A stretch of 64,000 bases of DNA, taken from NCBI RefSeq assembly GCF_004944975.1, contig NZ_SPQG01000006.1, positions 1 through 64,000 on the forward strand, written 5' to 3'. Position 1 is the stretch's first letter. Every line of letters starts with the position of its first letter. The stretch comes from Halorhabdus amylolytica. GTDB taxonomy: Archaea; Halobacteriota; Halobacteria; Halobacteriales; Haloarculaceae. Under the pieces are notes generated by a model. It was not told where the DNA came from. It saw only the letters and a program-made list of their open reading frames with translations, and did not search any database. Below are positions 1 through 64,000 of the stretch, piece by piece. The translations under genes and the position numbers were made by a program.

Positions 1-121
1 GCATGAGGCGCTGGTAATTGACTTCGTTCCAGAGAGCGGCGGAAGCGTCCAACAAGTCCCGGAGCAGTTGCTCTCCGGTATCGGAGAGCGGTCGCACGCC
101 GAACGTGTTGGTGCGCTTCAC
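1..121 (-). CDS. tnpB: TnpB (IS200/IS605 family), N-terminal fragment cut by window edge
   Basis: On the minus strand a GTG start at 121 opens a frame that runs off the left edge (40 codons visible). The peptide begins VVKRTNTFGVRPLSDTGEQL (reading one valine codon ahead of the usual KRTNTF) and continues RDLLDASAALWNEVNY, the typical start of haloarchaeal IS1341-type TnpB proteins, which are RNA-guided nucleases of IS200/IS605 elements. An in-frame stop lies four codons upstream of the GTG, which fixes the start. A TATA-like tract lies about 25-30 bases upstream. Only the first tenth of the protein is visible, so I cannot say whether the gene is intact. The guide-RNA region should lie outside the window. 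Confidence 0.75.
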   Translation of the reverse strand, partial: MKRTNTFGVRPLSDTGEQLLRDLLDASAALWNEVNYQRLM

Positions 122-127
122 GACGAC

Positions 128-160
128 AGGTTATTATACTTTCAGTCTTAAAGTCTTTTC
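128..160. promoter_or_regulatory. Divergent promoter region between tnpB and the 47-residue gene
   Basis: The short AT-rich gap between two divergent starts contains ttattatact and cttaaag tracts. One could serve as a TATA box for each direction. It is the only AT-rich sequence near either start. The assignment rests on position and base composition only. Confidence 0.4.
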
Positions 161-163
161 GTC

Positions 164-307
164 ATGAGACCTAACATCGATATTTCACACACGCTCGGCG
201 GGCGAGTCAAAGACTACGCGGAAGCGAACGATTTGGACCTCTCGGAAGCCTATACAGAGGTTTTAGATGCAGGTCTGGATGCATTGGAGACACAGGACCA
301 GCAGTAA
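164..307 (+). CDS. Small ribbon-helix-helix-like protein (47 aa)
   Basis: ATG at 164 to TAA at 305-307 gives a 47-residue acidic protein beginning MRPNIDISHTLGGRVKDYAE and ending in an amphipathic helix (EAYTEVLDAGLDAL). The length and the short strand followed by two helices resemble ribbon-helix-helix DNA-binding proteins or antitoxins. It is divergent from tnpB and shares its promoter gap, so it may regulate the element or be cargo of it. No partner toxin is visible downstream. The function is inferred from shape only. Confidence 0.6.
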   Translation: MRPNIDISHTLGGRVKDYAEANDLDLSEAYTEVLDAGLDALETQDQQ

Positions 308-351
308 CGCGGCGGTTTCTTACCTGGGCTTACGCGCTTCACGCCCGTCCT

Positions 352-456
352 CGAAAATCGAAGATTTTCGGTTGCAGCAAGACCGAAGGTCTTGCCATGC
401 CCCTGTTCGGTCCTCGGTTCCGACCAGGTGTCGGAACACTCTTCCCTCACGGGAAG
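352..456. other. Non-coding cluster of four hairpins
   Basis: Between the 47-residue gene and the universal stress gene, four inverted repeats follow one another. Positions 352-370 have an 8-bp perfect stem with loop GAA. Positions 377-395 have an 8-bp perfect stem with loop GAA. Positions 417-437 have an 8-bp perfect stem with a 5-nt loop. Positions 441-456 have a 6-bp stem with a 4-nt loop. No convincing reading frame covers them. They may be a structured RNA, a mobile-element end or a terminator array. Confidence 0.6.
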
Positions 457-527
457 GGCGGGACTCTCGCGCTATTACAGGCGGGATCGAATTTATCTTG
501 CTGCCGGGAAAATATCTATGGAGAGAG

Positions 528-1394
528 ATGTACGAGAAAATCCTCCTCCCGGTCGACGACACGACCGGCAACGCCGAGGTGCTCCATCACGCCGCAGAGA
601 TCGCGAACTACCTCGACAGCGAGATCCGGCTGTTGCACGTTGCCGACACCGAACAGCACAGTGTGACACTCACCGACGAGGGTGTCGTCGACGGCCTCGT
701 CCGGCGCGGCGAGGAGATCGTCGCGGAGGCTGGCGAGACCCTGGAAACGCTCGGCGTTGCACACAGCACCGACGTGGTCCAGGGGACGCCGGCCGAGACG
801 ATCGTCGAGTACGCCGAGGGGTTCGACCAGGACCTGATCATGATGTCCACGCACGGCCGTGAGGGACTCTCGCGGTTCCTGCTGGGCAGCGTCACCGAAA
901 AGGTCGTCAGATTGTCGGACGTGCCGGTCCTAACTGCACGCATGCAGGAAGGGGACACGTTCGCGTTCCCGTATGACCGTATCCTGATCCCGACCGACGG
1001 GAGCGACACTGCGGAGCGGGCCGCCGAGCATGCACTCGATCTTGCGGAGCTCTCCGACGCGACCGTCCACGCCCTCTCAGTCGTGGAGACGGCCGCGCTG
1101 GGCCCGGACGTCCGCTCGGACGCGACCAGCGACGAGTTCGATCAGGGTGCCCGGGAGGCGGTCGCCGACGTCGCCGCCAGGGCCGAATCTCGGGGTATCG
1201 ACGCCACGACGGGGGTCGAGACCGGGTCTGCCGACGAGGAGATCCTCGAGGCTATCGACGAACGCGATTGTCAGGCCGTCGTGATGGGGACGACCGGCCA
1301 CCGCGGTGTCGACCGGATCCTGCTCGGCAGCGTCGCGGAGAAGACGGTTCGCTCGGCTCCCGTTCCGGTCGTGACTGTCCGGGTGGATGAATGA
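528..1394 (+). CDS. Tandem universal stress protein (two UspA domains)
   Basis: 288 residues made of two consecutive Usp domains. Each starts with a hydrophobic strand and acidic residue pattern (KILLPVD near residue 4; RILIPTDGS near 150). Each ends with the nucleotide-binding signature G-x2-G-x9-G-S/T followed by a V-P-V strand ([16 protein letters not shown] and [16 protein letters not shown]). Tandem Usp proteins bind ATP and form internal dimers, and are linked to stress survival. I chose ATG 528 because family homology begins at MYEKILLP and the upstream in-frame sequence is the non-coding hairpin region. The stop overlaps no known start but lies just before hjc on the same strand. Confidence 0.93.
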
Positions 1395-1458
1395 AAGCGG
1401 ACCGCCGAACTGGACCGGAGCCGACGCGTTCAAGACCGCGGACGGCGAGATTTCGACA

Positions 1459-1899
1459 ATGGCAGGCTCGAACGCGAAGGGAGATCGCCGCGAGCGCGAA
1501 CTCGTCAACGAACTCGACGGCGCAGGCTTCGCGGTGATGCGTGCACCGGCCAGCGGGTCGGCCACCGAGCGGGAGTTACCGGACGTGCTCGCGGGCGACA
1601 GCGAGGACTTCTACGCGATCGAGGCCAAGTCAAGTGCCGGCGATCCGATCTACCTCGACGGAGAAGAGGTCGAGAATCTGGTATACTTCGCGCAAAATTT
1701 CGGGGCCAAACCCCGCATCGGCGTGCGATTCGATCGCGAGGACTGGTACTTTTTCCATCCTGCCGACCTCTATACGACCGACGCCGGGAGCTACCGCGTC
1801 AAAAAGGAGACAGCGCTGTCCGAGGGGACTGACTTCGCCGAACTCGTGGGAGAGTCCGAACGGACGAGCCTGACGGAATTCGACGGCAACGAGGAGTGA
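1459..1899 (+). CDS. hjc: Holliday junction resolvase Hjc
   Basis: 146 residues. Archaeal Hjc is a homodimeric restriction-like nuclease that cuts four-way junctions during recombination and fork repair. Visible motifs in order are [16 protein letters not shown] (catalytic Glu), [19 protein letters not shown] (the D-x(n)-ExK nuclease core) and [14 protein letters not shown] place the start at ATG 1459 ([10 protein letters not shown]), because the longer in-frame start at 1387 adds residues not typical of the family and overlaps the preceding gene. The gene lies 65 bases downstream of the Usp gene on the same strand and converges on the SWIM gene, 4 bases away. Confidence 0.92.
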
Positions 1900-1903
1900 T
1901 CGG

Positions 1904-2614
1904 TCACTCGAGAGCGAGCGGCGACTCGTCGTTTGATCCGTCACCGAGCATCGATGTTGTCGGCCGTTCGTCCCCTTCAGCGGCCGAACGCGTCTCGACC
2001 TGACGGCGTTCCAGCCGGGAGAGCGGGAACGCGTAGCGTTTCGGCTGAGTCTCTCTGGCGACATCGCCCACGTAGACGGCTTCGACCACTGGGTCGTCGC
2101 CGGGATACGCCCGGTTGGTGGGGTATTCCGCCACAGTACAGTCGGCATCAGGGAGCCAGACCCCCTCGGCAGTGTCGGACTGGACATCGACGACGTGTAG
2201 CCAGTCGCCGGTTTCGCGATCGACGACTCGATCGCCGGGTTCGAGGCGACAGTGCGGACAGAGCTGTGGGTTGGGGGCGTCCTCGGGGACGAACGTCTCC
2301 GTTCCGCAGGCGTCACAGGCGACGCGGCGCTGTCCGGGCGGCGAGACACGCCCCAGAGTCACCTCGAGAGCAACCCGGCGGAGGTGCTTGCAGCGCTGCT
2401 TGCGGATCTCGTGGTCGGGACAGGTACACGTTTGACCGGGCAGATCGACGACGTAGGTGGCGCCGCTCGCGCTGTCGACAGCGTAGCGCCCGTCGCCGAT
2501 CGAACGGACGGCCATCGGTTCGGTCCAGGCCCGGGCCGCCCGCTCGTCCATCGAACGAGGGTCCGGTGCGAGTGGAACACGATCGTCCCGGACAGAGTGG
2601 TCAATATCGGTCAT
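1904..2614 (-). CDS. SWIM zinc-finger protein with C-terminal metal-binding cysteines
   Basis: 236 residues. A SWIM-type CxCx(n)CxH motif is visible (TCTCPDHEIRKQRCKH, about residues 83-98), followed by a second cysteine set (CDACGTE and CPHC) that could bind another zinc. The C-terminal part contains a VVDRETGDWLHVVDVQ segment. SWIM domains mediate DNA or protein binding, and in archaea some are RadA-associated, but the role of this family member is unknown. The start at 2614 (MTDIDHSVRDD) is the first ATG in frame. The gene is convergent with hjc. Confidence 0.85.
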   Translation of the reverse strand: MTDIDHSVRDDRVPLAPDPRSMDERAARAWTEPMAVRSIGDGRYAVDSASGATYVVDLPGQTCTCPDHEIRKQRCKHLRRVALEVTLGRVSPPGQRRVACDACGTETFVPEDAPNPQLCPHCRLEPGDRVVDRETGDWLHVVDVQSDTAEGVWLPDADCTVAEYPTNRAYPGDDPVVEAVYVGDVARETQPKRYAFPLSRLERRQVETRSAAEGDERPTTSMLGDGSNDESPLALE

Positions 2615-2772
2615 AGGGGCTCGGACGCGGCTCGTTTCTTGACTGCGTCCACCTGAAACTACGGTCTCGAAGCCCCTAAATCATGCGGCGGTCCGGCACA
2701 CGAACGGCGTTCGGAATCCGGTGACGCTTCGAAGCGCTTTTGCACCGGCCAGCGGAACGGTTAGCAACGAAC

Positions 2773-3024
2773 ATGGATCGGGAAACGCTGTTGCAGGTCG
2801 CCGTCTCTACCGTCGTCGTCCTGCTTTTCATCGGCGTGCTGGCCGTTCTGAGTAGCTCGTTCACGACGGACGACACGCTGACGCGGACCGGCGGCTACGC
2901 CCTGGTCGGCGCGCTGTTCGGGTTCGTCGTCGTCATCTCCGCCGCCGGACTCCTGGTGACGCGCTACGGGGGCAACGAGGATGAAAACGACAGTGACGAC
3001 GAGAACGGCGACGACGACAGCTAA
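2773..3024 (+). CDS. Small two-helix membrane protein with acidic tail
   Basis: 83 residues. There are two predicted membrane segments (about residues 7-27 and 42-62) and a tail rich in Asp, Glu and Asn that is typical of haloarchaeal cytoplasmic tails. I chose ATG 2773; an upstream ATG at 2740 would add 11 unlikely residues. The stop overlaps the stop of the convergent priL gene by four bases. No catalytic motif is visible. The function is unknown. Confidence 0.75.
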   Translation: MDRETLLQVAVSTVVVLLFIGVLAVLSSSFTTDDTLTRTGGYALVGALFGFVVVISAAGLLVTRYGGNEDENDSDDENGDDDS

Positions 3025-4106
3025 TCGTCACCGCTCTCGCGTTCGCGCCAGTCGGTCATCTCTGCTTCGTCCGTGTCCTCGAGTTTCGCCTCGTAGTAGC
3101 CGAGCGGATGGGAGATTTCCTCACAGAGATCGTCCATGTTGACGCAGTCGCCGTAGGACTGCATCGTGGCGCAGGCTGGTGGGGAGTATTCCGTCGGCGA
3201 GGTCTCCCCGCGGATGTGGTCAGTCTGGTAGCGGGTCATCTCCTCACCGAACCCCGGGTTCACCTCGTAGAGGTCGACAATCTCGTCAGTGGACATGCCG
3301 ATCGACGCCAGGAAGGAAGTGATCGCAAAGCGGGAGTGATGGGCGAGGTGTTCGCCCTTCTGGATCTGATCGAGCAACGCGGTCATACACGGCGGGAACA
3401 ACTCGGGGACGACCGCGTCGATGTCCCGCGTCAGGTCGAGTTCGTCAAGGCGCTCCTCGATCGCTTCGACGTCTTCGGTCAACGCCTCGGCGATCGCGTC
3501 GGGGACGGTAAGCGGCAGCCCCGAAAGGATCCTGTCCTCGACGGCTTGCCGGAGGAGTTCGAGCAGTTCTTCGCGCTCGACCGGCACGCGACCGTCGGCC
3601 AGCGAGCGGTTGACCAGGGCCCACTCCTCGCCGTACTGGCCGGCGGCCAGTTCCAGATATGGGGCGACGGCCACCGAGAACCGCTCGGCCTCGTTCAGCC
3701 CACCGGTTCCGATCGGTTCGACCGCATCCCGGCGATCGAACTCGGCCAGCAACGTCGAGAGATCGAGACCACGACGCTCGGTGGTCCTGAAGGAAGTCGC
3801 TTCGAGGTCCTCCTGGAATCGCTCGTGAGCCGTCGCGGCTTCCCCGCGCGCGTACCGATGGGTGAGCGCCGGCTGATCGATCAACGAGACGAGGACGCGG
3901 GCGACCGGATAGGAAAGCAATTCCACGCGCGGGCGACGGTGGGTATCGCCGACCGTTCCTTCGAACAGCGCCGAGACGACGCGCTCGCGACCGCGATCGA
4001 CCGCCGGACCACGCTCGGCGACGACGGTCGCCAGATCGACATCGGCTGCCTCGACGGCCTCGCGGGCACTCCCCAGGAACGGATAGCGCGCGTGCAACGG
4101 CTCCAT
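3021..4106 (-). CDS. priL: DNA primase large subunit PriL
   Basis: 361 residues. PriL pairs with the catalytic PriS to make replication primers. The C-terminal domain carries the four cysteines of its [4Fe-4S] cluster: one in FPPCMTALL and three in CATMQSYGDCVNMDDLC. Conserved segments QKGEHLAHHSRFAITSFL and STDEIVDLYEVNPGF are also present. The start is ATG 4106 (MEPLHARYPF), where family similarity begins; an 18-residue upstream extension is not typical. The PriS gene is not in this window. The membrane-protein gene lies just upstream on the same strand, so co-transcription is possible. Confidence 0.93.
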   Translation of the reverse strand: MEPLHARYPFLGSAREAVEAADVDLATVVAERGPAVDRGRERVVSALFEGTVGDTHRRPRVELLSYPVARVLVSLIDQPALTHRYARGEAATAHERFQEDLEATSFRTTERRGLDLSTLLAEFDRRDAVEPIGTGGLNEAERFSVAVAPYLELAAGQYGEEWALVNRSLADGRVPVEREELLELLRQAVEDRILSGLPLTVPDAIAEALTEDVEAIEERLDELDLTRDIDAVVPELFPPCMTALLDQIQKGEHLAHHSRFAITSFLASIGMSTDEIVDLYEVNPGFGEEMTRYQTDHIRGETSPTEYSPPACATMQSYGDCVNMDDLCEEISHPLGYYEAKLEDTDEAEMTDWRERESGDD

Positions 4107-4175
4107 CGACGCAGGGGTACCAACCGCGGGCGAATAAACCCTCGGGAGCGGATGCGTCACACGCGAGCGTGACAG

Positions 4176-4781
4176 CTACTCCTCGTACTTCGACTCGATC
4201 TCCCGGATGACGCTTTCGTCCTCACCGCCGTCACTGACCGCGCGGGCGTAGCGCTGGTACTCGTCGCGACTGACCTCGACGGTTCTGGTCTCGCCTTGCC
4301 GGGTGAGACGCAGGCTGACCGTCCCGTGGGGGTTGTTGCGGACGTGATAACTCGCCAGCGCCGAGAAGACGAACCACAGGGCGAGACACCCACCCAGGAA
4401 GTAGACCACGGCGGTGTGAAACGCCAGCGACGACTCGCTGGCCGTCCAGTGAGCGGGGTAAGCGTGCCAGTACAGTACGACACCCGCGACGGCGACGAGC
4501 GCGCCGATCCCGACGCCGACGCGCTGACGTCGGGAAGCCGGTAACCCGGCGACCACGCCCAGCAGCGCCGCGGGGACGCCCAGGCCGGCGATCACGCCGG
4601 CGATTCGGTAGGAACCGACCTTCCCGAGGCCGAGAGTGTCGGATAGCGGCGTCGCGACGAGGACGATCGCGGTGACGATGGCGATCGCGGCGGCGGCGAA
4701 GACGACGATCCCCGCATAGACCGCCCGGGGATCGCGATCGCCCCACCGGGAATCACCGTAGGCGTCACCGAGACTCGGCAT
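4176..4781 (-). CDS. Haloarchaeal multi-pass membrane protein of unknown function
   Basis: 201 residues. I see five hydrophobic segments. The short N-terminal part reads MPSLGDAYGDSRWGDRDPRA, and a cytoplasmic C-terminal tail ends in charged residues (RYARAVSDGGEDE, IREIESKYEE). The start is ATG 4781; an in-frame ATG nine codons earlier (4808) is less likely. The gene lies directly upstream of priL on the same strand, a pairing that may be co-transcribed. No enzymatic motif is visible. Confidence 0.78.
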   Translation of the reverse strand: MPSLGDAYGDSRWGDRDPRAVYAGIVVFAAAAIAIVTAIVLVATPLSDTLGLGKVGSYRIAGVIAGLGVPAALLGVVAGLPASRRQRVGVGIGALVAVAGVVLYWHAYPAHWTASESSLAFHTAVVYFLGGCLALWFVFSALASYHVRNNPHGTVSLRLTRQGETRTVEVSRDEYQRYARAVSDGGEDESVIREIESKYEE

Positions 4782-4945
4782 ACCCGGGAGTTCGTGACCA
4801 TCACACAAAACGATACGTCAGACGGGCGCAAGACTGGACCGGAAGCGAACGCGGAAGTACCGCGAAAACGAGCGGTGAGCGCGATCGGTCGGGCGAGGTC
4901 GACCCCGATCAGTCGGGATGATCGACGTACGAGAGCACCGGGCAG

Positions 4946-5689
4946 TCAGTCGCTCTGGACGCGCGGGGCGAGCATGTAGGTGACCGAGCCCTGGCCCTCG
5001 GCGATGTCGAAATGCATCTTCACAGGGAACTCCTCGCCGAGTTCCATCCTGACCTCGGCGTCGCTCGGAATCGCCTTGTTCATGTCCTTGAGGTAGTCCA
5101 GGGAGAACAGCGACCGGGCGGGCCCGGCTGTCAGGTCGATCAGGTCCCCGCGGTCTAGTTCGAGGTGGACGTCGTCGGTGTCGCCCTCGGCGTCGACGTA
5201 GAACAGCTCGTCGGTCTCCTCAACCCCCAGCGCGATGTGGTCGCTGACCATGTCAGAGGCCGTGACGGCCCGATCGAGGTCACGGCCTTCGAGGACGATC
5301 TCGGCGGCTAGATCCAGATCCGGCAAGTCGGGTTCCTGGCGGATCGAGTCGGGGTCGATCAACGCCAGCGTGTACTCCAGCCCGTCGATGGCTATCTCGA
5401 GTTTTCGGGTCTCCTCGTCGAGTTCGAGGTGGATCAGCTGATCAGTCTCGGCCATCCCGGCGATGTCCTCCAGTCGCGAGAGATTGACGCCGATGACGCC
5501 GCCGTCGGTCTCGTAGGATTCGAAGGCCGCCGCTTCCAGAAAGAGGTCGACCATGCCGACGTTGGCCGGATCGACGGCCCGGATGTGCAACCCGTCGTCT
5601 TCGAGCCGTAACTTGCACTCCTCGACCAACACGCTGACCGAATCCAGCGCCGCCCGCAACGTGTCCGCGCTCACGATGGCGTTGAACAT
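4946..5689 (-). CDS. pcn: DNA polymerase sliding clamp (PCNA)
   Basis: 247 residues, the usual clamp length. PCNA encircles DNA as a homotrimer and tethers PolD, PolB, Fen1 and ligase. Visible family landmarks are [20 protein letters not shown] at the N terminus, the [20 protein letters not shown] segment, the interdomain region after [19 protein letters not shown], and the ending [14 protein letters not shown] chose ATG 5689 because the 47 extra codons upstream overlap the promoter. A TATA box centred 28 bases before this ATG implies a leaderless transcript. Confidence 0.96.
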
Positions 5690-5714
5690 CTTGAAGCGGG
5701 GTACGATCGCATCA

Positions 5715-5720
5715 TTTAAA
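5715..5720 (-). promoter_or_regulatory. TATA box of pcn
   Basis: TTTAAA within an otherwise GC-rich region is centred about 28 bases upstream of ATG 5689. That spacing is typical of leaderless haloarchaeal promoters and supports the chosen start. Confidence 0.6.
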
Positions 5721-5777
5721 AAGACTTCATGTTCCGGTAGCGACGATCGCCGGTCCCCCGGCGAGATGGTCGGCAGA

Positions 5778-6047
5778 TCACAGGCGGTTCGTCGAGTCCC
5801 CTGGACGGGGCCACGGCCGCAAAAGCCCACCCAGGAACACTACGCCCAGGAGGAGTCCACCGATCGACTGGGCCCAGGTGTGTGCACCCGCGAGCGGCCA
5901 GGCGAAGACCATTCCGAGGAGATCACAGCAAGGGGGGCGAAGTGGGTCTCGACTGCGGCCAGGTAGCTGACCGGGACCACCGCATAGAGTTTGTTTCGGC
6001 CCTGTGGGTTTCGGTTTCGTCGACGTGGTGTCCGTCGTCGGTGACAT
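5778..6047 (-). pseudogene. Possible small membrane protein gene with frame breaks
   Basis: This gap of almost 500 bases (5690-6188) holds no intact convincing gene. On the minus strand, coherent protein-like pieces lie in different frames. One is YAVVPVSYLAAVETHFAPL (near 5930-5990). The next, in another frame after a run of six C at about 5932-5937, is CDLLGMVFAWPLAGAHTWAQ and then a hydrophobic segment [15 protein letters not shown], ending at 5778. Upstream the reading is ambiguous between a frame starting ATG 6047 (MSPTTDTTS) and an acidic frame (VTDDGHHVDETET). I infer a gene of about 90 codons broken by one or two frameshifts, or a sequencing error at the C run. Confidence 0.35.
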
Positions 6048-6188
6048 CGGAACGAGCAATGCCTGACGTGCTCCGGACGAGTCCACAGCGTCTCCATCCG
6101 ACGTGCATTTCCCGTTCGACGGCGTCTGGACACGTATGAGCGCGGATTCGCCGTCGATCATCCCGGATCCGGACGGGAGAAGAGACAC

Positions 6189-6959
6189 ATGAGTGGGAAA
6201 GACGAATACTACAACAGGGCCAAACAGGAGGGGTATCGCGCCAGGTCAGCCTACAAGCTCCAGCAACTCGACGAAACGGCGGATCTGCTGGGCGAGGGCC
6301 GGACCGTCGTCGACCTCGGAGCGGCTCCCGGCGGATGGCTACAGGTGGCTGCCGAACGCGTCGGCGAAAACGGCCGCGTCGTGGGCGTCGATCGCCAGCG
6401 CATCGACCCACTCGAAGATTCCGACACCCCGGTCGAGACGATCCGGGGGGACATCACCGAAGAGTCGACCGTCGAATCGATCACCGACGCGGTCGGGTCG
6501 GCTAACCTCGTCCTCTCGGACATGGCGCCGAACGTCACCGGCGAGTACGAACTGGATCACGCCCGCTCGGTCCACCTGGCCCGCCAGGCACTGGACGTGG
6601 CCCTCGAAATACTCGACGCGGGCGGTGACCTCGCGGTCAAAGTCTTTGACGGTCGGGATCTGGAGGCCCTGAAAGAGGACGTCAAAGCGGAGTTCGAGTA
6701 CGTCCGGGAGGTACGCCCGGATGCCTCACGTGATTCGTCCTCGGAACTGTATCTCGTGGGGAAAAGTCGCCTGACGGCACCCGTTCGGGAGGGTGACACC
6801 GTGGAGGTCGATATCGTCGACGAGGGCAGCGAGGGAGACGGGATCGCGAAGGTCGATGGGTTCACGCTGTTCGTCGCGGGCGCGAGTGAGGGCGAGACCG
6901 TGACGGTCCGGATTGACGACGTCAAACCGCGGTATGCGTTCGCTCAGCCAGTCGAATGA
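6189..6959 (+). CDS. rlmE: 23S rRNA 2'-O-methyltransferase RlmE/FtsJ with TRAM domain
   Basis: 256 residues. The N-terminal Rossmann domain contains RSAYKL, the SAM motif VVDLGAAPGGWLQ (about residues 40-52), and the K-D-K-E catalytic set of FtsJ enzymes: Lys in the first helix, Asp in LSDMAPN, Lys in AVKVFDG and Glu in SSELYLV. A TRAM domain (about 195-256, GDTVEVDIVDEGSEGDGIAK) follows, as in other haloarchaeal RlmE proteins, and should bind RNA. The enzyme methylates the ribose of a uridine in the peptidyl-transferase region of 23S rRNA. The start is ATG 6189, in good agreement with the family. Confidence 0.93.
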   Translation: MSGKDEYYNRAKQEGYRARSAYKLQQLDETADLLGEGRTVVDLGAAPGGWLQVAAERVGENGRVVGVDRQRIDPLEDSDTPVETIRGDITEESTVESITDAVGSANLVLSDMAPNVTGEYELDHARSVHLARQALDVALEILDAGGDLAVKVFDGRDLEALKEDVKAEFEYVREVRPDASRDSSSELYLVGKSRLTAPVREGDTVEVDIVDEGSEGDGIAKVDGFTLFVAGASEGETVTVRIDDVKPRYAFAQPVE

Positions 6960-6982
6960 GAGAAGAGGGGTGGGTAAGCCGA

Positions 6983-7684
6983 TCAGTCACCCATCACGGG
7001 CGAAGGTGAGCGGTCACTGCGGCGGACGAACCCGACGACGGCGTAGACAAATGGCGTGTCCAGCAGCGCGGCGCCGAGTTTGACGAGGTACTGGCCGACG
7101 ATCAGTCCGAGCGCGTCGCCGACGGGCATGCCCTGGAAGGCGACGAACGCAACCGTGATGAAGATCACCGTGTCCACGGCCTGGCTGGTCAGCGTCGACC
7201 CGAGGTTACGCAGCCAGAGGAGTCGACCGTCGGTCCGGTCGCGCAGCCAGTGGAAGGTGAAGACATCGAGGTTCTGACTGACGAGGTAGGCGAGCATACT
7301 TCCGACGACGATGCCGGTACTCGATCCCAGTACGTCGGCGAACGCCGACTGGTCGATCTGGGAGGCCCCAGAGACCGGCGCTTCGATCGCGAGCCAGACC
7401 AGCGCCAGCAGGACGAAGTTCATCGCGAAGGCGACGTTGACCAGCCGGGTCGCATCCTGCCTGCCATACAGTTCGGCGTAGCAGTCGGAGGCGAAGAACG
7501 TCACCGCGTAGGCAAAGGCTGCCGCGGGGACGAGTACCGACGCCCCGGCGAGCGGGATCGAGACGGGCAGGTCGATCCCGACGATCTTGCTCGCAGTGAC
7601 CTGTGACGTGACCAGGGCAGTGACGAACAGCGCGATCAACCCGAGCCGCGGGAGCGGGAGTGGTGAGGACCGGTCAGTGCTCAT
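6983..7684 (-). CDS. Queuosine-precursor-type vitamin uptake transporter (VUT/YhhQ family)
   Basis: 233 residues with about six membrane segments. Family landmarks are ALFVTALVTSQVTASKI, the FFASDCYAELYGRQDATRLV loop and a C-terminal AVVGFVRRSD. YhhQ proteins import queuosine precursors. In archaea the likely cargo is a 7-deazaguanine used for archaeosine in tRNA, but that is inference. The start at ATG 7684 is eleven bases inside the end of the upstream ribbon-helix-helix gene, which suggests translational coupling. Confidence 0.85.
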   Translation of the reverse strand: MSTDRSSPLPLPRLGLIALFVTALVTSQVTASKIVGIDLPVSIPLAGASVLVPAAAFAYAVTFFASDCYAELYGRQDATRLVNVAFAMNFVLLALVWLAIEAPVSGASQIDQSAFADVLGSSTGIVVGSMLAYLVSQNLDVFTFHWLRDRTDGRLLWLRNLGSTLTSQAVDTVIFITVAFVAFQGMPVGDALGLIVGQYLVKLGAALLDTPFVYAVVGFVRRSDRSPSPVMGD

Positions 7685-7850
7685 CGTCGAACCTCCCCTG
7701 TCGTTGGTCGATCTCGTCGAGGATGTCAAGCGTCTTGCGGATCGACGCCCGGATAGCCTCACTGCGGTTGACGAACTTGCCGTCCTCGCCGACGTGGTCG
7801 TCTAAGTCCGCGAGAAGTTCCTCGGGCACCTCGACGCTTATCTTGGGCAT
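7674..7850 (-). CDS. Ribbon-helix-helix transcription factor (CopG family, 58 aa)
   Basis: 58 residues. The N-terminal beta strand MPKISVEVPEELLADLD and the following NRSEAIRASIRKTLD helices are the CopG/RHH DNA-binding fold. Its stop lies 10 bases past the start of the transporter gene, so the pair forms an operon, and this protein may regulate the transporter or itself. I chose ATG 7850 because the RHH strand starts immediately after it and upstream residues have no family match. Confidence 0.88.
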   Translation of the reverse strand: MPKISVEVPEELLADLDDHVGEDGKFVNRSEAIRASIRKTLDILDEIDQRQGRFDDEH

Positions 7851-7947
7851 ACTGGAAGATTCTCTCTGGAGTACTTCAGCGTCGTGTTTTCGTTCGGAAC
7901 ACCCCTCAACCATCCAACCTTTTTGCGATGGGTTGCGTACATCCACT

Positions 7948-8514
7948 ATGGCACAGATTCTCGTGTGCTATGGGACCAGCGAGGGGCAGACCGAGAAGAT
8001 CGCCGAGCGGATTGGCGACAGGCTCTCCGAACGGGGCCATCGCGCGCCGGTCAGGAACGTCGACGAAAGCGATCCGGATCCCGGCGGGTACGACGCCGTA
8101 TTGATCGGTTCGTCGATCCATATGGGCGGCCACCAGTCGCCGGTCGAGACGTTCATCACCGAGAACCTCGAGGTACTCGGGGCGCTTCCGACAGGGTTCT
8201 TCCAGGTATCGCTCTCGGCGGCCAGTGACGATCCTGGGGAGCGTGCCGAGGCCGCGAACTACGTCGAAGACTTCGAGGAGTCGACCGGGTTCCATCCCGA
8301 CCGCGTCGGACTGTTCGGCGGTGCGTTGCGGTACTCGAAGTACGGATTCCTCAAACGACTGCTAATGAAACAGATCGCAAAGCGATCGAGCGGCGATACG
8401 GATACCTCGCGGGATTACGAGTACACGGACTGGGGAGAAGTCGACGCCTTCGCCGCCGACTTCGCAGCGTTCGTGGAGGGGCGGCTCGGAGAACGATCGC
8501 CAGGGGAGGAGTGA
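7948..8514 (+). CDS. Flavodoxin-domain protein (HemG-like protoporphyrinogen oxidase family)
   Basis: 188 residues. The FMN phosphate loop is YGTSEGQTEKIAERI near the N terminus. A second flavin loop is at GSSIHMGGHQ, and GLFGGALRYSKYGFLKRLLM lies in the C-terminal half; the last two segments resemble HemG-type oxidases. It is a cytoplasmic flavoprotein that could oxidise protoporphyrinogen or act as an electron carrier. ATG 7948 is used since the fold starts at once. The gene is divergent from the RHH/transporter pair. Confidence 0.82.
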   Translation: MAQILVCYGTSEGQTEKIAERIGDRLSERGHRAPVRNVDESDPDPGGYDAVLIGSSIHMGGHQSPVETFITENLEVLGALPTGFFQVSLSAASDDPGERAEAANYVEDFEESTGFHPDRVGLFGGALRYSKYGFLKRLLMKQIAKRSSGDTDTSRDYEYTDWGEVDAFAADFAAFVEGRLGERSPGEE

Positions 8515-8613
8515 AGATCAGTCACGGACGGTGACGGCTCGGCCACCGCTGTGACCGAGCGATTGATGGGGACTAGAGCAGTATCGAGTGACGAAACGAG
8601 CACTGGTGAGAGT

Positions 8614-9825
8614 ATGGTCGAAGTACTACTCGTCGTCGGAGTTCTGATCGCTAGCTTCGTCGCGTACAACGTCGGCGGCGCGACGACCGGCCCGGCATTC
8701 GGGCCGGCCGTCGGCGCGGGTGCGATCGGAAAGGTCGCCGCCGCCGGGCTGATGTCGGTAAGTTTCTTCCTGGGTGCGTTCACCATCGGTCGCCGGGTCG
8801 TGGACACGTTGGGACGGGACCTGCTGACCGATCCGGGCGTGTTCACCCTGCCGGTCAGCATCGTCGTCCTCTTTTTCATCGGTGGGGCACTCCTGCTGGG
8901 CAACGTCTCGGGTGCGCCGGCCTCGACGTCGATGACGGCCGTCGGCGCGATCGCCGGCCTGGGGGTCGCCTCGGGGACGCTCGACTGGGCGGTCGTCGGC
9001 GGGATCGTCTCCTGGTGGCTCGCCTCGCCGATACTCGGCTTCTGGATCTCGGCAGTGGTCGGTCGGTACTTCTACCCGCACCTACGACGGTTGATCGCGA
9101 TCGACCAGTCCGACGGGCCGCTCGTAGTCATCGAGTGGCGAGGGGTCCTCCCGCGTCCGGTCGCCGGATCGGGAACGAGTCGCCGGGAACTCCTCGGGAC
9201 GATCGTCCTCGTGGCGATCGGGTGTCTGATGGCCTTCTCCTCGGGGACGAGCAACATCGCCAACGCGGTCGCACCACTGGTAGCCGCGGGCGAACTCGAC
9301 ATGGACGTCGCAATCGTCATCGGGTCAGTAGCGGTGGCGGTCGGGGCGTTCACTATCGCCCGCCGGACGATGGAGACGCTTGGCAACGACATTACGGACC
9401 TGCCGCTGACGGCAGCGATCGTCGTCGCGGTCGTCGCGTCGTCGATCGTCATCGCGTTGTCGGCGGCGCGCATCCCGGCGAGTTTCGTCGTGATCGCGAC
9501 GACGTGCATCGTCGGGCTGGGATGGGGGCGGGCGACCCGCGCCGTCACCCTCGAAGACGCCGTCACCGACGGGGAGGCCCCGCAGGTGTCCGTGGGTGCG
9601 CTGGCCGCTGACGAAGACGAAGCCACCGTCGGAGAGCCGGGCCTGACCGACCCCGACCACCCGGAACCGGAACCGATCGAGGAAGGGGCCGACGACGACA
9701 TCCCGGACGCCTCGGAACTGTTCGATCCGAAAACGACCGGGCGCGTGCTCCTCATGCAGAACATCGTCCCCGTACTCGCGACAGTCGCCTCCGTGGTGAC
9801 GTTCGAACTCGTTTTCGCGCTGTGA
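8614..9825 (+). CDS. Inorganic phosphate permease (PiT family)
   Basis: 403 residues with about ten membrane segments. It has the duplicated PiT signature: YNVGGATTGPAFGPAVG and LLLGNVSGAPASTSMTAVG in the first half, SSGTSNIANAVAPLVAAG in the second, and an acidic cytoplasmic loop near residues 325-375 (DEDEATVGEPG to DDIPDASELF). PiT proteins import phosphate with a cation. I chose ATG 8614, because 21 upstream in-frame residues precede the first membrane helix and are poorly hydrophobic. A DUF47/PhoU-like gene, often next to PiT, lies far away at 51.7-52.4 kb. Confidence 0.9.
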   Translation: MVEVLLVVGVLIASFVAYNVGGATTGPAFGPAVGAGAIGKVAAAGLMSVSFFLGAFTIGRRVVDTLGRDLLTDPGVFTLPVSIVVLFFIGGALLLGNVSGAPASTSMTAVGAIAGLGVASGTLDWAVVGGIVSWWLASPILGFWISAVVGRYFYPHLRRLIAIDQSDGPLVVIEWRGVLPRPVAGSGTSRRELLGTIVLVAIGCLMAFSSGTSNIANAVAPLVAAGELDMDVAIVIGSVAVAVGAFTIARRTMETLGNDITDLPLTAAIVVAVVASSIVIALSAARIPASFVVIATTCIVGLGWGRATRAVTLEDAVTDGEAPQVSVGALAADEDEATVGEPGLTDPDHPEPEPIEEGADDDIPDASELFDPKTTGRVLLMQNIVPVLATVASVVTFELVFAL

Positions 9826-9848
9826 GCGGGCGGTCGATCGGCGACGGC

Positions 9849-12020
9849 TCAGCCCGCCACGTCCAACTGTCGACCGCCGCCCCGGCGGCCGCCGAGCGTG
9901 ACTACCCAGAGGACGGCGAGTCCGAAGAGGTACGCGAGCGAGGCTGGAACCGCCAGCAGTAGCATCGAGAACATTCCGCCCGGCGTCATGAGTGCCGCCA
10001 CGGCGAAGAACGCGAGGACGACCACGCGCCAGCGCTTGTACATGGCCCGATATGGGACGATGCCGCCGCGGTCGAACAACAGCATCGTCACCGGGATCTC
10101 GGCAAGCAGGCCGATCCCGACAGTCGTGAACACGACCAGCCAGCCGAAGCTGTTGATCCGATAGGCGACGACCATGTGCGCTCCCAGGGCGTCGGCGGCC
10201 AGCCAGGAGATCACCGAAGGAGCGACGTACGTGTAGCCGACGTAACTGCCAGCCGTCAGTCCGAGGACGATCGAGCCACCCCAGACGAGCAACACGCGAC
10301 GGTCGCCGGTGACGAAACCGCGTTCCTCCAGGGCCGGCCAGACGTAATATAACACGAGCGGCAGAACGGCCACGATCGCCAGCAACGTCGAGAACTTGAT
10401 CTCGAAGATGAGGTGCTCGACGGGATGTAGTGCGACGATGTCGACGTCTACGGCCATCTCCGGAGGAAGCCGTGAGACGAAGTCGTTGCGGATGTCACCG
10501 ATCCCACCGGAGTAGAGGTACATGAACGACGCGGCCAGGACGGCCCCGAAGACGGCCACGATCCGGAAGGCCTTGGACGTGAGCGAGTCGACGATGAACC
10601 GCAGGTCATAGAGGTACCCGCCGATGTCGTCCTCGGTGGTCTCCTCCTCGGTGAATGCGTCGACGACGCCCGCCGTCGTCTCGGAGACGACGTTCCCGCC
10701 ATCGTCTGTGGCTTCGGCCCCACTCTCGTCGCTCTCGGCCCGCTCGGTCGCCTCGTCGAAGCGTTCGAGGATGAGTTCGGCCTTCTCGGCCTCGCCGTCG
10801 TCCATGGCTCGCTGGGCGTGAGTCAGCGCCTCCTCCTCGGAGAGAGACTCGAACGCCTCGGGCGGCGCGGCCTCGACGCCGGCCCGGTCTAAGTTGTCCA
10901 GGTCGATCGAACTCGGATCGCCCAGCGCCCTGGCGGCCGGCCCGGCCAGTTCGCTGAGTTGCCGGTTGACGATCCGGTAGCCCAGCCAGGCGACGACGAA
11001 GACGGCCACGAGTCCCGCCGCCAGCGCAGATACGAGGTCGTTGTTCAGTCCCGTCAGCTCCCCCAGCGTGGGGACTCCGATGTCGAACGGAAGGACGGCG
11101 AGGCCGTCGTTGAGGGCCGCGATACCGCCGCGAGCGAAGAAGCCGAAGACGACGGCCGCGGCGAGAAGGCCGCCGCCGGCCAGGACGTTCCAGCGGTCAG
11201 CGAGGGCGGCGGTGACGTCGATCCGCTCGCTGGATCGCTTGGCGACGACGACCGTCCGCGTGATCCGGAGGCTGATAGCGTACAGCCCGACCAGCGGCGT
11301 CGCCCACATGAGCTGGGTGAGCGGATCCGGCGGCGTGAACACCGCGCCGCCGGCGTATAGCCCGAGAACGGCGTACTTCCACTTGTCGCGGAAGGTCTCG
11401 TAGGGGACGATCTCGCTGTAAGCGAGGGTGCTCATCACGAGCGGAAGCTGGGCCGCGATGCCGAACGAAAGCGCGAGCAGGAAGACGAATTGTGCCCACT
11501 TGACGATGTGATAGGTCGGCGTCAGCCCGGCGTTGAGCGCGTTGTTCGCCAGGAAGGCGAACATGATCGGGAAGAAGACAGTGTAGGCGTAGAAGATCCC
11601 GCCGACGAACAGGAGTACCATTGCCAGCGCCAGCATGACGAGTTTCCAGCGGGCGATCGGCGTCTGGGGCCACCAGCCCCGGCGTCTGAGGGCGCCCCGC
11701 GAGAAGTAGACGAAAAGCGGGAGGGCCAGCAGGATCCCGACTGCGAGCCCGATCTTCACCTGCAGGAGGATCACGTCGAAGGGCGTGACAGCGATGACGC
11801 GGGTGGCCTCACGGGTCTCGACGCCCATCTGGGAGAACAGATCGGCCTTCAGTCGGTCCCAGACGTACACCCGCAGGAACCAGATCGAGCCGACGAGTCC
11901 GAGCACGAACGCGATGAATACCTTCTGGAGGTCCTTCTGGGCCGATCGAAGCATCGCACCCATGGTCTCCCGGCCGTTGGCGAGCGTGCGGCGGGTCCCA
12001 TCGTCGAGCGCGCCGGACAT
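9849..12020 (-). CDS. tatCt: Twin-arginine translocase subunit TatC, tandem-fused form (TatCt)
   Basis: 723 residues. Two TatC domains lie in tandem, each with about six membrane helices, separated by an acidic linker (around residues 420-490, rich in AEKAELILERFDEATERAES). This is the haloarchaeal TatCt arrangement, needed because these cells export most secreted proteins folded through Tat. Landmarks are LRSAQKDLQKVFIAFVLG in the first domain and EIKFSTLLAIVAVLPLVLYY in the second. The start is ATG 12020. The gene is divergent from tatCo, 106 bases away. Confidence 0.92.
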   Translation of the reverse strand: MSGALDDGTRRTLANGRETMGAMLRSAQKDLQKVFIAFVLGLVGSIWFLRVYVWDRLKADLFSQMGVETREATRVIAVTPFDVILLQVKIGLAVGILLALPLFVYFSRGALRRRGWWPQTPIARWKLVMLALAMVLLFVGGIFYAYTVFFPIMFAFLANNALNAGLTPTYHIVKWAQFVFLLALSFGIAAQLPLVMSTLAYSEIVPYETFRDKWKYAVLGLYAGGAVFTPPDPLTQLMWATPLVGLYAISLRITRTVVVAKRSSERIDVTAALADRWNVLAGGGLLAAAVVFGFFARGGIAALNDGLAVLPFDIGVPTLGELTGLNNDLVSALAAGLVAVFVVAWLGYRIVNRQLSELAGPAARALGDPSSIDLDNLDRAGVEAAPPEAFESLSEEEALTHAQRAMDDGEAEKAELILERFDEATERAESDESGAEATDDGGNVVSETTAGVVDAFTEEETTEDDIGGYLYDLRFIVDSLTSKAFRIVAVFGAVLAASFMYLYSGGIGDIRNDFVSRLPPEMAVDVDIVALHPVEHLIFEIKFSTLLAIVAVLPLVLYYVWPALEERGFVTGDRRVLLVWGGSIVLGLTAGSYVGYTYVAPSVISWLAADALGAHMVVAYRINSFGWLVVFTTVGIGLLAEIPVTMLLFDRGGIVPYRAMYKRWRVVVLAFFAVAALMTPGGMFSMLLLAVPASLAYLFGLAVLWVVTLGGRRGGGRQLDVAG

Positions 12021-12126
12021 GGCGTTCGATGTGGGTAACAGAACCCTCGTTATCAATTTATCCATCGCCCTGCCCGCGTTGGCGAAAAGAAGGCTTACAA
12101 CGGGTGGGGGCTAACTCGCCGGAACG

Positions 12127-14058
12127 ATGACCGACGGCGACGGCTCCGGGAACGGTGATGGGGGCTCCGATCCCCCGAGAGAGGGGTCGGAAGGGGCCGA
12201 CGAACCCGGGGACGGCGTCGCCGACGAACCGACGGACACGAATACCGACACCGGCGAAGAGAGAACTGAACCCGACGATCGGGATCCTGACCGCCCCGCC
12301 GACTCGAACGAGGAGCGACCGGAAGCATTCGAATCCGACGAGCAACGCGAGAGCGGCGACGAGAGAACGGTTCAGGACGACAGCGAAGGAGCAACGAGGG
12401 ACGACGGGCAGAACTCAACCGAAGACCACCGCAGTGAGGGGGACGGTGGAAGGGCAGCCGAAGACGACGACGGAGAAACCGACGAGGAAGGCGGGGATGG
12501 GGAAGCAGGAGACGGGAGAGAGGAAGGGAGCGACGATGCGGACGAGAAGTCGACCCGGAAGAATGCTCCCCGACGGGAGACGGGACCGAGTCTGGTCCCG
12601 GATGCCGAAGGGCCGAGTGAAGAGGGAGCCGCCAGCGCCGAAGGGCGGGCGTATCGCGGTCCCCCCGAGGGAGAGGCTCCGGTCGGAGAGAGTCCTTCAC
12701 TCGAGGAGGCCGGAGAACACGCACCCGACGACGAGGAGATGCCACTGGCGGATCACGTCGAGGAGATGGTGCGTCGGCTGGGTGTCGTCCTCGTGTTGAT
12801 GGCCGGGGTGAGTGCCGTGATATTCCCGTTCGGCGAGCAGATTATCAACGTGATCTGGTACTCGTTCCTGCCGGGCACCTACGAGCTGTGTCCGACGACG
12901 AGTCAGATACCGACCGATCCCGTCGGCGTGATTACCGCCGCGATGGTCGATGTCGGCGCGGGCCCCGGCGTCACGATGGCCGAGGGGGCGACGATCAAAC
13001 CGGCATGTCCCCGCGTCTACCAACCGCTGGCGACTATCTTCGCCCGGTTCAAGGTGGCGACCCTGGCGGGGTTCGTCATCGCACTGCCGGCGTTCGTCTA
13101 CGAGACGTACCTGTTCATGCGTCCCGGCCTCTATCCACGCGAACGCCGGTACTACCTCGCCGCGGTGCCGACCAGCCTGATCCTGGCGACGGTCGGCATC
13201 GCCTTCGCGTACCTGCTCGTGTTGCCGGCGATCTTCACGTACTTCCTGTACTACTCGGAGGGCGCCGCCGACATCGCCTTCGGCCTGACCCAGACCTTCG
13301 ATCTGATGGTCCTGATGATGGGCTTTTTCGCCGCGATCTTCCAGATCCCGCTTTTCATCATGCTCGCGATCATGATGGGCGTCACCTCCCGGCAGTGGCT
13401 GGCCGACCGTCGGCTGCTGTTCTGGGCTGCCTTCGCCGGGATCGCCTTCATCTTCAATCCGGACCCAACGGGGATGGCGCCGTTCATCATCGCCGCGACG
13501 ATGATCGCGCTGTTCGAGGGGACGCTGCTGTTGCTGTCCTGGACGGGTAGCGAGGGACTGCTTCCTTCCCCGGACGCAGTGGCTGCCCACCGACCGTACG
13601 TCTGGGTACTTGCGGGCGTAGCTGGATACCTCGCCAGTGACACACCGGTCCCCGAGGGCTACTACGAACAACTGCCCGGCCTCCTCCGTGGATTCATCGA
13701 AGGGAACGATCTGGTCGGGATGACGCCCCTCGTCGTGGGCGGAGTGCTCATCGCCGTCTACGAACTCGCCGTGTTCGTGTTACGCCGGTATCTCCCCGTG
13801 GGCGCGTGGCGCCGGAAACTGTTCTCCGGTCGGGTGTCGTTGTTCCGCGTCCGAACGCCAGTCTGGATCGTCTCGCTGGTGATCGGCTATCTCGCCAGTC
13901 CGAACCCGTTCCTGCTGGACCGGGCCGGGACTGTCGGGCTCGAACCAATCGAAGCGGCGGCACTGACGGTCGGCCTGATCGTCACTTTCGAAGTTGCCCT
14001 CGTCGTCTGGCGATATCTCCGCCCGGACGAGGACGAGCAGTTACCCCTAGAACGGTGA
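12127..14058 (+). CDS. tatCo: Twin-arginine translocase subunit TatC (TatCo) with long acidic N-terminal extension
   Basis: 643 residues. Residues 1-204 form an extremely acidic, low-complexity extension. The TatC domain starts at about residue 205 with MPLADHVEEMVRRLG, and the conserved FVYETYLFMRPGLYPRERR loop is present. Four more hydrophobic segments follow the usual six, giving about ten in total. It is the substrate-binding core of the Tat translocon with its partner TatCt. Translation could instead start at ATG 12739, but codon use and composition of the extension look genuinely coding. Confidence 0.9.
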   Translation: MTDGDGSGNGDGGSDPPREGSEGADEPGDGVADEPTDTNTDTGEERTEPDDRDPDRPADSNEERPEAFESDEQRESGDERTVQDDSEGATRDDGQNSTEDHRSEGDGGRAAEDDDGETDEEGGDGEAGDGREEGSDDADEKSTRKNAPRRETGPSLVPDAEGPSEEGAASAEGRAYRGPPEGEAPVGESPSLEEAGEHAPDDEEMPLADHVEEMVRRLGVVLVLMAGVSAVIFPFGEQIINVIWYSFLPGTYELCPTTSQIPTDPVGVITAAMVDVGAGPGVTMAEGATIKPACPRVYQPLATIFARFKVATLAGFVIALPAFVYETYLFMRPGLYPRERRYYLAAVPTSLILATVGIAFAYLLVLPAIFTYFLYYSEGAADIAFGLTQTFDLMVLMMGFFAAIFQIPLFIMLAIMMGVTSRQWLADRRLLFWAAFAGIAFIFNPDPTGMAPFIIAATMIALFEGTLLLLSWTGSEGLLPSPDAVAAHRPYVWVLAGVAGYLASDTPVPEGYYEQLPGLLRGFIEGNDLVGMTPLVVGGVLIAVYELAVFVLRRYLPVGAWRRKLFSGRVSLFRVRTPVWIVSLVIGYLASPNPFLLDRAGTVGLEPIEAAALTVGLIVTFEVALVVWRYLRPDEDEQLPLER

Positions 14059-14080
14059 CGCACTCACCGCCGGCTATCAG

Positions 14081-15082
14081 TTACTGATCGCCAGCCGCCG
14101 GGTACTCCGCGGAGAAGACGTCCGTGAGCGCGTCGGAGGACTCGCTACTCGCGGGTCGTTCCTCCCCGCTTGTGGTTTCCGAGACCTCACTACGCTCGAT
14201 CTCGCTACTCGCGGGTCGTTCCTCCCCGCTCGTGGTTTCCGAGGGGTCACTTCCTTCAACCTCGCTGGCCGGGCTGACGCTCCCTGTGCGATACCCTTCG
14301 AGATCGAGAGTAACGTGTTCGAAGCCCAGATCGCCGATGTGTTCACGGGCCGCCCGGACGAACTCGGGATCCAGGGCCGCCTCCAGTTCCTCGGCACCAA
14401 CCTCGATCCGGGCGATGCCGTCGTGATCGCGGACACGGAATTGCTCGAAGCCCCACGTCCGCAGGACACGCTCGGCCTTCTCGATGCGCGTCAGTTTTTC
14501 TTCGGTGACCTCCAGTCCAGTCGGAATGCGCGAGGACAGACAGGCCATCGACGGTTTCTCGGCCACAGAGAGATCGTAGTATTCGGCGATTTCCCGGACC
14601 TCCTCCTTGGTAATGCCGTGTTCGAGCAGGGGCGAGTAAGCGTCGAGTTCGTCGACGGCCTGGAGGCCCGGACGATGACCATCGCCGGGATCAGAGGCGT
14701 TTGTGCCGTCACAGACGGTGCCGATGCCGAGTTCGTGAGCCCGGTCGAACATCGCCGAGAGGCGCATCGACCGGCAGTGATAGCACCGATCGCCGTCGTT
14801 GGCGACGAACTCGTCGCTGTCGAGTTCGGAGAACGTCACCACGTCGTGGCGAATGCCAATCTCCTCGGCGACGCGACCGGCCTCGTCGAGTTCCGCTTCC
14901 GGGAGCGTTTCGCTTCTGGCCGTGCAGGCGACGGCGTCATCGCCCACCGCATCGGCGGCGATGGCGGCGACGACGCTCGAATCGACCCCGCCGGAGAACG
15001 CGATCAAGACACTGTCGCGCTCGGCCAGGTCTGCACGGGCCGCCGCGAGTTTGTCCTCGACGGTCCGCTGGCTTGATTCCAT
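14081..15082 (-). CDS. larE: LarE-type ATP-dependent sacrificial sulfur transferase
   Basis: 333 residues. The PP-loop ATP motif AFSGGVDSSVVAAIA lies near residues 28-42. LarE hallmarks NDGDRCYHCRSMRLSAM and AEKPSMACLSSRIPTG follow. The family makes a sulfur-modified nickel cofactor precursor or related thio-nucleotide. The C-terminal 60 residues hold an in-frame 60-bp tandem duplication (SETTSGEERPASSE twice), unlike the family. larB and larC are not seen nearby, so the substrate here is uncertain. The start is ATG 15082. Confidence 0.88.
   Translation of the reverse strand: MESSQRTVEDKLAAARADLAERDSVLIAFSGGVDSSVVAAIAADAVGDDAVACTARSETLPEAELDEAGRVAEEIGIRHDVVTFSELDSDEFVANDGDRCYHCRSMRLSAMFDRAHELGIGTVCDGTNASDPGDGHRPGLQAVDELDAYSPLLEHGITKEEVREIAEYYDLSVAEKPSMACLSSRIPTGLEVTEEKLTRIEKAERVLRTWGFEQFRVRDHDGIARIEVGAEELEAALDPEFVRAAREHIGDLGFEHVTLDLEGYRTGSVSPASEVEGSDPSETTSGEERPASSEIERSEVSETTSGEERPASSESSDALTDVFSAEYPAAGDQ
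14141..14243. repeat. 60-bp in-frame tandem duplication in larE
   Basis: Copies at 14141-14183 and 14201-14243 (43 bases each, 60-base period) differ at one position. On the minus strand they encode SETTSGEERPASSE twice in the C-terminal tail of LarE. The unit is a multiple of three, so the frame is kept. Confidence 0.85.
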
Positions 15083-15215
15083 CGCCGTGCGGTAGGGATT
15101 GGACGCGCAAAAGCCCGTTGTCCAGGGGACCCAGTCGCTATCGGTGATCGACGTCCGCCCAGTCAGAATCTGCTGGTTACCGAACGATTACCCCGTGACG
15201 TCCCTCAACTCCACT

Positions 15216-16244
15216 ATGGATCTCTCGCTCGTCGACCTCTCGCCGGTCCCCGATAGTGGCACTGCGACCGACGCCTACGAGAACACCGTCGCCGCCGCAC
15301 GGCAGGCCGAAGCACTCGGCTACTCGCGGTTTTGGGTGGCCGAGCACCACGCGATGGCCGATACTCTCGCGGGAACCACCCCCGAAGTGCTGCTGGGTCA
15401 CCTCGCCGCAGAGACCGACACGATCCGACTTGGATCGGGTGCCGTCCTGCTCAACCACTACAGTCCCTACAAGGTCGCGGAAGTGTTCGGCACGCTCGAT
15501 GGACTCGCACCGGGCCGGATCGACGCCGGTCTCGGGCGGGCGAACGGCTCGCCGGCTGCCGACCGCGCCCTCGGGACCGACCGCCGCGTCGAGAACCCCG
15601 ACGAAGATCACCACGAGAAGATCGACGCAGTCATCTCCCACCTTTATGAGGAGTATCCCGACGAACATCCCTACAGCGATCTGGAGATCCCGCGCTCCGG
15701 TGAGAGAACCCCGGTTCCGTGGGTACTCGGTTCGAGTCCGTCCAGCGCGACAATCGCGGGCGAACTCGGCCTGCGATACTGTTTTGCGGCGTTCATCCGG
15801 CCGCAGTTCGCGACGCGTGCCTTCGAGACCTATCGTGAGCACTTCGAGCCCTCGGAACGTGGTGGCGGCCTCGATGAACCCGAGGGGATGGTGGCAGTAA
15901 ACGCGATCGCCGCCGAAACCGACGAGAAGGCAGCGCGCAAGCGGGCAGTGGCCGAAGCGTCCTTCGAGCGAATGGCCCGCGGGGTCGTCGGCTCGACGCC
16001 CTCCGTGGAGGAAGCGATCGACGAACTCGGCGGCGTACCCGAGCCGACGCCAGCCACCCTCGACGCGGGCGAGTGGCCGCGGGCGATCTCGGGGAGCCCG
16101 GAAACCCTCACGGGATTGCTCGACCAACTCGCCGACCGAGTGGGCGTCGGGGAAGTGATGATCCAGCAAGTCGTCTCCGATCACGCCGACGCGTTGCGAT
16201 CCCACGAATTACTGGCAGAGCGCATCGGGCTCACGTCGTCCTGA
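15216..16244 (+). CDS. LLM-class flavin-dependent oxidoreductase
   Basis: 342 residues, bacterial luciferase-like TIM-barrel family. Landmarks are YENTVAAARQAEALGYSRFW, the AEHH motif after VAEHHAM, LGSGAVLLNHYSPYKVAE, and PGRIDAGLGRANGSP. These enzymes use reduced FMN or F420. A large group (MsnO8-like) shares the AEHH and GSGAVLLNHYSP signatures. No partner genes identify the substrate. I chose ATG 15216; the upstream in-frame 39 residues lack similarity to the fold. Confidence 0.88.
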   Translation: MDLSLVDLSPVPDSGTATDAYENTVAAARQAEALGYSRFWVAEHHAMADTLAGTTPEVLLGHLAAETDTIRLGSGAVLLNHYSPYKVAEVFGTLDGLAPGRIDAGLGRANGSPAADRALGTDRRVENPDEDHHEKIDAVISHLYEEYPDEHPYSDLEIPRSGERTPVPWVLGSSPSSATIAGELGLRYCFAAFIRPQFATRAFETYREHFEPSERGGGLDEPEGMVAVNAIAAETDEKAARKRAVAEASFERMARGVVGSTPSVEEAIDELGGVPEPTPATLDAGEWPRAISGSPETLTGLLDQLADRVGVGEVMIQQVVSDHADALRSHELLAERIGLTSS

Positions 16245-16308
16245 ACGGGCACTTCGAGTCCGATCCAGAGAGGGGGGCTTAAAGGAGAGGAAGGACCAAA
16301 AGGACTCA

Positions 16309-17679
16309 ATGGCGACCGACGAGGCGATCGCCCGGGAGGCCTTCGAGACCGCGGCCACGATCATGGTCGTCCTCGACGCCGACGGGGTCGTTCGACGGAT
16401 CAACGACAGGGGGTGTCAGGTGCTGGGCTACGACCGGTCCGAACTGGAAGGGGCGGAGTGGTTCGAGACGATCGTCCCGGACGGCAGCGACGTCGGACTG
16501 ACCGAGGTTCTGGATCGGGTCCGGTCGGGCGAAGAGAGTGACGTCCACGAGAACACGGTCCGGACCAGCGAGGGCGAGATCCGGTGGATCAAGTGGCACG
16601 TCGCCGGACTGCGAGATGACGACGGGACGGTCACGGACCTGCTCGTCTCCGGGTCTGACGTCACCGATCGCGTCGAGACCGAGCGCCGCCTCAGGCGGTA
16701 CGAGCAGGCCATCGAGAGTTCGACGAACCTGCTAGCTGCGATCGACCAGGACTACACGTACGTCCTGACCAACCGGCGCTATCGGGAGTTCTACGGCATC
16801 GAAGGGGCGAGCGCCGACGACCGGTCGGTCGCGGACGTGCTGGATCCCGAGCAGTTTGCGGAGGTCAAGCCCTACATCGACCGGGCACTCGACGGCGAGT
16901 CCCTGGAATACGAGACCGAACGCGTCGATCGTGACGGGAACGAGCGGACCTTTCATGTTCAGTACTTTCCACTGGAAGCCGAGAACGACACGATCCAGGG
17001 GGCAGTGGCGGCCTTACAGGACGTCACCGACCGAAAAGAGCGATCCAAACAGCTCCGCCGGGAGGTCGAGCGCCTAGAGGAGTTCGCGAGTGTCATCTCC
17101 CATGACCTGCGCAACCCGCTGAACGTCGCCCAGGGGCGACTGGCGCTGTTGTCCGAGGAGATCGACAGCGATCACATCGAGCCGATAGACCGGTCGCTGG
17201 AACGGATGGAGGTGATCATCGAGGACACGCTGACCCTTGCCAGACAGGGTAAGACGGTCGGCGAAACCGAGTCGGTGGCGGTCGCGGACGTGATCGGGCA
17301 GTGCTGGGTGTCGGTGGCGACCGGCGAGGCGGCCCTGTCCTTCGACGAGCGGTTCACGATCTGGGCCGACCGTGATCGCCTGCGACACGTCTTCGAGAAC
17401 CTGTTCCGGAACGCGGTCACTCACGGCGGCCCGAACGTCACCGTCCGGATCGGTCGGACCGACGGCGGGTTCTACGTCGAGGACGACGGCCCAGGGATCC
17501 CGGACGGCGACCGGGAGTCGATCTTCGAACCGGGCTATACGACGGTCGAGAGTGGGACCGGGTTCGGGTTGACGATCGTCCGGGGGATCGCCGAGGCTCA
17601 CGGCTGGACGGTGACGGCGACCGCCGGGACCGAGGGGGGCGCGCGCTTCGAGTTCGACGACGTCGACATCGTGGCCTGA
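16309..17679 (+). CDS. Two-PAS-domain sensor histidine kinase
   Basis: 456 residues. Two PAS domains (about 1-120 and 125-245) precede a HisKA dimer helix with the phospho-acceptor His265 in FASVISHDLRNPLNVAQG. A HATPase domain follows, with N box LFRNAVTHGG, G1 DDGPGIPDGD and G2 GTGFGLTIVRG. No membrane helix is seen, so it is a soluble sensor. No response regulator gene adjoins it, as is common in haloarchaea. The next gene is the MutS-like protein, 65 bases downstream. Confidence 0.92.
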   Translation: MATDEAIAREAFETAATIMVVLDADGVVRRINDRGCQVLGYDRSELEGAEWFETIVPDGSDVGLTEVLDRVRSGEESDVHENTVRTSEGEIRWIKWHVAGLRDDDGTVTDLLVSGSDVTDRVETERRLRRYEQAIESSTNLLAAIDQDYTYVLTNRRYREFYGIEGASADDRSVADVLDPEQFAEVKPYIDRALDGESLEYETERVDRDGNERTFHVQYFPLEAENDTIQGAVAALQDVTDRKERSKQLRREVERLEEFASVISHDLRNPLNVAQGRLALLSEEIDSDHIEPIDRSLERMEVIIEDTLTLARQGKTVGETESVAVADVIGQCWVSVATGEAALSFDERFTIWADRDRLRHVFENLFRNAVTHGGPNVTVRIGRTDGGFYVEDDGPGIPDGDRESIFEPGYTTVESGTGFGLTIVRGIAEAHGWTVTATAGTEGGARFEFDDVDIVA

Positions 17680-17744
17680 TCGATCCGGACCGGGCGCCGG
17701 CGGGCCGGGAGGTTTTTTCTCACGGGGCGTCGAGAGGTCAGTAG

Positions 17745-19739
17745 ATGGATCTCACGGCGATCCCGGGCGTCGGTGAGAAGACCGCAGCCTCGCTTGCCGA
17801 ACTCGAGGACCCCGAGGGCGCCATAGAGTCCGGCGACGTCGCCAGGGTCGCGCGGGCACCCGACGTCAGCCAGGGCAGGGCGGCACGGATCGTCCGGGCG
17901 GCGATCCGAGAGCGACACGACGACGAGGGGCGGTTCCTCGCGACGCCCCGCGCCCGGGAGGTCTACCGGGAGGTGCTGAACTTGCTCGAAGAGCGAACCG
18001 TCACCGACTACGCCGCCGCCCGCTTAGAGACGCTGTATCCGAGCACCAGTGAGTCCCGGATCGGGGAGGTCCGGGAGTTGAGCGAACGCGCGATGGAGCG
18101 CGACCCCGACGACGGCGTCCTCGCGGCGCTGGCAGACGTCGAGCCGCTGGAGCGGCCGGGAGACGTGCGAGTCCGGGACCGATGTCTCGCGACGACCGAC
18201 GGCGAGACCTACGCTCGGGCCCGGGACGCCGTCCCCGAGTTGAGCGTCGAGGTCGTCGAGGACAGCCGTGATCTGGCGGAACTCGCCCGCGGGTACGCGA
18301 CCGTGGTGGCGCTCGATGACTCCTTCGCCGGGGTGGACGTCGAGGGTGACGTCCGCGTCGAGCCCGACGCCCTCGAGGATCCGGTCTCGGTCGTGCCCGA
18401 GCGCCCGCTCGCCTTCTTCGCGCACAACCGCGAGCGGTTGCTGGCTGCGATTTCGGTCCACCGGGCGGCAGACCTCGATCCCCCGTGCGACCTCGACGCA
18501 CTCAAAGCCGCACTGGATCGGCTCGACGAGGAGGGGACGCCGACCGGCGACGGGGAACTAAAGCGGCTCCAGACCGCCGTCGACGACCTCGATGCTGCCG
18601 TGAGCGAGGCCGAGTCGGTCGCCAACGACAAGCTCCGGGAGGCGATCGAACAGCGGGACGTCACCATCGAGGGCGCGGACCTGCTGTCCTTAGTCGAGCG
18701 CGGTGCTGGCGTCGACGAAGTGCTCTCCCGGGAACTGGCCGACGAGTACGAAGACGCCGTCGAGGCAGCCCGGGACCACGTGATCGAGGGGCTCGATCTC
18801 CGGGATGTGACCGACGTCGCGCGACGAGCCTTTCCTGAGGAACCGACGTTTCCCGTCGAGCGCGAGGAGAGTGTCGTCTCCCGACTTCGGGAAGAGCTCA
18901 CGGCCGCCCGGGACCGCCGGGCAGAGCGACTCAAAGCGGAGTTGGCCGAGGACCTGGCGTCGATGCGCGGCCCTGCCGAGGAACTCGTCGAGGCGGCGCT
19001 AGAACTCGACGTCGAACTGGCGATCGCGCGTTTCGCCGCCGACTTCGAAGCGACGCTGCCGGACTTCGATGGGAGCGGCGTCACCATCGAGGGTGGGCGG
19101 TCGCCGCTTCTGGACGTGACCTTCGAGGAGGTCGAGCCGGTCGAGTACGACGTCGGGGGCGTCAGACTTCTCTCGGGAGTCAACAGCGGCGGGAAGACCT
19201 CGACGCTCGACCTGCTTGCGCTGGTCGTAATCCTCGCACACATGGGGCTGCCGGTACCCGCCGAACAGGTTCGACTCCAGCGTTTCGACGCGCTCCACTA
19301 CCATGCCAAGACCCAGGGGACACTCGACGCGGGGGCCTTCGAGAGTACGCTCCGGTCCTTTGGCAAGTTGGTCACCGACGCCGCGAGCGAGGGAGAGACG
19401 CTGGTGCTGGTCGACGAACTCGAGAGCATCACCGAACCGGGTGCGAGCGCGAAGATCATGGCCGGCATTCTGGAAGCGCTGGCCGAACGTAACCAGACGG
19501 CCGTGTTCGTCTCTCATCTGGCCCGGGAGATCAAAGAGACAGCCGATCGAGAGATTGGGGTCGACGGCATCCAGGCGCTAGGTCTCGAAAACGGCGAGTT
19601 GCAGGTCGATCGCACGCCCCGAACGGACACCCTGGCCCGCTCGACGCCCGAGTTGATCGTCGAGAAACTCGCCGACGACGATGACCGCGGGGACGGTGAG
19701 GGTGACTTCTACGGGCGACTGTTAGAGAAGTTCGAGTAG
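17745..19739 (+). CDS. MutS-like ATPase with N-terminal helix-hairpin-helix
   Basis: 664 residues. An HhH DNA-binding motif (LTAIPGVGEKTAASLAEL) opens the protein. The middle is helix-rich and charged, and the C-terminal third is a MutS-type ABC ATPase with Walker A LLSGVNSGGKTSTLD, Walker B LVLVDELESITEPG and H-loop AVFVSHLARE. No MutS mismatch-recognition domain I is seen, so it is like MutS-related proteins (MutS2/5-type) rather than canonical mismatch repair. A role in recombination control is inference. ATG 17745 is the first start. Confidence 0.88.
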   Translation: MDLTAIPGVGEKTAASLAELEDPEGAIESGDVARVARAPDVSQGRAARIVRAAIRERHDDEGRFLATPRAREVYREVLNLLEERTVTDYAAARLETLYPSTSESRIGEVRELSERAMERDPDDGVLAALADVEPLERPGDVRVRDRCLATTDGETYARARDAVPELSVEVVEDSRDLAELARGYATVVALDDSFAGVDVEGDVRVEPDALEDPVSVVPERPLAFFAHNRERLLAAISVHRAADLDPPCDLDALKAALDRLDEEGTPTGDGELKRLQTAVDDLDAAVSEAESVANDKLREAIEQRDVTIEGADLLSLVERGAGVDEVLSRELADEYEDAVEAARDHVIEGLDLRDVTDVARRAFPEEPTFPVEREESVVSRLREELTAARDRRAERLKAELAEDLASMRGPAEELVEAALELDVELAIARFAADFEATLPDFDGSGVTIEGGRSPLLDVTFEEVEPVEYDVGGVRLLSGVNSGGKTSTLDLLALVVILAHMGLPVPAEQVRLQRFDALHYHAKTQGTLDAGAFESTLRSFGKLVTDAASEGETLVLVDELESITEPGASAKIMAGILEALAERNQTAVFVSHLAREIKETADREIGVDGIQALGLENGELQVDRTPRTDTLARSTPELIVEKLADDDDRGDGEGDFYGRLLEKFE

Positions 19740-19755
19740 GGGGTCCCGGGGAATC

Positions 19756-20160
19756 TCAAACGCCGAGCGCGATCGCAGTCCCGACAGCACCGAACAGCCA
19801 ACCGCTCCCGAACCACGTCAGCGTGGCGAAGGCACGTCTGGCACCCGCCTCGGTCCACCTCGAAGTGGTGTCGGCGTACTCGTGCATTCGCTCGATCGTC
19901 TCGCCCAGGCCAACCGCGCCGGCCCAGGTCGTGAGGCCGAACCCGAACACGAGCGCGCCGAGGGCGAAGGCAGTGTCTGTCGCGCCCTTGGGCGTGTCGA
20001 TCGATACCAGCGCCAGGGAGACGACGACGCCGACGGCGATCCCGGCAAGGACGATCCGGGCGGCGGCACGAACGGACCGGCCGGGATCGCGGGCCGGATC
20101 CCGCCCGGTCGAGGAGCGGGCGGCCGAATCCCCGGCGGGACGATCAGTCAACGGTCTCAC
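19756..20160 (-). CDS. Small membrane protein following the peptide transporter
   Basis: 134 residues. An Arg/Asp-rich N terminus is followed by about three membrane segments (VLAGIAVGVVVSLALVSI, FALGALVFGFGLTTW and the C-terminal GSGWLFGAVGTAIALGV). Its start overlaps the end of dppC by 17 bases, so it is the last gene of the operon dppDF-A-B-C. No enzymatic motif is visible. It could assist the transporter or be a passenger. Confidence 0.7.
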   Translation of the reverse strand: MRPLTDRPAGDSAARSSTGRDPARDPGRSVRAAARIVLAGIAVGVVVSLALVSIDTPKGATDTAFALGALVFGFGLTTWAGAVGLGETIERMHEYADTTSRWTEAGARRAFATLTWFGSGWLFGAVGTAIALGV

Positions 20161-21067
20161 GCATGCGAGGGTCGAGGGCGTCGCGCATGCCGTCGCCCAG
20201 GAGGTTAAACCCGAGTACCGTCAGTGCGAGCACGAATCCCGGGAAGAACGACCACCACCAGATGCCCGAGAACAGGCCGAACTCGACGCCATTGGAAAGC
20301 ATCATCCCCCAGGTCGGTTCGCCGGGACTGGCACCGAACCCGAGAAAGGAGAGTGCGGCGATGTCGATGATCGCCAACCCGAAGTTCAGCGTCGACTGGA
20401 CGGTGATCGGCGCCAGGCAGTTCGGGAGGACGTGCCGGACGAGCAGTCGCGGGTCGGTCGCCCCCAGCGCGCGAGTGGCCTCGATGTACTCGTCCTCCAG
20501 GACCTTCAGCGCGGCCCCGCGGACGACGCGGGCGAAGCGGGGCGTGTAGACGAGCGTCAATGCGGCGACCGCCCGCCAGAGACCGAGTTCCTCCGGGAAG
20601 ATCGTCACCAGCGCAAGCGCAAGCAGGAGCGACGGGAACGACAAGAGCACGTCCATCGTCCGCATGATGACGTTGTCCGCCAGGTCGCCGTAGTAGGCCG
20701 CGAGGATGCCAAAGGAGATCCCGAGCACCGTCGAGGCCAAGACGGTGACGGTCCCGTAGAGCATCGCGTACCAGGCGCCGTAGATGACCCGCGGGAAGAT
20801 GTTTCGGGCCTGGCCGTCGGTCCCGAACCAGTACTCGGCGTTGGGCGGGGTTTCGGCCGGGTTGACCCCGTACTGGGTCGCCATCAGCCCCTCCAGGTCG
20901 TAGGTCAACCGCGCGTAGATCGCCAGTATCGCCACGAACCCGATGATCGAGAGCCCGACGACGGCCAGGCGGTTGGCTAGCAACTGCGAGAGGAACGGGC
21001 TGGCACGCAGTCGTTCGAGGAGCGAGCGTTCGACGTCGGTCGATCCGGTGGCTGTTTCGGTGCTCAT
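20144..21067 (-). CDS. dppC: Peptide/nickel-type ABC transporter permease DppC
   Basis: 307 residues. Landmarks are the N-terminal PFLSQLLANRLAVVGLSIIG helix, the EAA-loop EATRALGATDPRLLVRHVLPNCLAPI and the OppBC C-terminal LGFGASPGEPTWGMMLSNG. Its start ATG 21067 overlaps the dppB stop by four bases (ATGA), a sign of coupled translation. It forms the membrane pore with DppB. Confidence 0.93.
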   Translation of the reverse strand: MSTETATGSTDVERSLLERLRASPFLSQLLANRLAVVGLSIIGFVAILAIYARLTYDLEGLMATQYGVNPAETPPNAEYWFGTDGQARNIFPRVIYGAWYAMLYGTVTVLASTVLGISFGILAAYYGDLADNVIMRTMDVLLSFPSLLLALALVTIFPEELGLWRAVAALTLVYTPRFARVVRGAALKVLEDEYIEATRALGATDPRLLVRHVLPNCLAPITVQSTLNFGLAIIDIAALSFLGFGASPGEPTWGMMLSNGVEFGLFSGIWWWSFFPGFVLALTVLGFNLLGDGMRDALDPRMRETVD

Positions 21068-22077
21068 TGTTCGATCCGTGGGTCGAGAACCGAGTAGGTG
21101 AGGTCGACGACCAGGTTCACCAGCGTGTACAGGACCGCGAACACGAGGACGGTCGCCTGCACGACCGGGTAGTCGCTGCGGTTGATCGCATCGACCAGCA
21201 GCGTGCCGATGCCGTTGATCTCGAAGACCGTCTCGGTCAGGACGGCCCCGCCCAGTAGCGTCCCGAACTGGATCCCGACGATCGTGATAACGGGGATAAA
21301 GGCGTTACGGAGGCCGTGTTTCATGACGGTGATCTTCGCGCCCTGGCCCTTCGCGCGGGCGGTTCGCATGTAGTCCTGGCGCAACACCTCGATCATCGAG
21401 GAGCGCATCATCCGGGAAATCAGCGCCATCTGGTAGATACCCAGGACCACGACGGGCAACAGCAGGTGGGTCGCCGCGGAGACGAACGCGTCAAACTCCC
21501 ACGTCAGTAACGTGTCCACCAGGATGAGACCGGTGATGGGTTCGAGGAAGTACTCGGAGCCGATCCGGCCGCTCGTGGGCAATAATCCGAGGAACTGTGC
21601 GAACAGCAGGATGAGCAGGGGGCCACTCCAGTAAATCGGGATCGAGATGCCACTGAGCGCACCGATCCGTGTCAGGTGATCGGTCACCGTGTCCTGTTTG
21701 ACCGCCGAGAGGATGCCGAGCGGCAGACCGAAGACCAGCCCGGCGATCTGGCCCAGAACGGCGAGTTCGATCGTAATGGGGAGTCGCTGGGCCAGAATCG
21801 AGCTGACGGGCGTCCCGCGCTGGATCTGGTAGGACTGCCCGAAGTCGAAGGTCACGACGTCGCCCAGAAAGCGGACGTACTGTTGCCAGAGCGGATCGGC
21901 CAGCCCCAGGTCCGAACGGACCTGCTCGATGAAGGCCTGGCTGGCCCGCTGGCCGGCGATCGCGACCGCGGGATCGCCCGGCGAGAGGTGCAGGATGGCG
22001 AACACGAGCGTCGAAACGCCGAACAGCACCGGCACCAGCAGGAGGAGTCGTTTCGCGACGAACCGCTTCGATACCAT
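21064..22077 (-). CDS. dppB: Peptide/nickel-type ABC transporter permease DppB
   Basis: 337 residues. The start MVSKRFVAKRLLLLVPVLFG and the segment AILHLSPGDPA are typical DppB features, and the EAA loop is DYMRTARAKGQGAKITVMKH. The gene sits between dppA and dppC on the minus strand. The gap after dppA (76 bases) may hold an mRNA processing or stability element, but I saw no strong hairpin. Confidence 0.93.
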   Translation of the reverse strand: MVSKRFVAKRLLLLVPVLFGVSTLVFAILHLSPGDPAVAIAGQRASQAFIEQVRSDLGLADPLWQQYVRFLGDVVTFDFGQSYQIQRGTPVSSILAQRLPITIELAVLGQIAGLVFGLPLGILSAVKQDTVTDHLTRIGALSGISIPIYWSGPLLILLFAQFLGLLPTSGRIGSEYFLEPITGLILVDTLLTWEFDAFVSAATHLLLPVVVLGIYQMALISRMMRSSMIEVLRQDYMRTARAKGQGAKITVMKHGLRNAFIPVITIVGIQFGTLLGGAVLTETVFEINGIGTLLVDAINRSDYPVVQATVLVFAVLYTLVNLVVDLTYSVLDPRIEQ

Positions 22078-22153
22078 TGTTCGATGGGGATACGCCGATG
22101 GACAAAAAGGTCCCGTCGTGGATCGCTACGTGAAACAGTGTTGATGGGTTAGC

Positions 22154-23881
22154 TCACTCGACGGAGACGTTTGTGAGGTACGGGCCGCCGATCGCGGCGA
22201 CGGTATACCCCGAGACGGTCGAGGCGACGCCCCGGACTTCCTGGGCGTAGTCGATGTAGACCCAGGGGGCTTCCTCGTGGGCGATGGCCGCGGCCTGACT
22301 GTACAGGTCGGCGCGCTCGCCCTGGTCGGCGGTGGTCTGGGCGTCCTCGACGAGGCCCATGTACTCGCTGTTGGCCCACGCCGCGTAGTTCGACGTGTTG
22401 AAGCCCTCGGTGTCCCAGGAGACCCAGTCCTGGCCGTCGGGGACCTCACACTGGGGGTGCAACAGGACGTAACAGAAGTTGTCGGGGTCGGCGTTGTCGG
22501 TGTACCAGCCCGACAGGGTCGCCTCGTGGTTGCCCTCGCTAGTGTAGGTGAGGTAATCCGAGAACGGTCGGTCGTCGATGGTCACCTCGATGCCGATCTC
22601 GGCGAGGTTCGTCCGGATGGTCTCGGCGGTCCGGATCGGGGCCGGGTTGTACCCCCGGGGGTTCTGGAAGGTCGTCAGCGAGAACGAGAAGCCGTCGCCG
22701 TAACCCGCCTCCTCCAGCAGTGACTGGGCCTGTTCGCGGTCGGTCTCGTAGGGGCTGAGGTCGTCGTTGTGGCCGAACAGGGCCGGCGGGATGGGCTGGT
22801 CGGCCTGCGTGGCGATGCCTTCGTAGATGTTCTCGACGATGGCCTGGGTGTCGATGGCGTAGCTGATCGCCTGCCGGACGCGGCGGTCCCGAAACGCCTC
22901 GATCCGGGACATGTTGAAGGCCATGTACCCGATATTGATCCCCTCGATCGTGCGGACCTCGGCGGAGTCCGAGCCCTCGACGATGTCGATGCTGCTGGGG
23001 TCGAGCCCGTCGATTATCTCCATCTCGCCTTCGACCAAGGCCTGGGCGCGGGTGTTGTTCTGGCCGCGAGTCAGGAACAGCACCTCGCTGGGGTCGGGAC
23101 TCTCTCCCCAGTAGTCGTCGAACGCCGTCAGCTGGATGCGGCCGTTCGCGTCGTCGAGGTTGGCCAGCTCGAAGGGGCCCGTCCCGACCATCTCCTGGTC
23201 GAGGTCGACGTCACCCTCGATGGCCTCCTGTGAGATGACCACCGAGGGGAACATCGCCAGGTTCCGGAGGAACGGGGCATACGACTGGGTGAGCGTGATT
23301 TCGAGTTCGTAGTCGCCGGCGGCCTCGACGCTGTCGATCCAGTTGCCCAGCGTGAAGGGGCCGTACGCGGAGGCGTCCTCGAAGTAGTACTCGTAGTCCT
23401 CGTCGACGAAGCGCCGATAGGTCGCGACGAAGTCGGCCGCGGTGAACTCGGTCCCGTCGTGGAAGGTCACGCCCTCGCGCAGGGTCAACGTAACCGAGTC
23501 CCCCTCCATCGACCAGTCTGTCGCCAGGGCTTCGGTGAGTGCAGCCTCGCCGGGCTGGAAGGCGATCAATCCTTCGTAGGCCTGGTTGGTTACCTTCGCC
23601 ACCTCGCCGCTGGTGGTGTTCTGGGGATCCAGCGTCTCCGAGTGTGCCCCCCGTCCGTATCTGAGTGTCGCCCCGGTGGGTTCCGTCTCGGTGTCGCCGC
23701 CGGTCTCGGTCCCCTCATCGGACCCGGTACCGTCACCCGCATCGGCAGTCTCGTCCTCGGTCGTGTCGGCGTCGCCGCTGAGGCAGCCGGCAGTCGTGCC
23801 GACGCCCGTCACTGCGACCGTCGCAGTGCCGGCAGCCCGCATGAATTCCCGTCGGGACTGTTGATCGTCTTCGTGTACCAT
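22154..23881 (-). CDS. dppA: Extracellular peptide-binding lipoprotein (DppA/OppA family)
   Basis: 575 residues. The N terminus has a Tat signal with lipobox: twin arginines in QSRREFMRAAG, then a hydrophobic run and TTAGC, where the cysteine is the lipidation site. After an Asp/Glu/Thr linker the SBP_bac_5 domain begins (LRYGRGAHSETLDPQN). It captures peptides or related solutes for DppBC. A CTTAAG TATA box centred 27 bases upstream supports ATG 23881 and suggests its own promoter inside the operon. Confidence 0.92.
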   Translation of the reverse strand: MVHEDDQQSRREFMRAAGTATVAVTGVGTTAGCLSGDADTTEDETADAGDGTGSDEGTETGGDTETEPTGATLRYGRGAHSETLDPQNTTSGEVAKVTNQAYEGLIAFQPGEAALTEALATDWSMEGDSVTLTLREGVTFHDGTEFTAADFVATYRRFVDEDYEYYFEDASAYGPFTLGNWIDSVEAAGDYELEITLTQSYAPFLRNLAMFPSVVISQEAIEGDVDLDQEMVGTGPFELANLDDANGRIQLTAFDDYWGESPDPSEVLFLTRGQNNTRAQALVEGEMEIIDGLDPSSIDIVEGSDSAEVRTIEGINIGYMAFNMSRIEAFRDRRVRQAISYAIDTQAIVENIYEGIATQADQPIPPALFGHNDDLSPYETDREQAQSLLEEAGYGDGFSFSLTTFQNPRGYNPAPIRTAETIRTNLAEIGIEVTIDDRPFSDYLTYTSEGNHEATLSGWYTDNADPDNFCYVLLHPQCEVPDGQDWVSWDTEGFNTSNYAAWANSEYMGLVEDAQTTADQGERADLYSQAAAIAHEEAPWVYIDYAQEVRGVASTVSGYTVAAIGGPYLTNVSVE

Positions 23882-23905
23882 ACAACACCACTATCAACCA
23901 AACCC

Positions 23906-23911
23906 CTTAAG
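23906..23911 (-). promoter_or_regulatory. TATA box of dppA
   Basis: CTTAAG is centred about 27 bases upstream of ATG 23881 and implies a leaderless transcript separate from the upstream dppDF gene. Confidence 0.5.
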
Positions 23912-24000
23912 CATGACGCAGACACTGCATCTATTCCACAAATATCGTAGTTTCCTGGATGTTCGATCACAACAAAAACTGATATTTGACAGACAGTCAG

Positions 24001-26745
24001 TTATTCTCCCGAAGAAGTGTGTAGATGGCAAGCCACAGGGTGGTCATTCTCCACGGACAGAGTCGGCTCGTCGTATTCACAAACGCTCTCGAAGGACTCA
24101 GTCAGGATCCGGGCGGCGGCGTCCCAGTCGCCGTCGACGAGACGGTCGAACGAACGTTCGACTGTCTCGCGGACGTCAGTCGGGAGCGGACCGCCGAAGA
24201 ACTGGTCGAACAGGACCGCAGAGAGATCATCACCGCCATCCGGGACGGCCTCGGATCCGGATCCCGCACCGCCGGCCCCGACGACTGCGGCCTCCTCCCG
24301 GATCGCTTCGAGGTCGATGTCCCGGTCCTCCACGCGCTGGCGGTAGAACATGAGTTCGCGATACCGCTCCTGATCGATGTCCAGATCGTCCGGTGGAATG
24401 ATCGCGGGGCACCGCGTACGGAACCGACAGCCCGACGGCGGATCGATCGGCGACGGGACGTCGCCTTTGAGAATCGTTCGGGCCTCCGTGTCCGCCAGCG
24501 GATCCGGCTCGGGTATCGCCGACAACAGGGCACGCGTGTAGGGGTGTTTCGGATTCTCGAACAGGGCCTCGGTCTCGGCGACTTCGGCGATCTGGCCGAG
24601 ATACATGACGGCGACGCGATCGGAGATGTGACGGACGACCGAGAGGTCGTGGGCGATGAAGAGGTACGTCAGGCCGAACTCTTCCTGGAGGTCTTCCATG
24701 AGGTTGATGATCTGGGCCTGCACGGAGACGTCGAGCGCCGAGACGGGTTCGTCGGCGACGATAAAGTCGGGATCGACCGCCAGCGCTCGGGCGATACCGA
24801 CCCGCTGGCGCTGCCCGCCGGACATCTCGTGGGGATAGCGGTCGTACTGAGCGCGTTCGAGACCGACAGCCTCCATGAGTTCCATGACACGCTCACGGCG
24901 CCGTCCCTCGGCGAGATCGTGGATCTTTAACGGTTCCATGATCGTCTGTCCGACAGTCATTCGGGGATCGAGACTCGACATCGGATCCTGGAAGACCATC
25001 TGCATGTCCTTGCGGCGCTCGCGTAGCTCGGCCTTCGAGAGATCGCCCAGGTCGTCACCGGCGAAGACGACCCGCCCGTCGGTCGGCGGATCGAGGTACA
25101 ACAGCGCCCGGCCGGCCGTGGACTTCCCACAGCCGGACTCCCCGACCAACCCGAGGGTCTCACCCTCCCGGATGGTGAGGTCGATCCCGTCGACAGCTCT
25201 GACGCTGGGCCGACCGCCGCCCCACACCCGATCGAGGTAGCCGGAATCCTGCTGGTAGTACTTTTGCATACCCTCGGTCTCGAGAAGAACGTCCCCGATC
25301 TCGTGGTGAGCCGCTGAAGCGACCCCCGAGACACCGTATTCGCTGCGATCGAAGTCGTCGAGAATACACTTCGAACGATGATCGACGTCCGCGGACCCGT
25401 GCTGGGCGAACGGGATCTCCCCGGATAGACATTCCTCTTTGGCCCACGGACACCGCGGCGCGAAGTGACAGCCCTCGGGCATGTCGATGAGGTCCGGGAC
25501 GTTACCCTCGATTGGTGTCAGCCGATCGGTGTCCTCAGTGGGAATGGACTCCAGAAGCGTGTAGGTGTAGGGATGGCTCGGGTCGGCGAAGATCTCCTCG
25601 ACCGGCCCTTCCTCGACGATCTCACCGGCGTACATGACGGCGACGCGGTCACAGACTTCCGCGATGACCCCCAGGTCGTGAGTGATCATCAACACGGACA
25701 TCCCGAGGTCGTCTTGGAGGTCGTCGATGAGATCGAGAATCTGGGCCTGGATGGTCACGTCGAGGGCGGTCGTCGGTTCGTCGGCGATCAGCAGGTCCGG
25801 CTGGCAGGCGAGCGCGATCGCGATCAGGACGCGCTGGCGCATTCCACCGGAGAACTCGTGGGGATACTCCTTGGCCCGCGCTGCGGCTTCCGGGATACCG
25901 ACCTCGTCGAGCCGTTCGATCACCTCGGCGGCCACCTCCTCGTCGTATTCGCGACCGCCGATCGTCGGGAGGATTTCCCGGATCCCGTTGAGCCAGGTGT
26001 CCGCCGTACGCTCGCCGTACTGGTGAAGGCGCAGCGATTCGGCGACCTGCTCGCCGACAGTCACTGCGGGGTTCAACGACGTCATCGGATCCTGGAAGAT
26101 CATCCCCATCTCGCCGCCGCGGACCTCCCGCATCGCGGACTCCGGGGCCGCCGTCAGGTCGACGATACCTGTCTCGATCGTGACGTCGGCGGGATCGACT
26201 CCCGTTCGGATGCGCTCGCGAGCCGCGTCGTCGACGTAGACGAACCCGTCGGCCGCGGCGTCCAGCGCCGCTTCGAGATCGGCGGCGACGAGACCAGTAT
26301 CCTTTCCCGCCGAGAGATCGTTCGTCGCCGTCCGGACCGCCGCTTCCAGATCCGCAGGATCGCTCCCGAGGACGGACGTCGCGTCGCGCAGACGGTCCGC
26401 GATAGCGGGCGTCCGGCCGTCGGACCGGAGATCGGCGACACAGTCACGGAGCTCCCCGATCGTTTCGAGAGGGTACGGGACGACCGCGTCCGCGAACGTC
26501 GAGGCGAGCTCCGTGGCCAGTTCGGTGTCCCGGAAGGTGATCCGGCCCGAAGCGATCTCGCCGGGATCGTCGACGAGGTCCATCGTCGAAAGGGCGGTGA
26601 CGCTCTTCCCGGAGCCCGACTCCCCGACCAGGCCGACTGTCTCACCCTCATCGATCGTCAGGTCGATGCCGTCGACGGCCTTGACGGTACCACGTTCCGT
26701 CTCGAACTGCGTCCGCAGGTTCGAGATCGATAGGAGATCGGTCAC
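24001..26745 (-). CDS. dppDF: Fused double-ATPase DppD-DppF of the peptide ABC transporter, with insert
   Basis: 914 residues, two ABC ATPases in one chain. ATPase 1 has Walker [13 protein letters not shown] near residue 38-49, Q-loop [11 protein letters not shown] near 216, signature FSGGMRQRV and Walker [13 protein letters not shown]. An oligopeptide-type C-terminal Cys motif ([14 protein letters not shown]) follows. ATPase 2 has Walker [13 protein letters not shown] near 532. About 120 residues are inserted between Walker A and the Q-loop of ATPase 1, unlike usual DppD. The start is GTG 26745, supported by a TATA box 27 bases upstream; a longer frame to 27471 overlaps other genes and is rejected. 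Confidence 0.88.
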
Positions 26746-26768
26746 TGGGATGAGTTGGCGCACCGGCG

Positions 26769-26776
26769 GAAAAATA
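26769..26776 (-). promoter_or_regulatory. TATA box of dppDF
   Basis: The A/T tract reads GTATTTTT on the minus strand, about 27 bases before the GTG start at 26745. It decides in favour of that start. Confidence 0.5.
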
Positions 26777-26800
26777 CCTTGCGGGAGCGGACGAGCAACG

Positions 26801-26806
26801 TTTTTC
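26801..26806 (+). promoter_or_regulatory. TATA-like box before the 26830 gene
   Basis: A run of T (tttttc) is centred 27 bases before ATG 26830, divergent from the dppDF promoter. Evidence is position and composition only. Confidence 0.4.
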
Positions 26807-26829
26807 CCCGTGACCGTCCGTGTAGGCAC

Positions 26830-27378
26830 ATGCCCAACGGTTCGACGGACGACGACCCGCCCGGCGGCGCGGACGAGGAGTCGCTCGATACGGCGACCGG
26901 CGATCCGACCGTGGACGGCGTTCCGCGGAACGTACAGGCTGGGGACGGCTGGCAGACGGTACTCGACGAACAGGCGGGGACTGCCGAGTCCTACCGAGAG
27001 GACGGCTGGGAAACGCTGGAACTCCACCCGGGGGACTCGGTGTTCGTCGACAGCGAGGACCGGACAGGACTTGACGTCCTGTTGTCCGGCCCGGAGTACG
27101 AGCGCCTGGAAGCAATGGCCGCCGATCACGGGTTCGACGAGGTCGAGGTTTTCCGTGCGGTCGAGGGACCGACAGTCTATCTCCTGATCGTCGAACGAGC
27201 CCGAGAGGAGGGTATCGCCGTGCTGGTGCCAGCGTATTACGATCGTACCCGGGCCAGCGACGCCCTCGAAACTGTCCGGACTGCCGGGAAGATCCGGCTG
27301 TTCTGTCGCCGACTGGACGACGACTACGTCGAATTCTGTCACGACGACCCCGCGCCGTTCCTGCCCGCCGAGGAGTGA
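26830..27378 (+). CDS. Uncharacterised haloarchaeal acidic protein (182 aa)
   Basis: 182 residues with an acidic N terminus. The C-terminal half alternates strands and helices: [18 protein letters not shown], then [20 protein letters not shown] and [20 protein letters not shown]. There is no signal peptide and no membrane segment. Homologous proteins occur widely in haloarchaea, to my recollection, without a known function. The start at ATG 26830 fits a TATA tract 27 bases upstream; in-frame residues before it overlap the dppDF promoter. It is divergent from dppDF. Confidence 0.75.
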
Positions 27379-27467
27379 ACCGGCGGGCGACGTCACCCGA
27401 CGACCCGGTACCGTGACGGACAGTCCCGCTCCGTTCGCCCGACGTCCGCACCGGCACTGGCGTCCAC

Positions 27468-28175
27468 TCACCGCGGGACTGCCCGCGTCGCGGCCGCTTT
27501 GAACGTCGCGACGACGGGACGACCGGCCGCCAGTTTCAGGTATTCGACGCTGGCGAGCGTGACGACGACCTGCAGGGTCAGTTCATCGCTCACCGAGACC
27601 GAGACGTGGGCGATCGCTTCGCCGCGCTCGATGTCGGTCACGGTGCCACGGAAGCGGTTGCGCGCGCTGGTGTCCGCAGCGGGCGGGGCCGTGTCGGGGC
27701 GGTGGAGCGTGATCGCGTCGGCCCGGAACAGCACCTCGACCTCCGTCGCGTCCTCGAACAGCAGGGCGCGGACCGTTCCCGCACCGGTCTCGATCGTGGC
27801 GAGTTCGCCGTCGCGCTCGCGGACGGTCCCCGACAGCACGACCTCCTCGGTCCGGGCCGTTCCCTCGAGTGTGGCCTGCAGGCGGGCGAACCGTGCCAGC
27901 AAGTCCCGGGCGTCGTCCGTGAGTTCGCTGCCGCCGCCCTCGGCCCCGCCACGGCGACGCTCGACTAGCGGCCCGACGGCCGATTCGAGATCGGTCACCC
28001 GCTGGTGGGCCCGCGAGTACGACCGTCCGAGGGCGTCCGCGGCGGCGTTGAGCGACCGATGATCCTCGATCGCCCGCAACAGCGCGGCGTCCTCGCCGTC
28101 GAAGGTCACCCCGTCAATCCGCAGGTGGGCGGAAAAGCCCGCGTCCATGCCGCCGACTAGCCCCGGATCCGGCAT
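27468..28175 (-). CDS. ModE-like transcription regulator with TOBE-type ligand domain
   Basis: 235 residues. The N-terminal winged helix-turn-helix has a LysR/ModE form ([20 protein letters not shown], then [14 protein letters not shown]). The C-terminal half has TOBE repeats that bind oxyanions ([20 protein letters not shown]). It is divergent from a tungstate/molybdate transporter, so it probably represses or activates it with the oxyanion as signal. I chose ATG 28175; ATG 28148 (MDAGFS) is also possible. Confidence 0.85.
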
Positions 28176-28219
28176 AGAGGTTTCCACCACGGGGTAACTG
28201 TTGCGTTCGGCACAATCGT

Positions 28220-28237
28220 TATGTCCGAGAAGACATA
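28220..28237. promoter_or_regulatory. Candidate ModE-type operator (inverted repeat)
   Basis: TATGTC-N6-GACATA is a perfect 6-bp inverted repeat in the 79-base gap between the divergent regulator and the transporter. It lies 18-35 bases before ATG 28255, so a bound protein would block the transporter promoter. A second TTATATC tract follows at 28244-28250. The site resembles oxyanion-regulator boxes, but the assignment is inference. Confidence 0.55.
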
Positions 28238-28254
28238 TCGTCGTTATATCTCGG

Positions 28255-29208
28255 ATGACACAACGCGACAATCACCCGGGTACCGGGAATCCGGGGCGGG
28301 TTTCGCGCCGGGGATTCCTCGCAGGGGCGGCGGCCCTAGGGGGGTCGCTGGGGGGCTGTCTCGCCAGCGGCGCGAGCACGGTGTCGGTCCTCTCGGCGGG
28401 GAGTCTGGCGGCAGCCTTCGAGGAGCGGATCGGGTCGGCTTTCGCCGGGGCGACCGACCTCGAGTTCCAGGGAACTTACTACGGGTCCCGTGCAGTCATG
28501 CGGCTGGTCGTCGATGGCCAGCGCCGCCCGGACGTAGTGGTCAGTGCTGACGCAACTCTGTTGCGTGATCGCCTCCGGCCGGCGACGACAACCTGGGACG
28601 TGGTCTTCGCGACGAACGCGCTCGTGATCGCGTACAATCCCGAAACCGAAGCTGGGGAGCGACTCGCGGACGGCGAACCTTGGCATGCGGTCCTCCAGTC
28701 GGCGGACGGCCGAGTCGCTCGGACCGATCCCGACCTGGATCCGCTTGGCTACCGGGCGATCCAGCTGTTCGATCTCGCGGAGCGCTACTACGACAAACCG
28801 GGCCTGGCTGGGGCCCTCCGGGCCAATACCGTGATCGAGCCGGAGGAACCACAACTGCTCGCGGCCGTCGAGAGCGGCGAGCGGGCCGCCGCCGTCGCCT
28901 ACCGGAACATGGCCCACGACTGGGACGTACCCGCCGTCGAACTACCGCCGAAACTGAACTTCGCCGACCCCCGGCTGGCAGACCACTACGCCACCGCAAC
29001 CTACACGACTGCGGACGGCCCAACGTTGTCCGGACGGCCGATCCGGTACAACGCGACCGTTCCGGAGAACGCCGACCACCCCGAGGCAGGACGGCGATTC
29101 GTCCGGTTCCTCGCCGAGCGGCCGGCCCTGCTTCGGGAATCGGGGCTAGTCGTGCCCGACGGGGTTCCGAACGGCCATGGCGACGTGCCGGAAGGGGTGA
29201 TGCCGTGA
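28255..29208 (+). CDS. wtpA: Tungstate/molybdate-binding lipoprotein (WtpA/ModA type)
   Basis: 317 residues. Tat signal with lipobox: SRRGFLAGAAALGGSLGGC. The mature part opens VSVLSAGSLAAAFEERI and continues with YGSRAVMRLVVDGQRRPDVV. This resembles oxyanion-binding proteins of the ModA/WtpA type, which capture molybdate or tungstate outside the membrane. It is first of three coupled genes. I chose ATG 28255, just after the operator, since the in-frame residues before it precede the twin-arginine signal. Confidence 0.87.
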   Translation: MTQRDNHPGTGNPGRVSRRGFLAGAAALGGSLGGCLASGASTVSVLSAGSLAAAFEERIGSAFAGATDLEFQGTYYGSRAVMRLVVDGQRRPDVVVSADATLLRDRLRPATTTWDVVFATNALVIAYNPETEAGERLADGEPWHAVLQSADGRVARTDPDLDPLGYRAIQLFDLAERYYDKPGLAGALRANTVIEPEEPQLLAAVESGERAAAVAYRNMAHDWDVPAVELPPKLNFADPRLADHYATATYTTADGPTLSGRPIRYNATVPENADHPEAGRRFVRFLAERPALLRESGLVVPDGVPNGHGDVPEGVMP

Positions 29209-30101
29209 CCGGCCCCGGTCCATGGCTCCTGAACCGCGTCAGACGGGACGGCCCGGTCGCAAGCGTCGCCGATCGCGTCCCGGTATCCATCACCGAGCGC
29301 GGGGATCGAACCCTGTCGACGCCGGGCGCGACCGGCCAGCGGACCGTCATTGCACTGCTGGGGGCCGTCCTGGTGGCGTACCTGCTCGGTCCGTTCGTCG
29401 CGTTCCTCCTGGAACATGGCCTCCCGACGCCCGGTGCCTTCGCCGATCCGGCCGTCCGGTCGGCGATCGTCGCCTCACTGGTGACCGCGCCGGTGGCGAC
29501 GCTGCTGGCGACGGTCTTCGGCGTGCCGCTGGCATACGTCCTCGCACGGTACAGCTTCCGGGGGAAGCGACTCCTGGAAGCGCTGGTGGTGTTGCCACTG
29601 GTGACACCGCCGGTCGTCGGCGGGGTCGTGTTGGTGAGTGCCTTCGGCCGGCTGACGCCGATCGGGAAGGCCGCGGCGGCGTTGGGCGTGCCGCTGACGC
29701 AGGGCTACGCCGGGGTCGTCCTCGCCCAGACGTTCGTCGCCGCGCCCTTTCTCGTGGTCACCGCCCGCTCGGGGTTCGCGTCGATCGACGCCGACCTGGA
29801 GCGGGCCGCCCGGAATCTCGGGAAGGGGCCACTGGCGACGTTCCGGGAGGTCTCGCTACCGCTGACGCGGGGAAGTATCGTCGCCGGGATCGTCTTGACG
29901 TTCGCCAGGGCGCTCGGGGAGTTCGGCGCGACGATGCTACTGGGCCATCCCCCAGAGACAATGCCGACGCGTATCTGGGTTGCGTTCGTCGCCCACGGGA
30001 CTGACGCGACGGTCCCGCTCGTGGTCGCACTGCTGGGTGCCGGGCTGGCGGTCGTGTTGGTCCTTCGACTGCTGGCTGGGCCCCTGGAGTTCTCGCCATG
30101 A
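29205..30101 (+). CDS. wtpB: Tungstate/molybdate ABC transporter permease (WtpB/ModB type)
   Basis: 298 residues with about six membrane segments. The EAA-loop motif is ERAARNLGKGPLATFREVSLP, and the LTFARALGEFGATMLLGHPP segment is typical of molybdate/sulfate permeases. Translation starts at GTG 29205, whose bases overlap the wtpA stop (GTGA), so the two genes are coupled. The frame runs upstream without a stop inside wtpA, but this is not protein-like. Confidence 0.87.
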   Translation: MTGPGPWLLNRVRRDGPVASVADRVPVSITERGDRTLSTPGATGQRTVIALLGAVLVAYLLGPFVAFLLEHGLPTPGAFADPAVRSAIVASLVTAPVATLLATVFGVPLAYVLARYSFRGKRLLEALVVLPLVTPPVVGGVVLVSAFGRLTPIGKAAAALGVPLTQGYAGVVLAQTFVAAPFLVVTARSGFASIDADLERAARNLGKGPLATFREVSLPLTRGSIVAGIVLTFARALGEFGATMLLGHPPETMPTRIWVAFVAHGTDATVPLVVALLGAGLAVVLVLRLLAGPLEFSP

Positions 30102-31147
30102 GCCTGGCGCTGGCCGGCATCGAGACGACCCGCGGGGACTTCTCGCTGGGCCCGCTTTCGTTGACAGTCGAGGACGGCATCACGACGGTCCTGGGTCCCT
30201 CGGGCGCGGGGAAGTCCACGTTACTCGAACTGATCGCCGGCTTCGAAACTCCCGAATCGGGCACCGTCACCCTGGACGGCGAACGAATCGACGGACTGCC
30301 CCCGGAGAAGCGAAACGTCGGGATGGTCTTCCAGGATGCCGCGCTCTTTCCGCATCTCAGCGTCGCCGAGAACCTCCGGTTCGGCGCGCCCGAAGGGACA
30401 GACGTCGAGGGAACAGTCCGGACCCTGGGGATCGCCGACCTGCTGGATCGTGACACGACGACCCTCTCGGGCGGGGAGCGCCGACGGGTCGCCCTGGCGC
30501 GGACGCTGGTGACCGATCCCGACGCGCTGGTGCTCGACGAGCCGCTGTCGAGTCTGGACGCCCCGATCCGACGACGGCTGCGCCTCGACCTCCGGGACGT
30601 CTTGTCCGATCTCGATGTTCCGGTCGTCTACGTCACTCACGACCAAGAGGAAGCGGCAGTCGTCGGCGACCGCGTCGCCGTTCTCCTCGACGGGACGATC
30701 TGCCAGACGGGGACCGTCGGGAACGTCTTCGACGACCCGGCGACACCGACGGTCGCGCGCTTTCTGGGGGTCGAGAACCTCCTCGAAGGGACCGTCCGCG
30801 AGCGGCACGACGGTGAGGTGACAACGGTCGAGATCGGGGAAAGCACGGTACTCGTCGAAGAAGCGGTCGACGCTGGCATCGAGCAGGCGACCATTGGCCT
30901 GCGACCAGCGGCGATCGAGTTCGTGGGAGGGCCAGACTGGGAGAACACCCTCGCCGTCGACGTCGAGCGCGTCGTTCCGGGACGGAACGGCGCGACGGTC
31001 CTCCTCGCGGCCGACGGACTCGGGCGACTCACGGCCCGAACCGACGATCGGACCGCCGAGGCGGTTACCGCAGGCGAACGAACGACAGTCGCGATCGACC
31101 CGACCGCGATACACGTCTTCCCGCGCGGTCGGGCCGACGGTCGGTGA
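30098..31147 (+). CDS. wtpC: Tungstate/molybdate ABC transporter ATPase (WtpC/ModC type)
   Basis: 349 residues. Walker A is LGPSGAGKSTLLEL, the Q-loop is GMVFQDAALFPHLS, the signature is LSGGERRRVALA, and Walker B is ALVLDEPLSSLD. A C-terminal TOBE-like regulatory region follows after about residue 230. The start ATG 30098 overlaps the wtpB stop (ATGA). The TOBE domain implies feedback by the bound oxyanion. Confidence 0.9.
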   Translation: MSLALAGIETTRGDFSLGPLSLTVEDGITTVLGPSGAGKSTLLELIAGFETPESGTVTLDGERIDGLPPEKRNVGMVFQDAALFPHLSVAENLRFGAPEGTDVEGTVRTLGIADLLDRDTTTLSGGERRRVALARTLVTDPDALVLDEPLSSLDAPIRRRLRLDLRDVLSDLDVPVVYVTHDQEEAAVVGDRVAVLLDGTICQTGTVGNVFDDPATPTVARFLGVENLLEGTVRERHDGEVTTVEIGESTVLVEEAVDAGIEQATIGLRPAAIEFVGGPDWENTLAVDVERVVPGRNGATVLLAADGLGRLTARTDDRTAEAVTAGERTTVAIDPTAIHVFPRGRADGR

Positions 31148-31187
31148 GCGACGGCCAGATCATTTCGAGCGCCCGGTGATCGTCACC

Positions 31188-31676
31188 TCACCGGAACCGG
31201 TCGTCCGCACGCCGGTCCGCGACTGCGTCGTCGCTGTCCGCGATCCAGCCGTCCGAGACACTCTCGGGCACGTCGAAGGCCCCCACGAGTGGTTTCACGT
31301 CCAGTAAGGGCGTCCCGTCGACCACGTCGACGCCGGTGACGTCGATCGTCGCGTCCGCGACTGCCTGGATCGCGACGACCGAGAGGCCGACGTTGTTGGG
31401 TCGAGTGGGGGCACGCGTGGCAAAGAGGCCACGCGGCCGATCATCGAGGAACGGTTCGACGGAAAGAGCTGCGTCATCGGGTGATTCGTGGAAGTGATAC
31501 AGCAGGATACAGTGGGAGAACTCGTCGAGGTCGGCCAGACCCTCGGCGTACGCGTCCCGGAGTTCGACCGTTCCGCGCGCGTCGGTCCCGGCCGGCTGGA
31601 TCGGCATGTCCACCGCCGACTCGAACGGCGAGTGGATCGTCCCGATCGGCTCGTAGGTGACATGATCGTTCGTCAT
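31188..31676 (-). CDS. trmO: tRNA (N6-threonylcarbamoyladenosine) methyltransferase TrmO
   Basis: 162 residues. Family landmarks are YEPIGTIHSPF at the start, QPAGTDARGTVEL, the FSHCILLYHFHES segment and GLFATRAPTRPNNVGLSV. TrmO (YaeB) adds a methyl group from SAM to t6A37 in tRNA. The start is ATG 31676, where the family begins. The gene is convergent with wtpC. Confidence 0.88.
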   Translation of the reverse strand: MTNDHVTYEPIGTIHSPFESAVDMPIQPAGTDARGTVELRDAYAEGLADLDEFSHCILLYHFHESPDDAALSVEPFLDDRPRGLFATRAPTRPNNVGLSVVAIQAVADATIDVTGVDVVDGTPLLDVKPLVGAFDVPESVSDGWIADSDDAVADRRADDRFR

Positions 31677-31732
31677 GGGCGATCGATCGTTTCCCCATCC
31701 GATCAATGGAACGGTCCGCGTTTCGGGGCGAC

Positions 31733-32470
31733 TTACAGATCCATGCCGCCGTTGACGTCGATGACCTCGCCCGTGATGAACGACGAGCGTTCGCTCGCGA
31801 GGAAGGCGACGACATCGGCGACCTCCTCGACGTCACCGATCCGGCCCAGCGGCGTGTCCTCCCGAACCTGCTCGATGATCTCCTCCGGCAGATCGGTCAC
31901 CATGCTGGTCTCGATGAACCCCGGCGCGACGCAGTTGGCCGTCGAACCCTCGCGGGCGAGTTCGTGGGCCAGCGTGCGAGTAAAGCCGAAGATACCAGCC
32001 TTCGCGGTCGCGTAATTCGCTTGCCCGAGGTTGCCGCCCTTGGCGACGATGCTTGAGATATTGATCAACCGGCCGGACTCGGCCCCAACGATGTCGTCAT
32101 AAAAGGTCTGCGTGCAGTTGAACGCACCGTCGAGGTGGACATCGAGGACGGCCCCCCACTGTTCGTGAGTCATGTTCTCGAAAAAGACATCCTGGTTGAT
32201 CCCGGCGTTGTTGACCAGCACGTCGATCGAGCCGAAGGCTTCCTTGACGTCTTCGTACATCAGTTCGACCTGCTCGGGGTCGGTCACGTCGGCCTGGACG
32301 GGGATGGCCGCCCCGCCCGCGTCCTCGACCGCCGAAACGACCGCCCGGGCCGCCTCGGCCGAGCTGTGGTAGTTGACGGCAACTGAACAGCCAGCCTCGC
32401 CGAAGCGTTCGGCGATCCCGCGACCGATTCCCCGCGACGCCCCCGTCACCACACACGTTTTCGGTTCCAT
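31733..32470 (-). CDS. 3-oxoacyl-ACP/acetoacetyl-CoA reductase-type SDR (FabG/PhaB family)
   Basis: 245 residues, classical short-chain dehydrogenase. The nucleotide motif is VVTGASRGIGRGIAERFG; NNAG is present; the catalytic Ser is in INISSIVAKGG and the YxxxK motif is YATAKAGI. The ending SSFITGEVIDVNGGMDL is typical of FabG/PhaB. It could reduce acetoacetyl-CoA for polyhydroxyalkanoate, but no synthase gene is near. ATG 32470 is chosen; a long upstream extension has no SDR features. Confidence 0.88.
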   Translation of the reverse strand: MEPKTCVVTGASRGIGRGIAERFGEAGCSVAVNYHSSAEAARAVVSAVEDAGGAAIPVQADVTDPEQVELMYEDVKEAFGSIDVLVNNAGINQDVFFENMTHEQWGAVLDVHLDGAFNCTQTFYDDIVGAESGRLINISSIVAKGGNLGQANYATAKAGIFGFTRTLAHELAREGSTANCVAPGFIETSMVTDLPEEIIEQVREDTPLGRIGDVEEVADVVAFLASERSSFITGEVIDVNGGMDL

Positions 32471-32612
32471 GGATCGATCGACGCGAGCGGGCGAGAAACC
32501 TTTTGGGCGTGACGCAATATTGGCCGGGCCGGATCGATGACGACCGATCGTTCTATATTCGGAAGAACTGGTTCGTAAGACGTTTTTGCTGGTGGCGGCG
32601 ACCGACGAAGGG

Positions 32613-33854
32613 ATGGACCTCAGTCGGGACCGGTTGCAGTTCTCCTCGCTGTACACGATGCGCTTTGCCGGCAGTTTCGGCTTCATGGCAGTGATGACGC
32701 TACTGCCGGACTATATCGAGGCGCTGGGCGCGACAGGGATTACTATCGGTGTGTTCGTGACGGTTCTGGAACTGGCCCGGACGGTCGGGATCGTCCCGAT
32801 CGCGTGGGCAGGGGATCGCTACAGCAAGCGAACGATCCTGCTGGTCGGACTCGTGACGAGCGTCCTGGCCTACGTCGCGTTTGCGCTCATTTCGACGATT
32901 GAAGGGTTTCTTGGCGCCCGTCTACTCCAGGGGCTAGGGATGACCGGAGTCGGCCTCCTGGGGCTTGCGGTCATCGGCGATCTGGCGCCTGCAGACGGTC
33001 GAGCCACGTATATCGGGAAATTCAACGCCTACCGGATGGCTGCAGGAATCGTCGCACCGCTGAGCGCCGGGGCGCTGTACGCCTGGGTCGGTTTTTCGGG
33101 CGTGTTCGTGGTGGTCGCGGCGCTACTGGCTGTGGCTACCGTCGGCGTCTGGCTATTCGTCCAGAAAGACGAGGAGTCGATCGAGGGCTTTGCGTTCACG
33201 GATCTGGCGGTCAACCGACGCATCCTGACGATGGTTACGTTCCGGGCCCAGTACGCCGTCGCAGTCACGCTCGTTCGAAAGTGGGTGCCGATCTTCGTCG
33301 GTGTTGGGGCAACACAGGGCGGACTCGCCTACGGGTCGGTCGTCGTCGGCGCAGTCCTCTCCGCCGAGAAGTTCACGAACATGCTCACTCAGCCGTTCAC
33401 CGGACAGCTCTCCGACCGGTTCGGCCGAACGCCGTTCATCGTCCTCGGCGGGGGTGCCTACGGACTGATCGCCCTTTCGTTCCCCTTCATTTCGGGTGCT
33501 GAAGGGGTGTTCTCGATCCAGGCCCCGGTCGTGGGGGCGATCACCGGCGCCGTCCTGGCGGCGATCGGCCTGAACGGATTGCTCGGGATCGCCGACGGCT
33601 TCCGGGAACCCGCGAGCATGGCGCTGTTCGCCGACGAGGGCAAGGGCGAGGGGATCGCCAGCAGTTTCGGCATCCGGTCGCTTGTCTGGAAGCCCGGCAG
33701 CGTCCTCGCGCCGCTGGCCGGCGGCTGGCTGATGGGTGCGTTCGGGATCGAATGGGTGTTCTTCCTCGGCGGGGCCGCCGCACTCTCGGGCGTCGGTCTG
33801 TTCCTCGGAATCCTCCTGGTCCAGCACGGCCGTGGGGCACTGCGGGAGTGGTGA
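32613..33854 (+). CDS. Major facilitator superfamily transporter
   Basis: 413 residues with about 12 membrane segments. The MFS loop between helices 2 and 3 is visible as AWAGDRYSKRT, and its counterpart in the second half is GQLSDRFGRTP. A cytoplasmic segment lies near the middle (QKDEESIEGFAFTDLAVNRR). The substrate is unknown. ATG 32613 (MDLSRDRLQFSSLYTMRF) is preferred over an upstream TTG codon. It is divergent from the SDR gene. Confidence 0.88.
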   Translation: MDLSRDRLQFSSLYTMRFAGSFGFMAVMTLLPDYIEALGATGITIGVFVTVLELARTVGIVPIAWAGDRYSKRTILLVGLVTSVLAYVAFALISTIEGFLGARLLQGLGMTGVGLLGLAVIGDLAPADGRATYIGKFNAYRMAAGIVAPLSAGALYAWVGFSGVFVVVAALLAVATVGVWLFVQKDEESIEGFAFTDLAVNRRILTMVTFRAQYAVAVTLVRKWVPIFVGVGATQGGLAYGSVVVGAVLSAEKFTNMLTQPFTGQLSDRFGRTPFIVLGGGAYGLIALSFPFISGAEGVFSIQAPVVGAITGAVLAAIGLNGLLGIADGFREPASMALFADEGKGEGIASSFGIRSLVWKPGSVLAPLAGGWLMGAFGIEWVFFLGGAAALSGVGLFLGILLVQHGRGALREW

Positions 33855-33898
33855 CGAGCAAGGAGTGACAGCCGGGACAGCGACACCGTCGAACCGCG

Positions 33899-33910
33899 CC
33901 TTTTGAAAGG
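33899..33910 (+). promoter_or_regulatory. TATA-like element of serB
   Basis: CCTTTTGAAAGG lies about 27 bases upstream of ATG 33932 and supports that start over the earlier ATG at 33911, which overlaps the element's end. Confidence 0.45.
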
Positions 33911-33931
33911 ATGGCTCGCAAACCCGAAGCC

Positions 33932-34564
33932 ATGATAGTCGCTTTCGACTTCGATGGGACGCTCTCCAGGGACGAGATGACGACGTTCCTTGCCGAGAAG
34001 TGTGGTGTGGTCGAGAAGATGGACGCCATCACCGAGCGGGCGATGAACGGTGAGATCGAGTACGCACAGAGCCTCCGGGAGCGATGCGCGCTACTGGAGG
34101 GGCTAGATGACGAGGAGGCCGAGGACGCCTTCTCGCAGGTCCACCTCCGGCCCGGCGCGGCCGACGTGATCGCGACGTTGAACGATGCGGGCGTACAGAC
34201 GGCGATTCTGACAGGCGGGTTCGAGCGCGGCGTCGGCGCGGCGCTCGATGACGCCGGCATCACAGTCGATCGGATCGTCGCGAACCGGTTGCCCGTCAAG
34301 AAGGGACAACTCACGGGAGACGTCGAAGGGCCACTGATCGAGGGTACCAAGGACGACGCACTTGCCGATCTCGCCGGGGACGTCGGTGTCCCGATGGATT
34401 CGACGGTCGCCGTCGGCGACGGCGCCAACGACCTGCCGATGCTGGAAGTCGCCGGCCTGGCTGTCGGATTCGACCCGAAACCGGCCGTCGAACCGGCCTG
34501 TGACGTTGTAGTCGAGTCGATGGACGAATTACGTGACGTCCTCGTAGCGGAAGGCGTCCTCTGA
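33932..34564 (+). CDS. serB: Phosphoserine phosphatase SerB (HAD family)
   Basis: 210 residues. HAD motif I is AFDFDGTLS, motif II ILTGGFERG, motif III the Lys in KKGQLTGDVEG, and motif IV VAVGDGANDLPML. It is the last step of serine synthesis, removing phosphate from O-phosphoserine. I chose ATG 33932, 27 bases after a TATA-like element. The stop codon overlaps the first base of an 82-bp inverted-repeat element. Confidence 0.88.
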   Translation: MIVAFDFDGTLSRDEMTTFLAEKCGVVEKMDAITERAMNGEIEYAQSLRERCALLEGLDDEEAEDAFSQVHLRPGAADVIATLNDAGVQTAILTGGFERGVGAALDDAGITVDRIVANRLPVKKGQLTGDVEGPLIEGTKDDALADLAGDVGVPMDSTVAVGDGANDLPMLEVAGLAVGFDPKPAVEPACDVVVESMDELRDVLVAEGVL

Positions 34565-34645
34565 TACGGATTATTGTAGATTATTTCCGGCTGACGCCGA
34601 CCCGGGGGTCGACGGATACCGGTACATCACGACAATAATCCGTAT
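34564..34645. repeat. 82-bp inverted-repeat element, copy 1
   Basis: The ends are exact 14-base inverted repeats: ATACGGATTATTGT at 34564-34577 and its complement at 34632-34645. An inner pair of short arms (CGACCC/GGGTCG) gives a long interrupted hairpin. A second element of exactly the same length lies at 49577-49658 with the same outer ends. Both lie just downstream of a plus-strand gene. Confidence 0.8.
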
Positions 34646-34730
34646 GAGTCGGATCGGTCATCACTGGGTCGGCGAGATATGGTAACACAACTACTGATGT
34701 GATTCGCCATCGTGTGGGGTACAGACGTGC

Positions 34731-35327
34731 TCAGGCACTATCGGGTCCGTAGTCGGCGTCCTGGTCGATTTTTCGGACAACTTCGGCCGGATTGCCCTGG
34801 ACGAGTGCATCCGCCGGGACATCCTCGGTGAGGACAGCGCCGGAAGCGACGACGGCGCGGTCGCCGATCGTCACGCCGGGATTGATCGTCGCCTGCCCGC
34901 CGATCCAGACGTCGTCTCCGATCGTGACGGGTTTTGCGTACTCCTCGTAGTCGTCGTCGATGCGTCGGCCCTGGGCGGGGAGCGGGTGCGTCGACGTGTA
35001 GATGTGGACACCCGGCGCAAGCATGACGTTCGACCCGACCTCGACCGGACACGCGTCGAGAATCACACAATCGTAGTTCGCATAGAAGTTCTCACCGACA
35101 TGGATATTGTAGCCGTAATCGCACTCGAACGGCGGGTTGACGTGTGCGCTCTCGTCGACGGTCCCGAACAACTCCGACAGTAACTCTTCGCGTCGTTCGA
35201 TCTCTCCATCGGCTGTCTGATTGTACTCGTGGGTGAGATTCCGTGCCCGACGCTTCTCTTCGACGAGCGTCTCCTCGCCCGGATCGTACATCTCACCGTT
35301 TTGCTTCTTGTGCCGTTCACTCGGCAT
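34731..35327 (-). CDS. Maltose/galactoside O-acetyltransferase-like left-handed beta-helix enzyme
   Basis: 198 residues. A short N-terminal helical cap (GEMYDPGEETLVEEK) is followed by hexapeptide-repeat coils. The acetyl-CoA binding features include NFYANYDCVILDACP, the catalytic-His region YTSTHPL and GDDVWIGGQATINPG. It is a Maa/NodL/LacA-type acetyltransferase that caps sugars with acetyl groups. The natural substrate is unknown. The start is ATG 35327. There is no operon partner. Confidence 0.9.
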   Translation of the reverse strand: MPSERHKKQNGEMYDPGEETLVEEKRRARNLTHEYNQTADGEIERREELLSELFGTVDESAHVNPPFECDYGYNIHVGENFYANYDCVILDACPVEVGSNVMLAPGVHIYTSTHPLPAQGRRIDDDYEEYAKPVTIGDDVWIGGQATINPGVTIGDRAVVASGAVLTEDVPADALVQGNPAEVVRKIDQDADYGPDSA

Positions 35328-35441
35328 ACGACACGTACCACCTCATCGGTGAAAATAATTGTTATCTTTTTTCTTCACACATAGAGTGATTGTCCGGAAC
35401 GCTCTCGGCGGAGCGACACGGGAGGTACACGCAGAGGCACA

Positions 35442-36461
35442 ATGACCGGATCATCGACCGGACAATCCAATCACGCTACGGATGGAGTGAACACCGTCGT
35501 CAGCGAGGGCGTCATCTACGCCCAGCGCGATGCGGGTGCGATGAAACTCGACCTGTACGTGCCCGAAACCGACCGGCGGCCGCCCCTGGTCGTCTACGTT
35601 CACGGCGGCGGCTGGGTGATGGAGACGCGAAAGAACACACCGGATCTCGAACGGTACGCAGCCGAGTGGGGGGTCGCGTTCGCCAGTGTCAGCTATCGTC
35701 TCGCCCCGATCCCAGAGGACGCCGATCCCGAATTTCAGCCGGGGCCGGACAACCCGACGCCGAAAGGTGCTTTCCCGGCCCAGATCATCGACGTGAAGGC
35801 GGCGATCAGGTGGCTCCGGGACAACGCCGAAACCTTCGGCTTCGACGCCGAGAAAGTCGCCGTCTGGGGGGCTTCGGCCGGCGGTCACCTGGCGGCACTG
35901 GCCGCTACACTCGACGACGTCGAGGACCTCGCAGGTGAGGCGTATCCGGAACACGCGGTCGAGAAACGAGTCGCTCCGGAGCGATCGAGTGCCCTCCAGG
36001 CACTCGTCGCCTGGTATCCCGTCACCGATTTCCTGGAACTCCCACACCAGGCCGAGAGCGTCGAATCGATCCTGCTCGGGGGTCCGATCGACGACAACCC
36101 GGAGCGAGCGAGAGTCGCGAGTCCGCGAGCGCACGTCACACCGGACAATCCGCCCGCGCTCCTGATGCACGGGCGCGCAGACGACGTGGTTCCGATCCGG
36201 CAGAGCAGGATTTTCGCCGACGCACTCGCCGAACACGGGGTCGACGCCACGTTGTATGAAATTCACGACGAGGGTCACGTCTTCGGAGCGGAGTCCGAAC
36301 GTTCGGCCATGGACGGACTCACAGCCGATCCCCGGCCGGCCCAGTCTATCACCGCGACTGCCCACGGCGACAAGGGTTCGACCACGGACGTGCTACTGGA
36401 TGCCGTACCGCCGGCGGGCCCCAAAACGATCGAGCAGTTCCTGACCCGGACGATCCGCTGA
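35442..36461 (+). CDS. Alpha/beta hydrolase (BD-FAE/carboxylesterase type)
   Basis: 339 residues. The oxyanion hole motif is YVHGGGWV, the nucleophile elbow is WGASAGGHLAALA, and the catalytic Asp (GRADDVVP) and His (DEGHVFG) follow in order. A glutamine-to-proline-rich loop (PEFQPGPDNPTPKG) may be a lid. It is probably an intracellular esterase or lipase. There is no signal peptide. The start is ATG 35442, after an AT-rich gap shared with the divergent acetyltransferase. Confidence 0.87.
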   Translation: MTGSSTGQSNHATDGVNTVVSEGVIYAQRDAGAMKLDLYVPETDRRPPLVVYVHGGGWVMETRKNTPDLERYAAEWGVAFASVSYRLAPIPEDADPEFQPGPDNPTPKGAFPAQIIDVKAAIRWLRDNAETFGFDAEKVAVWGASAGGHLAALAATLDDVEDLAGEAYPEHAVEKRVAPERSSALQALVAWYPVTDFLELPHQAESVESILLGGPIDDNPERARVASPRAHVTPDNPPALLMHGRADDVVPIRQSRIFADALAEHGVDATLYEIHDEGHVFGAESERSAMDGLTADPRPAQSITATAHGDKGSTTDVLLDAVPPAGPKTIEQFLTRTIR

Positions 36462-36479
36462 AGAAGAGAAATCCCCCCC

Positions 36480-36615
36480 CTCTTCAACGCGTCGAGCAAG
36501 TGATCGCCTGTTCCTCTTCAACGCGTCGAGCGAGTGATTACCTGTTCCTCTTCAACGCGTCGAGCGAGTGATTACCTGTTCCTCTTCAACGCGTCGACCA
36601 AGTGATCGCCTGTTC
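36480..36615. repeat. Four tandem 34-bp copies at the 3' end of metY
   Basis: Units at 36480-36513, 36514-36547, 36548-36581 and 36582-36615 begin ctcttcaacgcgtcga. The last unit encodes the C terminus and stop of MetY on the minus strand (EQAITWSTR then TGA). The other three lie beyond the stop and repeat that same coding end with a few changes. No unique spacers separate them, so it is not CRISPR. Confidence 0.9.
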
Positions 36616-37881
36616 GAGATCGTGAATGATGTCCGCCGGGTCCTCCAGCCCCACAGAGAGACGGACCATGTCGTCGGTGACGCCCGCAGCGGCCTTCTCC
36701 TCGTCAGAGAGTTGCTGGTGGGTCGTCGAAGCCGGGTGGATGATCAGCGTCTTGGCATCGCCGACGTTCGCCAGCAAACTGGCGAGTTCCGTCGATTCGA
36801 CGGTGTTACGGGCCGCTTCGTAGCCCTCTTCGAGGCCGAACGTGATCATCCCGCCGTACCCGCCATCGAGGTACTCGCTGGCTTGCTCGTGGGTCTCGTG
36901 GGATTCCAGGCCGGGGTAGTTGACCCAGGAGACCTCCTCGTGGTCTTCGAGGAACTCCGCGACGGCCATGGCGTTCTCCGAATGGCGCTCCATCCGCATC
37001 GGGAGCGTCTCCAGACCCTGGATGGTCTGCCAGGCATCGAAAGGCGCTTGCTGGTTGCCCAGATCCCGTAGCCCGCGAGCGATCGCAGCGTAGGTGAACG
37101 CGGCCTCGCCGAAGCGCTCCCGGAAGTTGACGCCGTGATAGGCTGGGTTGTCCTCCGCGATCTCGGGGTAATCCTCGGCGTACTCGTCCCAGGGAAAGCT
37201 CCCGCCGTCGACGAGGATGCCGCCGATGGTGGTGCCCGACCCGTGGATCCACTTCGTCGTGGAGTTCCAGACCAGATCCGCGCCGTGCTCGATCGGATTG
37301 GACAGGTACGGCGTCGCGAAGGTGTTGTCGACCAGCAGCGGGACGCCGTGATCGTGGGCGATATCGGCAATACGTTCGATGTCCGGCGTCACCAGGGCAG
37401 GGTTACCGATCGTCTCGAAGTGGACGTAGGCGGTGTCCTCGTCGATGGCCTCCTCGTAGGCGTCGTAGTCGAGGGTGTCGACGAAGCGGGCTTCGACGCC
37501 CTGGCGCGGTGCCGTGTGCGTGTAGTAGGTGTAGGTCCCGCCATACAGTGCCGAGGCGGTGACGACGTTGTCGCCGACATCCGCCAGCAGGAAGGTCGCG
37601 AGATTGAGCGCCGCCATCCCAGAAGACGTGGCGACGGCGCCGACGCCACCTTCGAGTTTCGCCAGGCGTTGCTGGAGGATCGAGTTGGTCGGATTCATCA
37701 GCCGCGAGTAGATGTGGCCCTCCTTCTCTAAGGCGAACTGCGCGGCAGCGTCCTCGCTGTCCTCGAAGACGTAGCTGGTCGTCTGATAGATCGGCGGCGC
37801 GCGTGCGCCGGTGGCCGGGTCGGGTTCTTCCTGGCCGACGTGCAATGCGTCAGTGTGGAATCCGCGGTCGTCGTCGCTCAT
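36586..37881 (-). CDS. metY: O-acetylhomoserine/O-succinylhomoserine sulfhydrylase (MetY-like, PLP)
   Basis: 431 residues of the Cys/Met metabolism PLP family. Landmarks are FHTDALHVGQEEPDPATGAR, YSRLMNPTNSILQQRLA, ATSSGMAALNLA, LLVDNTFATPYLSNPIEHGAD, and the PLP lysine in NSTTKWIHGSGTTIGG. It makes homocysteine from an acylated homoserine and sulfide. The start is ATG 37881. The gene's last codons are the template of the 34-bp tandem repeat. The usual partner metX is not next to it. Confidence 0.92.
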   Translation of the reverse strand: MSDDDRGFHTDALHVGQEEPDPATGARAPPIYQTTSYVFEDSEDAAAQFALEKEGHIYSRLMNPTNSILQQRLAKLEGGVGAVATSSGMAALNLATFLLADVGDNVVTASALYGGTYTYYTHTAPRQGVEARFVDTLDYDAYEEAIDEDTAYVHFETIGNPALVTPDIERIADIAHDHGVPLLVDNTFATPYLSNPIEHGADLVWNSTTKWIHGSGTTIGGILVDGGSFPWDEYAEDYPEIAEDNPAYHGVNFRERFGEAAFTYAAIARGLRDLGNQQAPFDAWQTIQGLETLPMRMERHSENAMAVAEFLEDHEEVSWVNYPGLESHETHEQASEYLDGGYGGMITFGLEEGYEAARNTVESTELASLLANVGDAKTLIIHPASTTHQQLSDEEKAAAGVTDDMVRLSVGLEDPADIIHDLEQAITWSTR

Positions 37882-38010
37882 AGCGATCGGGTCTACGGTA
37901 TCCGACACTGTATAAGTGCGGTACGTCCACCCGGATTCACCGCCGTCGACGACAGCCGTCTAGATTCGCCGGTATCCAAAGAGGATTTCGAGGCGGGAGC
38001 GCGGTCAGGT

Positions 38011-39615
38011 CTAGCCGAAACTGCGGATCGTCAGAAAATCGCTGGCGTCGCTCCCATCGAGTTTGTCGAGGTGGACGATCGGCGCATAGCCCACGTCCGG
38101 ATCGATATTGACGCTCTCCTGGAAACTCGTCTGGCGCTGCCAGCAGGCTGAGTTAATCGTCAACACGTTGTGGTAGGTCCCGTAACCCAGTTTGTGGACG
38201 TGACCGGTGTGGAAGACGTCGGGGACGTCCTCCATGATGAGGTAATCTCGTTCCTCTGGGGCGATCCGCGTGTGACCGCCAAACTGTGGAGCGACGTGGC
38301 GTTTCTTCAGGAGTTGTCCCATCGCTCTGTGGGGATCGTCGTAGCTGGCCTTCTCCTCGGGCAGTTCGGCGATCACCTCGTCGAGGCTGACGCCGTGGTA
38401 CATGAGAATGTCGACACCCTCGACGGTAACGGTTGAGGGGTTACCCGTGATCGTCGCGTCGTGGGCGGACATGATCGAGCGGAGTTCCTCGTCGAAGCCC
38501 GGTTGCGGTTCGGCCAACCGGACAGCGTCGTGGTTGCCCGGGATCATCACGATCTCCATGTCCCCGGGCACGTCCTTGAGATGCTCCGTGAAGGTCTCGT
38601 ACTGCTCGTAGATGTCGACGACGTCCAGTTCCTCGTCCTGATCGGGATAGACGCCGACACCCTCGACCATGTCGCCGGCCAGCAGGAGATATTCCACGCG
38701 CTCAGCTTCCGGCGTGTGGAGCCACTCGGCGAACGCCCGCCAGGCATCGGCGTCGAATTCCTGGCTGCCGACGTGGACATCGCTGATCAATGCGGCGCTG
38801 ACTTCCCGATCAGCCGTTGAGGGCTCGAACGTCCGAGGAACGTCCGGGAAATGGATCGCGTCGGCAAAGAGGATTCCACCGTCGTCAGCCAGCGTTCCCT
38901 CGATCGCGATCACCTCGTCGAAGAGGAGTTCCTCGACGAGATCGGCGATGTCCCGGTCCTTCATCACCAGGGCCGGGAACGTCCCGTTGGTGTCCTCGAG
39001 TTCGACCAACCAGTGACCGCTGGCCGTCGAGCGGATGTCGGCGACCATCCCGACGATCGCCGCCTCACTGCCTCCCGGCATCGACTCGACGGCGTTGGTC
39101 GGCCGGTGGTTGACCCGTCCCCGAAGTTTCCGGGAGAGTCGCTCGTAACGATCACGGAACACCGAAAGGAAATCCGAGTACTCGCCGGTGCCGGTCGACC
39201 GACCGGTTACGTCCCCGGTGATCGTCGGTTCCACGGGATCCCTGGTGCCATTGAGGTCGCTCGAAACCCCCTTCGTTTCACCTGGAGAACTCCTCCCCCC
39301 TTCGAGTGGTGCCGGATCGTCACTTCCAATTGAAATAGAGGGGGTCGAATCGCCCGTCGATCCGGACGTCGGTTCCGTCGGTTCGCCGGGGGCACTGGGA
39401 GCCGGTGGTTCCGACTTCCGTGCCTCGGTTTCGACGGCGGAACGAGCGTGATCGACGGAGAGTTTGAGTGCACCTTCGGGGACCGCTTCGAGTGCGCGTT
39501 CGATCGCCGTCTCGGTGTCGGTTGCCCCCGCGAGGATCGTGACGGCTTCTCGGTCCGCGTTGTACCCCCTACTCGCGAGTTCGTTGACGATCTGGGCGGG
39601 CGTCTCGCGAGGCAC
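38011..39615 (-). CDS. polD1: DNA polymerase D small subunit DP1 (exonuclease)
   Basis: 534 residues. DP1 is the Mre11-like 3'-5' proofreading subunit of the euryarchaeal PolD. The phosphoesterase motifs read ISDVHVGS, LLAGDMVEGVG, MIPGNHDAVR and FHTGHVHKLG. An OB region lies before them, and a Ser/Pro/Gly linker (about 70-130) separates them from an N-terminal domain. The linker coding region contains two ORB-like sequences. The start is ATG 39615. The partner DP2 lies at 45975-49556. Confidence 0.95.
   Translation of the reverse strand: MPRETPAQIVNELASRGYNADREAVTILAGATDTETAIERALEAVPEGALKLSVDHARSAVETEARKSEPPAPSAPGEPTEPTSGSTGDSTPSISIGSDDPAPLEGGRSSPGETKGVSSDLNGTRDPVEPTITGDVTGRSTGTGEYSDFLSVFRDRYERLSRKLRGRVNHRPTNAVESMPGGSEAAIVGMVADIRSTASGHWLVELEDTNGTFPALVMKDRDIADLVEELLFDEVIAIEGTLADDGGILFADAIHFPDVPRTFEPSTADREVSAALISDVHVGSQEFDADAWRAFAEWLHTPEAERVEYLLLAGDMVEGVGVYPDQDEELDVVDIYEQYETFTEHLKDVPGDMEIVMIPGNHDAVRLAEPQPGFDEELRSIMSAHDATITGNPSTVTVEGVDILMYHGVSLDEVIAELPEEKASYDDPHRAMGQLLKKRHVAPQFGGHTRIAPEERDYLIMEDVPDVFHTGHVHKLGYGTYHNVLTINSACWQRQTSFQESVNIDPDVGYAPIVHLDKLDGSDASDFLTIRSFG
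39267..39346. other. Two inverted ORB-like sequences inside polD1
   Basis: On the minus strand 39267-39286 reads TCCAGGTGAAACGAAGGGGG, sharing the 13-base TGAAACGAAGGGG core with both origin boxes of this window. On the plus strand 39323-39346 contains TTCCAATTGAAATAGAGGGG, similar in form (half-site, GAAA, G-run). They are in opposite orientation and 3.2-3.7 kb from the origin. Binding is not shown. Confidence 0.5.
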
Positions 39616-39776
39616 ACTACGTTCACAGCGACCGTGCCAGCAAAAGCATGGCGGTCGCCATGCTCGTTAGAGCTTCCGCACGGGAGTCGTGTAGCCTGAC
39701 CGGACTCGCGTCGGTCACCCTATCACGGGCGTCGGAAGCGAAGGGTTGTAGTCCTCGGGGTCGAACGGACGGCCGG

Positions 39777-40811
39777 ATGAGCGATCCCCGCGACGAACAA
39801 CAATCGTCCGACCGGGACGATCCGTCCCACGAGTCAGTCGACGACGACCGTCCCTCCGAGCGGTCCGAGGTGAACGGCCCCGACGAGGGAGTCCACCCCG
39901 AAGCTACTGATTCACCGCAGGACGATGCTCCTCCGTCAGACCGGACCGATCGAAGCCCTCCGTCCCGGAACGATCCGCCGTCGTCCGAGGGGCCACCGGA
40001 ACAGGACCGACGGCCCGTCGATGGAGAGTCGCCACGAACCTCCATAGGTTCGAGTCGAAAGCACTCTTCGGAGCGATCCGATCTCGACCGAATGGGGGGC
40101 CGTAACGATCGTCGAACGGACCGAGGCCCACCACCGAACAGGAGTGAATCGACAGACGATTCCTCACGGTCCGGACTCGTTCTCTACGTCTTCGATATCG
40201 CAAGTAGCATCCTCATCGTTGCAGCCATCGGCGGGTTCCTGTTCGCCGCCAGTGGCGTCTGGCCCCCGCTGGTCGCCATCGAGAGTGGAAGTATGGAGCC
40301 ACACATTCAGGAAGGCGATCTCGTGTTCGTCATGGAGGAACACCGATTCCCTGGTGGCGGGGCACAGGGGGACTCCGGTGTTGTGACCGCTCGTGAAGGA
40401 CGGGAAACGGGCTACCGGATGTTCGAGGGGTACGGCGACGTGATCGTCTATCAGCCGTACGGAAGCACCGAACAGACACCGATCATTCACCGAGCGATGT
40501 TCTGGGTCGAGGAGGGTGAGAATTGGTACGACGAGGCGGACCCGGAATACGTCAGTAACGCTGACTCCTGCGAAGAGCTGGCGAACTGTCCGGCTCCTCA
40601 CTCTGGCTTCATCACGAAAGGCGACAGCACGTCTGTTAGTCAAGACTACGATCAAGCGATGCGTATCACCAGTCCCGTCAGACCGGAGTGGGTCATAGGT
40701 ACCGCCGAAGTTCGCGTTCCGATACTGGGAGAGATCCGATTGCTGACCGGCCAGACAGGGGCTAGATCGCAAGCACGGACGAACTCGACGGCCGCCGCTG
40801 TCGGTCCCTAA
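39777..40811 (+). CDS. sec11: Archaeal signal peptidase I (Sec11 type)
   Basis: 344 residues. The N-terminal 125 residues are a disordered, acidic Ser/Arg/Pro-rich region. One membrane helix follows (ASSILIVAAIGGFLFAASG), then the catalytic Ser172 in AIESGSMEPHIQ and His238 in TPIIHRAMFW. His in place of the bacterial lysine is the archaeal/ER pattern. A box near VGTAEVRVPILGEI closes the fold. It removes signal peptides from exported proteins at the membrane. The start is ATG 39777. It is divergent from DP1 and convergent with orc1. Confidence 0.9.
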   Translation: MSDPRDEQQSSDRDDPSHESVDDDRPSERSEVNGPDEGVHPEATDSPQDDAPPSDRTDRSPPSRNDPPSSEGPPEQDRRPVDGESPRTSIGSSRKHSSERSDLDRMGGRNDRRTDRGPPPNRSESTDDSSRSGLVLYVFDIASSILIVAAIGGFLFAASGVWPPLVAIESGSMEPHIQEGDLVFVMEEHRFPGGGAQGDSGVVTAREGRETGYRMFEGYGDVIVYQPYGSTEQTPIIHRAMFWVEEGENWYDEADPEYVSNADSCEELANCPAPHSGFITKGDSTSVSQDYDQAMRITSPVRPEWVIGTAEVRVPILGEIRLLTGQTGARSQARTNSTAAAVGP

Positions 40812-40858
40812 AAACGGGGTCACTACTGATTTCTGAGGACGGACGGCCAGGGATTCTT

Positions 40859-40904
40859 CGAACTAGGAACCACCATCAGTTCGAACAAGGAGCCACCATC
40901 AGTT
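40859..40904. repeat. Two tandem 23-bp repeats between sec11 and orc1
   Basis: Units at 40859-40881 and 40882-40904 differ at two positions (cgaac, then t or a, then agga, then a or g, then ccaccatcagtt). They lie between two convergent genes, where terminators or short duplications are common. Confidence 0.75.
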
Positions 40905-40925
40905 CACGGGATCGTTTCGGAACAT

Positions 40926-42476
40926 TCACTGCTGATCGAAGCGCGCCTGGATGAACGGCTGGACGTCCTCGATGTCGCCGAGTCTCGAATCCGAATGGAG
41001 GACCGCCTCGGTCTCCTCTAGGGGGACCGAGAGACTGATTTCCTTCGTGCGACCGTAGCGGCCCTTCGAGACGACGACGGCGTTGACGATTCCGAGCATG
41101 TCCAACTCGGAGATGAGATCTGTCACGCGGCGTTGAGTGAGAACATCGGCGTCGATCTCCTCACAGAGGCGCTTGTAGATATTGTAAACTTCGCCGGTGT
41201 TGATGTTGTGCACACCGTTTTGTTCCAGGAGGATGATCGCGAACAGGACGAGTTTCGACTGGGTGGGCAACGTGCGAACGACCTCGACGACCCGATCGAG
41301 TTCGATCTTCTCCTGGGCCTGACGGACGTGATCCTCGGCGACGAGATCTGTCTGATCGCGTTCGGCCAGTTCCCCTGCCGTCCTGAGGAGATCGAGTGCA
41401 CGCCGAGCGTCGCCGTGCTCCTGTGCAGCGAAGGCCGCACACAGGGGGATAACGTCCTCGGATAGGGCACCGTCCTTGAACGCCACGTCCGAGCGCGCCT
41501 GCAGGATGTCCCGGAGCTGGTTGGCGTCGTACGGAGGGAAGACGATTTCCTCCTCGCCCAGACTGGATTTCACTCGGGGATCGAGGAAGTCGGTAAACTT
41601 CAGGTCGTTAGATATCCCCATGATCGATACCCGTGAGTTCTCGAGTTCGGAGTTCATCCGGGAGAGATTGTAGAGCGTATCGTCACCGCTCTTCTCGACG
41701 AGTTTGTCGATCTCGTCGAGCATGATGACGACGACGCGCTCGGTGTAATCCACGGCGTCGAAGAAGGTGTTGTAGACGCGGTCAGTCGGCCAGCCGGTCA
41801 TCGGCACCTCCTCGAAGTCCTCGCGATCGCTCTCTAAGGATTCGATCCGAGATTCGACGCCCTCGATCGAAGAGAAGTCCGTATCCCCAAGCACATCCGG
41901 ATCGGATTCGGCGCGATCGGTGAGTTTCCCCAGTTCGTCGATTCGATCGTCGATGTGTGCCTCGTTTTGCTCGATGAACTTGTTCGCGAGCTGGGCGAGG
42001 ACACGATACTGCGTGTCGGTCACTTCACAGTTGATATACTGGACCTCACAGGGGACCTCGTACTTCTGGGAGGTACGTTCGAGTTCCTCGCTGACGAACT
42101 TCGCGCTTGCGGTCTTGCCGGTCCCTGTCTTGCCGTAGATGAGGATGTTCGACGGCGTATCCCCGCGGAGGGCAGCGACGAGGATCGTCGCCATGTTGTT
42201 GATCTGCTCCTCGCGATGGGGGAGTTTCCGAGGTGTATATGAGGGACGAAGGACCTCCTTGTTCTCGAAGATAGGTTCCCCGCTCAGGAGGTCATCGAAC
42301 AACCCCCGCGAGGCCTCGTCCGCTTCCGAATCTTCGTCCTCGAAGACGATGTCGTCAAGCAGTTGCCCGTCGCGTTCCCGGTCTGTGAACGACGACGGTC
42401 GCTCCGATGGGTCGAGTTCCCACTCGTCGGTCTCTTCCGCGTCAGCATCGAGGTCAGTTTCGTCCGTATCTTGCAT
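40926..42476 (-). CDS. orc1: Origin-binding initiator Orc1/Cdc6
   Basis: 516 residues. AAA+ Walker A is LIYGKTGTGKTASAKF, Walker B VVIMLDEIDKL, sensor 1 SIMGISNDLKF and sensor 2 around HGDARRALDLLRTAG. The C-terminal winged helix (about 430-516) binds ORBs. The first 70 residues are acidic and unstructured. A 60-residue insertion (about 180-240, IDDRIDELGKLTDRAESDPD) between AAA+ strands is typical of haloarchaeal Orc1 orthologs. The start is ATG 42476 (MQDTDETDL); the in-frame 33 residues upstream lack the family pattern. Confidence 0.94.
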   Translation of the reverse strand: MQDTDETDLDADAEETDEWELDPSERPSSFTDRERDGQLLDDIVFEDEDSEADEASRGLFDDLLSGEPIFENKEVLRPSYTPRKLPHREEQINNMATILVAALRGDTPSNILIYGKTGTGKTASAKFVSEELERTSQKYEVPCEVQYINCEVTDTQYRVLAQLANKFIEQNEAHIDDRIDELGKLTDRAESDPDVLGDTDFSSIEGVESRIESLESDREDFEEVPMTGWPTDRVYNTFFDAVDYTERVVVIMLDEIDKLVEKSGDDTLYNLSRMNSELENSRVSIMGISNDLKFTDFLDPRVKSSLGEEEIVFPPYDANQLRDILQARSDVAFKDGALSEDVIPLCAAFAAQEHGDARRALDLLRTAGELAERDQTDLVAEDHVRQAQEKIELDRVVEVVRTLPTQSKLVLFAIILLEQNGVHNINTGEVYNIYKRLCEEIDADVLTQRRVTDLISELDMLGIVNAVVVSKGRYGRTKEISLSVPLEETEAVLHSDSRLGDIEDVQPFIQARFDQQ

Positions 42477-42907
42477 GTTCGTACGTGCCCCCTTTTTCGG
42501 GTGGAGATGCGCCCGCAAATCCGATATTCCGGCCTGAGACAGTCGATAGCAGCGATATCGAGAGATTTCGGACAAACGGCTGCGTCCAGTTGAACCACAA
42601 CAACGGGTGGGTGAAAGAGTATTAAAAATTTCGGTTCAGCTGGTCACCCGTCCGTATCATCCCCACGTTTTGGCTGAACGTCGATCTCGAAGCGGTCTGA
42701 ACGGAAATGTAGATGATATTGAAGTTTCAGACCCGATAATCCGAGGGTTACCAGTTGAAACCAGCAGTTCAGTTGCAACCGACCAGGTTTGGTGAAATCT
42801 GCCAGTTCGACACGTTTCCCAGCTCGAAGGGTCGCAGGCGTGACCGCGTCACAGTCTCGTTGATCCTGTCGATGAGAAACACGGGGCGAACGGGAGTTCC
42901 GACAGGA

Positions 42908-42940
42908 TACCCCCACACCCCTTCGTTTCAACTGCAACTC
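42908..42940 (-). promoter_or_regulatory. Origin recognition box ORB1
   Basis: On the minus strand it reads gttgcagttgaaacgaaggg then gtgtgggggt. It has the haloarchaeal ORB plan of half-site, TGAAACGAAGGGGTG and G-run. It faces the opposite way to ORB2 across the AT-rich DUE. Confidence 0.8.
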
Positions 42941-43307
42941 CGCAAAAGAGTGGTGGGGAATACTTCAGTCGCAAGTCTCCTTCTAGAATCGGTACTTTTA
43001 TGATATATACGATAAAACCAAAACCGTACTGCAGTAATCTCAATGTAGAGAGAGAGAGAAGATATAATCTAGGGATTTCTAGACGGATCCGCTCAGGGAC
43101 GAATCCACTAGCGAAGACGGACGTCAGACGACACTGCTAGTCCGTCTTAACCCCGATATCCCCTCTATCTACTTTCTTCCGGATCCACTCTCGTATTCGT
43201 TATGAAATTCCATCACACCTTTGGACCCATCAACGCGGGAAATCGAAGAGTGAATAGAGTAAACCGAAGAGTGGACGGTGTGTCGGAATTCATTCGCCCT
43301 GAACGTC

Positions 43308-43329
43308 GAGATCGTGATCGTGATCTCGT
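43308..43329. repeat. Short palindrome near ORB2
   Basis: CGAGATC-N8-GATCTCG, a 7-bp inverted repeat just before ORB2. It may be an extra protein site at the origin, or chance. Confidence 0.4.
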
Positions 43330-43340
43330 TGTTCGGTGGT

Positions 43341-43371
43341 GTTCCACCTGAAACGAAGGGGTGGGGGGTGG
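43341..43371 (+). promoter_or_regulatory. Origin recognition box ORB2
   Basis: It reads gttccacctgaaacgaaggg then gtggggggtgg on the plus strand. It contains the same 15-base core as ORB1 in inverted orientation, about 400 bases away across the AT-rich region. Confidence 0.85.
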
Positions 43372-43477
43372 AGCGCGTCCTCTGGAAGAGAGACAAGGGG
43401 CGTTCGAACGCGGTCAAGGAGAGTCATGGCGGATCGGGCTAGTTCTCCGATCGACTTCCAATCCCTAATATATCGGT

Positions 43478-43490
43478 ATATTTATATATG
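43478..43490 (+). promoter_or_regulatory. TATA-rich promoter region of oapA
   Basis: TATATTTATATATG is the strongest A/T tract before oapA. Transcription would start near 43510, giving a leader of roughly 55 bases to ATG 43567, or a leaderless GTG start at 43507. Confidence 0.5.
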
Positions 43491-43566
43491 TCTGACGTAC
43501 AGTTAAGTGGATTCGACGTGCTACATCGGTCAGATGCCCCGATTCGCTCGGGCGCGGGAGGATAGG

Positions 43567-44208
43567 ATGGGACTGCTCACAGAACTCAGAGACAGCATAT
43601 CACGCGCGGCATCGACCCTGTTTTCCGAACAGGATCCCAAACGGATTGGAATTTACGGACCACCGAATGCAGGGAAGACGACGCTAGCCAACCGGATCGC
43701 CCGGGACTGGACCGGCGACGCAGTCGGCCCCGAGAGTTCGATTCCACACGAGACACGGCGTGCCCGTCGCAAGGAGAACGTCGAGATCGAACGCGACGGC
43801 AAGTCCGTCCAGATCGACATCGTCGACACGCCCGGGGTGACGACCAAGGTCGATTACACGGAGTTCCTCGATCACGACATGGAGAAAGACGACGCCGTCC
43901 GCCGGTCGCGGGAGGCCACCGAGGGCGTCGCCGAGGCGATGCACTGGCTACGGGAGGACGTTGACGGCGTCATCTACGTTCTGGACTCGACGGAAGACCC
44001 CTTCACACAGGTCAACACGATGCTGATCGGCATCATCGAGAGCCAGGACCTGCCGGTGTTGATCTTCGCCAACAAGATCGACCTCGAAGAATCTAGCGTC
44101 AAGCGCATCCGTAACGCCTATCCTCAACACGAGACCGTCCCGCTGTCGGCGCTTGAGGGTGACAACATGGACGAGGTCTACGACAAGATCGCGGAGTACT
44201 TCGGGTGA
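43567..44208 (+). CDS. oapA: Origin-associated GTPase OapA
   Basis: 213 residues, Era/Obg-like small GTPase. G1 is YGPPNAGKTTLANRI, G3 DTPGVTTK, G4 FANKIDLEE and G5 PLSALEG. The short N-terminal helix (MGLLTELRDSISRAASTLF) is the usual start in haloarchaea. The gene adjoins the origin and is followed by oapB and oapC. It is known from other haloarchaea as an origin-neighbour gene; its biochemical role is not settled. A start at GTG 43507 would add 20 residues. Confidence 0.92.
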   Translation: MGLLTELRDSISRAASTLFSEQDPKRIGIYGPPNAGKTTLANRIARDWTGDAVGPESSIPHETRRARRKENVEIERDGKSVQIDIVDTPGVTTKVDYTEFLDHDMEKDDAVRRSREATEGVAEAMHWLREDVDGVIYVLDSTEDPFTQVNTMLIGIIESQDLPVLIFANKIDLEESSVKRIRNAYPQHETVPLSALEGDNMDEVYDKIAEYFG

Positions 44209-44214
44209 TCGAGG

Positions 44215-44601
44215 ATGGCTGAAGCAACGAGTAAACCACGCGATGGCGTCCAGATCGACCTCATCAGTGCTGAGCGGATGGACGGGCTGGCCAGCATGGA
44301 GAAGATCCGGATGATCCTTGATGGCGTCCGGGACGGTAACATCGTCGTCTTGGAGGAAGGGCTAACCCCTGACGAGGAGTCCCGACTGATCGAGGTGACG
44401 ATGACCGAGATCAGCCCGGACGAGTTCAACGGGATCGAGATCGAGACCTACCCGCGCTCTGAGACTGCCGACCAGAGCTTCCTCGATCGCCTCATGGGCA
44501 AGGAATCGACGAAGAAGTTGACGGTGATCGGGCCGGCCAACCAGATCGAGACGTTACACAAGGACGAAACCCTCATTAGTGCTCTCGTCTCCCGGAAATA
44601 A
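44215..44601 (+). CDS. oapB: Origin-associated DUF2073 protein OapB
   Basis: 128 residues. The alpha-beta protein contains SAERMDGLASMEKIRMILDG, EEGLTPDEESRLIEVTM and FNGIEIETYPR. DUF2073 proteins occur in archaea next to the OapA GTPase. The gene starts six bases after the oapA stop and ends overlapping the oapC start by one base, so the three are an operon. Function is unknown. Confidence 0.92.
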   Translation: MAEATSKPRDGVQIDLISAERMDGLASMEKIRMILDGVRDGNIVVLEEGLTPDEESRLIEVTMTEISPDEFNGIEIETYPRSETADQSFLDRLMGKESTKKLTVIGPANQIETLHKDETLISALVSRK

Positions 44602-45386
44602 TGCCCCACCAGTGTACTGACTGCGGGACGACGTTCGCGGACGGCTCGACGGAGATGCTGTCGGGCTGTCCCGACTGTGGCGGTAACACCTTCCAGTTTC
44701 TCCCGGAAAGTTCGGCAGGCGACTCGAGCCAGTCTTCCGGAGCCGAACCTGAACCGACCCCCGATTCGGAACCTGCGCCGAGCGTCGACCGGTCGGAACG
44801 CCCGTCTCCGGGCGATTCAGTCGCGAAAACGGTCGGTAATGCGGCGAAAACTGTCAAGGACATCGTCGGGAGTGATCCCGACGGCCCGGGCACGTCCCCC
44901 GAGGCCGCCGATCCACTCGAGCCCTGGCCCGAGGAAGGCCCGGGACCGACAGACGATCAGCCGGACGGGACGACCCCGACTGCGGGAGCCGAGTCCACGT
45001 CCGCCGATCGACAACGGCGGGCTTCGGCTTCCAGGGCGGAGGACGTGGCCCAGACCTCCGCGCGATCGGCCGTCGTCGCTCCCGAGGAACTCCCCGAATC
45101 GGGAACCGCCGAGATGGCCGCCGGTGCTCCTCCTGCCGATGGCTCTCCGTCACCGTCCGATTCCCGGGTCGAGGGCTCTGAAACCGAACCGTCGGATAAC
45201 GACGAAATCGATCGCCCGGGTCTCGAGGAACTCCGGGAGGAACTCAACGATCAGTTCGAGTCCATCCGCATCGTCGAACCCGGCCAGTACGAACTCAACC
45301 TGATGGAACTTTACGAGCGCGAGGAGTACATCATCGCCCTCCAGGAGGATGGGCGCTATCAGATTCAGGTTCCCGAATCCTGGTAA
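44601..45386 (+). CDS. oapC: Origin-associated zinc-ribbon protein OapC
   Basis: 261 residues. The N-terminal zinc ribbon (HQCTDCGTTFADGS and SGCPDCGGNTFQF) is followed by a long disordered region rich in Ser, Pro and acidic residues (about 45-195). A short C-terminal domain (LEELREELNDQFESIRIVEP to ALQEDGRYQIQVPESW) ends the protein. ATG 44601 overlaps the last base of the oapB stop. The middle is weakly conserved in the family. Its stop lies inside the first unit of a 29-bp tandem repeat. Confidence 0.88.
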   Translation: MPHQCTDCGTTFADGSTEMLSGCPDCGGNTFQFLPESSAGDSSQSSGAEPEPTPDSEPAPSVDRSERPSPGDSVAKTVGNAAKTVKDIVGSDPDGPGTSPEAADPLEPWPEEGPGPTDDQPDGTTPTAGAESTSADRQRRASASRAEDVAQTSARSAVVAPEELPESGTAEMAAGAPPADGSPSPSDSRVEGSETEPSDNDEIDRPGLEELREELNDQFESIRIVEPGQYELNLMELYEREEYIIALQEDGRYQIQVPESW

Positions 45387-45466
45387 ATCCGCGGACATAT
45401 TTCCCGGCCGGATAAATCCGCGGACATATTTCCTGGCCGGATAAATCCGCGGACGTATCGTCCCGG
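45384..45466. repeat. Three tandem 29-bp copies at the 3' end of oapC
   Basis: The first unit 45384-45412 starts with the oapC stop codon TAA (taaatccgcggacatatttc). The second is at 45413-45441, and a third diverging copy begins at 45442. Each carries a CCGCGG palindrome. There are no spacers. They lie between oapC and the PPC gene, which share a strand. Confidence 0.85.
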
Positions 45467-45487
45467 TCTGTTCGTTCGCACAGCAAT

Positions 45488-45495
45488 CCTTATCG
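45488..45495 (+). promoter_or_regulatory. TATA-like box before the PPC gene
   Basis: CCTTATCG is centred about 28 bases before ATG 45519, which supports that start over the GTG at 45507 and implies leaderless transcription separate from oapC. Confidence 0.4.
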
Positions 45496-45518
45496 GAGTC
45501 CCTGCCGTGACCCCGTAC

Positions 45519-45941
45519 ATGCACTATCGGGAAGTCTCAGGCGACCGCGAGTTCGTCGCCCGTCTGGCCCACGGCGAAGACTGGCGCGCCCAGATAGAGG
45601 ACTTCGCCGCCAAAGAGGGGATCGAGGCGGCCTTCTTCGTCGGCCTCGGTGCCGTTCAGGACGCAACCATCTGGTACTACGATCAGGACCGCGAGGAGTA
45701 CGACGCAGCCGAGTTCGACGAACCCCTGGAGGTCGCGTCCTGTGTCGGTAACGTCTCACTGCTCGATGACGAGCCGTTCGCGCACACGCACGCGGTCCTC
45801 TCGAGACGGGATGGCACTTCCCTCGCGGGTCATCTCGACGCTGCCACGACATTTGCCGGTGAACTGTACGTCAGGGCCTTCGAGACGTCCCTCGAACGTC
45901 ATCACGACGACGAGACCGATCTGGACCTCTGGGAGTTGTAG
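45519..45941 (+). CDS. PPC-domain (DUF296) DNA-binding-like protein
   Basis: 140 residues. PPC/DUF296 fold: MHYREVSGDREFVARLAHGE at the start, the EAAFFVGLGAVQDATIWYYD strand-helix, the VGNVSLLDDEPFAHTHAVLS strand with the paired HTH residues, then SLAGHLDAATTFAGELYVRA. Family members are known as AT-hook-linked DNA-binding proteins in plants and as small archaeal proteins of unclear role. It sits between oapC and the PolD large subunit. The start is ATG 45519. Confidence 0.87.
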   Translation: MHYREVSGDREFVARLAHGEDWRAQIEDFAAKEGIEAAFFVGLGAVQDATIWYYDQDREEYDAAEFDEPLEVASCVGNVSLLDDEPFAHTHAVLSRRDGTSLAGHLDAATTFAGELYVRAFETSLERHHDDETDLDLWEL

Positions 45942-45974
45942 ATGCCTGGGGACATGGATCGTCAGGTGCGATAG

Positions 45975-48900
45975 ATGCGCGAGGCCGACGAACGCTACTT
46001 CGAGCGCTTAGAAACCGGGCTCGACGAAGCCCTCGAGGTTGCCCGCACCGCTCGACAACGCGGTGACGACCCTTCGACCGACGTGGAGATCCCAGTCGCG
46101 AAGGACATGGCAGACCGCGTCGAGAACATCCTCGGGATCGATGGCGTCGCAGAGCGCGTCCGTGATCTCGAAGGTGAGATGTCCCGCGAGGAGGCCGCAC
46201 TCGCCCTCGTCGAGGACTTCGTCGAGGGATCGGTGGGCGATTACGACACGAAAGCGGGCAAGATCGAGGGCGCAGTCCGGACCGCCGTCGCCCTGCTCAC
46301 CGAGGGCGTCGTCGCGGCCCCGATCGAGGGCATCGATCGCGTCGAAATTCTCGACAACGACGACGGCACGCAGTTCGTCAACGTCTACTACGCTGGCCCG
46401 ATCCGCTCGGCCGGTGGGACTGCCCAGGCCCTCTCCGTGCTCGTCGCCGACTACGCGCGAACCTTGCTGGACATCGAGGAATACCACGCCCGCAAGGAGG
46501 AGATCGGCCGCTACGTCGAGGAGATCGAACTCTACGACGAGGACACCGGACTGCAGTACTCGCCGAAGGACAAGGAGACTCGCCACATCGCCGAGCACAT
46601 GCCGATCATGCTCGACGGCGAAGCCACCGGCGACGAGGAGGTCTCGGGTTACCGGGATCTCGAACGAGTCGACTCCAACAGTGCCCGCGGCGGGATGTGT
46701 CTCGTCATGGCCGAGGGAATCGCCCTCAAGGCCCCAAAGATCCAACGCTATACCCGCCAGCTCGAGGAGGTCGAGTGGCCCTGGCTCCAGGACCTCATCG
46801 ATGGAACGATCGGCGAAGACGACGAAAGCGACGAGGACGCGGTGGACGGCGATGAGGATGAGTGGGAAGAAGACGGAACTCCAGACGAAACAAAGGGGAT
46901 TGAAAATCGTGGAGAAAAGAACTCGCCACCACGCGCAGAACCCTCGAAAAAGTACCTGAGAGACCTTATTGCCGGACGTCCTGTCTTCTCACACCCCAGC
47001 GAATCGGGTGGGTTTCGACTGCGGTACGGTCGCGCGCGCAATCACGGTAATGCAACCGCCGGCATCCACCCGGCGACGATGCACCTCGTCGACGACTTCC
47101 TCGCGACGGGGACCCAGATCAAGACCGAACGTCCCGGGAAAGCAGCCGGGATCGTCCCAGTCGACACCATCGAGGGACCGACGGTCAGACTCGCCAACGG
47201 AGATGTCCGACGGATCGACGACCCGGAGGAAGCGAAGGAAGTCCGCAACGGTGTCGAGAAGGTCCTCGACCTGGGCGAGTACCTGGTCAATTACGGCGAG
47301 TTCGTCGAGAACAACCACCCGCTCGCCCCCGCGTCCTACACTGTCGAGTGGTGGCGCCAGGAGTTCGCCGAGACCGACGCGGATGTCCGGGCGATGGCGG
47401 ACTCCGTGGCGGTCGATCTCGACGATCCCGGCCCGGAGGAGGCTTTGAAGTGGGCCCGGGAGTACGACGCGCCGCTGCACCCGAAATACACCCACCTCTA
47501 TCACGACGTGAGCGTCGAAGCGATCGACGTGCTGGCCGATGCGATCGGCGACGGCGAGGTCATCACCGGGGACGGGGCGGCGATGGCGGGTCGTCAGTCG
47601 GCGGACGCCACGACTGGCGATCTCGTTTTGGCGAACGACGATCCCGTTCGAAAGACCCTCGAATCGCTGCTGGTCGACCATACCCAGACCGACGCTTCGC
47701 TCATCGTCCCAGCCTGGCAACCGCTCGTCGAGACACTGGGGTTCGACGATGACCTGACGCGTACGTGGACGATCGACGACCTCTCCGAACGGGCCCGAAC
47801 CTACGACGACGGCGAGAACGCGATCAGGGCCGTCAACGAGATTTCCTCCTTCGAAGTGCGTGAGCGTGCCCCCACGCGGATCGGCAACCGGATGGGTCGC
47901 CCCGAGAAGTCCGAGGAGCGGGAACTCTCGCCTGCCGTCCACACGCTGTTCCCGATCGGTGAGGCCGGCGGCAACCAGCGTGACGTCGCAAAGGCCGCCG
48001 GCCACGCCGACGAGATGGGTGACGCACCCGGCGAGGTCGAACTCGAAGTCGGCCGTCGCCGCTGTGTCGACTGCGGGACGGACACCTACCGCCCACGGTG
48101 TCCGGACTGTGGCGGCGTCACCGAGTCAGTGTACGTCTGCCCGGACTGCGACCGGGAGGTCGAACCCGACGAGTCCGGGCGGGCAGAGTGTCCGCGCTGT
48201 GAGACGCTGGCCTCGCCGACGCGAGAGACCACGATCGACGTGGGTCAGGAGTACCAGCAGGCCCTGGACGCGGTCGGCGAGCGCGAGGTTGCCTTCGACG
48301 TGCTCAAAGGTGTCAAGGGACTTACTTCGAAGGAGAAGACGCCCGAACCGATGGAGAAGGGAATCCTCCGGGCCAAACACGACGTCAGCGCGTTCAAGGA
48401 TGGGACGGTCCGCTACGACATGACCGACCTTCCCGTCACGTCGGTTCGACCAGCCGAACTCGACGTCACCGTCGAGCAGTTCCGCGAGTTGGGCTACGAA
48501 GAAGACATTCGTGGCGATCCGCTCACCCACGACGACCAGCTGGTCGAACTCAACGTTCAGGACATCGTCCTCTCGGACGGTGCTGCCGAGCACATGCTCA
48601 AGACCGCTGACTTCATCGACGACTTGCTCACCTCTTATTACGGGCTCGAACCGTACTACGAACTCGAAGATCGTGACGATCTCGTCGGCGAACTCGTCTT
48701 CGGGATGGCGCCACACACCAGCGCGGCGACTGTCGGTCGCGTGGTCGGCTTCACCTCGGCTGCCGTCGGGTACGCCCATCCGTACTTTCACGCGGCGAAA
48801 CGTCGGAATTGTGACGGAGATGAAGATTGTGTAATGCTTCTCCTTGATGGACTTTTGAACTTTAGTATAAAATTCTTGCCAGATCAGCGGGGTGGGAGGA

Positions 48901-49556
48901 TGGACGCGCCCCTGGTCATGTCCTCCCGCATCGATCCCGCAGAGATCGACGACGAGGCCCACAACATCGACATCGTCGAGGAGTATCCCCTGGAACTGTA
49001 CGAGGCAACCCGGGAGATGGCCCATCCGGAAGACGTCGACGTCACGATTGCCGAGGATACGCTGGGGACCGACGACGAGTACACGGGGTTCAACCACACC
49101 CACGACACCAGCGATATTGCCCTCGGGCCGGATCTCTCAGCCTACAAGACCCTCGGTTCGATGGAGGACAAGATGGACGCCCAGCTCGAGATCTCCCGGA
49201 AACTCCGGGCGGTCGACGAGAGCGACGTCGCCGAGCGCATCATCGAGTATCACTTCCTGCCGGACTTGATCGGCAATCTGCGGGCCTTCTCGCGCCAGGA
49301 TGTGCGATGTCTGGGGTGCGGCGAGAAGTATCGTCGTGTCCCTCTCACCGGGGACTGCCGGGAGTGTGGCGGCGACGTCAACCTGACCGTCCACGAGGGC
49401 TCGGTCAACAAGTATATCGACACGGCGATCCGTGTCGCCGAGGAGTTCGGCGCCCGGGAGTACACCAAACAGCGCTTGGAGATCCTCGAACGCTCGATCG
49501 AGCGCGTCTTCGAGGACGATACGAGCAAACAGACCGGGATCGCGGATTTCATGTGA
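45975..49556 (+). CDS. polD2: DNA polymerase D large catalytic subunit DP2
   Basis: 1193 residues. DP2 is the catalytic subunit of PolD, the main replicative polymerase in euryarchaea. Landmarks are NVYYAGPIRSAGGTAQALSV, the catalytic region RRNCDGDEDCVMLLLDGLL and RGGRMDAPLVMSSRIDP, and two zinc-ribbon sets (CVDCGTDTYRPRCPDCGG and CLGCGEKYRRVPLTGDC). No intein interrupts it. Two stretches (46875-47054 and 48807-48887) use unusually A/T-ending codons. The start is ATG 45975, 33 bases after the PPC stop. The ending TSKQTGIADFM resembles a PCNA-binding PIP box (QxxIxxF). Confidence 0.96.
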   Translation: MREADERYFERLETGLDEALEVARTARQRGDDPSTDVEIPVAKDMADRVENILGIDGVAERVRDLEGEMSREEAALALVEDFVEGSVGDYDTKAGKIEGAVRTAVALLTEGVVAAPIEGIDRVEILDNDDGTQFVNVYYAGPIRSAGGTAQALSVLVADYARTLLDIEEYHARKEEIGRYVEEIELYDEDTGLQYSPKDKETRHIAEHMPIMLDGEATGDEEVSGYRDLERVDSNSARGGMCLVMAEGIALKAPKIQRYTRQLEEVEWPWLQDLIDGTIGEDDESDEDAVDGDEDEWEEDGTPDETKGIENRGEKNSPPRAEPSKKYLRDLIAGRPVFSHPSESGGFRLRYGRARNHGNATAGIHPATMHLVDDFLATGTQIKTERPGKAAGIVPVDTIEGPTVRLANGDVRRIDDPEEAKEVRNGVEKVLDLGEYLVNYGEFVENNHPLAPASYTVEWWRQEFAETDADVRAMADSVAVDLDDPGPEEALKWAREYDAPLHPKYTHLYHDVSVEAIDVLADAIGDGEVITGDGAAMAGRQSADATTGDLVLANDDPVRKTLESLLVDHTQTDASLIVPAWQPLVETLGFDDDLTRTWTIDDLSERARTYDDGENAIRAVNEISSFEVRERAPTRIGNRMGRPEKSEERELSPAVHTLFPIGEAGGNQRDVAKAAGHADEMGDAPGEVELEVGRRRCVDCGTDTYRPRCPDCGGVTESVYVCPDCDREVEPDESGRAECPRCETLASPTRETTIDVGQEYQQALDAVGEREVAFDVLKGVKGLTSKEKTPEPMEKGILRAKHDVSAFKDGTVRYDMTDLPVTSVRPAELDVTVEQFRELGYEEDIRGDPLTHDDQLVELNVQDIVLSDGAAEHMLKTADFIDDLLTSYYGLEPYYELEDRDDLVGELVFGMAPHTSAATVGRVVGFTSAAVGYAHPYFHAAKRRNCDGDEDCVMLLLDGLLNFSIKFLPDQRGGRMDAPLVMSSRIDPAEIDDEAHNIDIVEEYPLELYEATREMAHPEDVDVTIAEDTLGTDDEYTGFNHTHDTSDIALGPDLSAYKTLGSMEDKMDAQLEISRKLRAVDESDVAERIIEYHFLPDLIGNLRAFSRQDVRCLGCGEKYRRVPLTGDCRECGGDVNLTVHEGSVNKYIDTAIRVAEEFGAREYTKQRLEILERSIERVFEDDTSKQTGIADFM

Positions 49557-49576
49557 TGTCTGCGGGGCTGGGACTG

Positions 49577-49658
49577 ATACGGATTGCTCTAACTATTTCA
49601 CGTGACGACCGCCCGATTGCGGACGGTCGATATGGTAATGACTTAGAGCAATTCGTAT
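49577..49658. repeat. 82-bp inverted-repeat element, copy 2
   Basis: The outer ends ATACGGATTGCTCTAA (49577-49592) and TTAGAGCAATTCGTAT (49643-49658) are inverted repeats with one mismatch over 16 bases. Its length equals that of the element at 34564-34645. Both have the same 9-base tip (ATACGGATT) and follow a plus-strand gene. The inner arms also pair (GACCG/CGGTC). Confidence 0.8.
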
Positions 49659-49780
49659 GAGGATCGCCGACGGATTCTTGCCACGCGATCGCGTGGACTG
49701 AGATATGTTTCGGTCCGCCGGTATCGTTGGTTCGATCCGCAGGTCGCGTTGTCGTCGCGGTCGATCGAGGGTGGCCTAGC

Positions 49781-50692
49781 GTGGTCGCGATTGTAACGGT
49801 CGGGAGCGCGGTACTCGACCGCGTTTACACGCTCACGAACCTGCCGGAGCCCGACGGTGGTGCCTTCGTCACCGACGCCACCGAACGGGCAGGTGGCGTC
49901 GCAGCGAACGTTGGCTGTGCGCTCGCGGCCCTTGAGCACGATGTCGGGGTACTCTCCCGGGTCGGCGACGACGACGCGGCCGAGACGATCGTCGACTCCC
50001 TGCGCGATCACGGCGTCGATACCTCCGGAGTCCGTGCGGGCGAAGGCGCTTCTTCCTACACGCTCGTCCTCCGGGGGCCCGACGGCGATCGCATGATCGT
50101 CGCCGGGGGCGATAGCGTCCCACAGCTTCGACTCCAGGCGACCGATCGCGATCGGGTACGCGGGGCCGACTGCGTGTTTACGAGTGCTTACGCTCCCGAC
50201 GCCGTCGTGACCGACCTCCTGGACCTCCGTGAATCGGGAGCTATCGAGGCCCTCGCGTTCGATCTCGCCGGTCCCATCGAGGAACTCGAAGGTCGCGGGA
50301 CTGCGCCGGGGACGATCGACCGCCTCGCGAGGACCGCTGACCTATTCGTCGTGGGTGAGGTCGCCGCCCGCTCGTATCTCGGGACGGACCCACGGGACGC
50401 CGCCGAGCGACTGCGTGAGGCGGGGGCCGCCCGCGTCGCGGTCACCGTCGGTGCCGACGGCGCGTACCTGGCCGAGGACGAACTGACTCACATCGAGGCC
50501 GTCGAGACCGATGTCGTCGATACGACTGGCGCAGGCGACGCGTTCACGGCGGCACTGATCGACGCCTGGGTGCTTGGCGACCGTACAGCAGGCGTTGCGG
50601 GCCAGGTGGCAGCTGCTGCGGCGGCCCAGAACTGTACCGCACCCGGCCCCCGCGGTGCGCTCCCCACTCGCGAGGATCTCCCAGAGCTGTAA
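49781..50692 (+). CDS. PfkB-family sugar kinase (ribokinase-like)
   Basis: 303 residues. The N-terminal strand (VAIVTVGSAVLDRVYT), the glycine-rich RAGGVAANVGCALAALEHDV motif, the EGASSYTLVL substrate region and the C-terminal DTTGAGDAFTAALI signature with catalytic Asp fit PfkB kinases. The substrate is not clear. The start is GTG 49781, which suits the family start, since the in-frame upstream codons are non-coding in character. It is convergent with the BtpA gene. Confidence 0.87.
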   Translation: MVAIVTVGSAVLDRVYTLTNLPEPDGGAFVTDATERAGGVAANVGCALAALEHDVGVLSRVGDDDAAETIVDSLRDHGVDTSGVRAGEGASSYTLVLRGPDGDRMIVAGGDSVPQLRLQATDRDRVRGADCVFTSAYAPDAVVTDLLDLRESGAIEALAFDLAGPIEELEGRGTAPGTIDRLARTADLFVVGEVAARSYLGTDPRDAAERLREAGAARVAVTVGADGAYLAEDELTHIEAVETDVVDTTGAGDAFTAALIDAWVLGDRTAGVAGQVAAAAAAQNCTAPGPRGALPTREDLPEL

Positions 50693-50721
50693 TTTCGGCT
50701 GTCCGCCGACACGTCAGGCCG

Positions 50722-51534
50722 TCAGCGACTGTCGCCGGTTTCGGCCGCCTCGACCAACCGTTGTACCCGTTGCTCGTCGACGGGGGCGGTCGTCTCCCCG
50801 TCCTGCTTGAGCGCGGTACCGACGATGGCGCCGTCGGCGAGATCGAGCGTCTCGGCCACACTTGCCTGCCTGACGCCACTCCCGACGAATACTGGCGCCT
50901 CAACGTCGAGTTTATCCCGGGCCTCGACGACGCCCCGGAGGTGTTCGCGGTCCGTCTTTTCGCCCGTTCCGACGCCGCTGGCGACGATGCCGTCGGCGTG
51001 ACCTCGCTCTAGCAGTTCCGCGACTTCCTCCTCGAGGGGCCGTTCGGCGAGTGGGGCTGAGTGTTTGACGTCGACGTCCGCGAGTATCGAGACATCGGTG
51101 TCCAGCCGTTCGCGAAGGCGGACTGTCTCGGCCGCACGGCCGGTGACGACGCCCTGGTCGGTGAGGCGCGCTCCCGAGTGGACGTTGACGCGGACGAACG
51201 ATGCGCCGGCCGCCGCCGCAACAGACAGGGCCGCCTCGGCGTCGTTTCTGAGGACGTTGACGCCCACGGGCAGATCGATCTCCCGTTGGAGGTCGGCGAC
51301 GAGGGCCGCCATCGATGCCACGACGTGTTTTGGCACGTCCTCGGCGTAGAACGGCGCGTCGCCGAAGTTCTCGACCATCACGGCGTCGACGCCGCCCGCC
51401 GCCAGGCGTCGCGCGTCCCGAATCATCGCGTCCCGGATCGAACTCCTGTCGCCGTCGAAGGCCGGCGCGCCGGGCAGCGGTGCCAGATGTACCATCCCGA
51501 TGACCGCACGATCGCCACCAAAATCAAGACTCAT
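50722..51534 (-). CDS. BtpA/SgcQ-family TIM-barrel protein
   Basis: 270 residues. The signature of BtpA proteins runs from AVIGMVHLAPLPGAPAF through VDAVMVENFGDAPFYAEDVP to VNVLRNDAEAALSVAAAAGA. The barrel ends with APVFVGSGVRQASVAETLDL. Bacterial relatives are involved in photosystem I assembly or sugar metabolism; archaeal ones may be phosphosugar enzymes. It converges on a PfkB kinase across a 29-base gap, so a shared pathway is possible. The start is ATG 51534. Confidence 0.88.
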   Translation of the reverse strand: MSLDFGGDRAVIGMVHLAPLPGAPAFDGDRSSIRDAMIRDARRLAAGGVDAVMVENFGDAPFYAEDVPKHVVASMAALVADLQREIDLPVGVNVLRNDAEAALSVAAAAGASFVRVNVHSGARLTDQGVVTGRAAETVRLRERLDTDVSILADVDVKHSAPLAERPLEEEVAELLERGHADGIVASGVGTGEKTDREHLRGVVEARDKLDVEAPVFVGSGVRQASVAETLDLADGAIVGTALKQDGETTAPVDEQRVQRLVEAAETGDSR

Positions 51535-51708
51535 CGGTCGATCCGCCCTCCCATCGTAGTACCCGGTTTTCCGCCCATGTACTCCTCGGCGATGCCGCCG
51601 TCGTGGACCATATCCACATCACGTCACGCGCGCAGAAATATGTTCAGTCGGTCGATCTCCTCCGCCCGGAACCTGGGTCTGGGTGAGCTACGACCTGGAG
51701 CGTCACGT

Positions 51709-52413
51709 TCACTCGTCGGCCGGGTCGATCTCGGTGACGAGACCGGGTTCGTCGCTGGCGATGAGGATGATCCGATCGGTGACGTCCTCCATCGTGTTGG
51801 CGAGATCATCGAACAGGATCGCGAGTTCGCGATACAGCAGCGGTTGCTCGATCGATTCGTCGGCGAAGGCGGTCGCGATGACGTCGTCTTTGATCGAGTC
51901 GCAGCGACTCTCCATGTCCCTGATCGCTTTGATATCGTCGTACAGCGTTTCGGTTTCGTCAGTTCTGGCGAGGGCTTTGACCAACCGCTCGACGACGTCT
52001 TCGAGCGTCGCTGTCATGTTCGCGACGTGGTCGGCCATCTCGGCCAGTCCCTCGAAACACGCGTTGTCGTGGGCCGGCTGCATGATCGGCAACTCCTGGG
52101 CGATCCGTTCGGTGAGGTTCGCCAGGACGTCGATCCTTTTGAAGAACTCGATGAGTTCCGTCTGGTTGTAGTTGAACCGCGTATTGAGCAACCCCATGTC
52201 CTCCGGATCGGAGTTCGTGATTTCGCTGGTGATACTCCGGATCATCCGATCGCCCTCGCTCTCAAGGTCGCCGATACGCTCGACGATTTCCTCAACGTCG
52301 TCACCACCAGCGTACTGTTCGAGCAGCGTCGGCAGCAGGCTGACACATTCGTCGAGGGTGTCCATGTATTCGTCCGTCCGTCGTTCGAGTTCCACTCCGA
52401 AATCCTCGCTCAT
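51709..52413 (-). CDS. DUF47/PhoU-like protein (phosphate-transport regulator family)
   Basis: 234 residues, all helical. Two PhoU-like repeats (EYMDTLDECVSLLPTLLEQY and VVERLVKALARTDE) are visible, with the acidic IGDLESEGDRMIR and RDMESRCDSIKDD motifs that bind metal in PhoU proteins. The family is usually next to a PiT permease. Here the PiT gene is 42 kb away, so the link is only by family. The start is ATG 52413. Confidence 0.87.
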   Translation of the reverse strand: MSEDFGVELERRTDEYMDTLDECVSLLPTLLEQYAGGDDVEEIVERIGDLESEGDRMIRSITSEITNSDPEDMGLLNTRFNYNQTELIEFFKRIDVLANLTERIAQELPIMQPAHDNACFEGLAEMADHVANMTATLEDVVERLVKALARTDETETLYDDIKAIRDMESRCDSIKDDVIATAFADESIEQPLLYRELAILFDDLANTMEDVTDRIILIASDEPGLVTEIDPADE

Positions 52414-52436
52414 ATCGTAGCTTCGAACGGAGACGG

Positions 52437-52880
52437 TTAAGAGCGTTCCTGACCGCCGTCGTTCGGAGCGAGTCTAAATCGAGTCGTCGGTTGACCCGAG
52501 AATCGCGGTCCGTTTCCGGTCTCCATGAACCCCTTCGCTTCGGCCGCTGTCCGGACGGCCTGCTCGTCCTCTGGGACCAGCAGTTCGACTGCCATCCTCT
52601 CTGTTCGAGCGAACCTGATTGGTTCCTCGAGCAATCGTCGACAGACTCGCTCGGAGCCGGCGATCTGGGTGACGTGAACGGTCTGTTCCCGGGCGTCGAA
52701 ACTCACGACCCCGATGATCTGCTCGTCACGTTGGCTCTCGACCGCGTCGTCGGCTTCGATTACTTCGACCGCGACGCGGACCGTCCGATCGTGGACGAGA
52801 TTACGCATCACGTCGGGTGGTGACTCCGTGAGCGACGCCATGTGTTCGGCGTCGGCTTCGACAGCGTCGCGGAGGTGCAT
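52437..52880 (-). CDS. GNAT-like acetyltransferase-fold protein
   Basis: 147 residues. The order LRDAVEADAEHMASLTESPP, GVVSFDAREQTVHVTQIAGS, CRRLLEEPIRFARTE and AAEAKGFMETGNGPRFSG follows the GNAT fold (start helix, central strands, C-terminal AxxxGF). The acetyl-CoA Q/RxxGxG/A loop is weak, so activity is uncertain. The start is ATG 52880, 23 bases before the DUF47 gene on the same strand. Confidence 0.75.
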   Translation of the reverse strand: MHLRDAVEADAEHMASLTESPPDVMRNLVHDRTVRVAVEVIEADDAVESQRDEQIIGVVSFDAREQTVHVTQIAGSERVCRRLLEEPIRFARTERMAVELLVPEDEQAVRTAAEAKGFMETGNGPRFSGQPTTRFRLAPNDGGQERS

Positions 52881-53189
52881 ACAATTTGTTACTAGCTATC
52901 ATCCCTTCAATACTGTCGTTTCACAATTTCTCTCGAGGGCTCGTTCTGGATACACGGTACAACCGTTCGATCTCGATGATCAGGGCTGGTTCGATAGTAA
53001 AATTTAACATATATGTGTAATTGTCTCTGTATCATATGAGGATAGTACCGATACCGGGGGAGATCTTGCGAACCAGTCTCTTCTTTTGACTGACGTTTAA
53101 TGGGCTAGTCACGCTCGGAACCATACCGCTCGTCGTGGTTCTTCCGAGTTTATATATCGATCAGTACACAGCTCGTCGATCAGTTCGGC
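52881..53189. promoter_or_regulatory. AT-rich intergenic region upstream of the membrane-protein island
   Basis: 309 non-coding bases with much lower GC than the flanks (for example ggttcgatagtaaaatttaa, then tctctgtatcatatgagg). A TTTATATA box lies at 53149-53156, some 34-41 bases before ATG 53190, and could start transcription of the island. No inverted repeats or tRNA are seen. The drop in GC marks the left edge of accessory DNA. Confidence 0.5.
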
Positions 53190-53645
53190 ATGTTCGTGGC
53201 ACTTTTGTGGGGCTTGATCGCATCGGGCGTATTACTAGTGGCCGGGGTTGGATTTATTATCCTCCTGGTTGTCCGGATGCTCGTCGTCTACGTCACCTTC
53301 GCGTTGTTACCGGTGTTGATGGGGTTCCAACTCGTCGAAGTCGGCCCCTGGTCGAAAGTGAATCAGATGGGTAAGAAGTTCATCGCGGCGAGTGGGAAAC
53401 TCCTCATCTTCGGGGTGCTCATCACGGCACTTATCTGGGCGAGTACAATAATGATCGACTTCGATCGATACGACTCGTCGGGCGGGACGTTCGCCGGAGG
53501 CACGACAGATCAGGTCCAACCGCCAGCGGGGGAGTTCGGGTCGCCTGGCGGCATTTCGACACTGATAGTTGACTTTTTCAAACTGGTCACGCCACTGTTG
53601 GTCGTCAATTTCCTCGGATTTCAGTACGTGATGGAGGTGATTTGA
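53190..53645 (+). CDS. TrbL/VirB6-like membrane protein, short paralog
   Basis: 151 residues with about four membrane segments. Its region VVYVTFALLPVLMGFQLVEV to SGKLLIFGVLITALIW matches the central region of the two longer paralogs downstream (for example TYGLYPVLIVFWVADAGPLR). It lacks their N-terminal cytoplasmic half and C-terminal tail. It is either truncated by decay or a small partner subunit. It sits one base before the next gene and so is likely co-transcribed. There are no enzymatic motifs. The VirB6/TrbL label is by shape and repeated motif, not by a search. Confidence 0.6.
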   Translation: MFVALLWGLIASGVLLVAGVGFIILLVVRMLVVYVTFALLPVLMGFQLVEVGPWSKVNQMGKKFIAASGKLLIFGVLITALIWASTIMIDFDRYDSSGGTFAGGTTDQVQPPAGEFGSPGGISTLIVDFFKLVTPLLVVNFLGFQYVMEVI

Positions 53646-53646
53646 G

Positions 53647-55047
53647 ATGCTCCTGCAGTACGTCCAGCAGTCAATACTACAAGCAGTCTGCAAGCAGGGG
53701 GGATTGGGACACATGATTGTCCTGGAAAACGTGCGGACAGTCGTTCTTCTGTTCGGCATCAAGGACACGGTTCGATCGATCATCAACGACCTGTTCAACG
53801 CCGTGTTCGATTTCATGCTCGAACTCTTTGGGGATATTACGAGTTCCTTTTTGACGATCGATCCGGCCCAGCTACAGCCGTTCGAAGACATCTGGACAGT
53901 GGGGACACTCGTCTTTTTCAGCTTCCTCACCTTGTATGCTGCCTCGATGCTGGGATTGGCACAGGTTTTTCCAGGCGCTCAGCAGACCGACCCAGCCCGA
54001 TTCTTTTCGAGAGCGCTCGCTGCGACACTCTCTCTGTGGATCGTCAACCCCCCTGGGTGGGGATCGGATCTCTTCTCGAAGGGCGCGTTCGGCTGGGCGT
54101 TCGTCGTCGTGAACGAGATCTGCACGGTGTATCTCGAGCAGGTCGGGACGACTTTCTCGTTTCAGAGCGAGACCCTCGCCGGCGCACTGGGTGGTGGATT
54201 CATTCTCCTCGGGTTCGCGCTCTTCATCGGCGTACCGATACTGGTATTCGAGTTCGTGCTCCTCGCCCTCCTCGTCGCCAGGCAGGTCATCATCTTCTTC
54301 ACGTATGGGCTCTATCCCGTGTTGATCGTGTTCTGGGTGGCCGACGCCGGTCCACTGCGGTACGGCAAGCAACTCTCCTCGAAGCTGTTCAAAACGGCCA
54401 TCACGGCACTGGTCGGCGGTATCCTCTTCGCGGCCGTCTTCACGACGGGCATCGCCCTCATCAGTGGTAATAGTCACGTCTTCGGTGGTGGCGCAGTGAC
54501 CCAGGGGGCGAGTGGGGGTGCCCCCGTCGCGGAGGGCGTGTTCGCGACAGGTTCTTCGAGCGATTACCTGACGACTATCGTCTTCAAACTGATGGTCATC
54601 GGTGCAACGTGTTTGTTACCGACTCTCATGCTGGTCCAGATGTTGGGTGCAATTGGCAGTGGCATCACGTCGGTCGCACGACTGGGTGCCGCCGTCGCGT
54701 CGGGTGGCGCAAGTGTCGCTGCGTCGGGGGCGATGATGGCTACCAAGGAGATGAGCAAGAAAGGCGTCAAGAAGGGGGCCAAATCGGCAGCCAAGAAGGG
54801 CAAAAAGAAGGCCACACAGGGGATCAAAGATCAGGCGAAGTCCGCGGCAAGTACAGCCGCCGAGCGGGCGAATCCCGCCGACAGGGGGAGCGGACGGACG
54901 GGTAGTGGCGATCGCAATTCGGTCCTGAAGCGCAACGCCCCCCAGCTACAACAGTCCCAGCTCTCAGGGAACCAGTTTGACGGCGACGAATCAGCGACCG
55001 ACGAGGATGACGGGACATCGGGCCGGTCGAAATACCGTCGACGATAA
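53647..55047 (+). CDS. TrbL/VirB6-like polytopic membrane protein, paralog B
   Basis: 466 residues. The N-terminal part has amphipathic helices (NDLFNAVFDFMLELFGDITS), then the shared ALAATLSLWIVNPPGWGSDL motif, about six to eight membrane segments with ARQVIIFFTYGLYPVLIVFW, and a long basic, low-complexity cytoplasmic tail (KKGVKKGAKSAAKKGKKKAT then Ser/Asp-rich). This layout resembles VirB6/TrbL proteins of conjugative DNA transfer, but no transfer ATPase is visible. The start is ATG 53647, one base after the previous stop. Confidence 0.65.
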   Translation: MLLQYVQQSILQAVCKQGGLGHMIVLENVRTVVLLFGIKDTVRSIINDLFNAVFDFMLELFGDITSSFLTIDPAQLQPFEDIWTVGTLVFFSFLTLYAASMLGLAQVFPGAQQTDPARFFSRALAATLSLWIVNPPGWGSDLFSKGAFGWAFVVVNEICTVYLEQVGTTFSFQSETLAGALGGGFILLGFALFIGVPILVFEFVLLALLVARQVIIFFTYGLYPVLIVFWVADAGPLRYGKQLSSKLFKTAITALVGGILFAAVFTTGIALISGNSHVFGGGAVTQGASGGAPVAEGVFATGSSSDYLTTIVFKLMVIGATCLLPTLMLVQMLGAIGSGITSVARLGAAVASGGASVAASGAMMATKEMSKKGVKKGAKSAAKKGKKKATQGIKDQAKSAASTAAERANPADRGSGRTGSGDRNSVLKRNAPQLQQSQLSGNQFDGDESATDEDDGTSGRSKYRRR

Positions 55048-55157
55048 CGGCAGGTGAGACGTACAGTCGGAACCGCGATTCACTCGTAGTGACATCGGCT
55101 TTGACAGACATAGCAACCATTAAGTACGCATATGGCACGTATTTGTAACGTACACCA

Positions 55158-57068
55158 ATGGGGGTGCCGTTGGCGGGGACGATCCAGTGGTTGCTCGGCG
55201 GTGTCCCCAGCAACGGCGTCGTGTTGATCAGTTTCGGTCTCGACGCGCTCGTCGAGTGGATCAACACGCAGATTTTCAACGCGGTGTTCACGCTGCTCGG
55301 GTATCTCCTCAACGGGTCGATGCAGGCGTTGTTGCATCTGGAGTCCACTGCACTCAAGCAGTTCCAGGACATGTGGGAGCTGTCGGTGTACGTTTACTTC
55401 GCGCTGTTGACAATCTTTGCGCTGGCCCACCTCGGGATGTTTCAGTTCTTCCCGGACGACAAGAAGTCAGATCCGTACCGGTTTGCCGGGCGTGCGCTGG
55501 CGGCCACGCTGTCGTTGTTCATCGTCAATCCGCCGGGGTGGGGACCGACGCTGTGGGGTCGGGGACTGTTCGCGGCGGCCTTCGAGGTATCGAACGCGAC
55601 AATCGACATGTTCCTGGAGTCGACGACGTTCACAGTGTCGGCGAGTCCGAGCACGGGTGGGGTGGGGTCGTTCGTACTGTTGTTGTTCGGCGTCGTGATG
55701 GGGTTGATCGTCACTGTCGGGCAACTGGTCATGTTCGTCGTATTGATCGCGCGGAAGGTGATCGTCTACCTGACGTACGGCCTGTACCCACTGCTGATCG
55801 TGTTCTGGATCGGGGAACTCGGCCCACTCAAGTACGCGAAAGCGGTGGCCGAGAAGCTGTTCAAAGCGACGGGGATGTTGATCCCCGGTGGCATCCTGAT
55901 CGCGGGCGTGTTCGCGGTCGGGATGGAGTTTGCGACGGGATCGCTGGCGATGCTGGCCGGCGGGTCGGTCGACTCGGGCGGAGTTGACGCGGCGTTCGCG
56001 TCGGGGAGTAGCATGCATCCGTTGCTGGCGGCGGCGATGCCGTTGATGGCGGTGACGGCGATGAATCTGGTGGCGATCACGTACGTCGTCAAGTGGTTGA
56101 GCGGTGCGATGGGCGGTGCGGCCAGTGCGATGACGGGCAAAGCGAAGAGTGCGATGAAGGGTGGGGCGAGCAAGGCGAGCAGTGCGGTGTCGGCTGGCGC
56201 AGGTGGCGGCATGGTCGGTGGGATGACCGGCGGCGGCGACCGGACGGCAGTCAACAACCAGTTTGGCGGTGGGTCACCGGCCCCAGCGGGCGCTGGCGGC
56301 GGTGGCGGTCGTGACGAGGAGGGTCAGTCTCAGACGGTCAACGATACCGCGCCAGACCTGGAGCAGACGCCAATGTCGGCCCTCGATAGTGACCGCCTGG
56401 TCGAGGGCGACAGCGACTGGCAGGGATACACCGAGCCGACGACCGGTGGGGAATACGCGTCACCGGAGAGCGAGTCCGAGACATCTACCGAGGACGATTC
56501 AGCGTCGACAGAGAGCACCGAATCGTCCGAAGGGTCCGAGGAGTCACTGTCGGATCTGGAGAACCCGAAGGCGTCGGATATCCACTTCGAGGAGATCGAG
56601 CGCGAGGAGATGGGCGAAGCGATGACGAAGATGGACGACGAAGAGCGGGGTAAGTTGCTCTACGACGTGATGAACAAATCACGGACGGTGGACAATGCCC
56701 AGGGTGATGACGGGAACAAATACCTGCGTGGGCTCGGTGGAGATGCAGTGAAGGGGGCGGTAGGGACTGGAGTAGGGATAGCAGCAGCGGGTGGCGCGGC
56801 GCCGATGGTAGCGGCTGGCGCGGTAGCAGGTGCAGCAGTGCTCGGCGCTGGCCAGGGGATCGCTGGGACTGGAATGGAATCGATCACGTCGAAAATCGGC
56901 CAGGGGAAGGACCTGAAGAACTCGCTCACGAGTGAGCTATCAGAGTTCAAGTCGGAGATACAGGGCTGGGGCAACGAGGGCTCGGTGAAGACGGCGGGCT
57001 GGCGGACGGGCGAAAGTGGGGCTGGGAGCAGCGAATCGGATGGATTTGATGGGGATGATTACGTATGA
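55158..57068 (+). CDS. TrbL/VirB6-like polytopic membrane protein, paralog C
   Basis: 636 residues. It shares with paralog B the FNAVF helix, the ALAATLSLFIVNPPGWGPTL motif and VIVYLTYGLYPLLIVFWIG, with about eight membrane segments ending near residue 320. The tail is Gly/Ala-rich with GGMTGGGDRTAVNNQFGGGS, an Asp/Ser-rich acidic stretch, and an Ala/Gly-rich possible helical hairpin near residues 530-575 (AAGGAAPMVAAGAVAGAAVL). It has its own gap of 110 bases with TATA-like tracts. The start is ATG 55158. Its stop overlaps the next gene (ATGA). Confidence 0.65.
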   Translation: MGVPLAGTIQWLLGGVPSNGVVLISFGLDALVEWINTQIFNAVFTLLGYLLNGSMQALLHLESTALKQFQDMWELSVYVYFALLTIFALAHLGMFQFFPDDKKSDPYRFAGRALAATLSLFIVNPPGWGPTLWGRGLFAAAFEVSNATIDMFLESTTFTVSASPSTGGVGSFVLLLFGVVMGLIVTVGQLVMFVVLIARKVIVYLTYGLYPLLIVFWIGELGPLKYAKAVAEKLFKATGMLIPGGILIAGVFAVGMEFATGSLAMLAGGSVDSGGVDAAFASGSSMHPLLAAAMPLMAVTAMNLVAITYVVKWLSGAMGGAASAMTGKAKSAMKGGASKASSAVSAGAGGGMVGGMTGGGDRTAVNNQFGGGSPAPAGAGGGGGRDEEGQSQTVNDTAPDLEQTPMSALDSDRLVEGDSDWQGYTEPTTGGEYASPESESETSTEDDSASTESTESSEGSEESLSDLENPKASDIHFEEIEREEMGEAMTKMDDEERGKLLYDVMNKSRTVDNAQGDDGNKYLRGLGGDAVKGAVGTGVGIAAAGGAAPMVAAGAVAGAAVLGAGQGIAGTGMESITSKIGQGKDLKNSLTSELSEFKSEIQGWGNEGSVKTAGWRTGESGAGSSESDGFDGDDYV

Positions 57069-57838
57069 TGGAAAATAACACAAAGAAAAGAAGGATGAGT
57101 GCTGAAGTGGTCGGACACAAAGAAAGTGACTGTGGTGTTGAGGTGTTTGACGAGAGGGGTAATAGACACGTAATTACAATTGAATGGGATGGACACATCC
57201 AGAGACATTCTCAAGAATCATATCCCCACGAACCAGCCGACCGAACGTTCGAAGAGCAGAAGCTGATGACGCAGGTCGAGGAGCGGGCAAAACTCGCGGC
57301 CCAACAAGAATTTCCGGATGCAGATATTCTGCCGGCCGAGTGGATCCCGGAAGAACTCAACCGGGCGATGCTGGCCTTAGAGAAACTGCACGTGGACGAC
57401 TTTGCCGAGGAGTTCGAGGAGTGCTATCGAATGCTCACCAATCCGGCCTCGGTCCCAGAAGTACCAGAAGACTCGGCAGAGATCATCTTCGCACCATTCC
57501 TCGTCAACGAGGACGACGAGGTGGCGTACGTGCCGACGCCAGTAATCAAATACCGCGACGAGTCTGGCGAGGCTCACTACACCCACAAGGAGTCGCGATA
57601 CGAGGAACTACTGGACGAACCGCATTTGACGAAATTCCCGGTTACGCTACCACCGCTGGAATTCAAAGATGGGGACTACGAATTCCCGGACGGGTTCCAG
57701 ATATTCATCATCGAGCATCTGCTGGCCCAACTCAGAGATGTTTATCGCCACGTCGGTGAGGAACCGCCGGAGTACTGCAAGGAAACGGACATCTGGGGCA
57801 AGCCACTGACGACAGAAGACGAGGAATACTACGACTAG
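57065..57838 (+). CDS. Acidic cytoplasmic protein of the membrane-protein island
   Basis: 257 residues with no membrane segment. The first 55 codons are unusually AT-rich and contain the conserved-looking block HKESDCGVEVFDERGNRHVI, then IEWDGHIQRHSQESYPHEPADR. The rest is acidic and helical (QVEERAKLAAQQEFPDADIL, ALEKLHVDDFAEEFEECYRM). The start ATG 57065 overlaps the previous stop (ATGA), which couples translation to paralog C. Function is unknown; the composition break suggests a chimera of two sources. Confidence 0.65.
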   Translation: MMENNTKKRRMSAEVVGHKESDCGVEVFDERGNRHVITIEWDGHIQRHSQESYPHEPADRTFEEQKLMTQVEERAKLAAQQEFPDADILPAEWIPEELNRAMLALEKLHVDDFAEEFEECYRMLTNPASVPEVPEDSAEIIFAPFLVNEDDEVAYVPTPVIKYRDESGEAHYTHKESRYEELLDEPHLTKFPVTLPPLEFKDGDYEFPDGFQIFIIEHLLAQLRDVYRHVGEEPPEYCKETDIWGKPLTTEDEEYYD

Positions 57839-58068
57839 TGACGACAAGCGTGGTGTGTGATGGCGTTGGACGGTCGATTTACACGACGCCGGACTTAGAG
57901 CAGTCCTCACTGGGGGAGTACAGCATGGGCGGCATCGGTGGATCGATCGCGGGACCAATTGGGGCCGGAGCGATGGCAGGCGGATTGATGGGCGGAGGCG
58001 ATCAGACGGCAGTGAACAATCGGTTTAATAGGAGACCGATATCACCAGCGGTTCGACCTGAGTCGTGA
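57838..58068 (+). CDS. Small glycine-rich protein sharing a motif with paralog C
   Basis: 76 residues. It starts at GTG 57838, which overlaps the previous stop by one base. It contains AGGLMGGGDQTAVNNRFNRR, near-identical in part to the tail of paralog C (GGMTGGGDRTAVNNQF), and TTPDLEQSSLG, similar to another tail segment of C (TAPDLEQTPMS) but in swapped order. It may be a broken copy of C or a small partner. I cannot tell which. Confidence 0.45.
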   Translation: MTTSVVCDGVGRSIYTTPDLEQSSLGEYSMGGIGGSIAGPIGAGAMAGGLMGGGDQTAVNNRFNRRPISPAVRPES

Positions 58069-58499
58069 CTGTCAATGAGTCGAAACATATTGGGGGTGGT
58101 GAACCAACCTCTCAGACAGCGGATTACTATCCAGTAATTCGATTGGGGGACCTAACACAGCGGTCAAATAGGCTCGCTCCGATAGCTGTTGACATGTACG
58201 TCTCCCCAGCCGTCAAATCGATCAGTCGACGTCCGATCGAGGGTGCGTCGGTGACGGTGCTGCTCCGAGTTGCTGATGGGACCGACGTGGATACTGTCGG
58301 AGATGCGGTTCGTGAAGTGGGTGGCACCGTCGAATCGGAACTGCAGTTCAGGACACTGATGGTTTCGGTAGCTCACGAGGACCTTCCGGCAGTTTGTGCG
58401 ATCGATGGTATCGAATCGATCGAGACCAAGAATACGCTGGCGATCGACGCCGACGGCGCGGGCGAAGACGTCGAACAACACCGTTTTCCGGAGAACTGA
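58065..58499 (+). CDS. Small protein with I9-like (subtilisin propeptide-type) fold pattern
   Basis: 144 residues. GTG 58065 overlaps the previous stop (GTGA). The core SVTVLLRVADGTDVDTVGDA, then EVGGTVESELQFRTLMVSVA and AVCAIDGIESIETKNTLAID has the strand-helix-strand-strand-helix-strand pattern of inhibitor I9 propeptides. No protease gene is adjacent. It may be a standalone inhibitor or chaperone, or an unrelated ferredoxin-like protein. It is the last of six co-oriented genes. Confidence 0.5.
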   Translation: MTVNESKHIGGGEPTSQTADYYPVIRLGDLTQRSNRLAPIAVDMYVSPAVKSISRRPIEGASVTVLLRVADGTDVDTVGDAVREVGGTVESELQFRTLMVSVAHEDLPAVCAIDGIESIETKNTLAIDADGAGEDVEQHRFPEN

Positions 58500-58570
58500 C
58501 GAGGAGAGTTCGAGCGAGTGGCCGGATAGACGCAAACGTTTTGCCCACCCACAGACAACCTCGAATCAGC

Positions 58571-59029
58571 ATGCCGGACTGTCCACTCGCCGACGATTGC
58601 CCCGAATTCACCGAGCGGATCGAGGGCATGGGGTGCACTCACTACGGCGACCGCGGGGGGGCCGAGTGGTGTAACCACTACAACCAGCCCATCTCGGATC
58701 TGAAGTCCCAGCCGGTCAAGCCGGGCGAGGAAGTCGTCGTCACCGTCGAGGATATCCACGAGAGCGGTGCCGGCGTCGGCCGGACCGAGGACGGATTCAT
58801 TCTCCTGATCGACGGCGTCCTCCCCGAGGCTCGCGCACGGGTTCGCGTCACGACAGTCCACTCGAACCACGCCCGGGCCGAGGAGATCGAACGCCTCCCT
58901 CTCGAGGACGACGAGGAAGTCCAAACGGACGAGGTGGCAGGCGATGACGAGGAGGAAGCTGGCGAGGACGGACAGGAGGGACCTGATCGCCCAGAACTCG
59001 GTAGCCGGGACAACTTCTGGGGCGCATAA
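58571..59029 (+). CDS. TRAM-domain zinc-type RNA-binding protein
   Basis: 152 residues. N-terminal cysteines (MPDCPLADDCPEFTERIEGM then GCTHYGDRGGAEWCNHY) form a possible zinc site. A TRAM domain follows (VKPGEEVVVTVEDIHESGAG to LPEARARVRVTTVHSNHARA). The C terminus is acidic. TRAM proteins of archaea bind RNA, and some act as cold-shock-like RNA chaperones. I chose ATG 58571 because the zinc pattern starts there; the in-frame 59 residues upstream are basic and lack a family pattern. Confidence 0.85.
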   Translation: MPDCPLADDCPEFTERIEGMGCTHYGDRGGAEWCNHYNQPISDLKSQPVKPGEEVVVTVEDIHESGAGVGRTEDGFILLIDGVLPEARARVRVTTVHSNHARAEEIERLPLEDDEEVQTDEVAGDDEEEAGEDGQEGPDRPELGSRDNFWGA

Positions 59030-59158
59030 GTCCGCTGCGTCCGGTCGTCGCAGGCGTTACGTCTGGACAGTCCGGTTTTTCGCCGTCAACCGCTATCGGG
59101 TATGTCGATCGTTCGCTTACCCGTGGGTCTTTTTCCATCGCGGCGTTCACCCGTTGGT

Positions 59159-59944
59159 ATGGATCTCGATCTGGCGGACAACGTCGCGCTGTGTACCGCT
59201 GCTACCAGCGGTCTCGGACTTGCGAGCGCTGAATCCCTGGCCGCGGAAGGTGCGGACGTCGTCGTCTGTGGTCGTAGCGAATCGCGACTCGAATCGGCTC
59301 GTGATCGACTCGAAGCCACGGGATCGGGCGACGTTCGTGCGATCCAGGCCGACATAACGGATCCGGATCACGCCGAGACACTGGTCGAGGAGACCGTCGA
59401 GACCTTTGGCGGGCTGGATCATCTCGTGACGAGCGCGGGTGGGCCGCCTAGTGGATCGTTCTTGGAAACGCCCACCGACGCGTGGTACGACGCCTACGAC
59501 CTGCTCGTGATGGGCGTCGTGCGCATAACGCGGGCAGCCTATCCACATCTCCGGGAGAGCGAGGCGGGTTCGATCGTCAACATCACGTCCCGGTCGGTCC
59601 GGGAAGTCATCGATGATCTGGTGCTCTCGAACGCCGTTCGGCGCGCGGTCATCGGCCTGATGCAGACTCAGGCCCGCGAGTTCGCCCCTGACGTACGCGT
59701 CAACGCCGTTCTTCCGGGGGCCCACGAGACCGCCAGAATCGAGGAGTTGATCGAGGACGCCGTCGATCGTGGGGAGTACGACAGTTACGAGGCGGGCTAC
59801 GAGGACTGGGGGAGTGACGTCCCGCTGGGACGCATCGGCGAGCCCCGGGAACTGGGCGACGTGGTCGCGTTCCTATCGAGTCCACGGGCGAGTTTCATCA
59901 CTGGCGTGGCGGTACCGATCGACGGCGGCTCGATCAGGGAGTGA
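59159..59944 (+). CDS. Short-chain dehydrogenase/reductase
   Basis: 261 residues. The nucleotide motif is altered to CTAATSGLGLASAESLAAEG, where TGxxxGxG usually stands. TSAGG takes the place of NNAG, and the catalytic Ser is in NITSRSVREV. There is no YxxxK: the region reads LSNAVRRAVIGLMQTQAREF, where the Tyr is Asn. Such divergent SDRs (with N/S replacing Tyr) are seen in the atypical SDR group, so classic activity is doubtful. The start is ATG 59159. No operon partner. Confidence 0.85.
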   Translation: MDLDLADNVALCTAATSGLGLASAESLAAEGADVVVCGRSESRLESARDRLEATGSGDVRAIQADITDPDHAETLVEETVETFGGLDHLVTSAGGPPSGSFLETPTDAWYDAYDLLVMGVVRITRAAYPHLRESEAGSIVNITSRSVREVIDDLVLSNAVRRAVIGLMQTQAREFAPDVRVNAVLPGAHETARIEELIEDAVDRGEYDSYEAGYEDWGSDVPLGRIGEPRELGDVVAFLSSPRASFITGVAVPIDGGSIRE

Positions 59945-59977
59945 CGGCGCTCCGGATCGGTGAGGGGCGGGAACGAC

Positions 59978-60184
59978 TCACTTGAGTTCGGGACGGGCCA
60001 TCGATAGTGCGATCATCACGCCGACAGAGACGATCGCGACGGCCATCGCGCCAACGTAACCGACCGGCGGAAGCCCGCCCCACGGCGGGTTCGGGAAGAA
60101 GAAGTCGACGATCAACACGCCGATCATACTCAGCGACGCCAGCACCGAGAGGGCGAACAGCCAGAACCAGACGTACCCGCGCAT
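59978..60184 (-). CDS. Small two-helix membrane protein (68 aa)
   Basis: 68 residues with two membrane segments (WFWLFALSVLASLSMIGVLI and YVGAMAVAIVSVGVMIALSM), separated by FPNPPWGGLPPVG. The start is ATG 60184. The gene is 40 bases downstream of the ABC-2 permease gene on the same strand and may belong to its operon. No function can be assigned. Confidence 0.72.
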   Translation of the reverse strand: MRGYVWFWLFALSVLASLSMIGVLIVDFFFPNPPWGGLPPVGYVGAMAVAIVSVGVMIALSMARPELK

Positions 60185-60224
60185 AGGTCCGGATTCTCCG
60201 GGCGAACTAAAGGAACTTCCGGGA

Positions 60225-61838
60225 TCACGGTCGATCGAGATCGATGTCCCGGAATCGACGAGTGGCGTACCAGTATCCACCGGCAGCGATGACCCCGAGC
60301 ACGATCGTGTACCCGGCCAGGAGTCCGACGCCTTCGAGTGCGTATTCCGTTAGCGTCAGCCACAGCAGTCCGAAGCCGATCGCGCCGACGGCCATCCCGC
60401 CCATGAAGAACGCGATCGTGATCAGCAACGAGGGATGGGCCCGTTCGACACTCATGTACTCGCGGCGTTCGAACTTCGGGACGGCGGCTCCCAATCCGAG
60501 TGCCGTCCCCACGCCGGCGACGACCAGCAGGACGGCGAGCAGCGACTGTCCGAGGACGAAGGCGGGCGAATATTCGACCAGTCCGAGCGGGGTCCCCACT
60601 CCGATCCCGACTACCAGTCCGAGGACGATCCCGGCGAGCATGCGTCCCCGGAGGAGCGGGCCGATCGCGGGGACACTCGTCAGCAGGAGTGAGAGCTGAT
60701 CCCGGTCGTCGCCCAGCGGGTTCAAACAGAACGCGCCGCCCGCGAGGATCGATCCTGCGATGACCATCCCGGGGGGACCGATCGTCAATAGCGTGTGTGG
60801 ATCCTCCAGAGCCGTCCCGCTCATGCCGAGCGCGCCGAACAGCACCGGCGTGAGGTGGGCGAGCGTTCGGGGGTCTCGGCGGGTCCGCAATAGGTATCGC
60901 CAGGCGATCCGACTCGCCGGCGTGAGATCGAACACTCTCGGCACGTCGTCGGTACCCTCGATACGGGGTGTCCTCCCGTCGCCGCCGACGTCACGGACGA
61001 GCATGTGTGTCTCGACGCGGATCGCGGCGACGAGCCCGAGCGGCGCGATCACGAGCAGCGCCGCGCTGATGACGATACCGAGTGCCTCGATCGTCGCCCC
61101 CAGTGGCGCGAACACGAGGCTAGCGTACGCCTGTAGTGGCCCACCCGGCAGTATCGATCCGATCGACCCTGGTTTCAGGTAACTCCCGTCCTCGAACATC
61201 GGCGCCAACGCGGCCTGGGTCCCGACGAAGATCGCGATAATGAGCCCCACGAACACCGTCGCACGGATCCACAGCGACACCTGTACTCGCTCGTTGACGT
61301 ATCTGGCGCCGTCACCGACGAGTCTTCCAGCGACCAGCCCAATAGCCGCCACCGGAAGGGAACCGATACCCACGAGGACGGGAACCAGTGGACTGCCGGC
61401 CCCGACGCCGACGCCCGCGAGCAGGACGACTCCGGCGGGGACGAGGCCGGCCAATCCTTCCATGGTCCGCGTGACGAACCGACCGAGCGAGACGGCCGCC
61501 GGCGGGATCGACGTCCGGATCAGCGGCCCGACGACGCCGACCCGTGACTGGTTGAACCCACCGACGAACCCGACGTATCCGCCGGCGAAAACGACGCCGA
61601 GGTAGCTCGCGGCGAGCGTCCCGATCGGGAGCGCTCCGCTCGCGGCCGCCCGTCCGAATCCGGTCGCCTCCCCCCACAGGAGCAGTGGGAAGCCGACCGC
61701 CATCAACAGCATGAATCCCGTCCCCACGGTCTGACGGAGGTTTCCGCGAACGTTGCGAACGGTCGTGAGAAGCTCGACCCTCGCAAGTGTCCAGGCCGCC
61801 CTGAACGTTCCCTCGCTGGATCGTTTCGTCCCCGTCAT
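60225..61838 (-). CDS. ABC-2-type exporter permease (12-helix form)
   Basis: 537 residues with about 12 membrane segments. The start overlaps the ATPase stop by four bases, so the two form one ABC exporter. The N-terminal FRAAWTLARVELLTTVRNVR and the central LTPASRIAWRYLLRTRRDPR loops are typical cytoplasmic entry points of ABC-2 permeases. The cargo is unknown; related haloarchaeal pairs have no known substrate. The start is ATG 61838. Confidence 0.85.
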   Translation of the reverse strand: MTGTKRSSEGTFRAAWTLARVELLTTVRNVRGNLRQTVGTGFMLLMAVGFPLLLWGEATGFGRAAASGALPIGTLAASYLGVVFAGGYVGFVGGFNQSRVGVVGPLIRTSIPPAAVSLGRFVTRTMEGLAGLVPAGVVLLAGVGVGAGSPLVPVLVGIGSLPVAAIGLVAGRLVGDGARYVNERVQVSLWIRATVFVGLIIAIFVGTQAALAPMFEDGSYLKPGSIGSILPGGPLQAYASLVFAPLGATIEALGIVISAALLVIAPLGLVAAIRVETHMLVRDVGGDGRTPRIEGTDDVPRVFDLTPASRIAWRYLLRTRRDPRTLAHLTPVLFGALGMSGTALEDPHTLLTIGPPGMVIAGSILAGGAFCLNPLGDDRDQLSLLLTSVPAIGPLLRGRMLAGIVLGLVVGIGVGTPLGLVEYSPAFVLGQSLLAVLLVVAGVGTALGLGAAVPKFERREYMSVERAHPSLLITIAFFMGGMAVGAIGFGLLWLTLTEYALEGVGLLAGYTIVLGVIAAGGYWYATRRFRDIDLDRP

Positions 61839-62590
61839 TGCCAGGCTGTCGAAGGATCCGCGGTCAATTCGAGGAACGCATCTTCGAGGTCCCCTTCGCC
61901 GTCGTCGCTGGCTCCGGCGAGCCCGTCGGGCGATCCTTCCGAGACCAGCCGACCGTCATAGAGGACGCCTACCCGGTCGGCGATCTCCTCGACGACCGGC
62001 AGGATGTGTGTCGAGAGGAACACCGTCGTCTCACCGGCGGCTAGCTCGACGATCAACTCCCGGAGAGTCTTGGCCGCCCGGGGATCGAGTCCGGAAGTCG
62101 GTTCGTCGAGGAAGACCACTGCCGGGTCGTGCTGGACGGCCTGGATGAACGCCGTCTTCTGTTTCATCCCCTTTGAGTAGCCGTCGATGCGCCGATCGAG
62201 ATCCGATTTCAACTCGAGCGCATCGGCGATCTCCAGTGCTCGATTTTTGACCTGGTGCCAGGGCACGTTTCGCAGGTCGGCGGCGAAGTGCAATTGTTCG
62301 CGTCCGGTCAGCTCGCGGTACAGCGGTGGCTCCTCGGGTAGGAGCCCGATGTGATCGACGAGACTTGAGCGATCGGCACAGTGGACGCCGTCGACGAACG
62401 CGTCGCCGTTCGTCGGCTCGCTCAGTCCTGTCAGGATCCGCATCGTCGTGGTCTTGCCTGCACCGTTCGGTCCGAGGAAGCCGTAAACGACGCCCTCGGG
62501 CACTTCGAGACCCAGGCCATCGACGGCCGTCGTCTCCCCGTAGCGCTTGGTGATCTCCCTCGCGGTGATCGCGTTCCCGTCGGCTGTCAT
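61835..62590 (-). CDS. ABC-2-type exporter ATPase
   Basis: 251 residues. Walker A is LGPNGAGKTTTMRI, the Q-loop LLPEEPPLYREL, the signature YSKGMKQKTAFI (an SKGM form usual in ABC-2 ATPases), and Walker B VVFLDEPTSGLDP with H-loop LSTHIL. It powers the permease encoded next. The start is ATG 62590. It may export a lipid, drug or ion; the sequence does not say. Confidence 0.9.
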   Translation of the reverse strand: MTADGNAITAREITKRYGETTAVDGLGLEVPEGVVYGFLGPNGAGKTTTMRILTGLSEPTNGDAFVDGVHCADRSSLVDHIGLLPEEPPLYRELTGREQLHFAADLRNVPWHQVKNRALEIADALELKSDLDRRIDGYSKGMKQKTAFIQAVQHDPAVVFLDEPTSGLDPRAAKTLRELIVELAAGETTVFLSTHILPVVEEIADRVGVLYDGRLVSEGSPDGLAGASDDGEGDLEDAFLELTADPSTAWQ

Positions 62591-62663
62591 TGCCCGCCCT
62601 TCGCCGACACCGCTAATAATAGGTCCCCCACGACTGCACGCACTGCAGTCGGTCTCCCTGGCC

Positions 62664-62760
62664 CCACTCGCTCACTACGTTTCGATCGGCTCTTGAGTTC
62701 TCCTCGCTCACCATGTTGCGACTGTTTCTCGGGATCCACTCGCTCACCACGTTTCGATCG
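62664..62760. repeat. Three tandem 36-bp copies at the 3' end of the zinc-protein gene
   Basis: Copies at 62664-62688, about 62700-62722 and 62736-62760 (36-base period) contain CTCGCTCACxA and GTTTCGATCG. The last overlaps the stop and last codons of the 62744 gene (the IETW end). The middle copy is the most diverged. No spacers, so not CRISPR. Confidence 0.75.
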
Positions 62761-63031
62761 TCCCCGAACGGATGTCTTCGACGCATCCCTGACAATCGGA
62801 GTGCTCCGGATCGAAGCACTGGGGACGTCCGTCCTCGTCTACGCTAACCGTTCGCCGTTCCGCGTGACGGCGGCAGACGATCCGGGCCTCCCCATCCTCG
62901 GAAAGCGGAAGGTCCGCGCGGGCCGACCGCTTGGCGTCGTCGTAAGCGTTCCTGGCTTCGGCCAGCTGTCGACCTGCAGACCGGAGGCTCGACCGGACGA
63001 CCGCCGGGAGTCGATCCCTGTCCTCGGCCAT
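62744..63031 (-). CDS. Small zinc-binding haloarchaeal protein (95 aa)
   Basis: 95 residues. A helical N-terminal half (RLPAVVRSSLRSAGRQLAEA) precedes a probable zinc site: VCRRHAE with CFDPEHSDCQGC. It has the look of a conserved haloarchaeal protein of unknown function. I chose ATG 63031; the 26 in-frame residues before it are basic and not typical. It is divergent from the RPA gene. Confidence 0.72.
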   Translation of the reverse strand: MAEDRDRLPAVVRSSLRSAGRQLAEARNAYDDAKRSARADLPLSEDGEARIVCRRHAERRTVSVDEDGRPQCFDPEHSDCQGCVEDIRSGTIETW

Positions 63032-63133
63032 ACGAATCCTCCGGTCTCCCGACTCAAGAACTTTCTTGCCGCGCACACGCCCGTTACTCGCTCTCGTCGT
63101 GACTTTCACTTCCGGCCCGGTCGCCGCGACTTT

Positions 63134-63152
63134 AAGTAGGAGGGCGACCTAC
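63134..63152. promoter_or_regulatory. Inverted repeat upstream of the RPA gene
   Basis: AGTAGG-N7-CCTACT (63136-63154 region) follows a TTTAAG tract about 60 bases upstream of ATG 63196. It may be an operator or promoter-proximal site. Evidence is sequence symmetry alone. Confidence 0.35.
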
Positions 63153-63195
63153 TATCGGGTGTCTCCCATCGAAAACACGCGGAGACAGCACAGCC

Positions 63196-64000
63196 ATGAC
63201 GGATTTGCATACCCATGCGGAAGAGATACACGAGCAGTTCGACGACCAGCTAGACGTCTCTCTTGAGGAGATCGAGGAGCGACTGGACACGCTGGTCAAC
63301 GAGTACCAGGTCCCCATCAGCGAGGCCCGCCGGAGCGTCACTAACTCCTATCTCGACGAGGCAGGACTGGATCGCGAGGACATCGGCGGCGGTGGAGGCG
63401 GCAACGAGACGGTCCAGGCCGCCGACGTCGACGCGCCAGAGGAGTGGGTCGACATGACGGCGAAGGTCGTCGAACTCTGGGAGCCCCGGAGCGACGCCGT
63501 CGCTCAGGTCGGCCTGCTTGGCGACGAGACTGGGACGATCAAGTTCACCAAGTGGTCGAAGTCCGATCTTCAGGAACTGGCGGAGGGCGAGACCTACCAC
63601 CTTCGGAACGTCGTCACCGACGAGTACCAGGGACGGTTCTCGGTCAAACTCAACCGGACGACGGTCATCGAGGGGGCCGACGAGGAGATCGAGGTCGGCG
63701 ACGACGCCCTCGAGGTCGAAGGGGCCTTAGTCGACATCCAGAGCGGCAGCGGGCTGATCAAGCGCTGTCCAGAGGACGATTGCACGCGCGTCCTCCAGAA
63801 CGGCCGCTGTTCCGAACACGGTGAGGTCGAGGGCGAGTTCGACCTCCGGATCAAGGGCGTACTCGACGACGGCGAGGAAGTCACCGAGGTCATCTTCGAT
63901 CAGGAAGCCACCGAGAACTTGACTGGCGTGACCTTAGAGGAGGCCAAGGACATGGCCATGGACGCGCTCGACACGAGCGTCGTCGAGGAGGAGATGCAGG
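63196..64000 (+). CDS. rpa: Replication protein A (RPA), partial at right edge
   Basis: 268 residues visible, running past the edge. An N-terminal helical region (MTDLHTHAEEIHEQFDDQLD) is followed by OB folds (VDMTAKVVELWEPRSDAVAQ, TIKFTKWSKSDL, FSVKLNRTTVIEGADEEIEV) and a zinc finger CPEDDCTRVLQNGRCSEHG. This is a haloarchaeal ssDNA-binding RPA. The C terminus is missing, so I cannot judge which paralog it is. The start is ATG 63196. Confidence 0.88.
   Translation, partial: MTDLHTHAEEIHEQFDDQLDVSLEEIEERLDTLVNEYQVPISEARRSVTNSYLDEAGLDREDIGGGGGGNETVQAADVDAPEEWVDMTAKVVELWEPRSDAVAQVGLLGDETGTIKFTKWSKSDLQELAEGETYHLRNVVTDEYQGRFSVKLNRTTVIEGADEEIEVGDDALEVEGALVDIQSGSGLIKRCPEDDCTRVLQNGRCSEHGEVEGEFDLRIKGVLDDGEEVTEVIFDQEATENLTGVTLEEAKDMAMDALDTSVVEEEMQ

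Follow-up and report, generated by a model that had tools for sequence, protein, structure and literature searches.

This analysis indicated that a small island of membrane-protein genes in Halorhabdus amylolytica, lying within a 64,000-nucleotide stretch of DNA (hereafter the window), may be the degenerate copy of a T4SS-like locus for contact-dependent antagonism, in which the VirB6-like protein C would carry polymorphic toxin domains and its downstream partner would confer immunity. On the strength of sequence comparisons, we give this reading a probability of about two in three. A more tentative proposal, which we hold at slightly less than even odds, is that a VirB6-like channel subunit of a T4SS itself bears interchangeable membrane-attacking domains, with an immunity family that is shared with the effectors of contractile machines.

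Borders and Decay of the Island

The genes in the window are genuine, yet the island (about 52881-58193, Table 1) is, by comparison with same-genus genomes, a decayed copy of an intact locus. Its left border was set from empty sites in relatives, and GC at its left end falls to 0.51, versus 0.58-0.70 around it, in line with the upstream drop in GC that had been pointed out originally. The VirB3-like remnant found there has a DNA sequence 80% identical to that of the VirB3-like gene of genome G070 (profile match, E 3e-12), and its premature stop lies within LRTSLFF*LTFNGL. In blastn comparisons, positions 53000-53159 matched the 5' part of the VirB3-like gene and positions 53157-57867 matched A-B-C, and in G070 these two blocks flank 8.5 kb of DNA holding VirB4 and other genes. 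Judging from this alignment, an 8.5-kb deletion removed VirB4, the pilin, the Ig-like protein, the Lon-like protease and the 5' half of A, so that the VirB3-like gene now runs into A at its middle. The lack of a transfer ATPase reported in the original prediction thus holds for the island in the window, where no VirB4, TraD or relaxase was found, but it results from this local deletion and does not characterise the system as such. The copy in the window probably makes no working machine; with the machine lost, C and its partner may have been kept as a spare or as an immunity module.

Among the six genes initially grouped together, B, C and the gene of the 257-residue protein stand, whereas A is truncated, the 76-aa ORF is a cassette remnant and the 144-aa ORF is the flanking host gene. 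The latter really starts near 58195 and occurs in relatives as well as in G068 and G071, where it stands at the empty site, so that the short overlaps (1-4 bases) noted for the last two ORFs have no biological meaning; the 4-base overlap between C and the partner is real. Lower dS in the island (0.30-0.40) than in its flanks (0.91) indicates that the island was acquired horizontally. A viral or proviral origin was considered and rejected: no relative was found in IMG/VR or phage records, and the PHROG match belongs to the flanking host gene.

Table 1. Features of the island and its right border in the window.
Feature	Position	Strand	Remarks
VirB3-like small membrane protein gene, remnant	52881..53159	+	Only the 5' part remains, with a premature stop; forms the left end, where GC is low
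Deletion junction	53157..53159	.	3-bp overlap; two collinear blastn blocks vs G070 and G069, 8.5 kb apart in the relative
Truncated gene A (3' half; VirB6-like paralogue)	53160..53645	+	Readable ORF 53190-53642, 151 aa; protein 89% identical to A of G070; match to A profile, E 2e-58
Gene B, intact VirB6/TrbL-like polytopic membrane protein	53647..55047	+	466 aa; dN/dS 0.14 vs G070
Gene C, intact	55158..57068	+	636 aa; membrane domain of VirB6/TrbL type, then an acidic linker and a polymorphic C-terminus
Acidic soluble partner, predicted immunity protein	57065..57838	+	257 aa; start overlaps C by 4 bases; co-variation with C-terminal domain
Decayed remnant of spare C-terminal cassette of C	57838..58068	+	76-aa ORF; GGGDQTAVNNRF junction
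Flanking host gene, PHROG 33046-like	58195..58499	+	About 101 aa; outside island; marks right border

VirB6/TrbL-Like Proteins A, B and C

The three membrane paralogues with shared motifs that had been described are confirmed for B and C, which are polytopic, 38% identical (E 5e-58) and both carry ALAATLSL-IVNPPGWG and TYGLYP-LIVFW. The first ORF is only the 3' half of A, a protein of 309-332 aa in relatives; this half is devoid of ALAATLSL and its second motif is divergent (TFALLPVLMGF). In C, a membrane domain (about residues 1-345) is followed by the acidic linker and by a C-terminal domain (CT, about residues 470-636), which in the window contains a Gly/Ala-rich, uncharged hydrophobic stretch. 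The AlphaFold model of C (pLDDT 34) was left out of the interpretation.

When C and B were scanned directly with Pfam, no VirB6/TrbL match appeared. In the profile-profile comparison that had been suggested as a check, the membrane domain of C/B aligned with archaeal TrbL_3 (PF19590) relatives over 240 columns, with an hhalign probability of 95-96% (E 4e-8 to 4e-9), versus less than 1% for all controls (reversed, shuffled and an unrelated permease, the unrelated membrane control reaching 0.1%). The core TrbL_3 subset alone gave 0.4%, and the link runs via divergent haloarchaeal members. These alignments support the assignment of the membrane domain of C/B to VirB6/TrbL, as originally proposed.

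The Locus in Related Genomes

The intact locus of same-genus genomes encodes a VirB3-like protein, a VirB4 ATPase, a T4SS pilin, an Ig-like surface protein, a Lon-like protease and A-B-C. VirB4, the pilin and A-B-C occur in conserved order in G070, G069, G013, G036, G007 and G209, and are rearranged in G091. The linked ATPase that was to be sought in relatives is therefore present there: VirB4 of the intact loci matched the TraG P-loop family (E 3e-11), VirB4 NF045971 (E 3e-62) and PDB entry 4ag5 (E 3e-11), with only a weak match to CedB (E 2e-4). The pilin of G070 matched PF18895 above the cut-off (E 9e-7). By these matches, the relatives' locus is of the VirB type of T4SS, holding both a VirB4 ATPase and a VirB2-type pilin, and the window has lost the two of them.

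The presence of VirB4, pilin and VirB6 relatives, together with the horizontal acquisition of the island, could also be expected of a decayed conjugative element, i.e., an integrated-plasmid relic whose VirB6 proteins and hypothetical genes served DNA transfer only, and relaxase and coupling-protein genes do stand near the G036 locus. Nevertheless, no VirD4-type coupling protein (PF02534, PF10412) was found in the whole genomes of G070, G069, G091 and G209 (E 1e-5, with positive controls), which counts against plain conjugation. The island proteins scanned gave no Pfam relaxase match, and the intact islands of G070, G069 and G209 had no recognisable coupling protein, relaxase or integrase. As it moreover leaves the polymorphic cassettes of CT and partner unexplained, we consider such a relic very improbable.

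A Polymorphic C-Terminus With a Cognate Partner

The original prediction of an archaeal secretion or transfer membrane system is partly supported by the VirB6/TrbL relation and the T4SS-like locus of relatives, but it missed the polymorphic C-terminus of C and the cognate gene downstream. The membrane domain of C is 85-98% identical among the window, G070 and G069; the CT, by comparison, is only 15-40% identical to that of G069. The window and G070 share a first type of CT, G069 has a second, and G013 and G036 also differ. The types of the downstream protein of about 250 residues follow the same partition as the CT types. Indeed, the similarity matrices of CTs and partners correlate (r 0.77), a value reached in none of 20000 shuffles, even within genomes, and their cluster partitions are identical, as were only 27 of 50000 shuffled ones. 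This coupling sits in partner residues ~80-240 and is absent from residues 1-60. Units of CT plus partner are arranged in tandem (four in G070 and four in G069), and orphan cassettes were found in G070, G069, G013, G036, G091, G046, G031 and G007, besides the decayed one in the window. Taken at the level of sequence, this is the arrangement of a polymorphic toxin: a variable C-terminus on a conserved carrier, a co-varying downstream partner and orphan cassettes.

Pfam, PHROGs and NCBIfam revealed no known toxin domain in the CT. Matches of CTs to DUF4157 effectors (17 with real sequences, 7 with reversed and 0.3 with locally shuffled ones) are partly compositional, and the window's own CT had none. 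As reversed sequences also matched, direct CT homology to these effectors was discarded and only the homology of the partners was relied on.

The partner is predicted to be a globular alpha/beta protein (structure model, pLDDT 84.8), soluble by hydropathy (maximal 19-residue mean 0.75). Its model had no fold match in PDB or BFVD, and scans of B, C and the partner with Pfam, NCBIfam and PADLOC gave chance-level matches only. Immunity proteins against pore-formers are often membrane-bound; the partner differs from many of these in being soluble, which counts against the toxin-immunity reading. The partner belongs to an unnamed family that is widespread in haloarchaea (53 of 392 genomes, or roughly every seventh of the Halobacteria genomes sampled). 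Out of 167 named relatives, 122 are encoded directly behind ORFs with eCIS_core/DUF4157, effectors of contractile injection systems, and a member in L079 adjoins tail sheath and tube genes. In Halogeometricum (H. borinquense), DUF4157 effectors were toxic and the downstream partner protective (PMC11566945). No H. borinquense locus turned up in our genome scan.

Eag chaperones shield effectors before export in T6SS. The 257-residue protein could similarly act as a chaperone, or as an adaptor for loading, and cover the hydrophobic CT before export, rather than be an immunity protein, and the CT may then still be an effector. Indeed, a single soluble family pairs with many very hydrophobic CTs sharing a hydrophobic stretch, and the ~60 N-terminal residues of the partner, which are not CT-specific, could dock to a common machine. 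By contrast, the high specificity between CT and partner speaks against this role, as does the use of the same family by an unrelated machine for its DUF4157 effectors, in whose class downstream partners neutralise toxicity. We regard the role as improbable.

The co-variation of C and its partner would look the same under entry exclusion or kin recognition of the TraG-TraS type (F/R100), in which the cognate 257-residue protein in the partner cell would read the variable C-terminus of C and transfer between like cells would be blocked, with no killing. TraG, a polytopic protein of conjugation, resembles C in having a variable part matched to a cognate partner: besides a polytopic N-terminal domain, it has a stretch that is only 17% identical between the TraG proteins of F and R100 and that decides TraS specificity (PMC9797247). 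However, TraS is a membrane protein whereas the partner is soluble, no coupling protein was found in the four genomes searched, and neither tandem arrays of orphan CT cassettes nor the linkage of the partner family with DUF4157 effectors would be expected. Exclusion thus seems unlikely, though a shade less so than a chaperone role, and less likely than the toxin-immunity reading.

Comparison With Known Systems and Proposed Mechanism

The locus resembles polymorphic toxin systems of the CDI, Rhs and MafB types (PMC3482391) in joining a conserved N-terminal part for trafficking to a variable C-terminus, in having the cognate gene right behind, and in its spare cassettes. It differs in that the carrier is a VirB6-like channel protein in an archaeal T4SS-like locus, with no known toxin domain; classical polymorphic toxins apparently make no use of T4SS, and archaea generally lack them, according to the survey of Zhang et al. 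(2012; PMC3482391). With haloarchaeal contractile injection systems (PMC11566945), it shares the partner family, directly behind a DUF4157 (eCIS_core) effector in many haloarchaea, but here the CT forms the end of a VirB6-like protein, and DUF4157/eCIS_core was not found in C, in the window's whole genome or in the genomes with intact T4SS-type loci. The bacteria-killing T4SS of Xanthomonas and Stenotrophomonas likewise combine a VirB-type machine with effector/immunity pairs (immunity being predicted here), yet there VirD4 recruits effectors that are soluble proteins of their own, marked by an XVIPCD signal (PMC6536674), whereas the proposed effector is fused to C and VirD4 was not found in the four genomes. 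The Ced system of Sulfolobales, likewise archaeal and T4SS-like, comprises VirB2-, VirB4- and VirB6-like proteins; unlike this locus, it imports DNA and has no described C-terminal polymorphism or immunity-like genes (PMC11868833).

From a mechanistic point of view, in the toxin-immunity reading, the VirB4 ATPase would power a pilus or channel made of the VirB2-type pilin, the VirB3-like protein and the three VirB6-like proteins. The effector would be the CT of C (about 130-170 residues, with its Gly/Ala-rich hydrophobic stretch), which we infer to be toxic. It may be passed to a touching cell, perhaps after being cut off by the Lon-like protease of the locus, and would insert into the membrane of that cell. 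The gene directly downstream of C would make the cognate immunity protein, keeping the producer and its kin safe, and type switching may proceed by recombination with the tandem spare cassettes of CT and immunity genes, some of which carry part of the conserved 3' region of C. A channel subunit is an unusual carrier for a toxin, which counts against this reading.

If it is true, part of the secretion channel would be the weapon in a T4SS-based archaeal polymorphic toxin system. To our knowledge, few systems for archaeal antagonism have been described, and the present locus suggests that some archaea may attack neighbouring cells by means of a relative of the machine with which bacteria exchange DNA. 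One immunity-like family would thereby be drawn on by two unrelated delivery machines, and its specificity is directly testable, with the coupling placed in the central and C-terminal parts of the partner.

Intact Locus in Related Genomes and Deletion in the Window

In two genomes of the same genus, G070 and G069, an intact version of the island occupies the same chromosomal place as the copy of the window (G000, contig 23), with a gene order (see table) that ends in the membrane proteins A, B and C, followed by cassettes. Its VirB4 matched the TraG P-loop (E 3e-11), NF045971 VirB4 (E 3e-62) and PDB 4ag5 (E 3e-11), the pilin matched T4SS_pilin (PF18895) above the family cut-off, and the Lon-like protein gave a Lon_C match in G013; the name VirB3-like was given from size, membrane nature and adjacency to VirB4, without a family match. 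The same gene set was found in G013, G036, G007 and G209 (another family; the stretch read there opens within VirB4), and G091 has it in rearranged form. Few genomes carry the T4SS-type membrane protein family: 12 of 392, in six genera and two families.

Features of the island in the window and of the intact island in relatives
Feature	Copy	Window position	Length (aa)	Description
B	window	53647-55044		intact membrane protein with shared motifs
C	window	55158-57065		intact membrane protein with shared motifs
Decayed spare cassette	window	57838-58065		one in this copy
VirB3-like	intact		164	first gene
588-aa protein	intact		588	second gene, between VirB3-like and VirB4
VirB4 ATPase	intact		787	third gene
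Ig-like surface protein	intact		606	strand opposite to VirB4
Pilin	intact		119	opposite strand, between Ig-like and Lon-like genes
Lon-like protein	intact		246	opposite strand, last before A
A, full length	intact		311	ahead of B and C

The original prediction described a group of membrane genes without a transfer ATPase and proposed searching for a linked one at the same locus in related genomes, where VirB4 is indeed present (G070, G069 and others). The absence is true of the window's island, but it is the product of a deletion: window 53000-53159 aligns with the beginning of the VirB3-like gene and 53157-57867 with A-B-C, and these blocks, 8.5 kb apart in G070, meet in the window with a 3-bp overlap. 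Of the three paralogs announced, B and C (38% identity, E 5e-58) are intact, whereas the first ORF covers no more than the 3' half of A. Four island-free genomes of the same genus join the equivalents of 52873-52880 and 58194-58395, which delimits an island of about 5.3 kb (52881-58193) and makes the 144-aa ORF, formerly counted as a member, a flanking host gene starting near 58195.

Synonymous divergence between the window and G070 was 0.30-0.40 in A, B and both domains of C, vs. 0.91 in the flanks, indicating that the island spread horizontally. The dN/dS ratio (0.11-0.18 in B, the domains of C, the remnant of A and the partner) points to purifying selection until recently.

At the left end of the G070 island (L037/L038, reverse-complement 12538-13147), the flanking host gene occurs once more, together with the initial ~260 bp of the TRAM gene (89% identity to the TRAM gene of the window). 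This arrangement looks like a rearranged or duplicated target, but no integrase was seen. In G036 (L045, 1205-9980), a set of VirB4, relaxase and TrwB-like coupling protein adjoins the VirB6-cassette island and is possibly a mobile element carrying it. The DNA polymerase II large subunit has 1676 aa in G070 (L038, stitched 29729-34759) vs. 1193 aa in the window (45975-49556), a difference suggestive of at least one intein in G070 that is missing from the window.

Relationship to VirB6/TrbL

Neither C nor B gave a match in Pfam scans. The predicted VirB6/TrbL likeness was supported by profile-profile comparison: the C/B membrane domain aligned with 25 haloarchaeal TrbL_3 relatives at 95% probability (E 3.9e-8, 242 columns) and with divergent TrbL_3 members, including a protein from another conjugation-like locus of the window's genome, at 96% (E 4.5e-9), while all controls (reversed, column-shuffled, unrelated permease) remained below 1%. 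The core TrbL_3 subset alone scored nil, so the link runs via the divergent members, which match the core at 99.6%. A matched the C/B profile at 99.4%.

Two other VirB4 loci in the window's genome are only 31-32% similar. Outside the island, this genome has two conjugation-like loci, G000:C25 (L051, about 5300-15379) and G000:C2:5695-12534, with VirB4, TrbL_3 and a weak VirD4-like ORF; they are distant relatives of the island's machine. A Salinibaculum sp. KK48 plasmid (L006, 14833-18738) encodes a 1302-aa protein, annotated hypothetical, with a VirB6-like N-terminal part; no partner-family gene was noticed alongside.

Polymorphic C-Terminus and Its Partner

Over most of the membrane domain of C, identity among the window, G070 and G069 is 82-98%. 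Beyond residue ~390, the C-terminus (CT) is alike in the window and G070 (type 1) and unrelated in G069 (type 2); a switch also occurs within another genus (G013 vs. G036). Each intact locus carries, downstream of C, repeated units of a spare CT, sometimes with part of the conserved 3' region of C, and a ~240-aa partner. CT and partner similarities are correlated (r 0.77; 19 pairs, seven genomes), a value reached by 0 of 20000 shuffles, likewise when shuffling was within genomes only, and their clusters form identical partitions, equalled by 27 of 50000 within-genome shuffles. For the dissimilar pairs that remain, a weaker correlation was obtained (rho 0.35). The coupling maps to partner residues 80-240 (r 0.86 for 91-200), and residues 1-60 are freely exchanged between modules. 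Exchange of this segment (window 57098-57275) does not follow CT type and extends across genera (G070_C with G046_C, 72%). The CTs contain a mostly uncharged, Gly/Ala-rich stretch of ~40 residues; the partner is soluble, with a confidently predicted fold (pLDDT 84.8) that had no match among known folds.

Partner Family and Proposed Function

Of 392 Halobacteria genomes sampled, 53 contain the partner family, frequently with many copies each; they represent 25 of 86 genera. In 72 loci of named genomes, the ORF immediately preceding 122 of the 167 members encodes eCIS_core/DUF4157, a domain of contractile injection system effectors, as in L079, where contractile sheath and tube adjoin. Contact with Haloferax elongans lyses H. 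volcanii; of four toxins shown to be toxic in Halogeometricum borinquense, three are DUF4157 proteins, and each of the four was neutralised by its downstream gene (PMC11566945). Genomes with a T4SS-type locus gave no eCIS_core match (positive controls included); one immunity-like family thus serves two unrelated machines. Direct CT similarity to DUF4157 effectors is weak (17 matches vs. 7 reversed and 0.3 locally shuffled). In L074, L075 and L083 (G230, G198 and G175), partner-family genes form long head-to-tail series uninterrupted by any effector gene, and those in L074 and L075 follow a single DUF4157 protein; these series are possibly immunity-only arrays.

A T4SS-like antagonism system is the best reading of the island, in which C would carry the effector as well as being a subunit of the channel, and the partner encoded downstream would confer immunity. 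The main rival is exclusion of the TraG-TraS kind, in which a polytopic conjugation protein has a variable part that its cognate partner recognises; the solubility of the partner, the cassette arrays, the link of its family to DUF4157 and the lack of any VirD4-type protein found in four whole genomes argue against it. The partner could possibly be a chaperone instead. There is precedent for polymorphic toxins, killing T4SS and haloarchaeal CIS toxins; the literature searched contained no archaeal case of a polymorphic end fused to VirB6, but the archaeal survey of Makarova 2019 may already list one.

By itself, the window's copy cannot assemble a machine. Its B, C and partner are intact, and the copy may be retained as a module for immunity or as a donor, or may have begun to decay.
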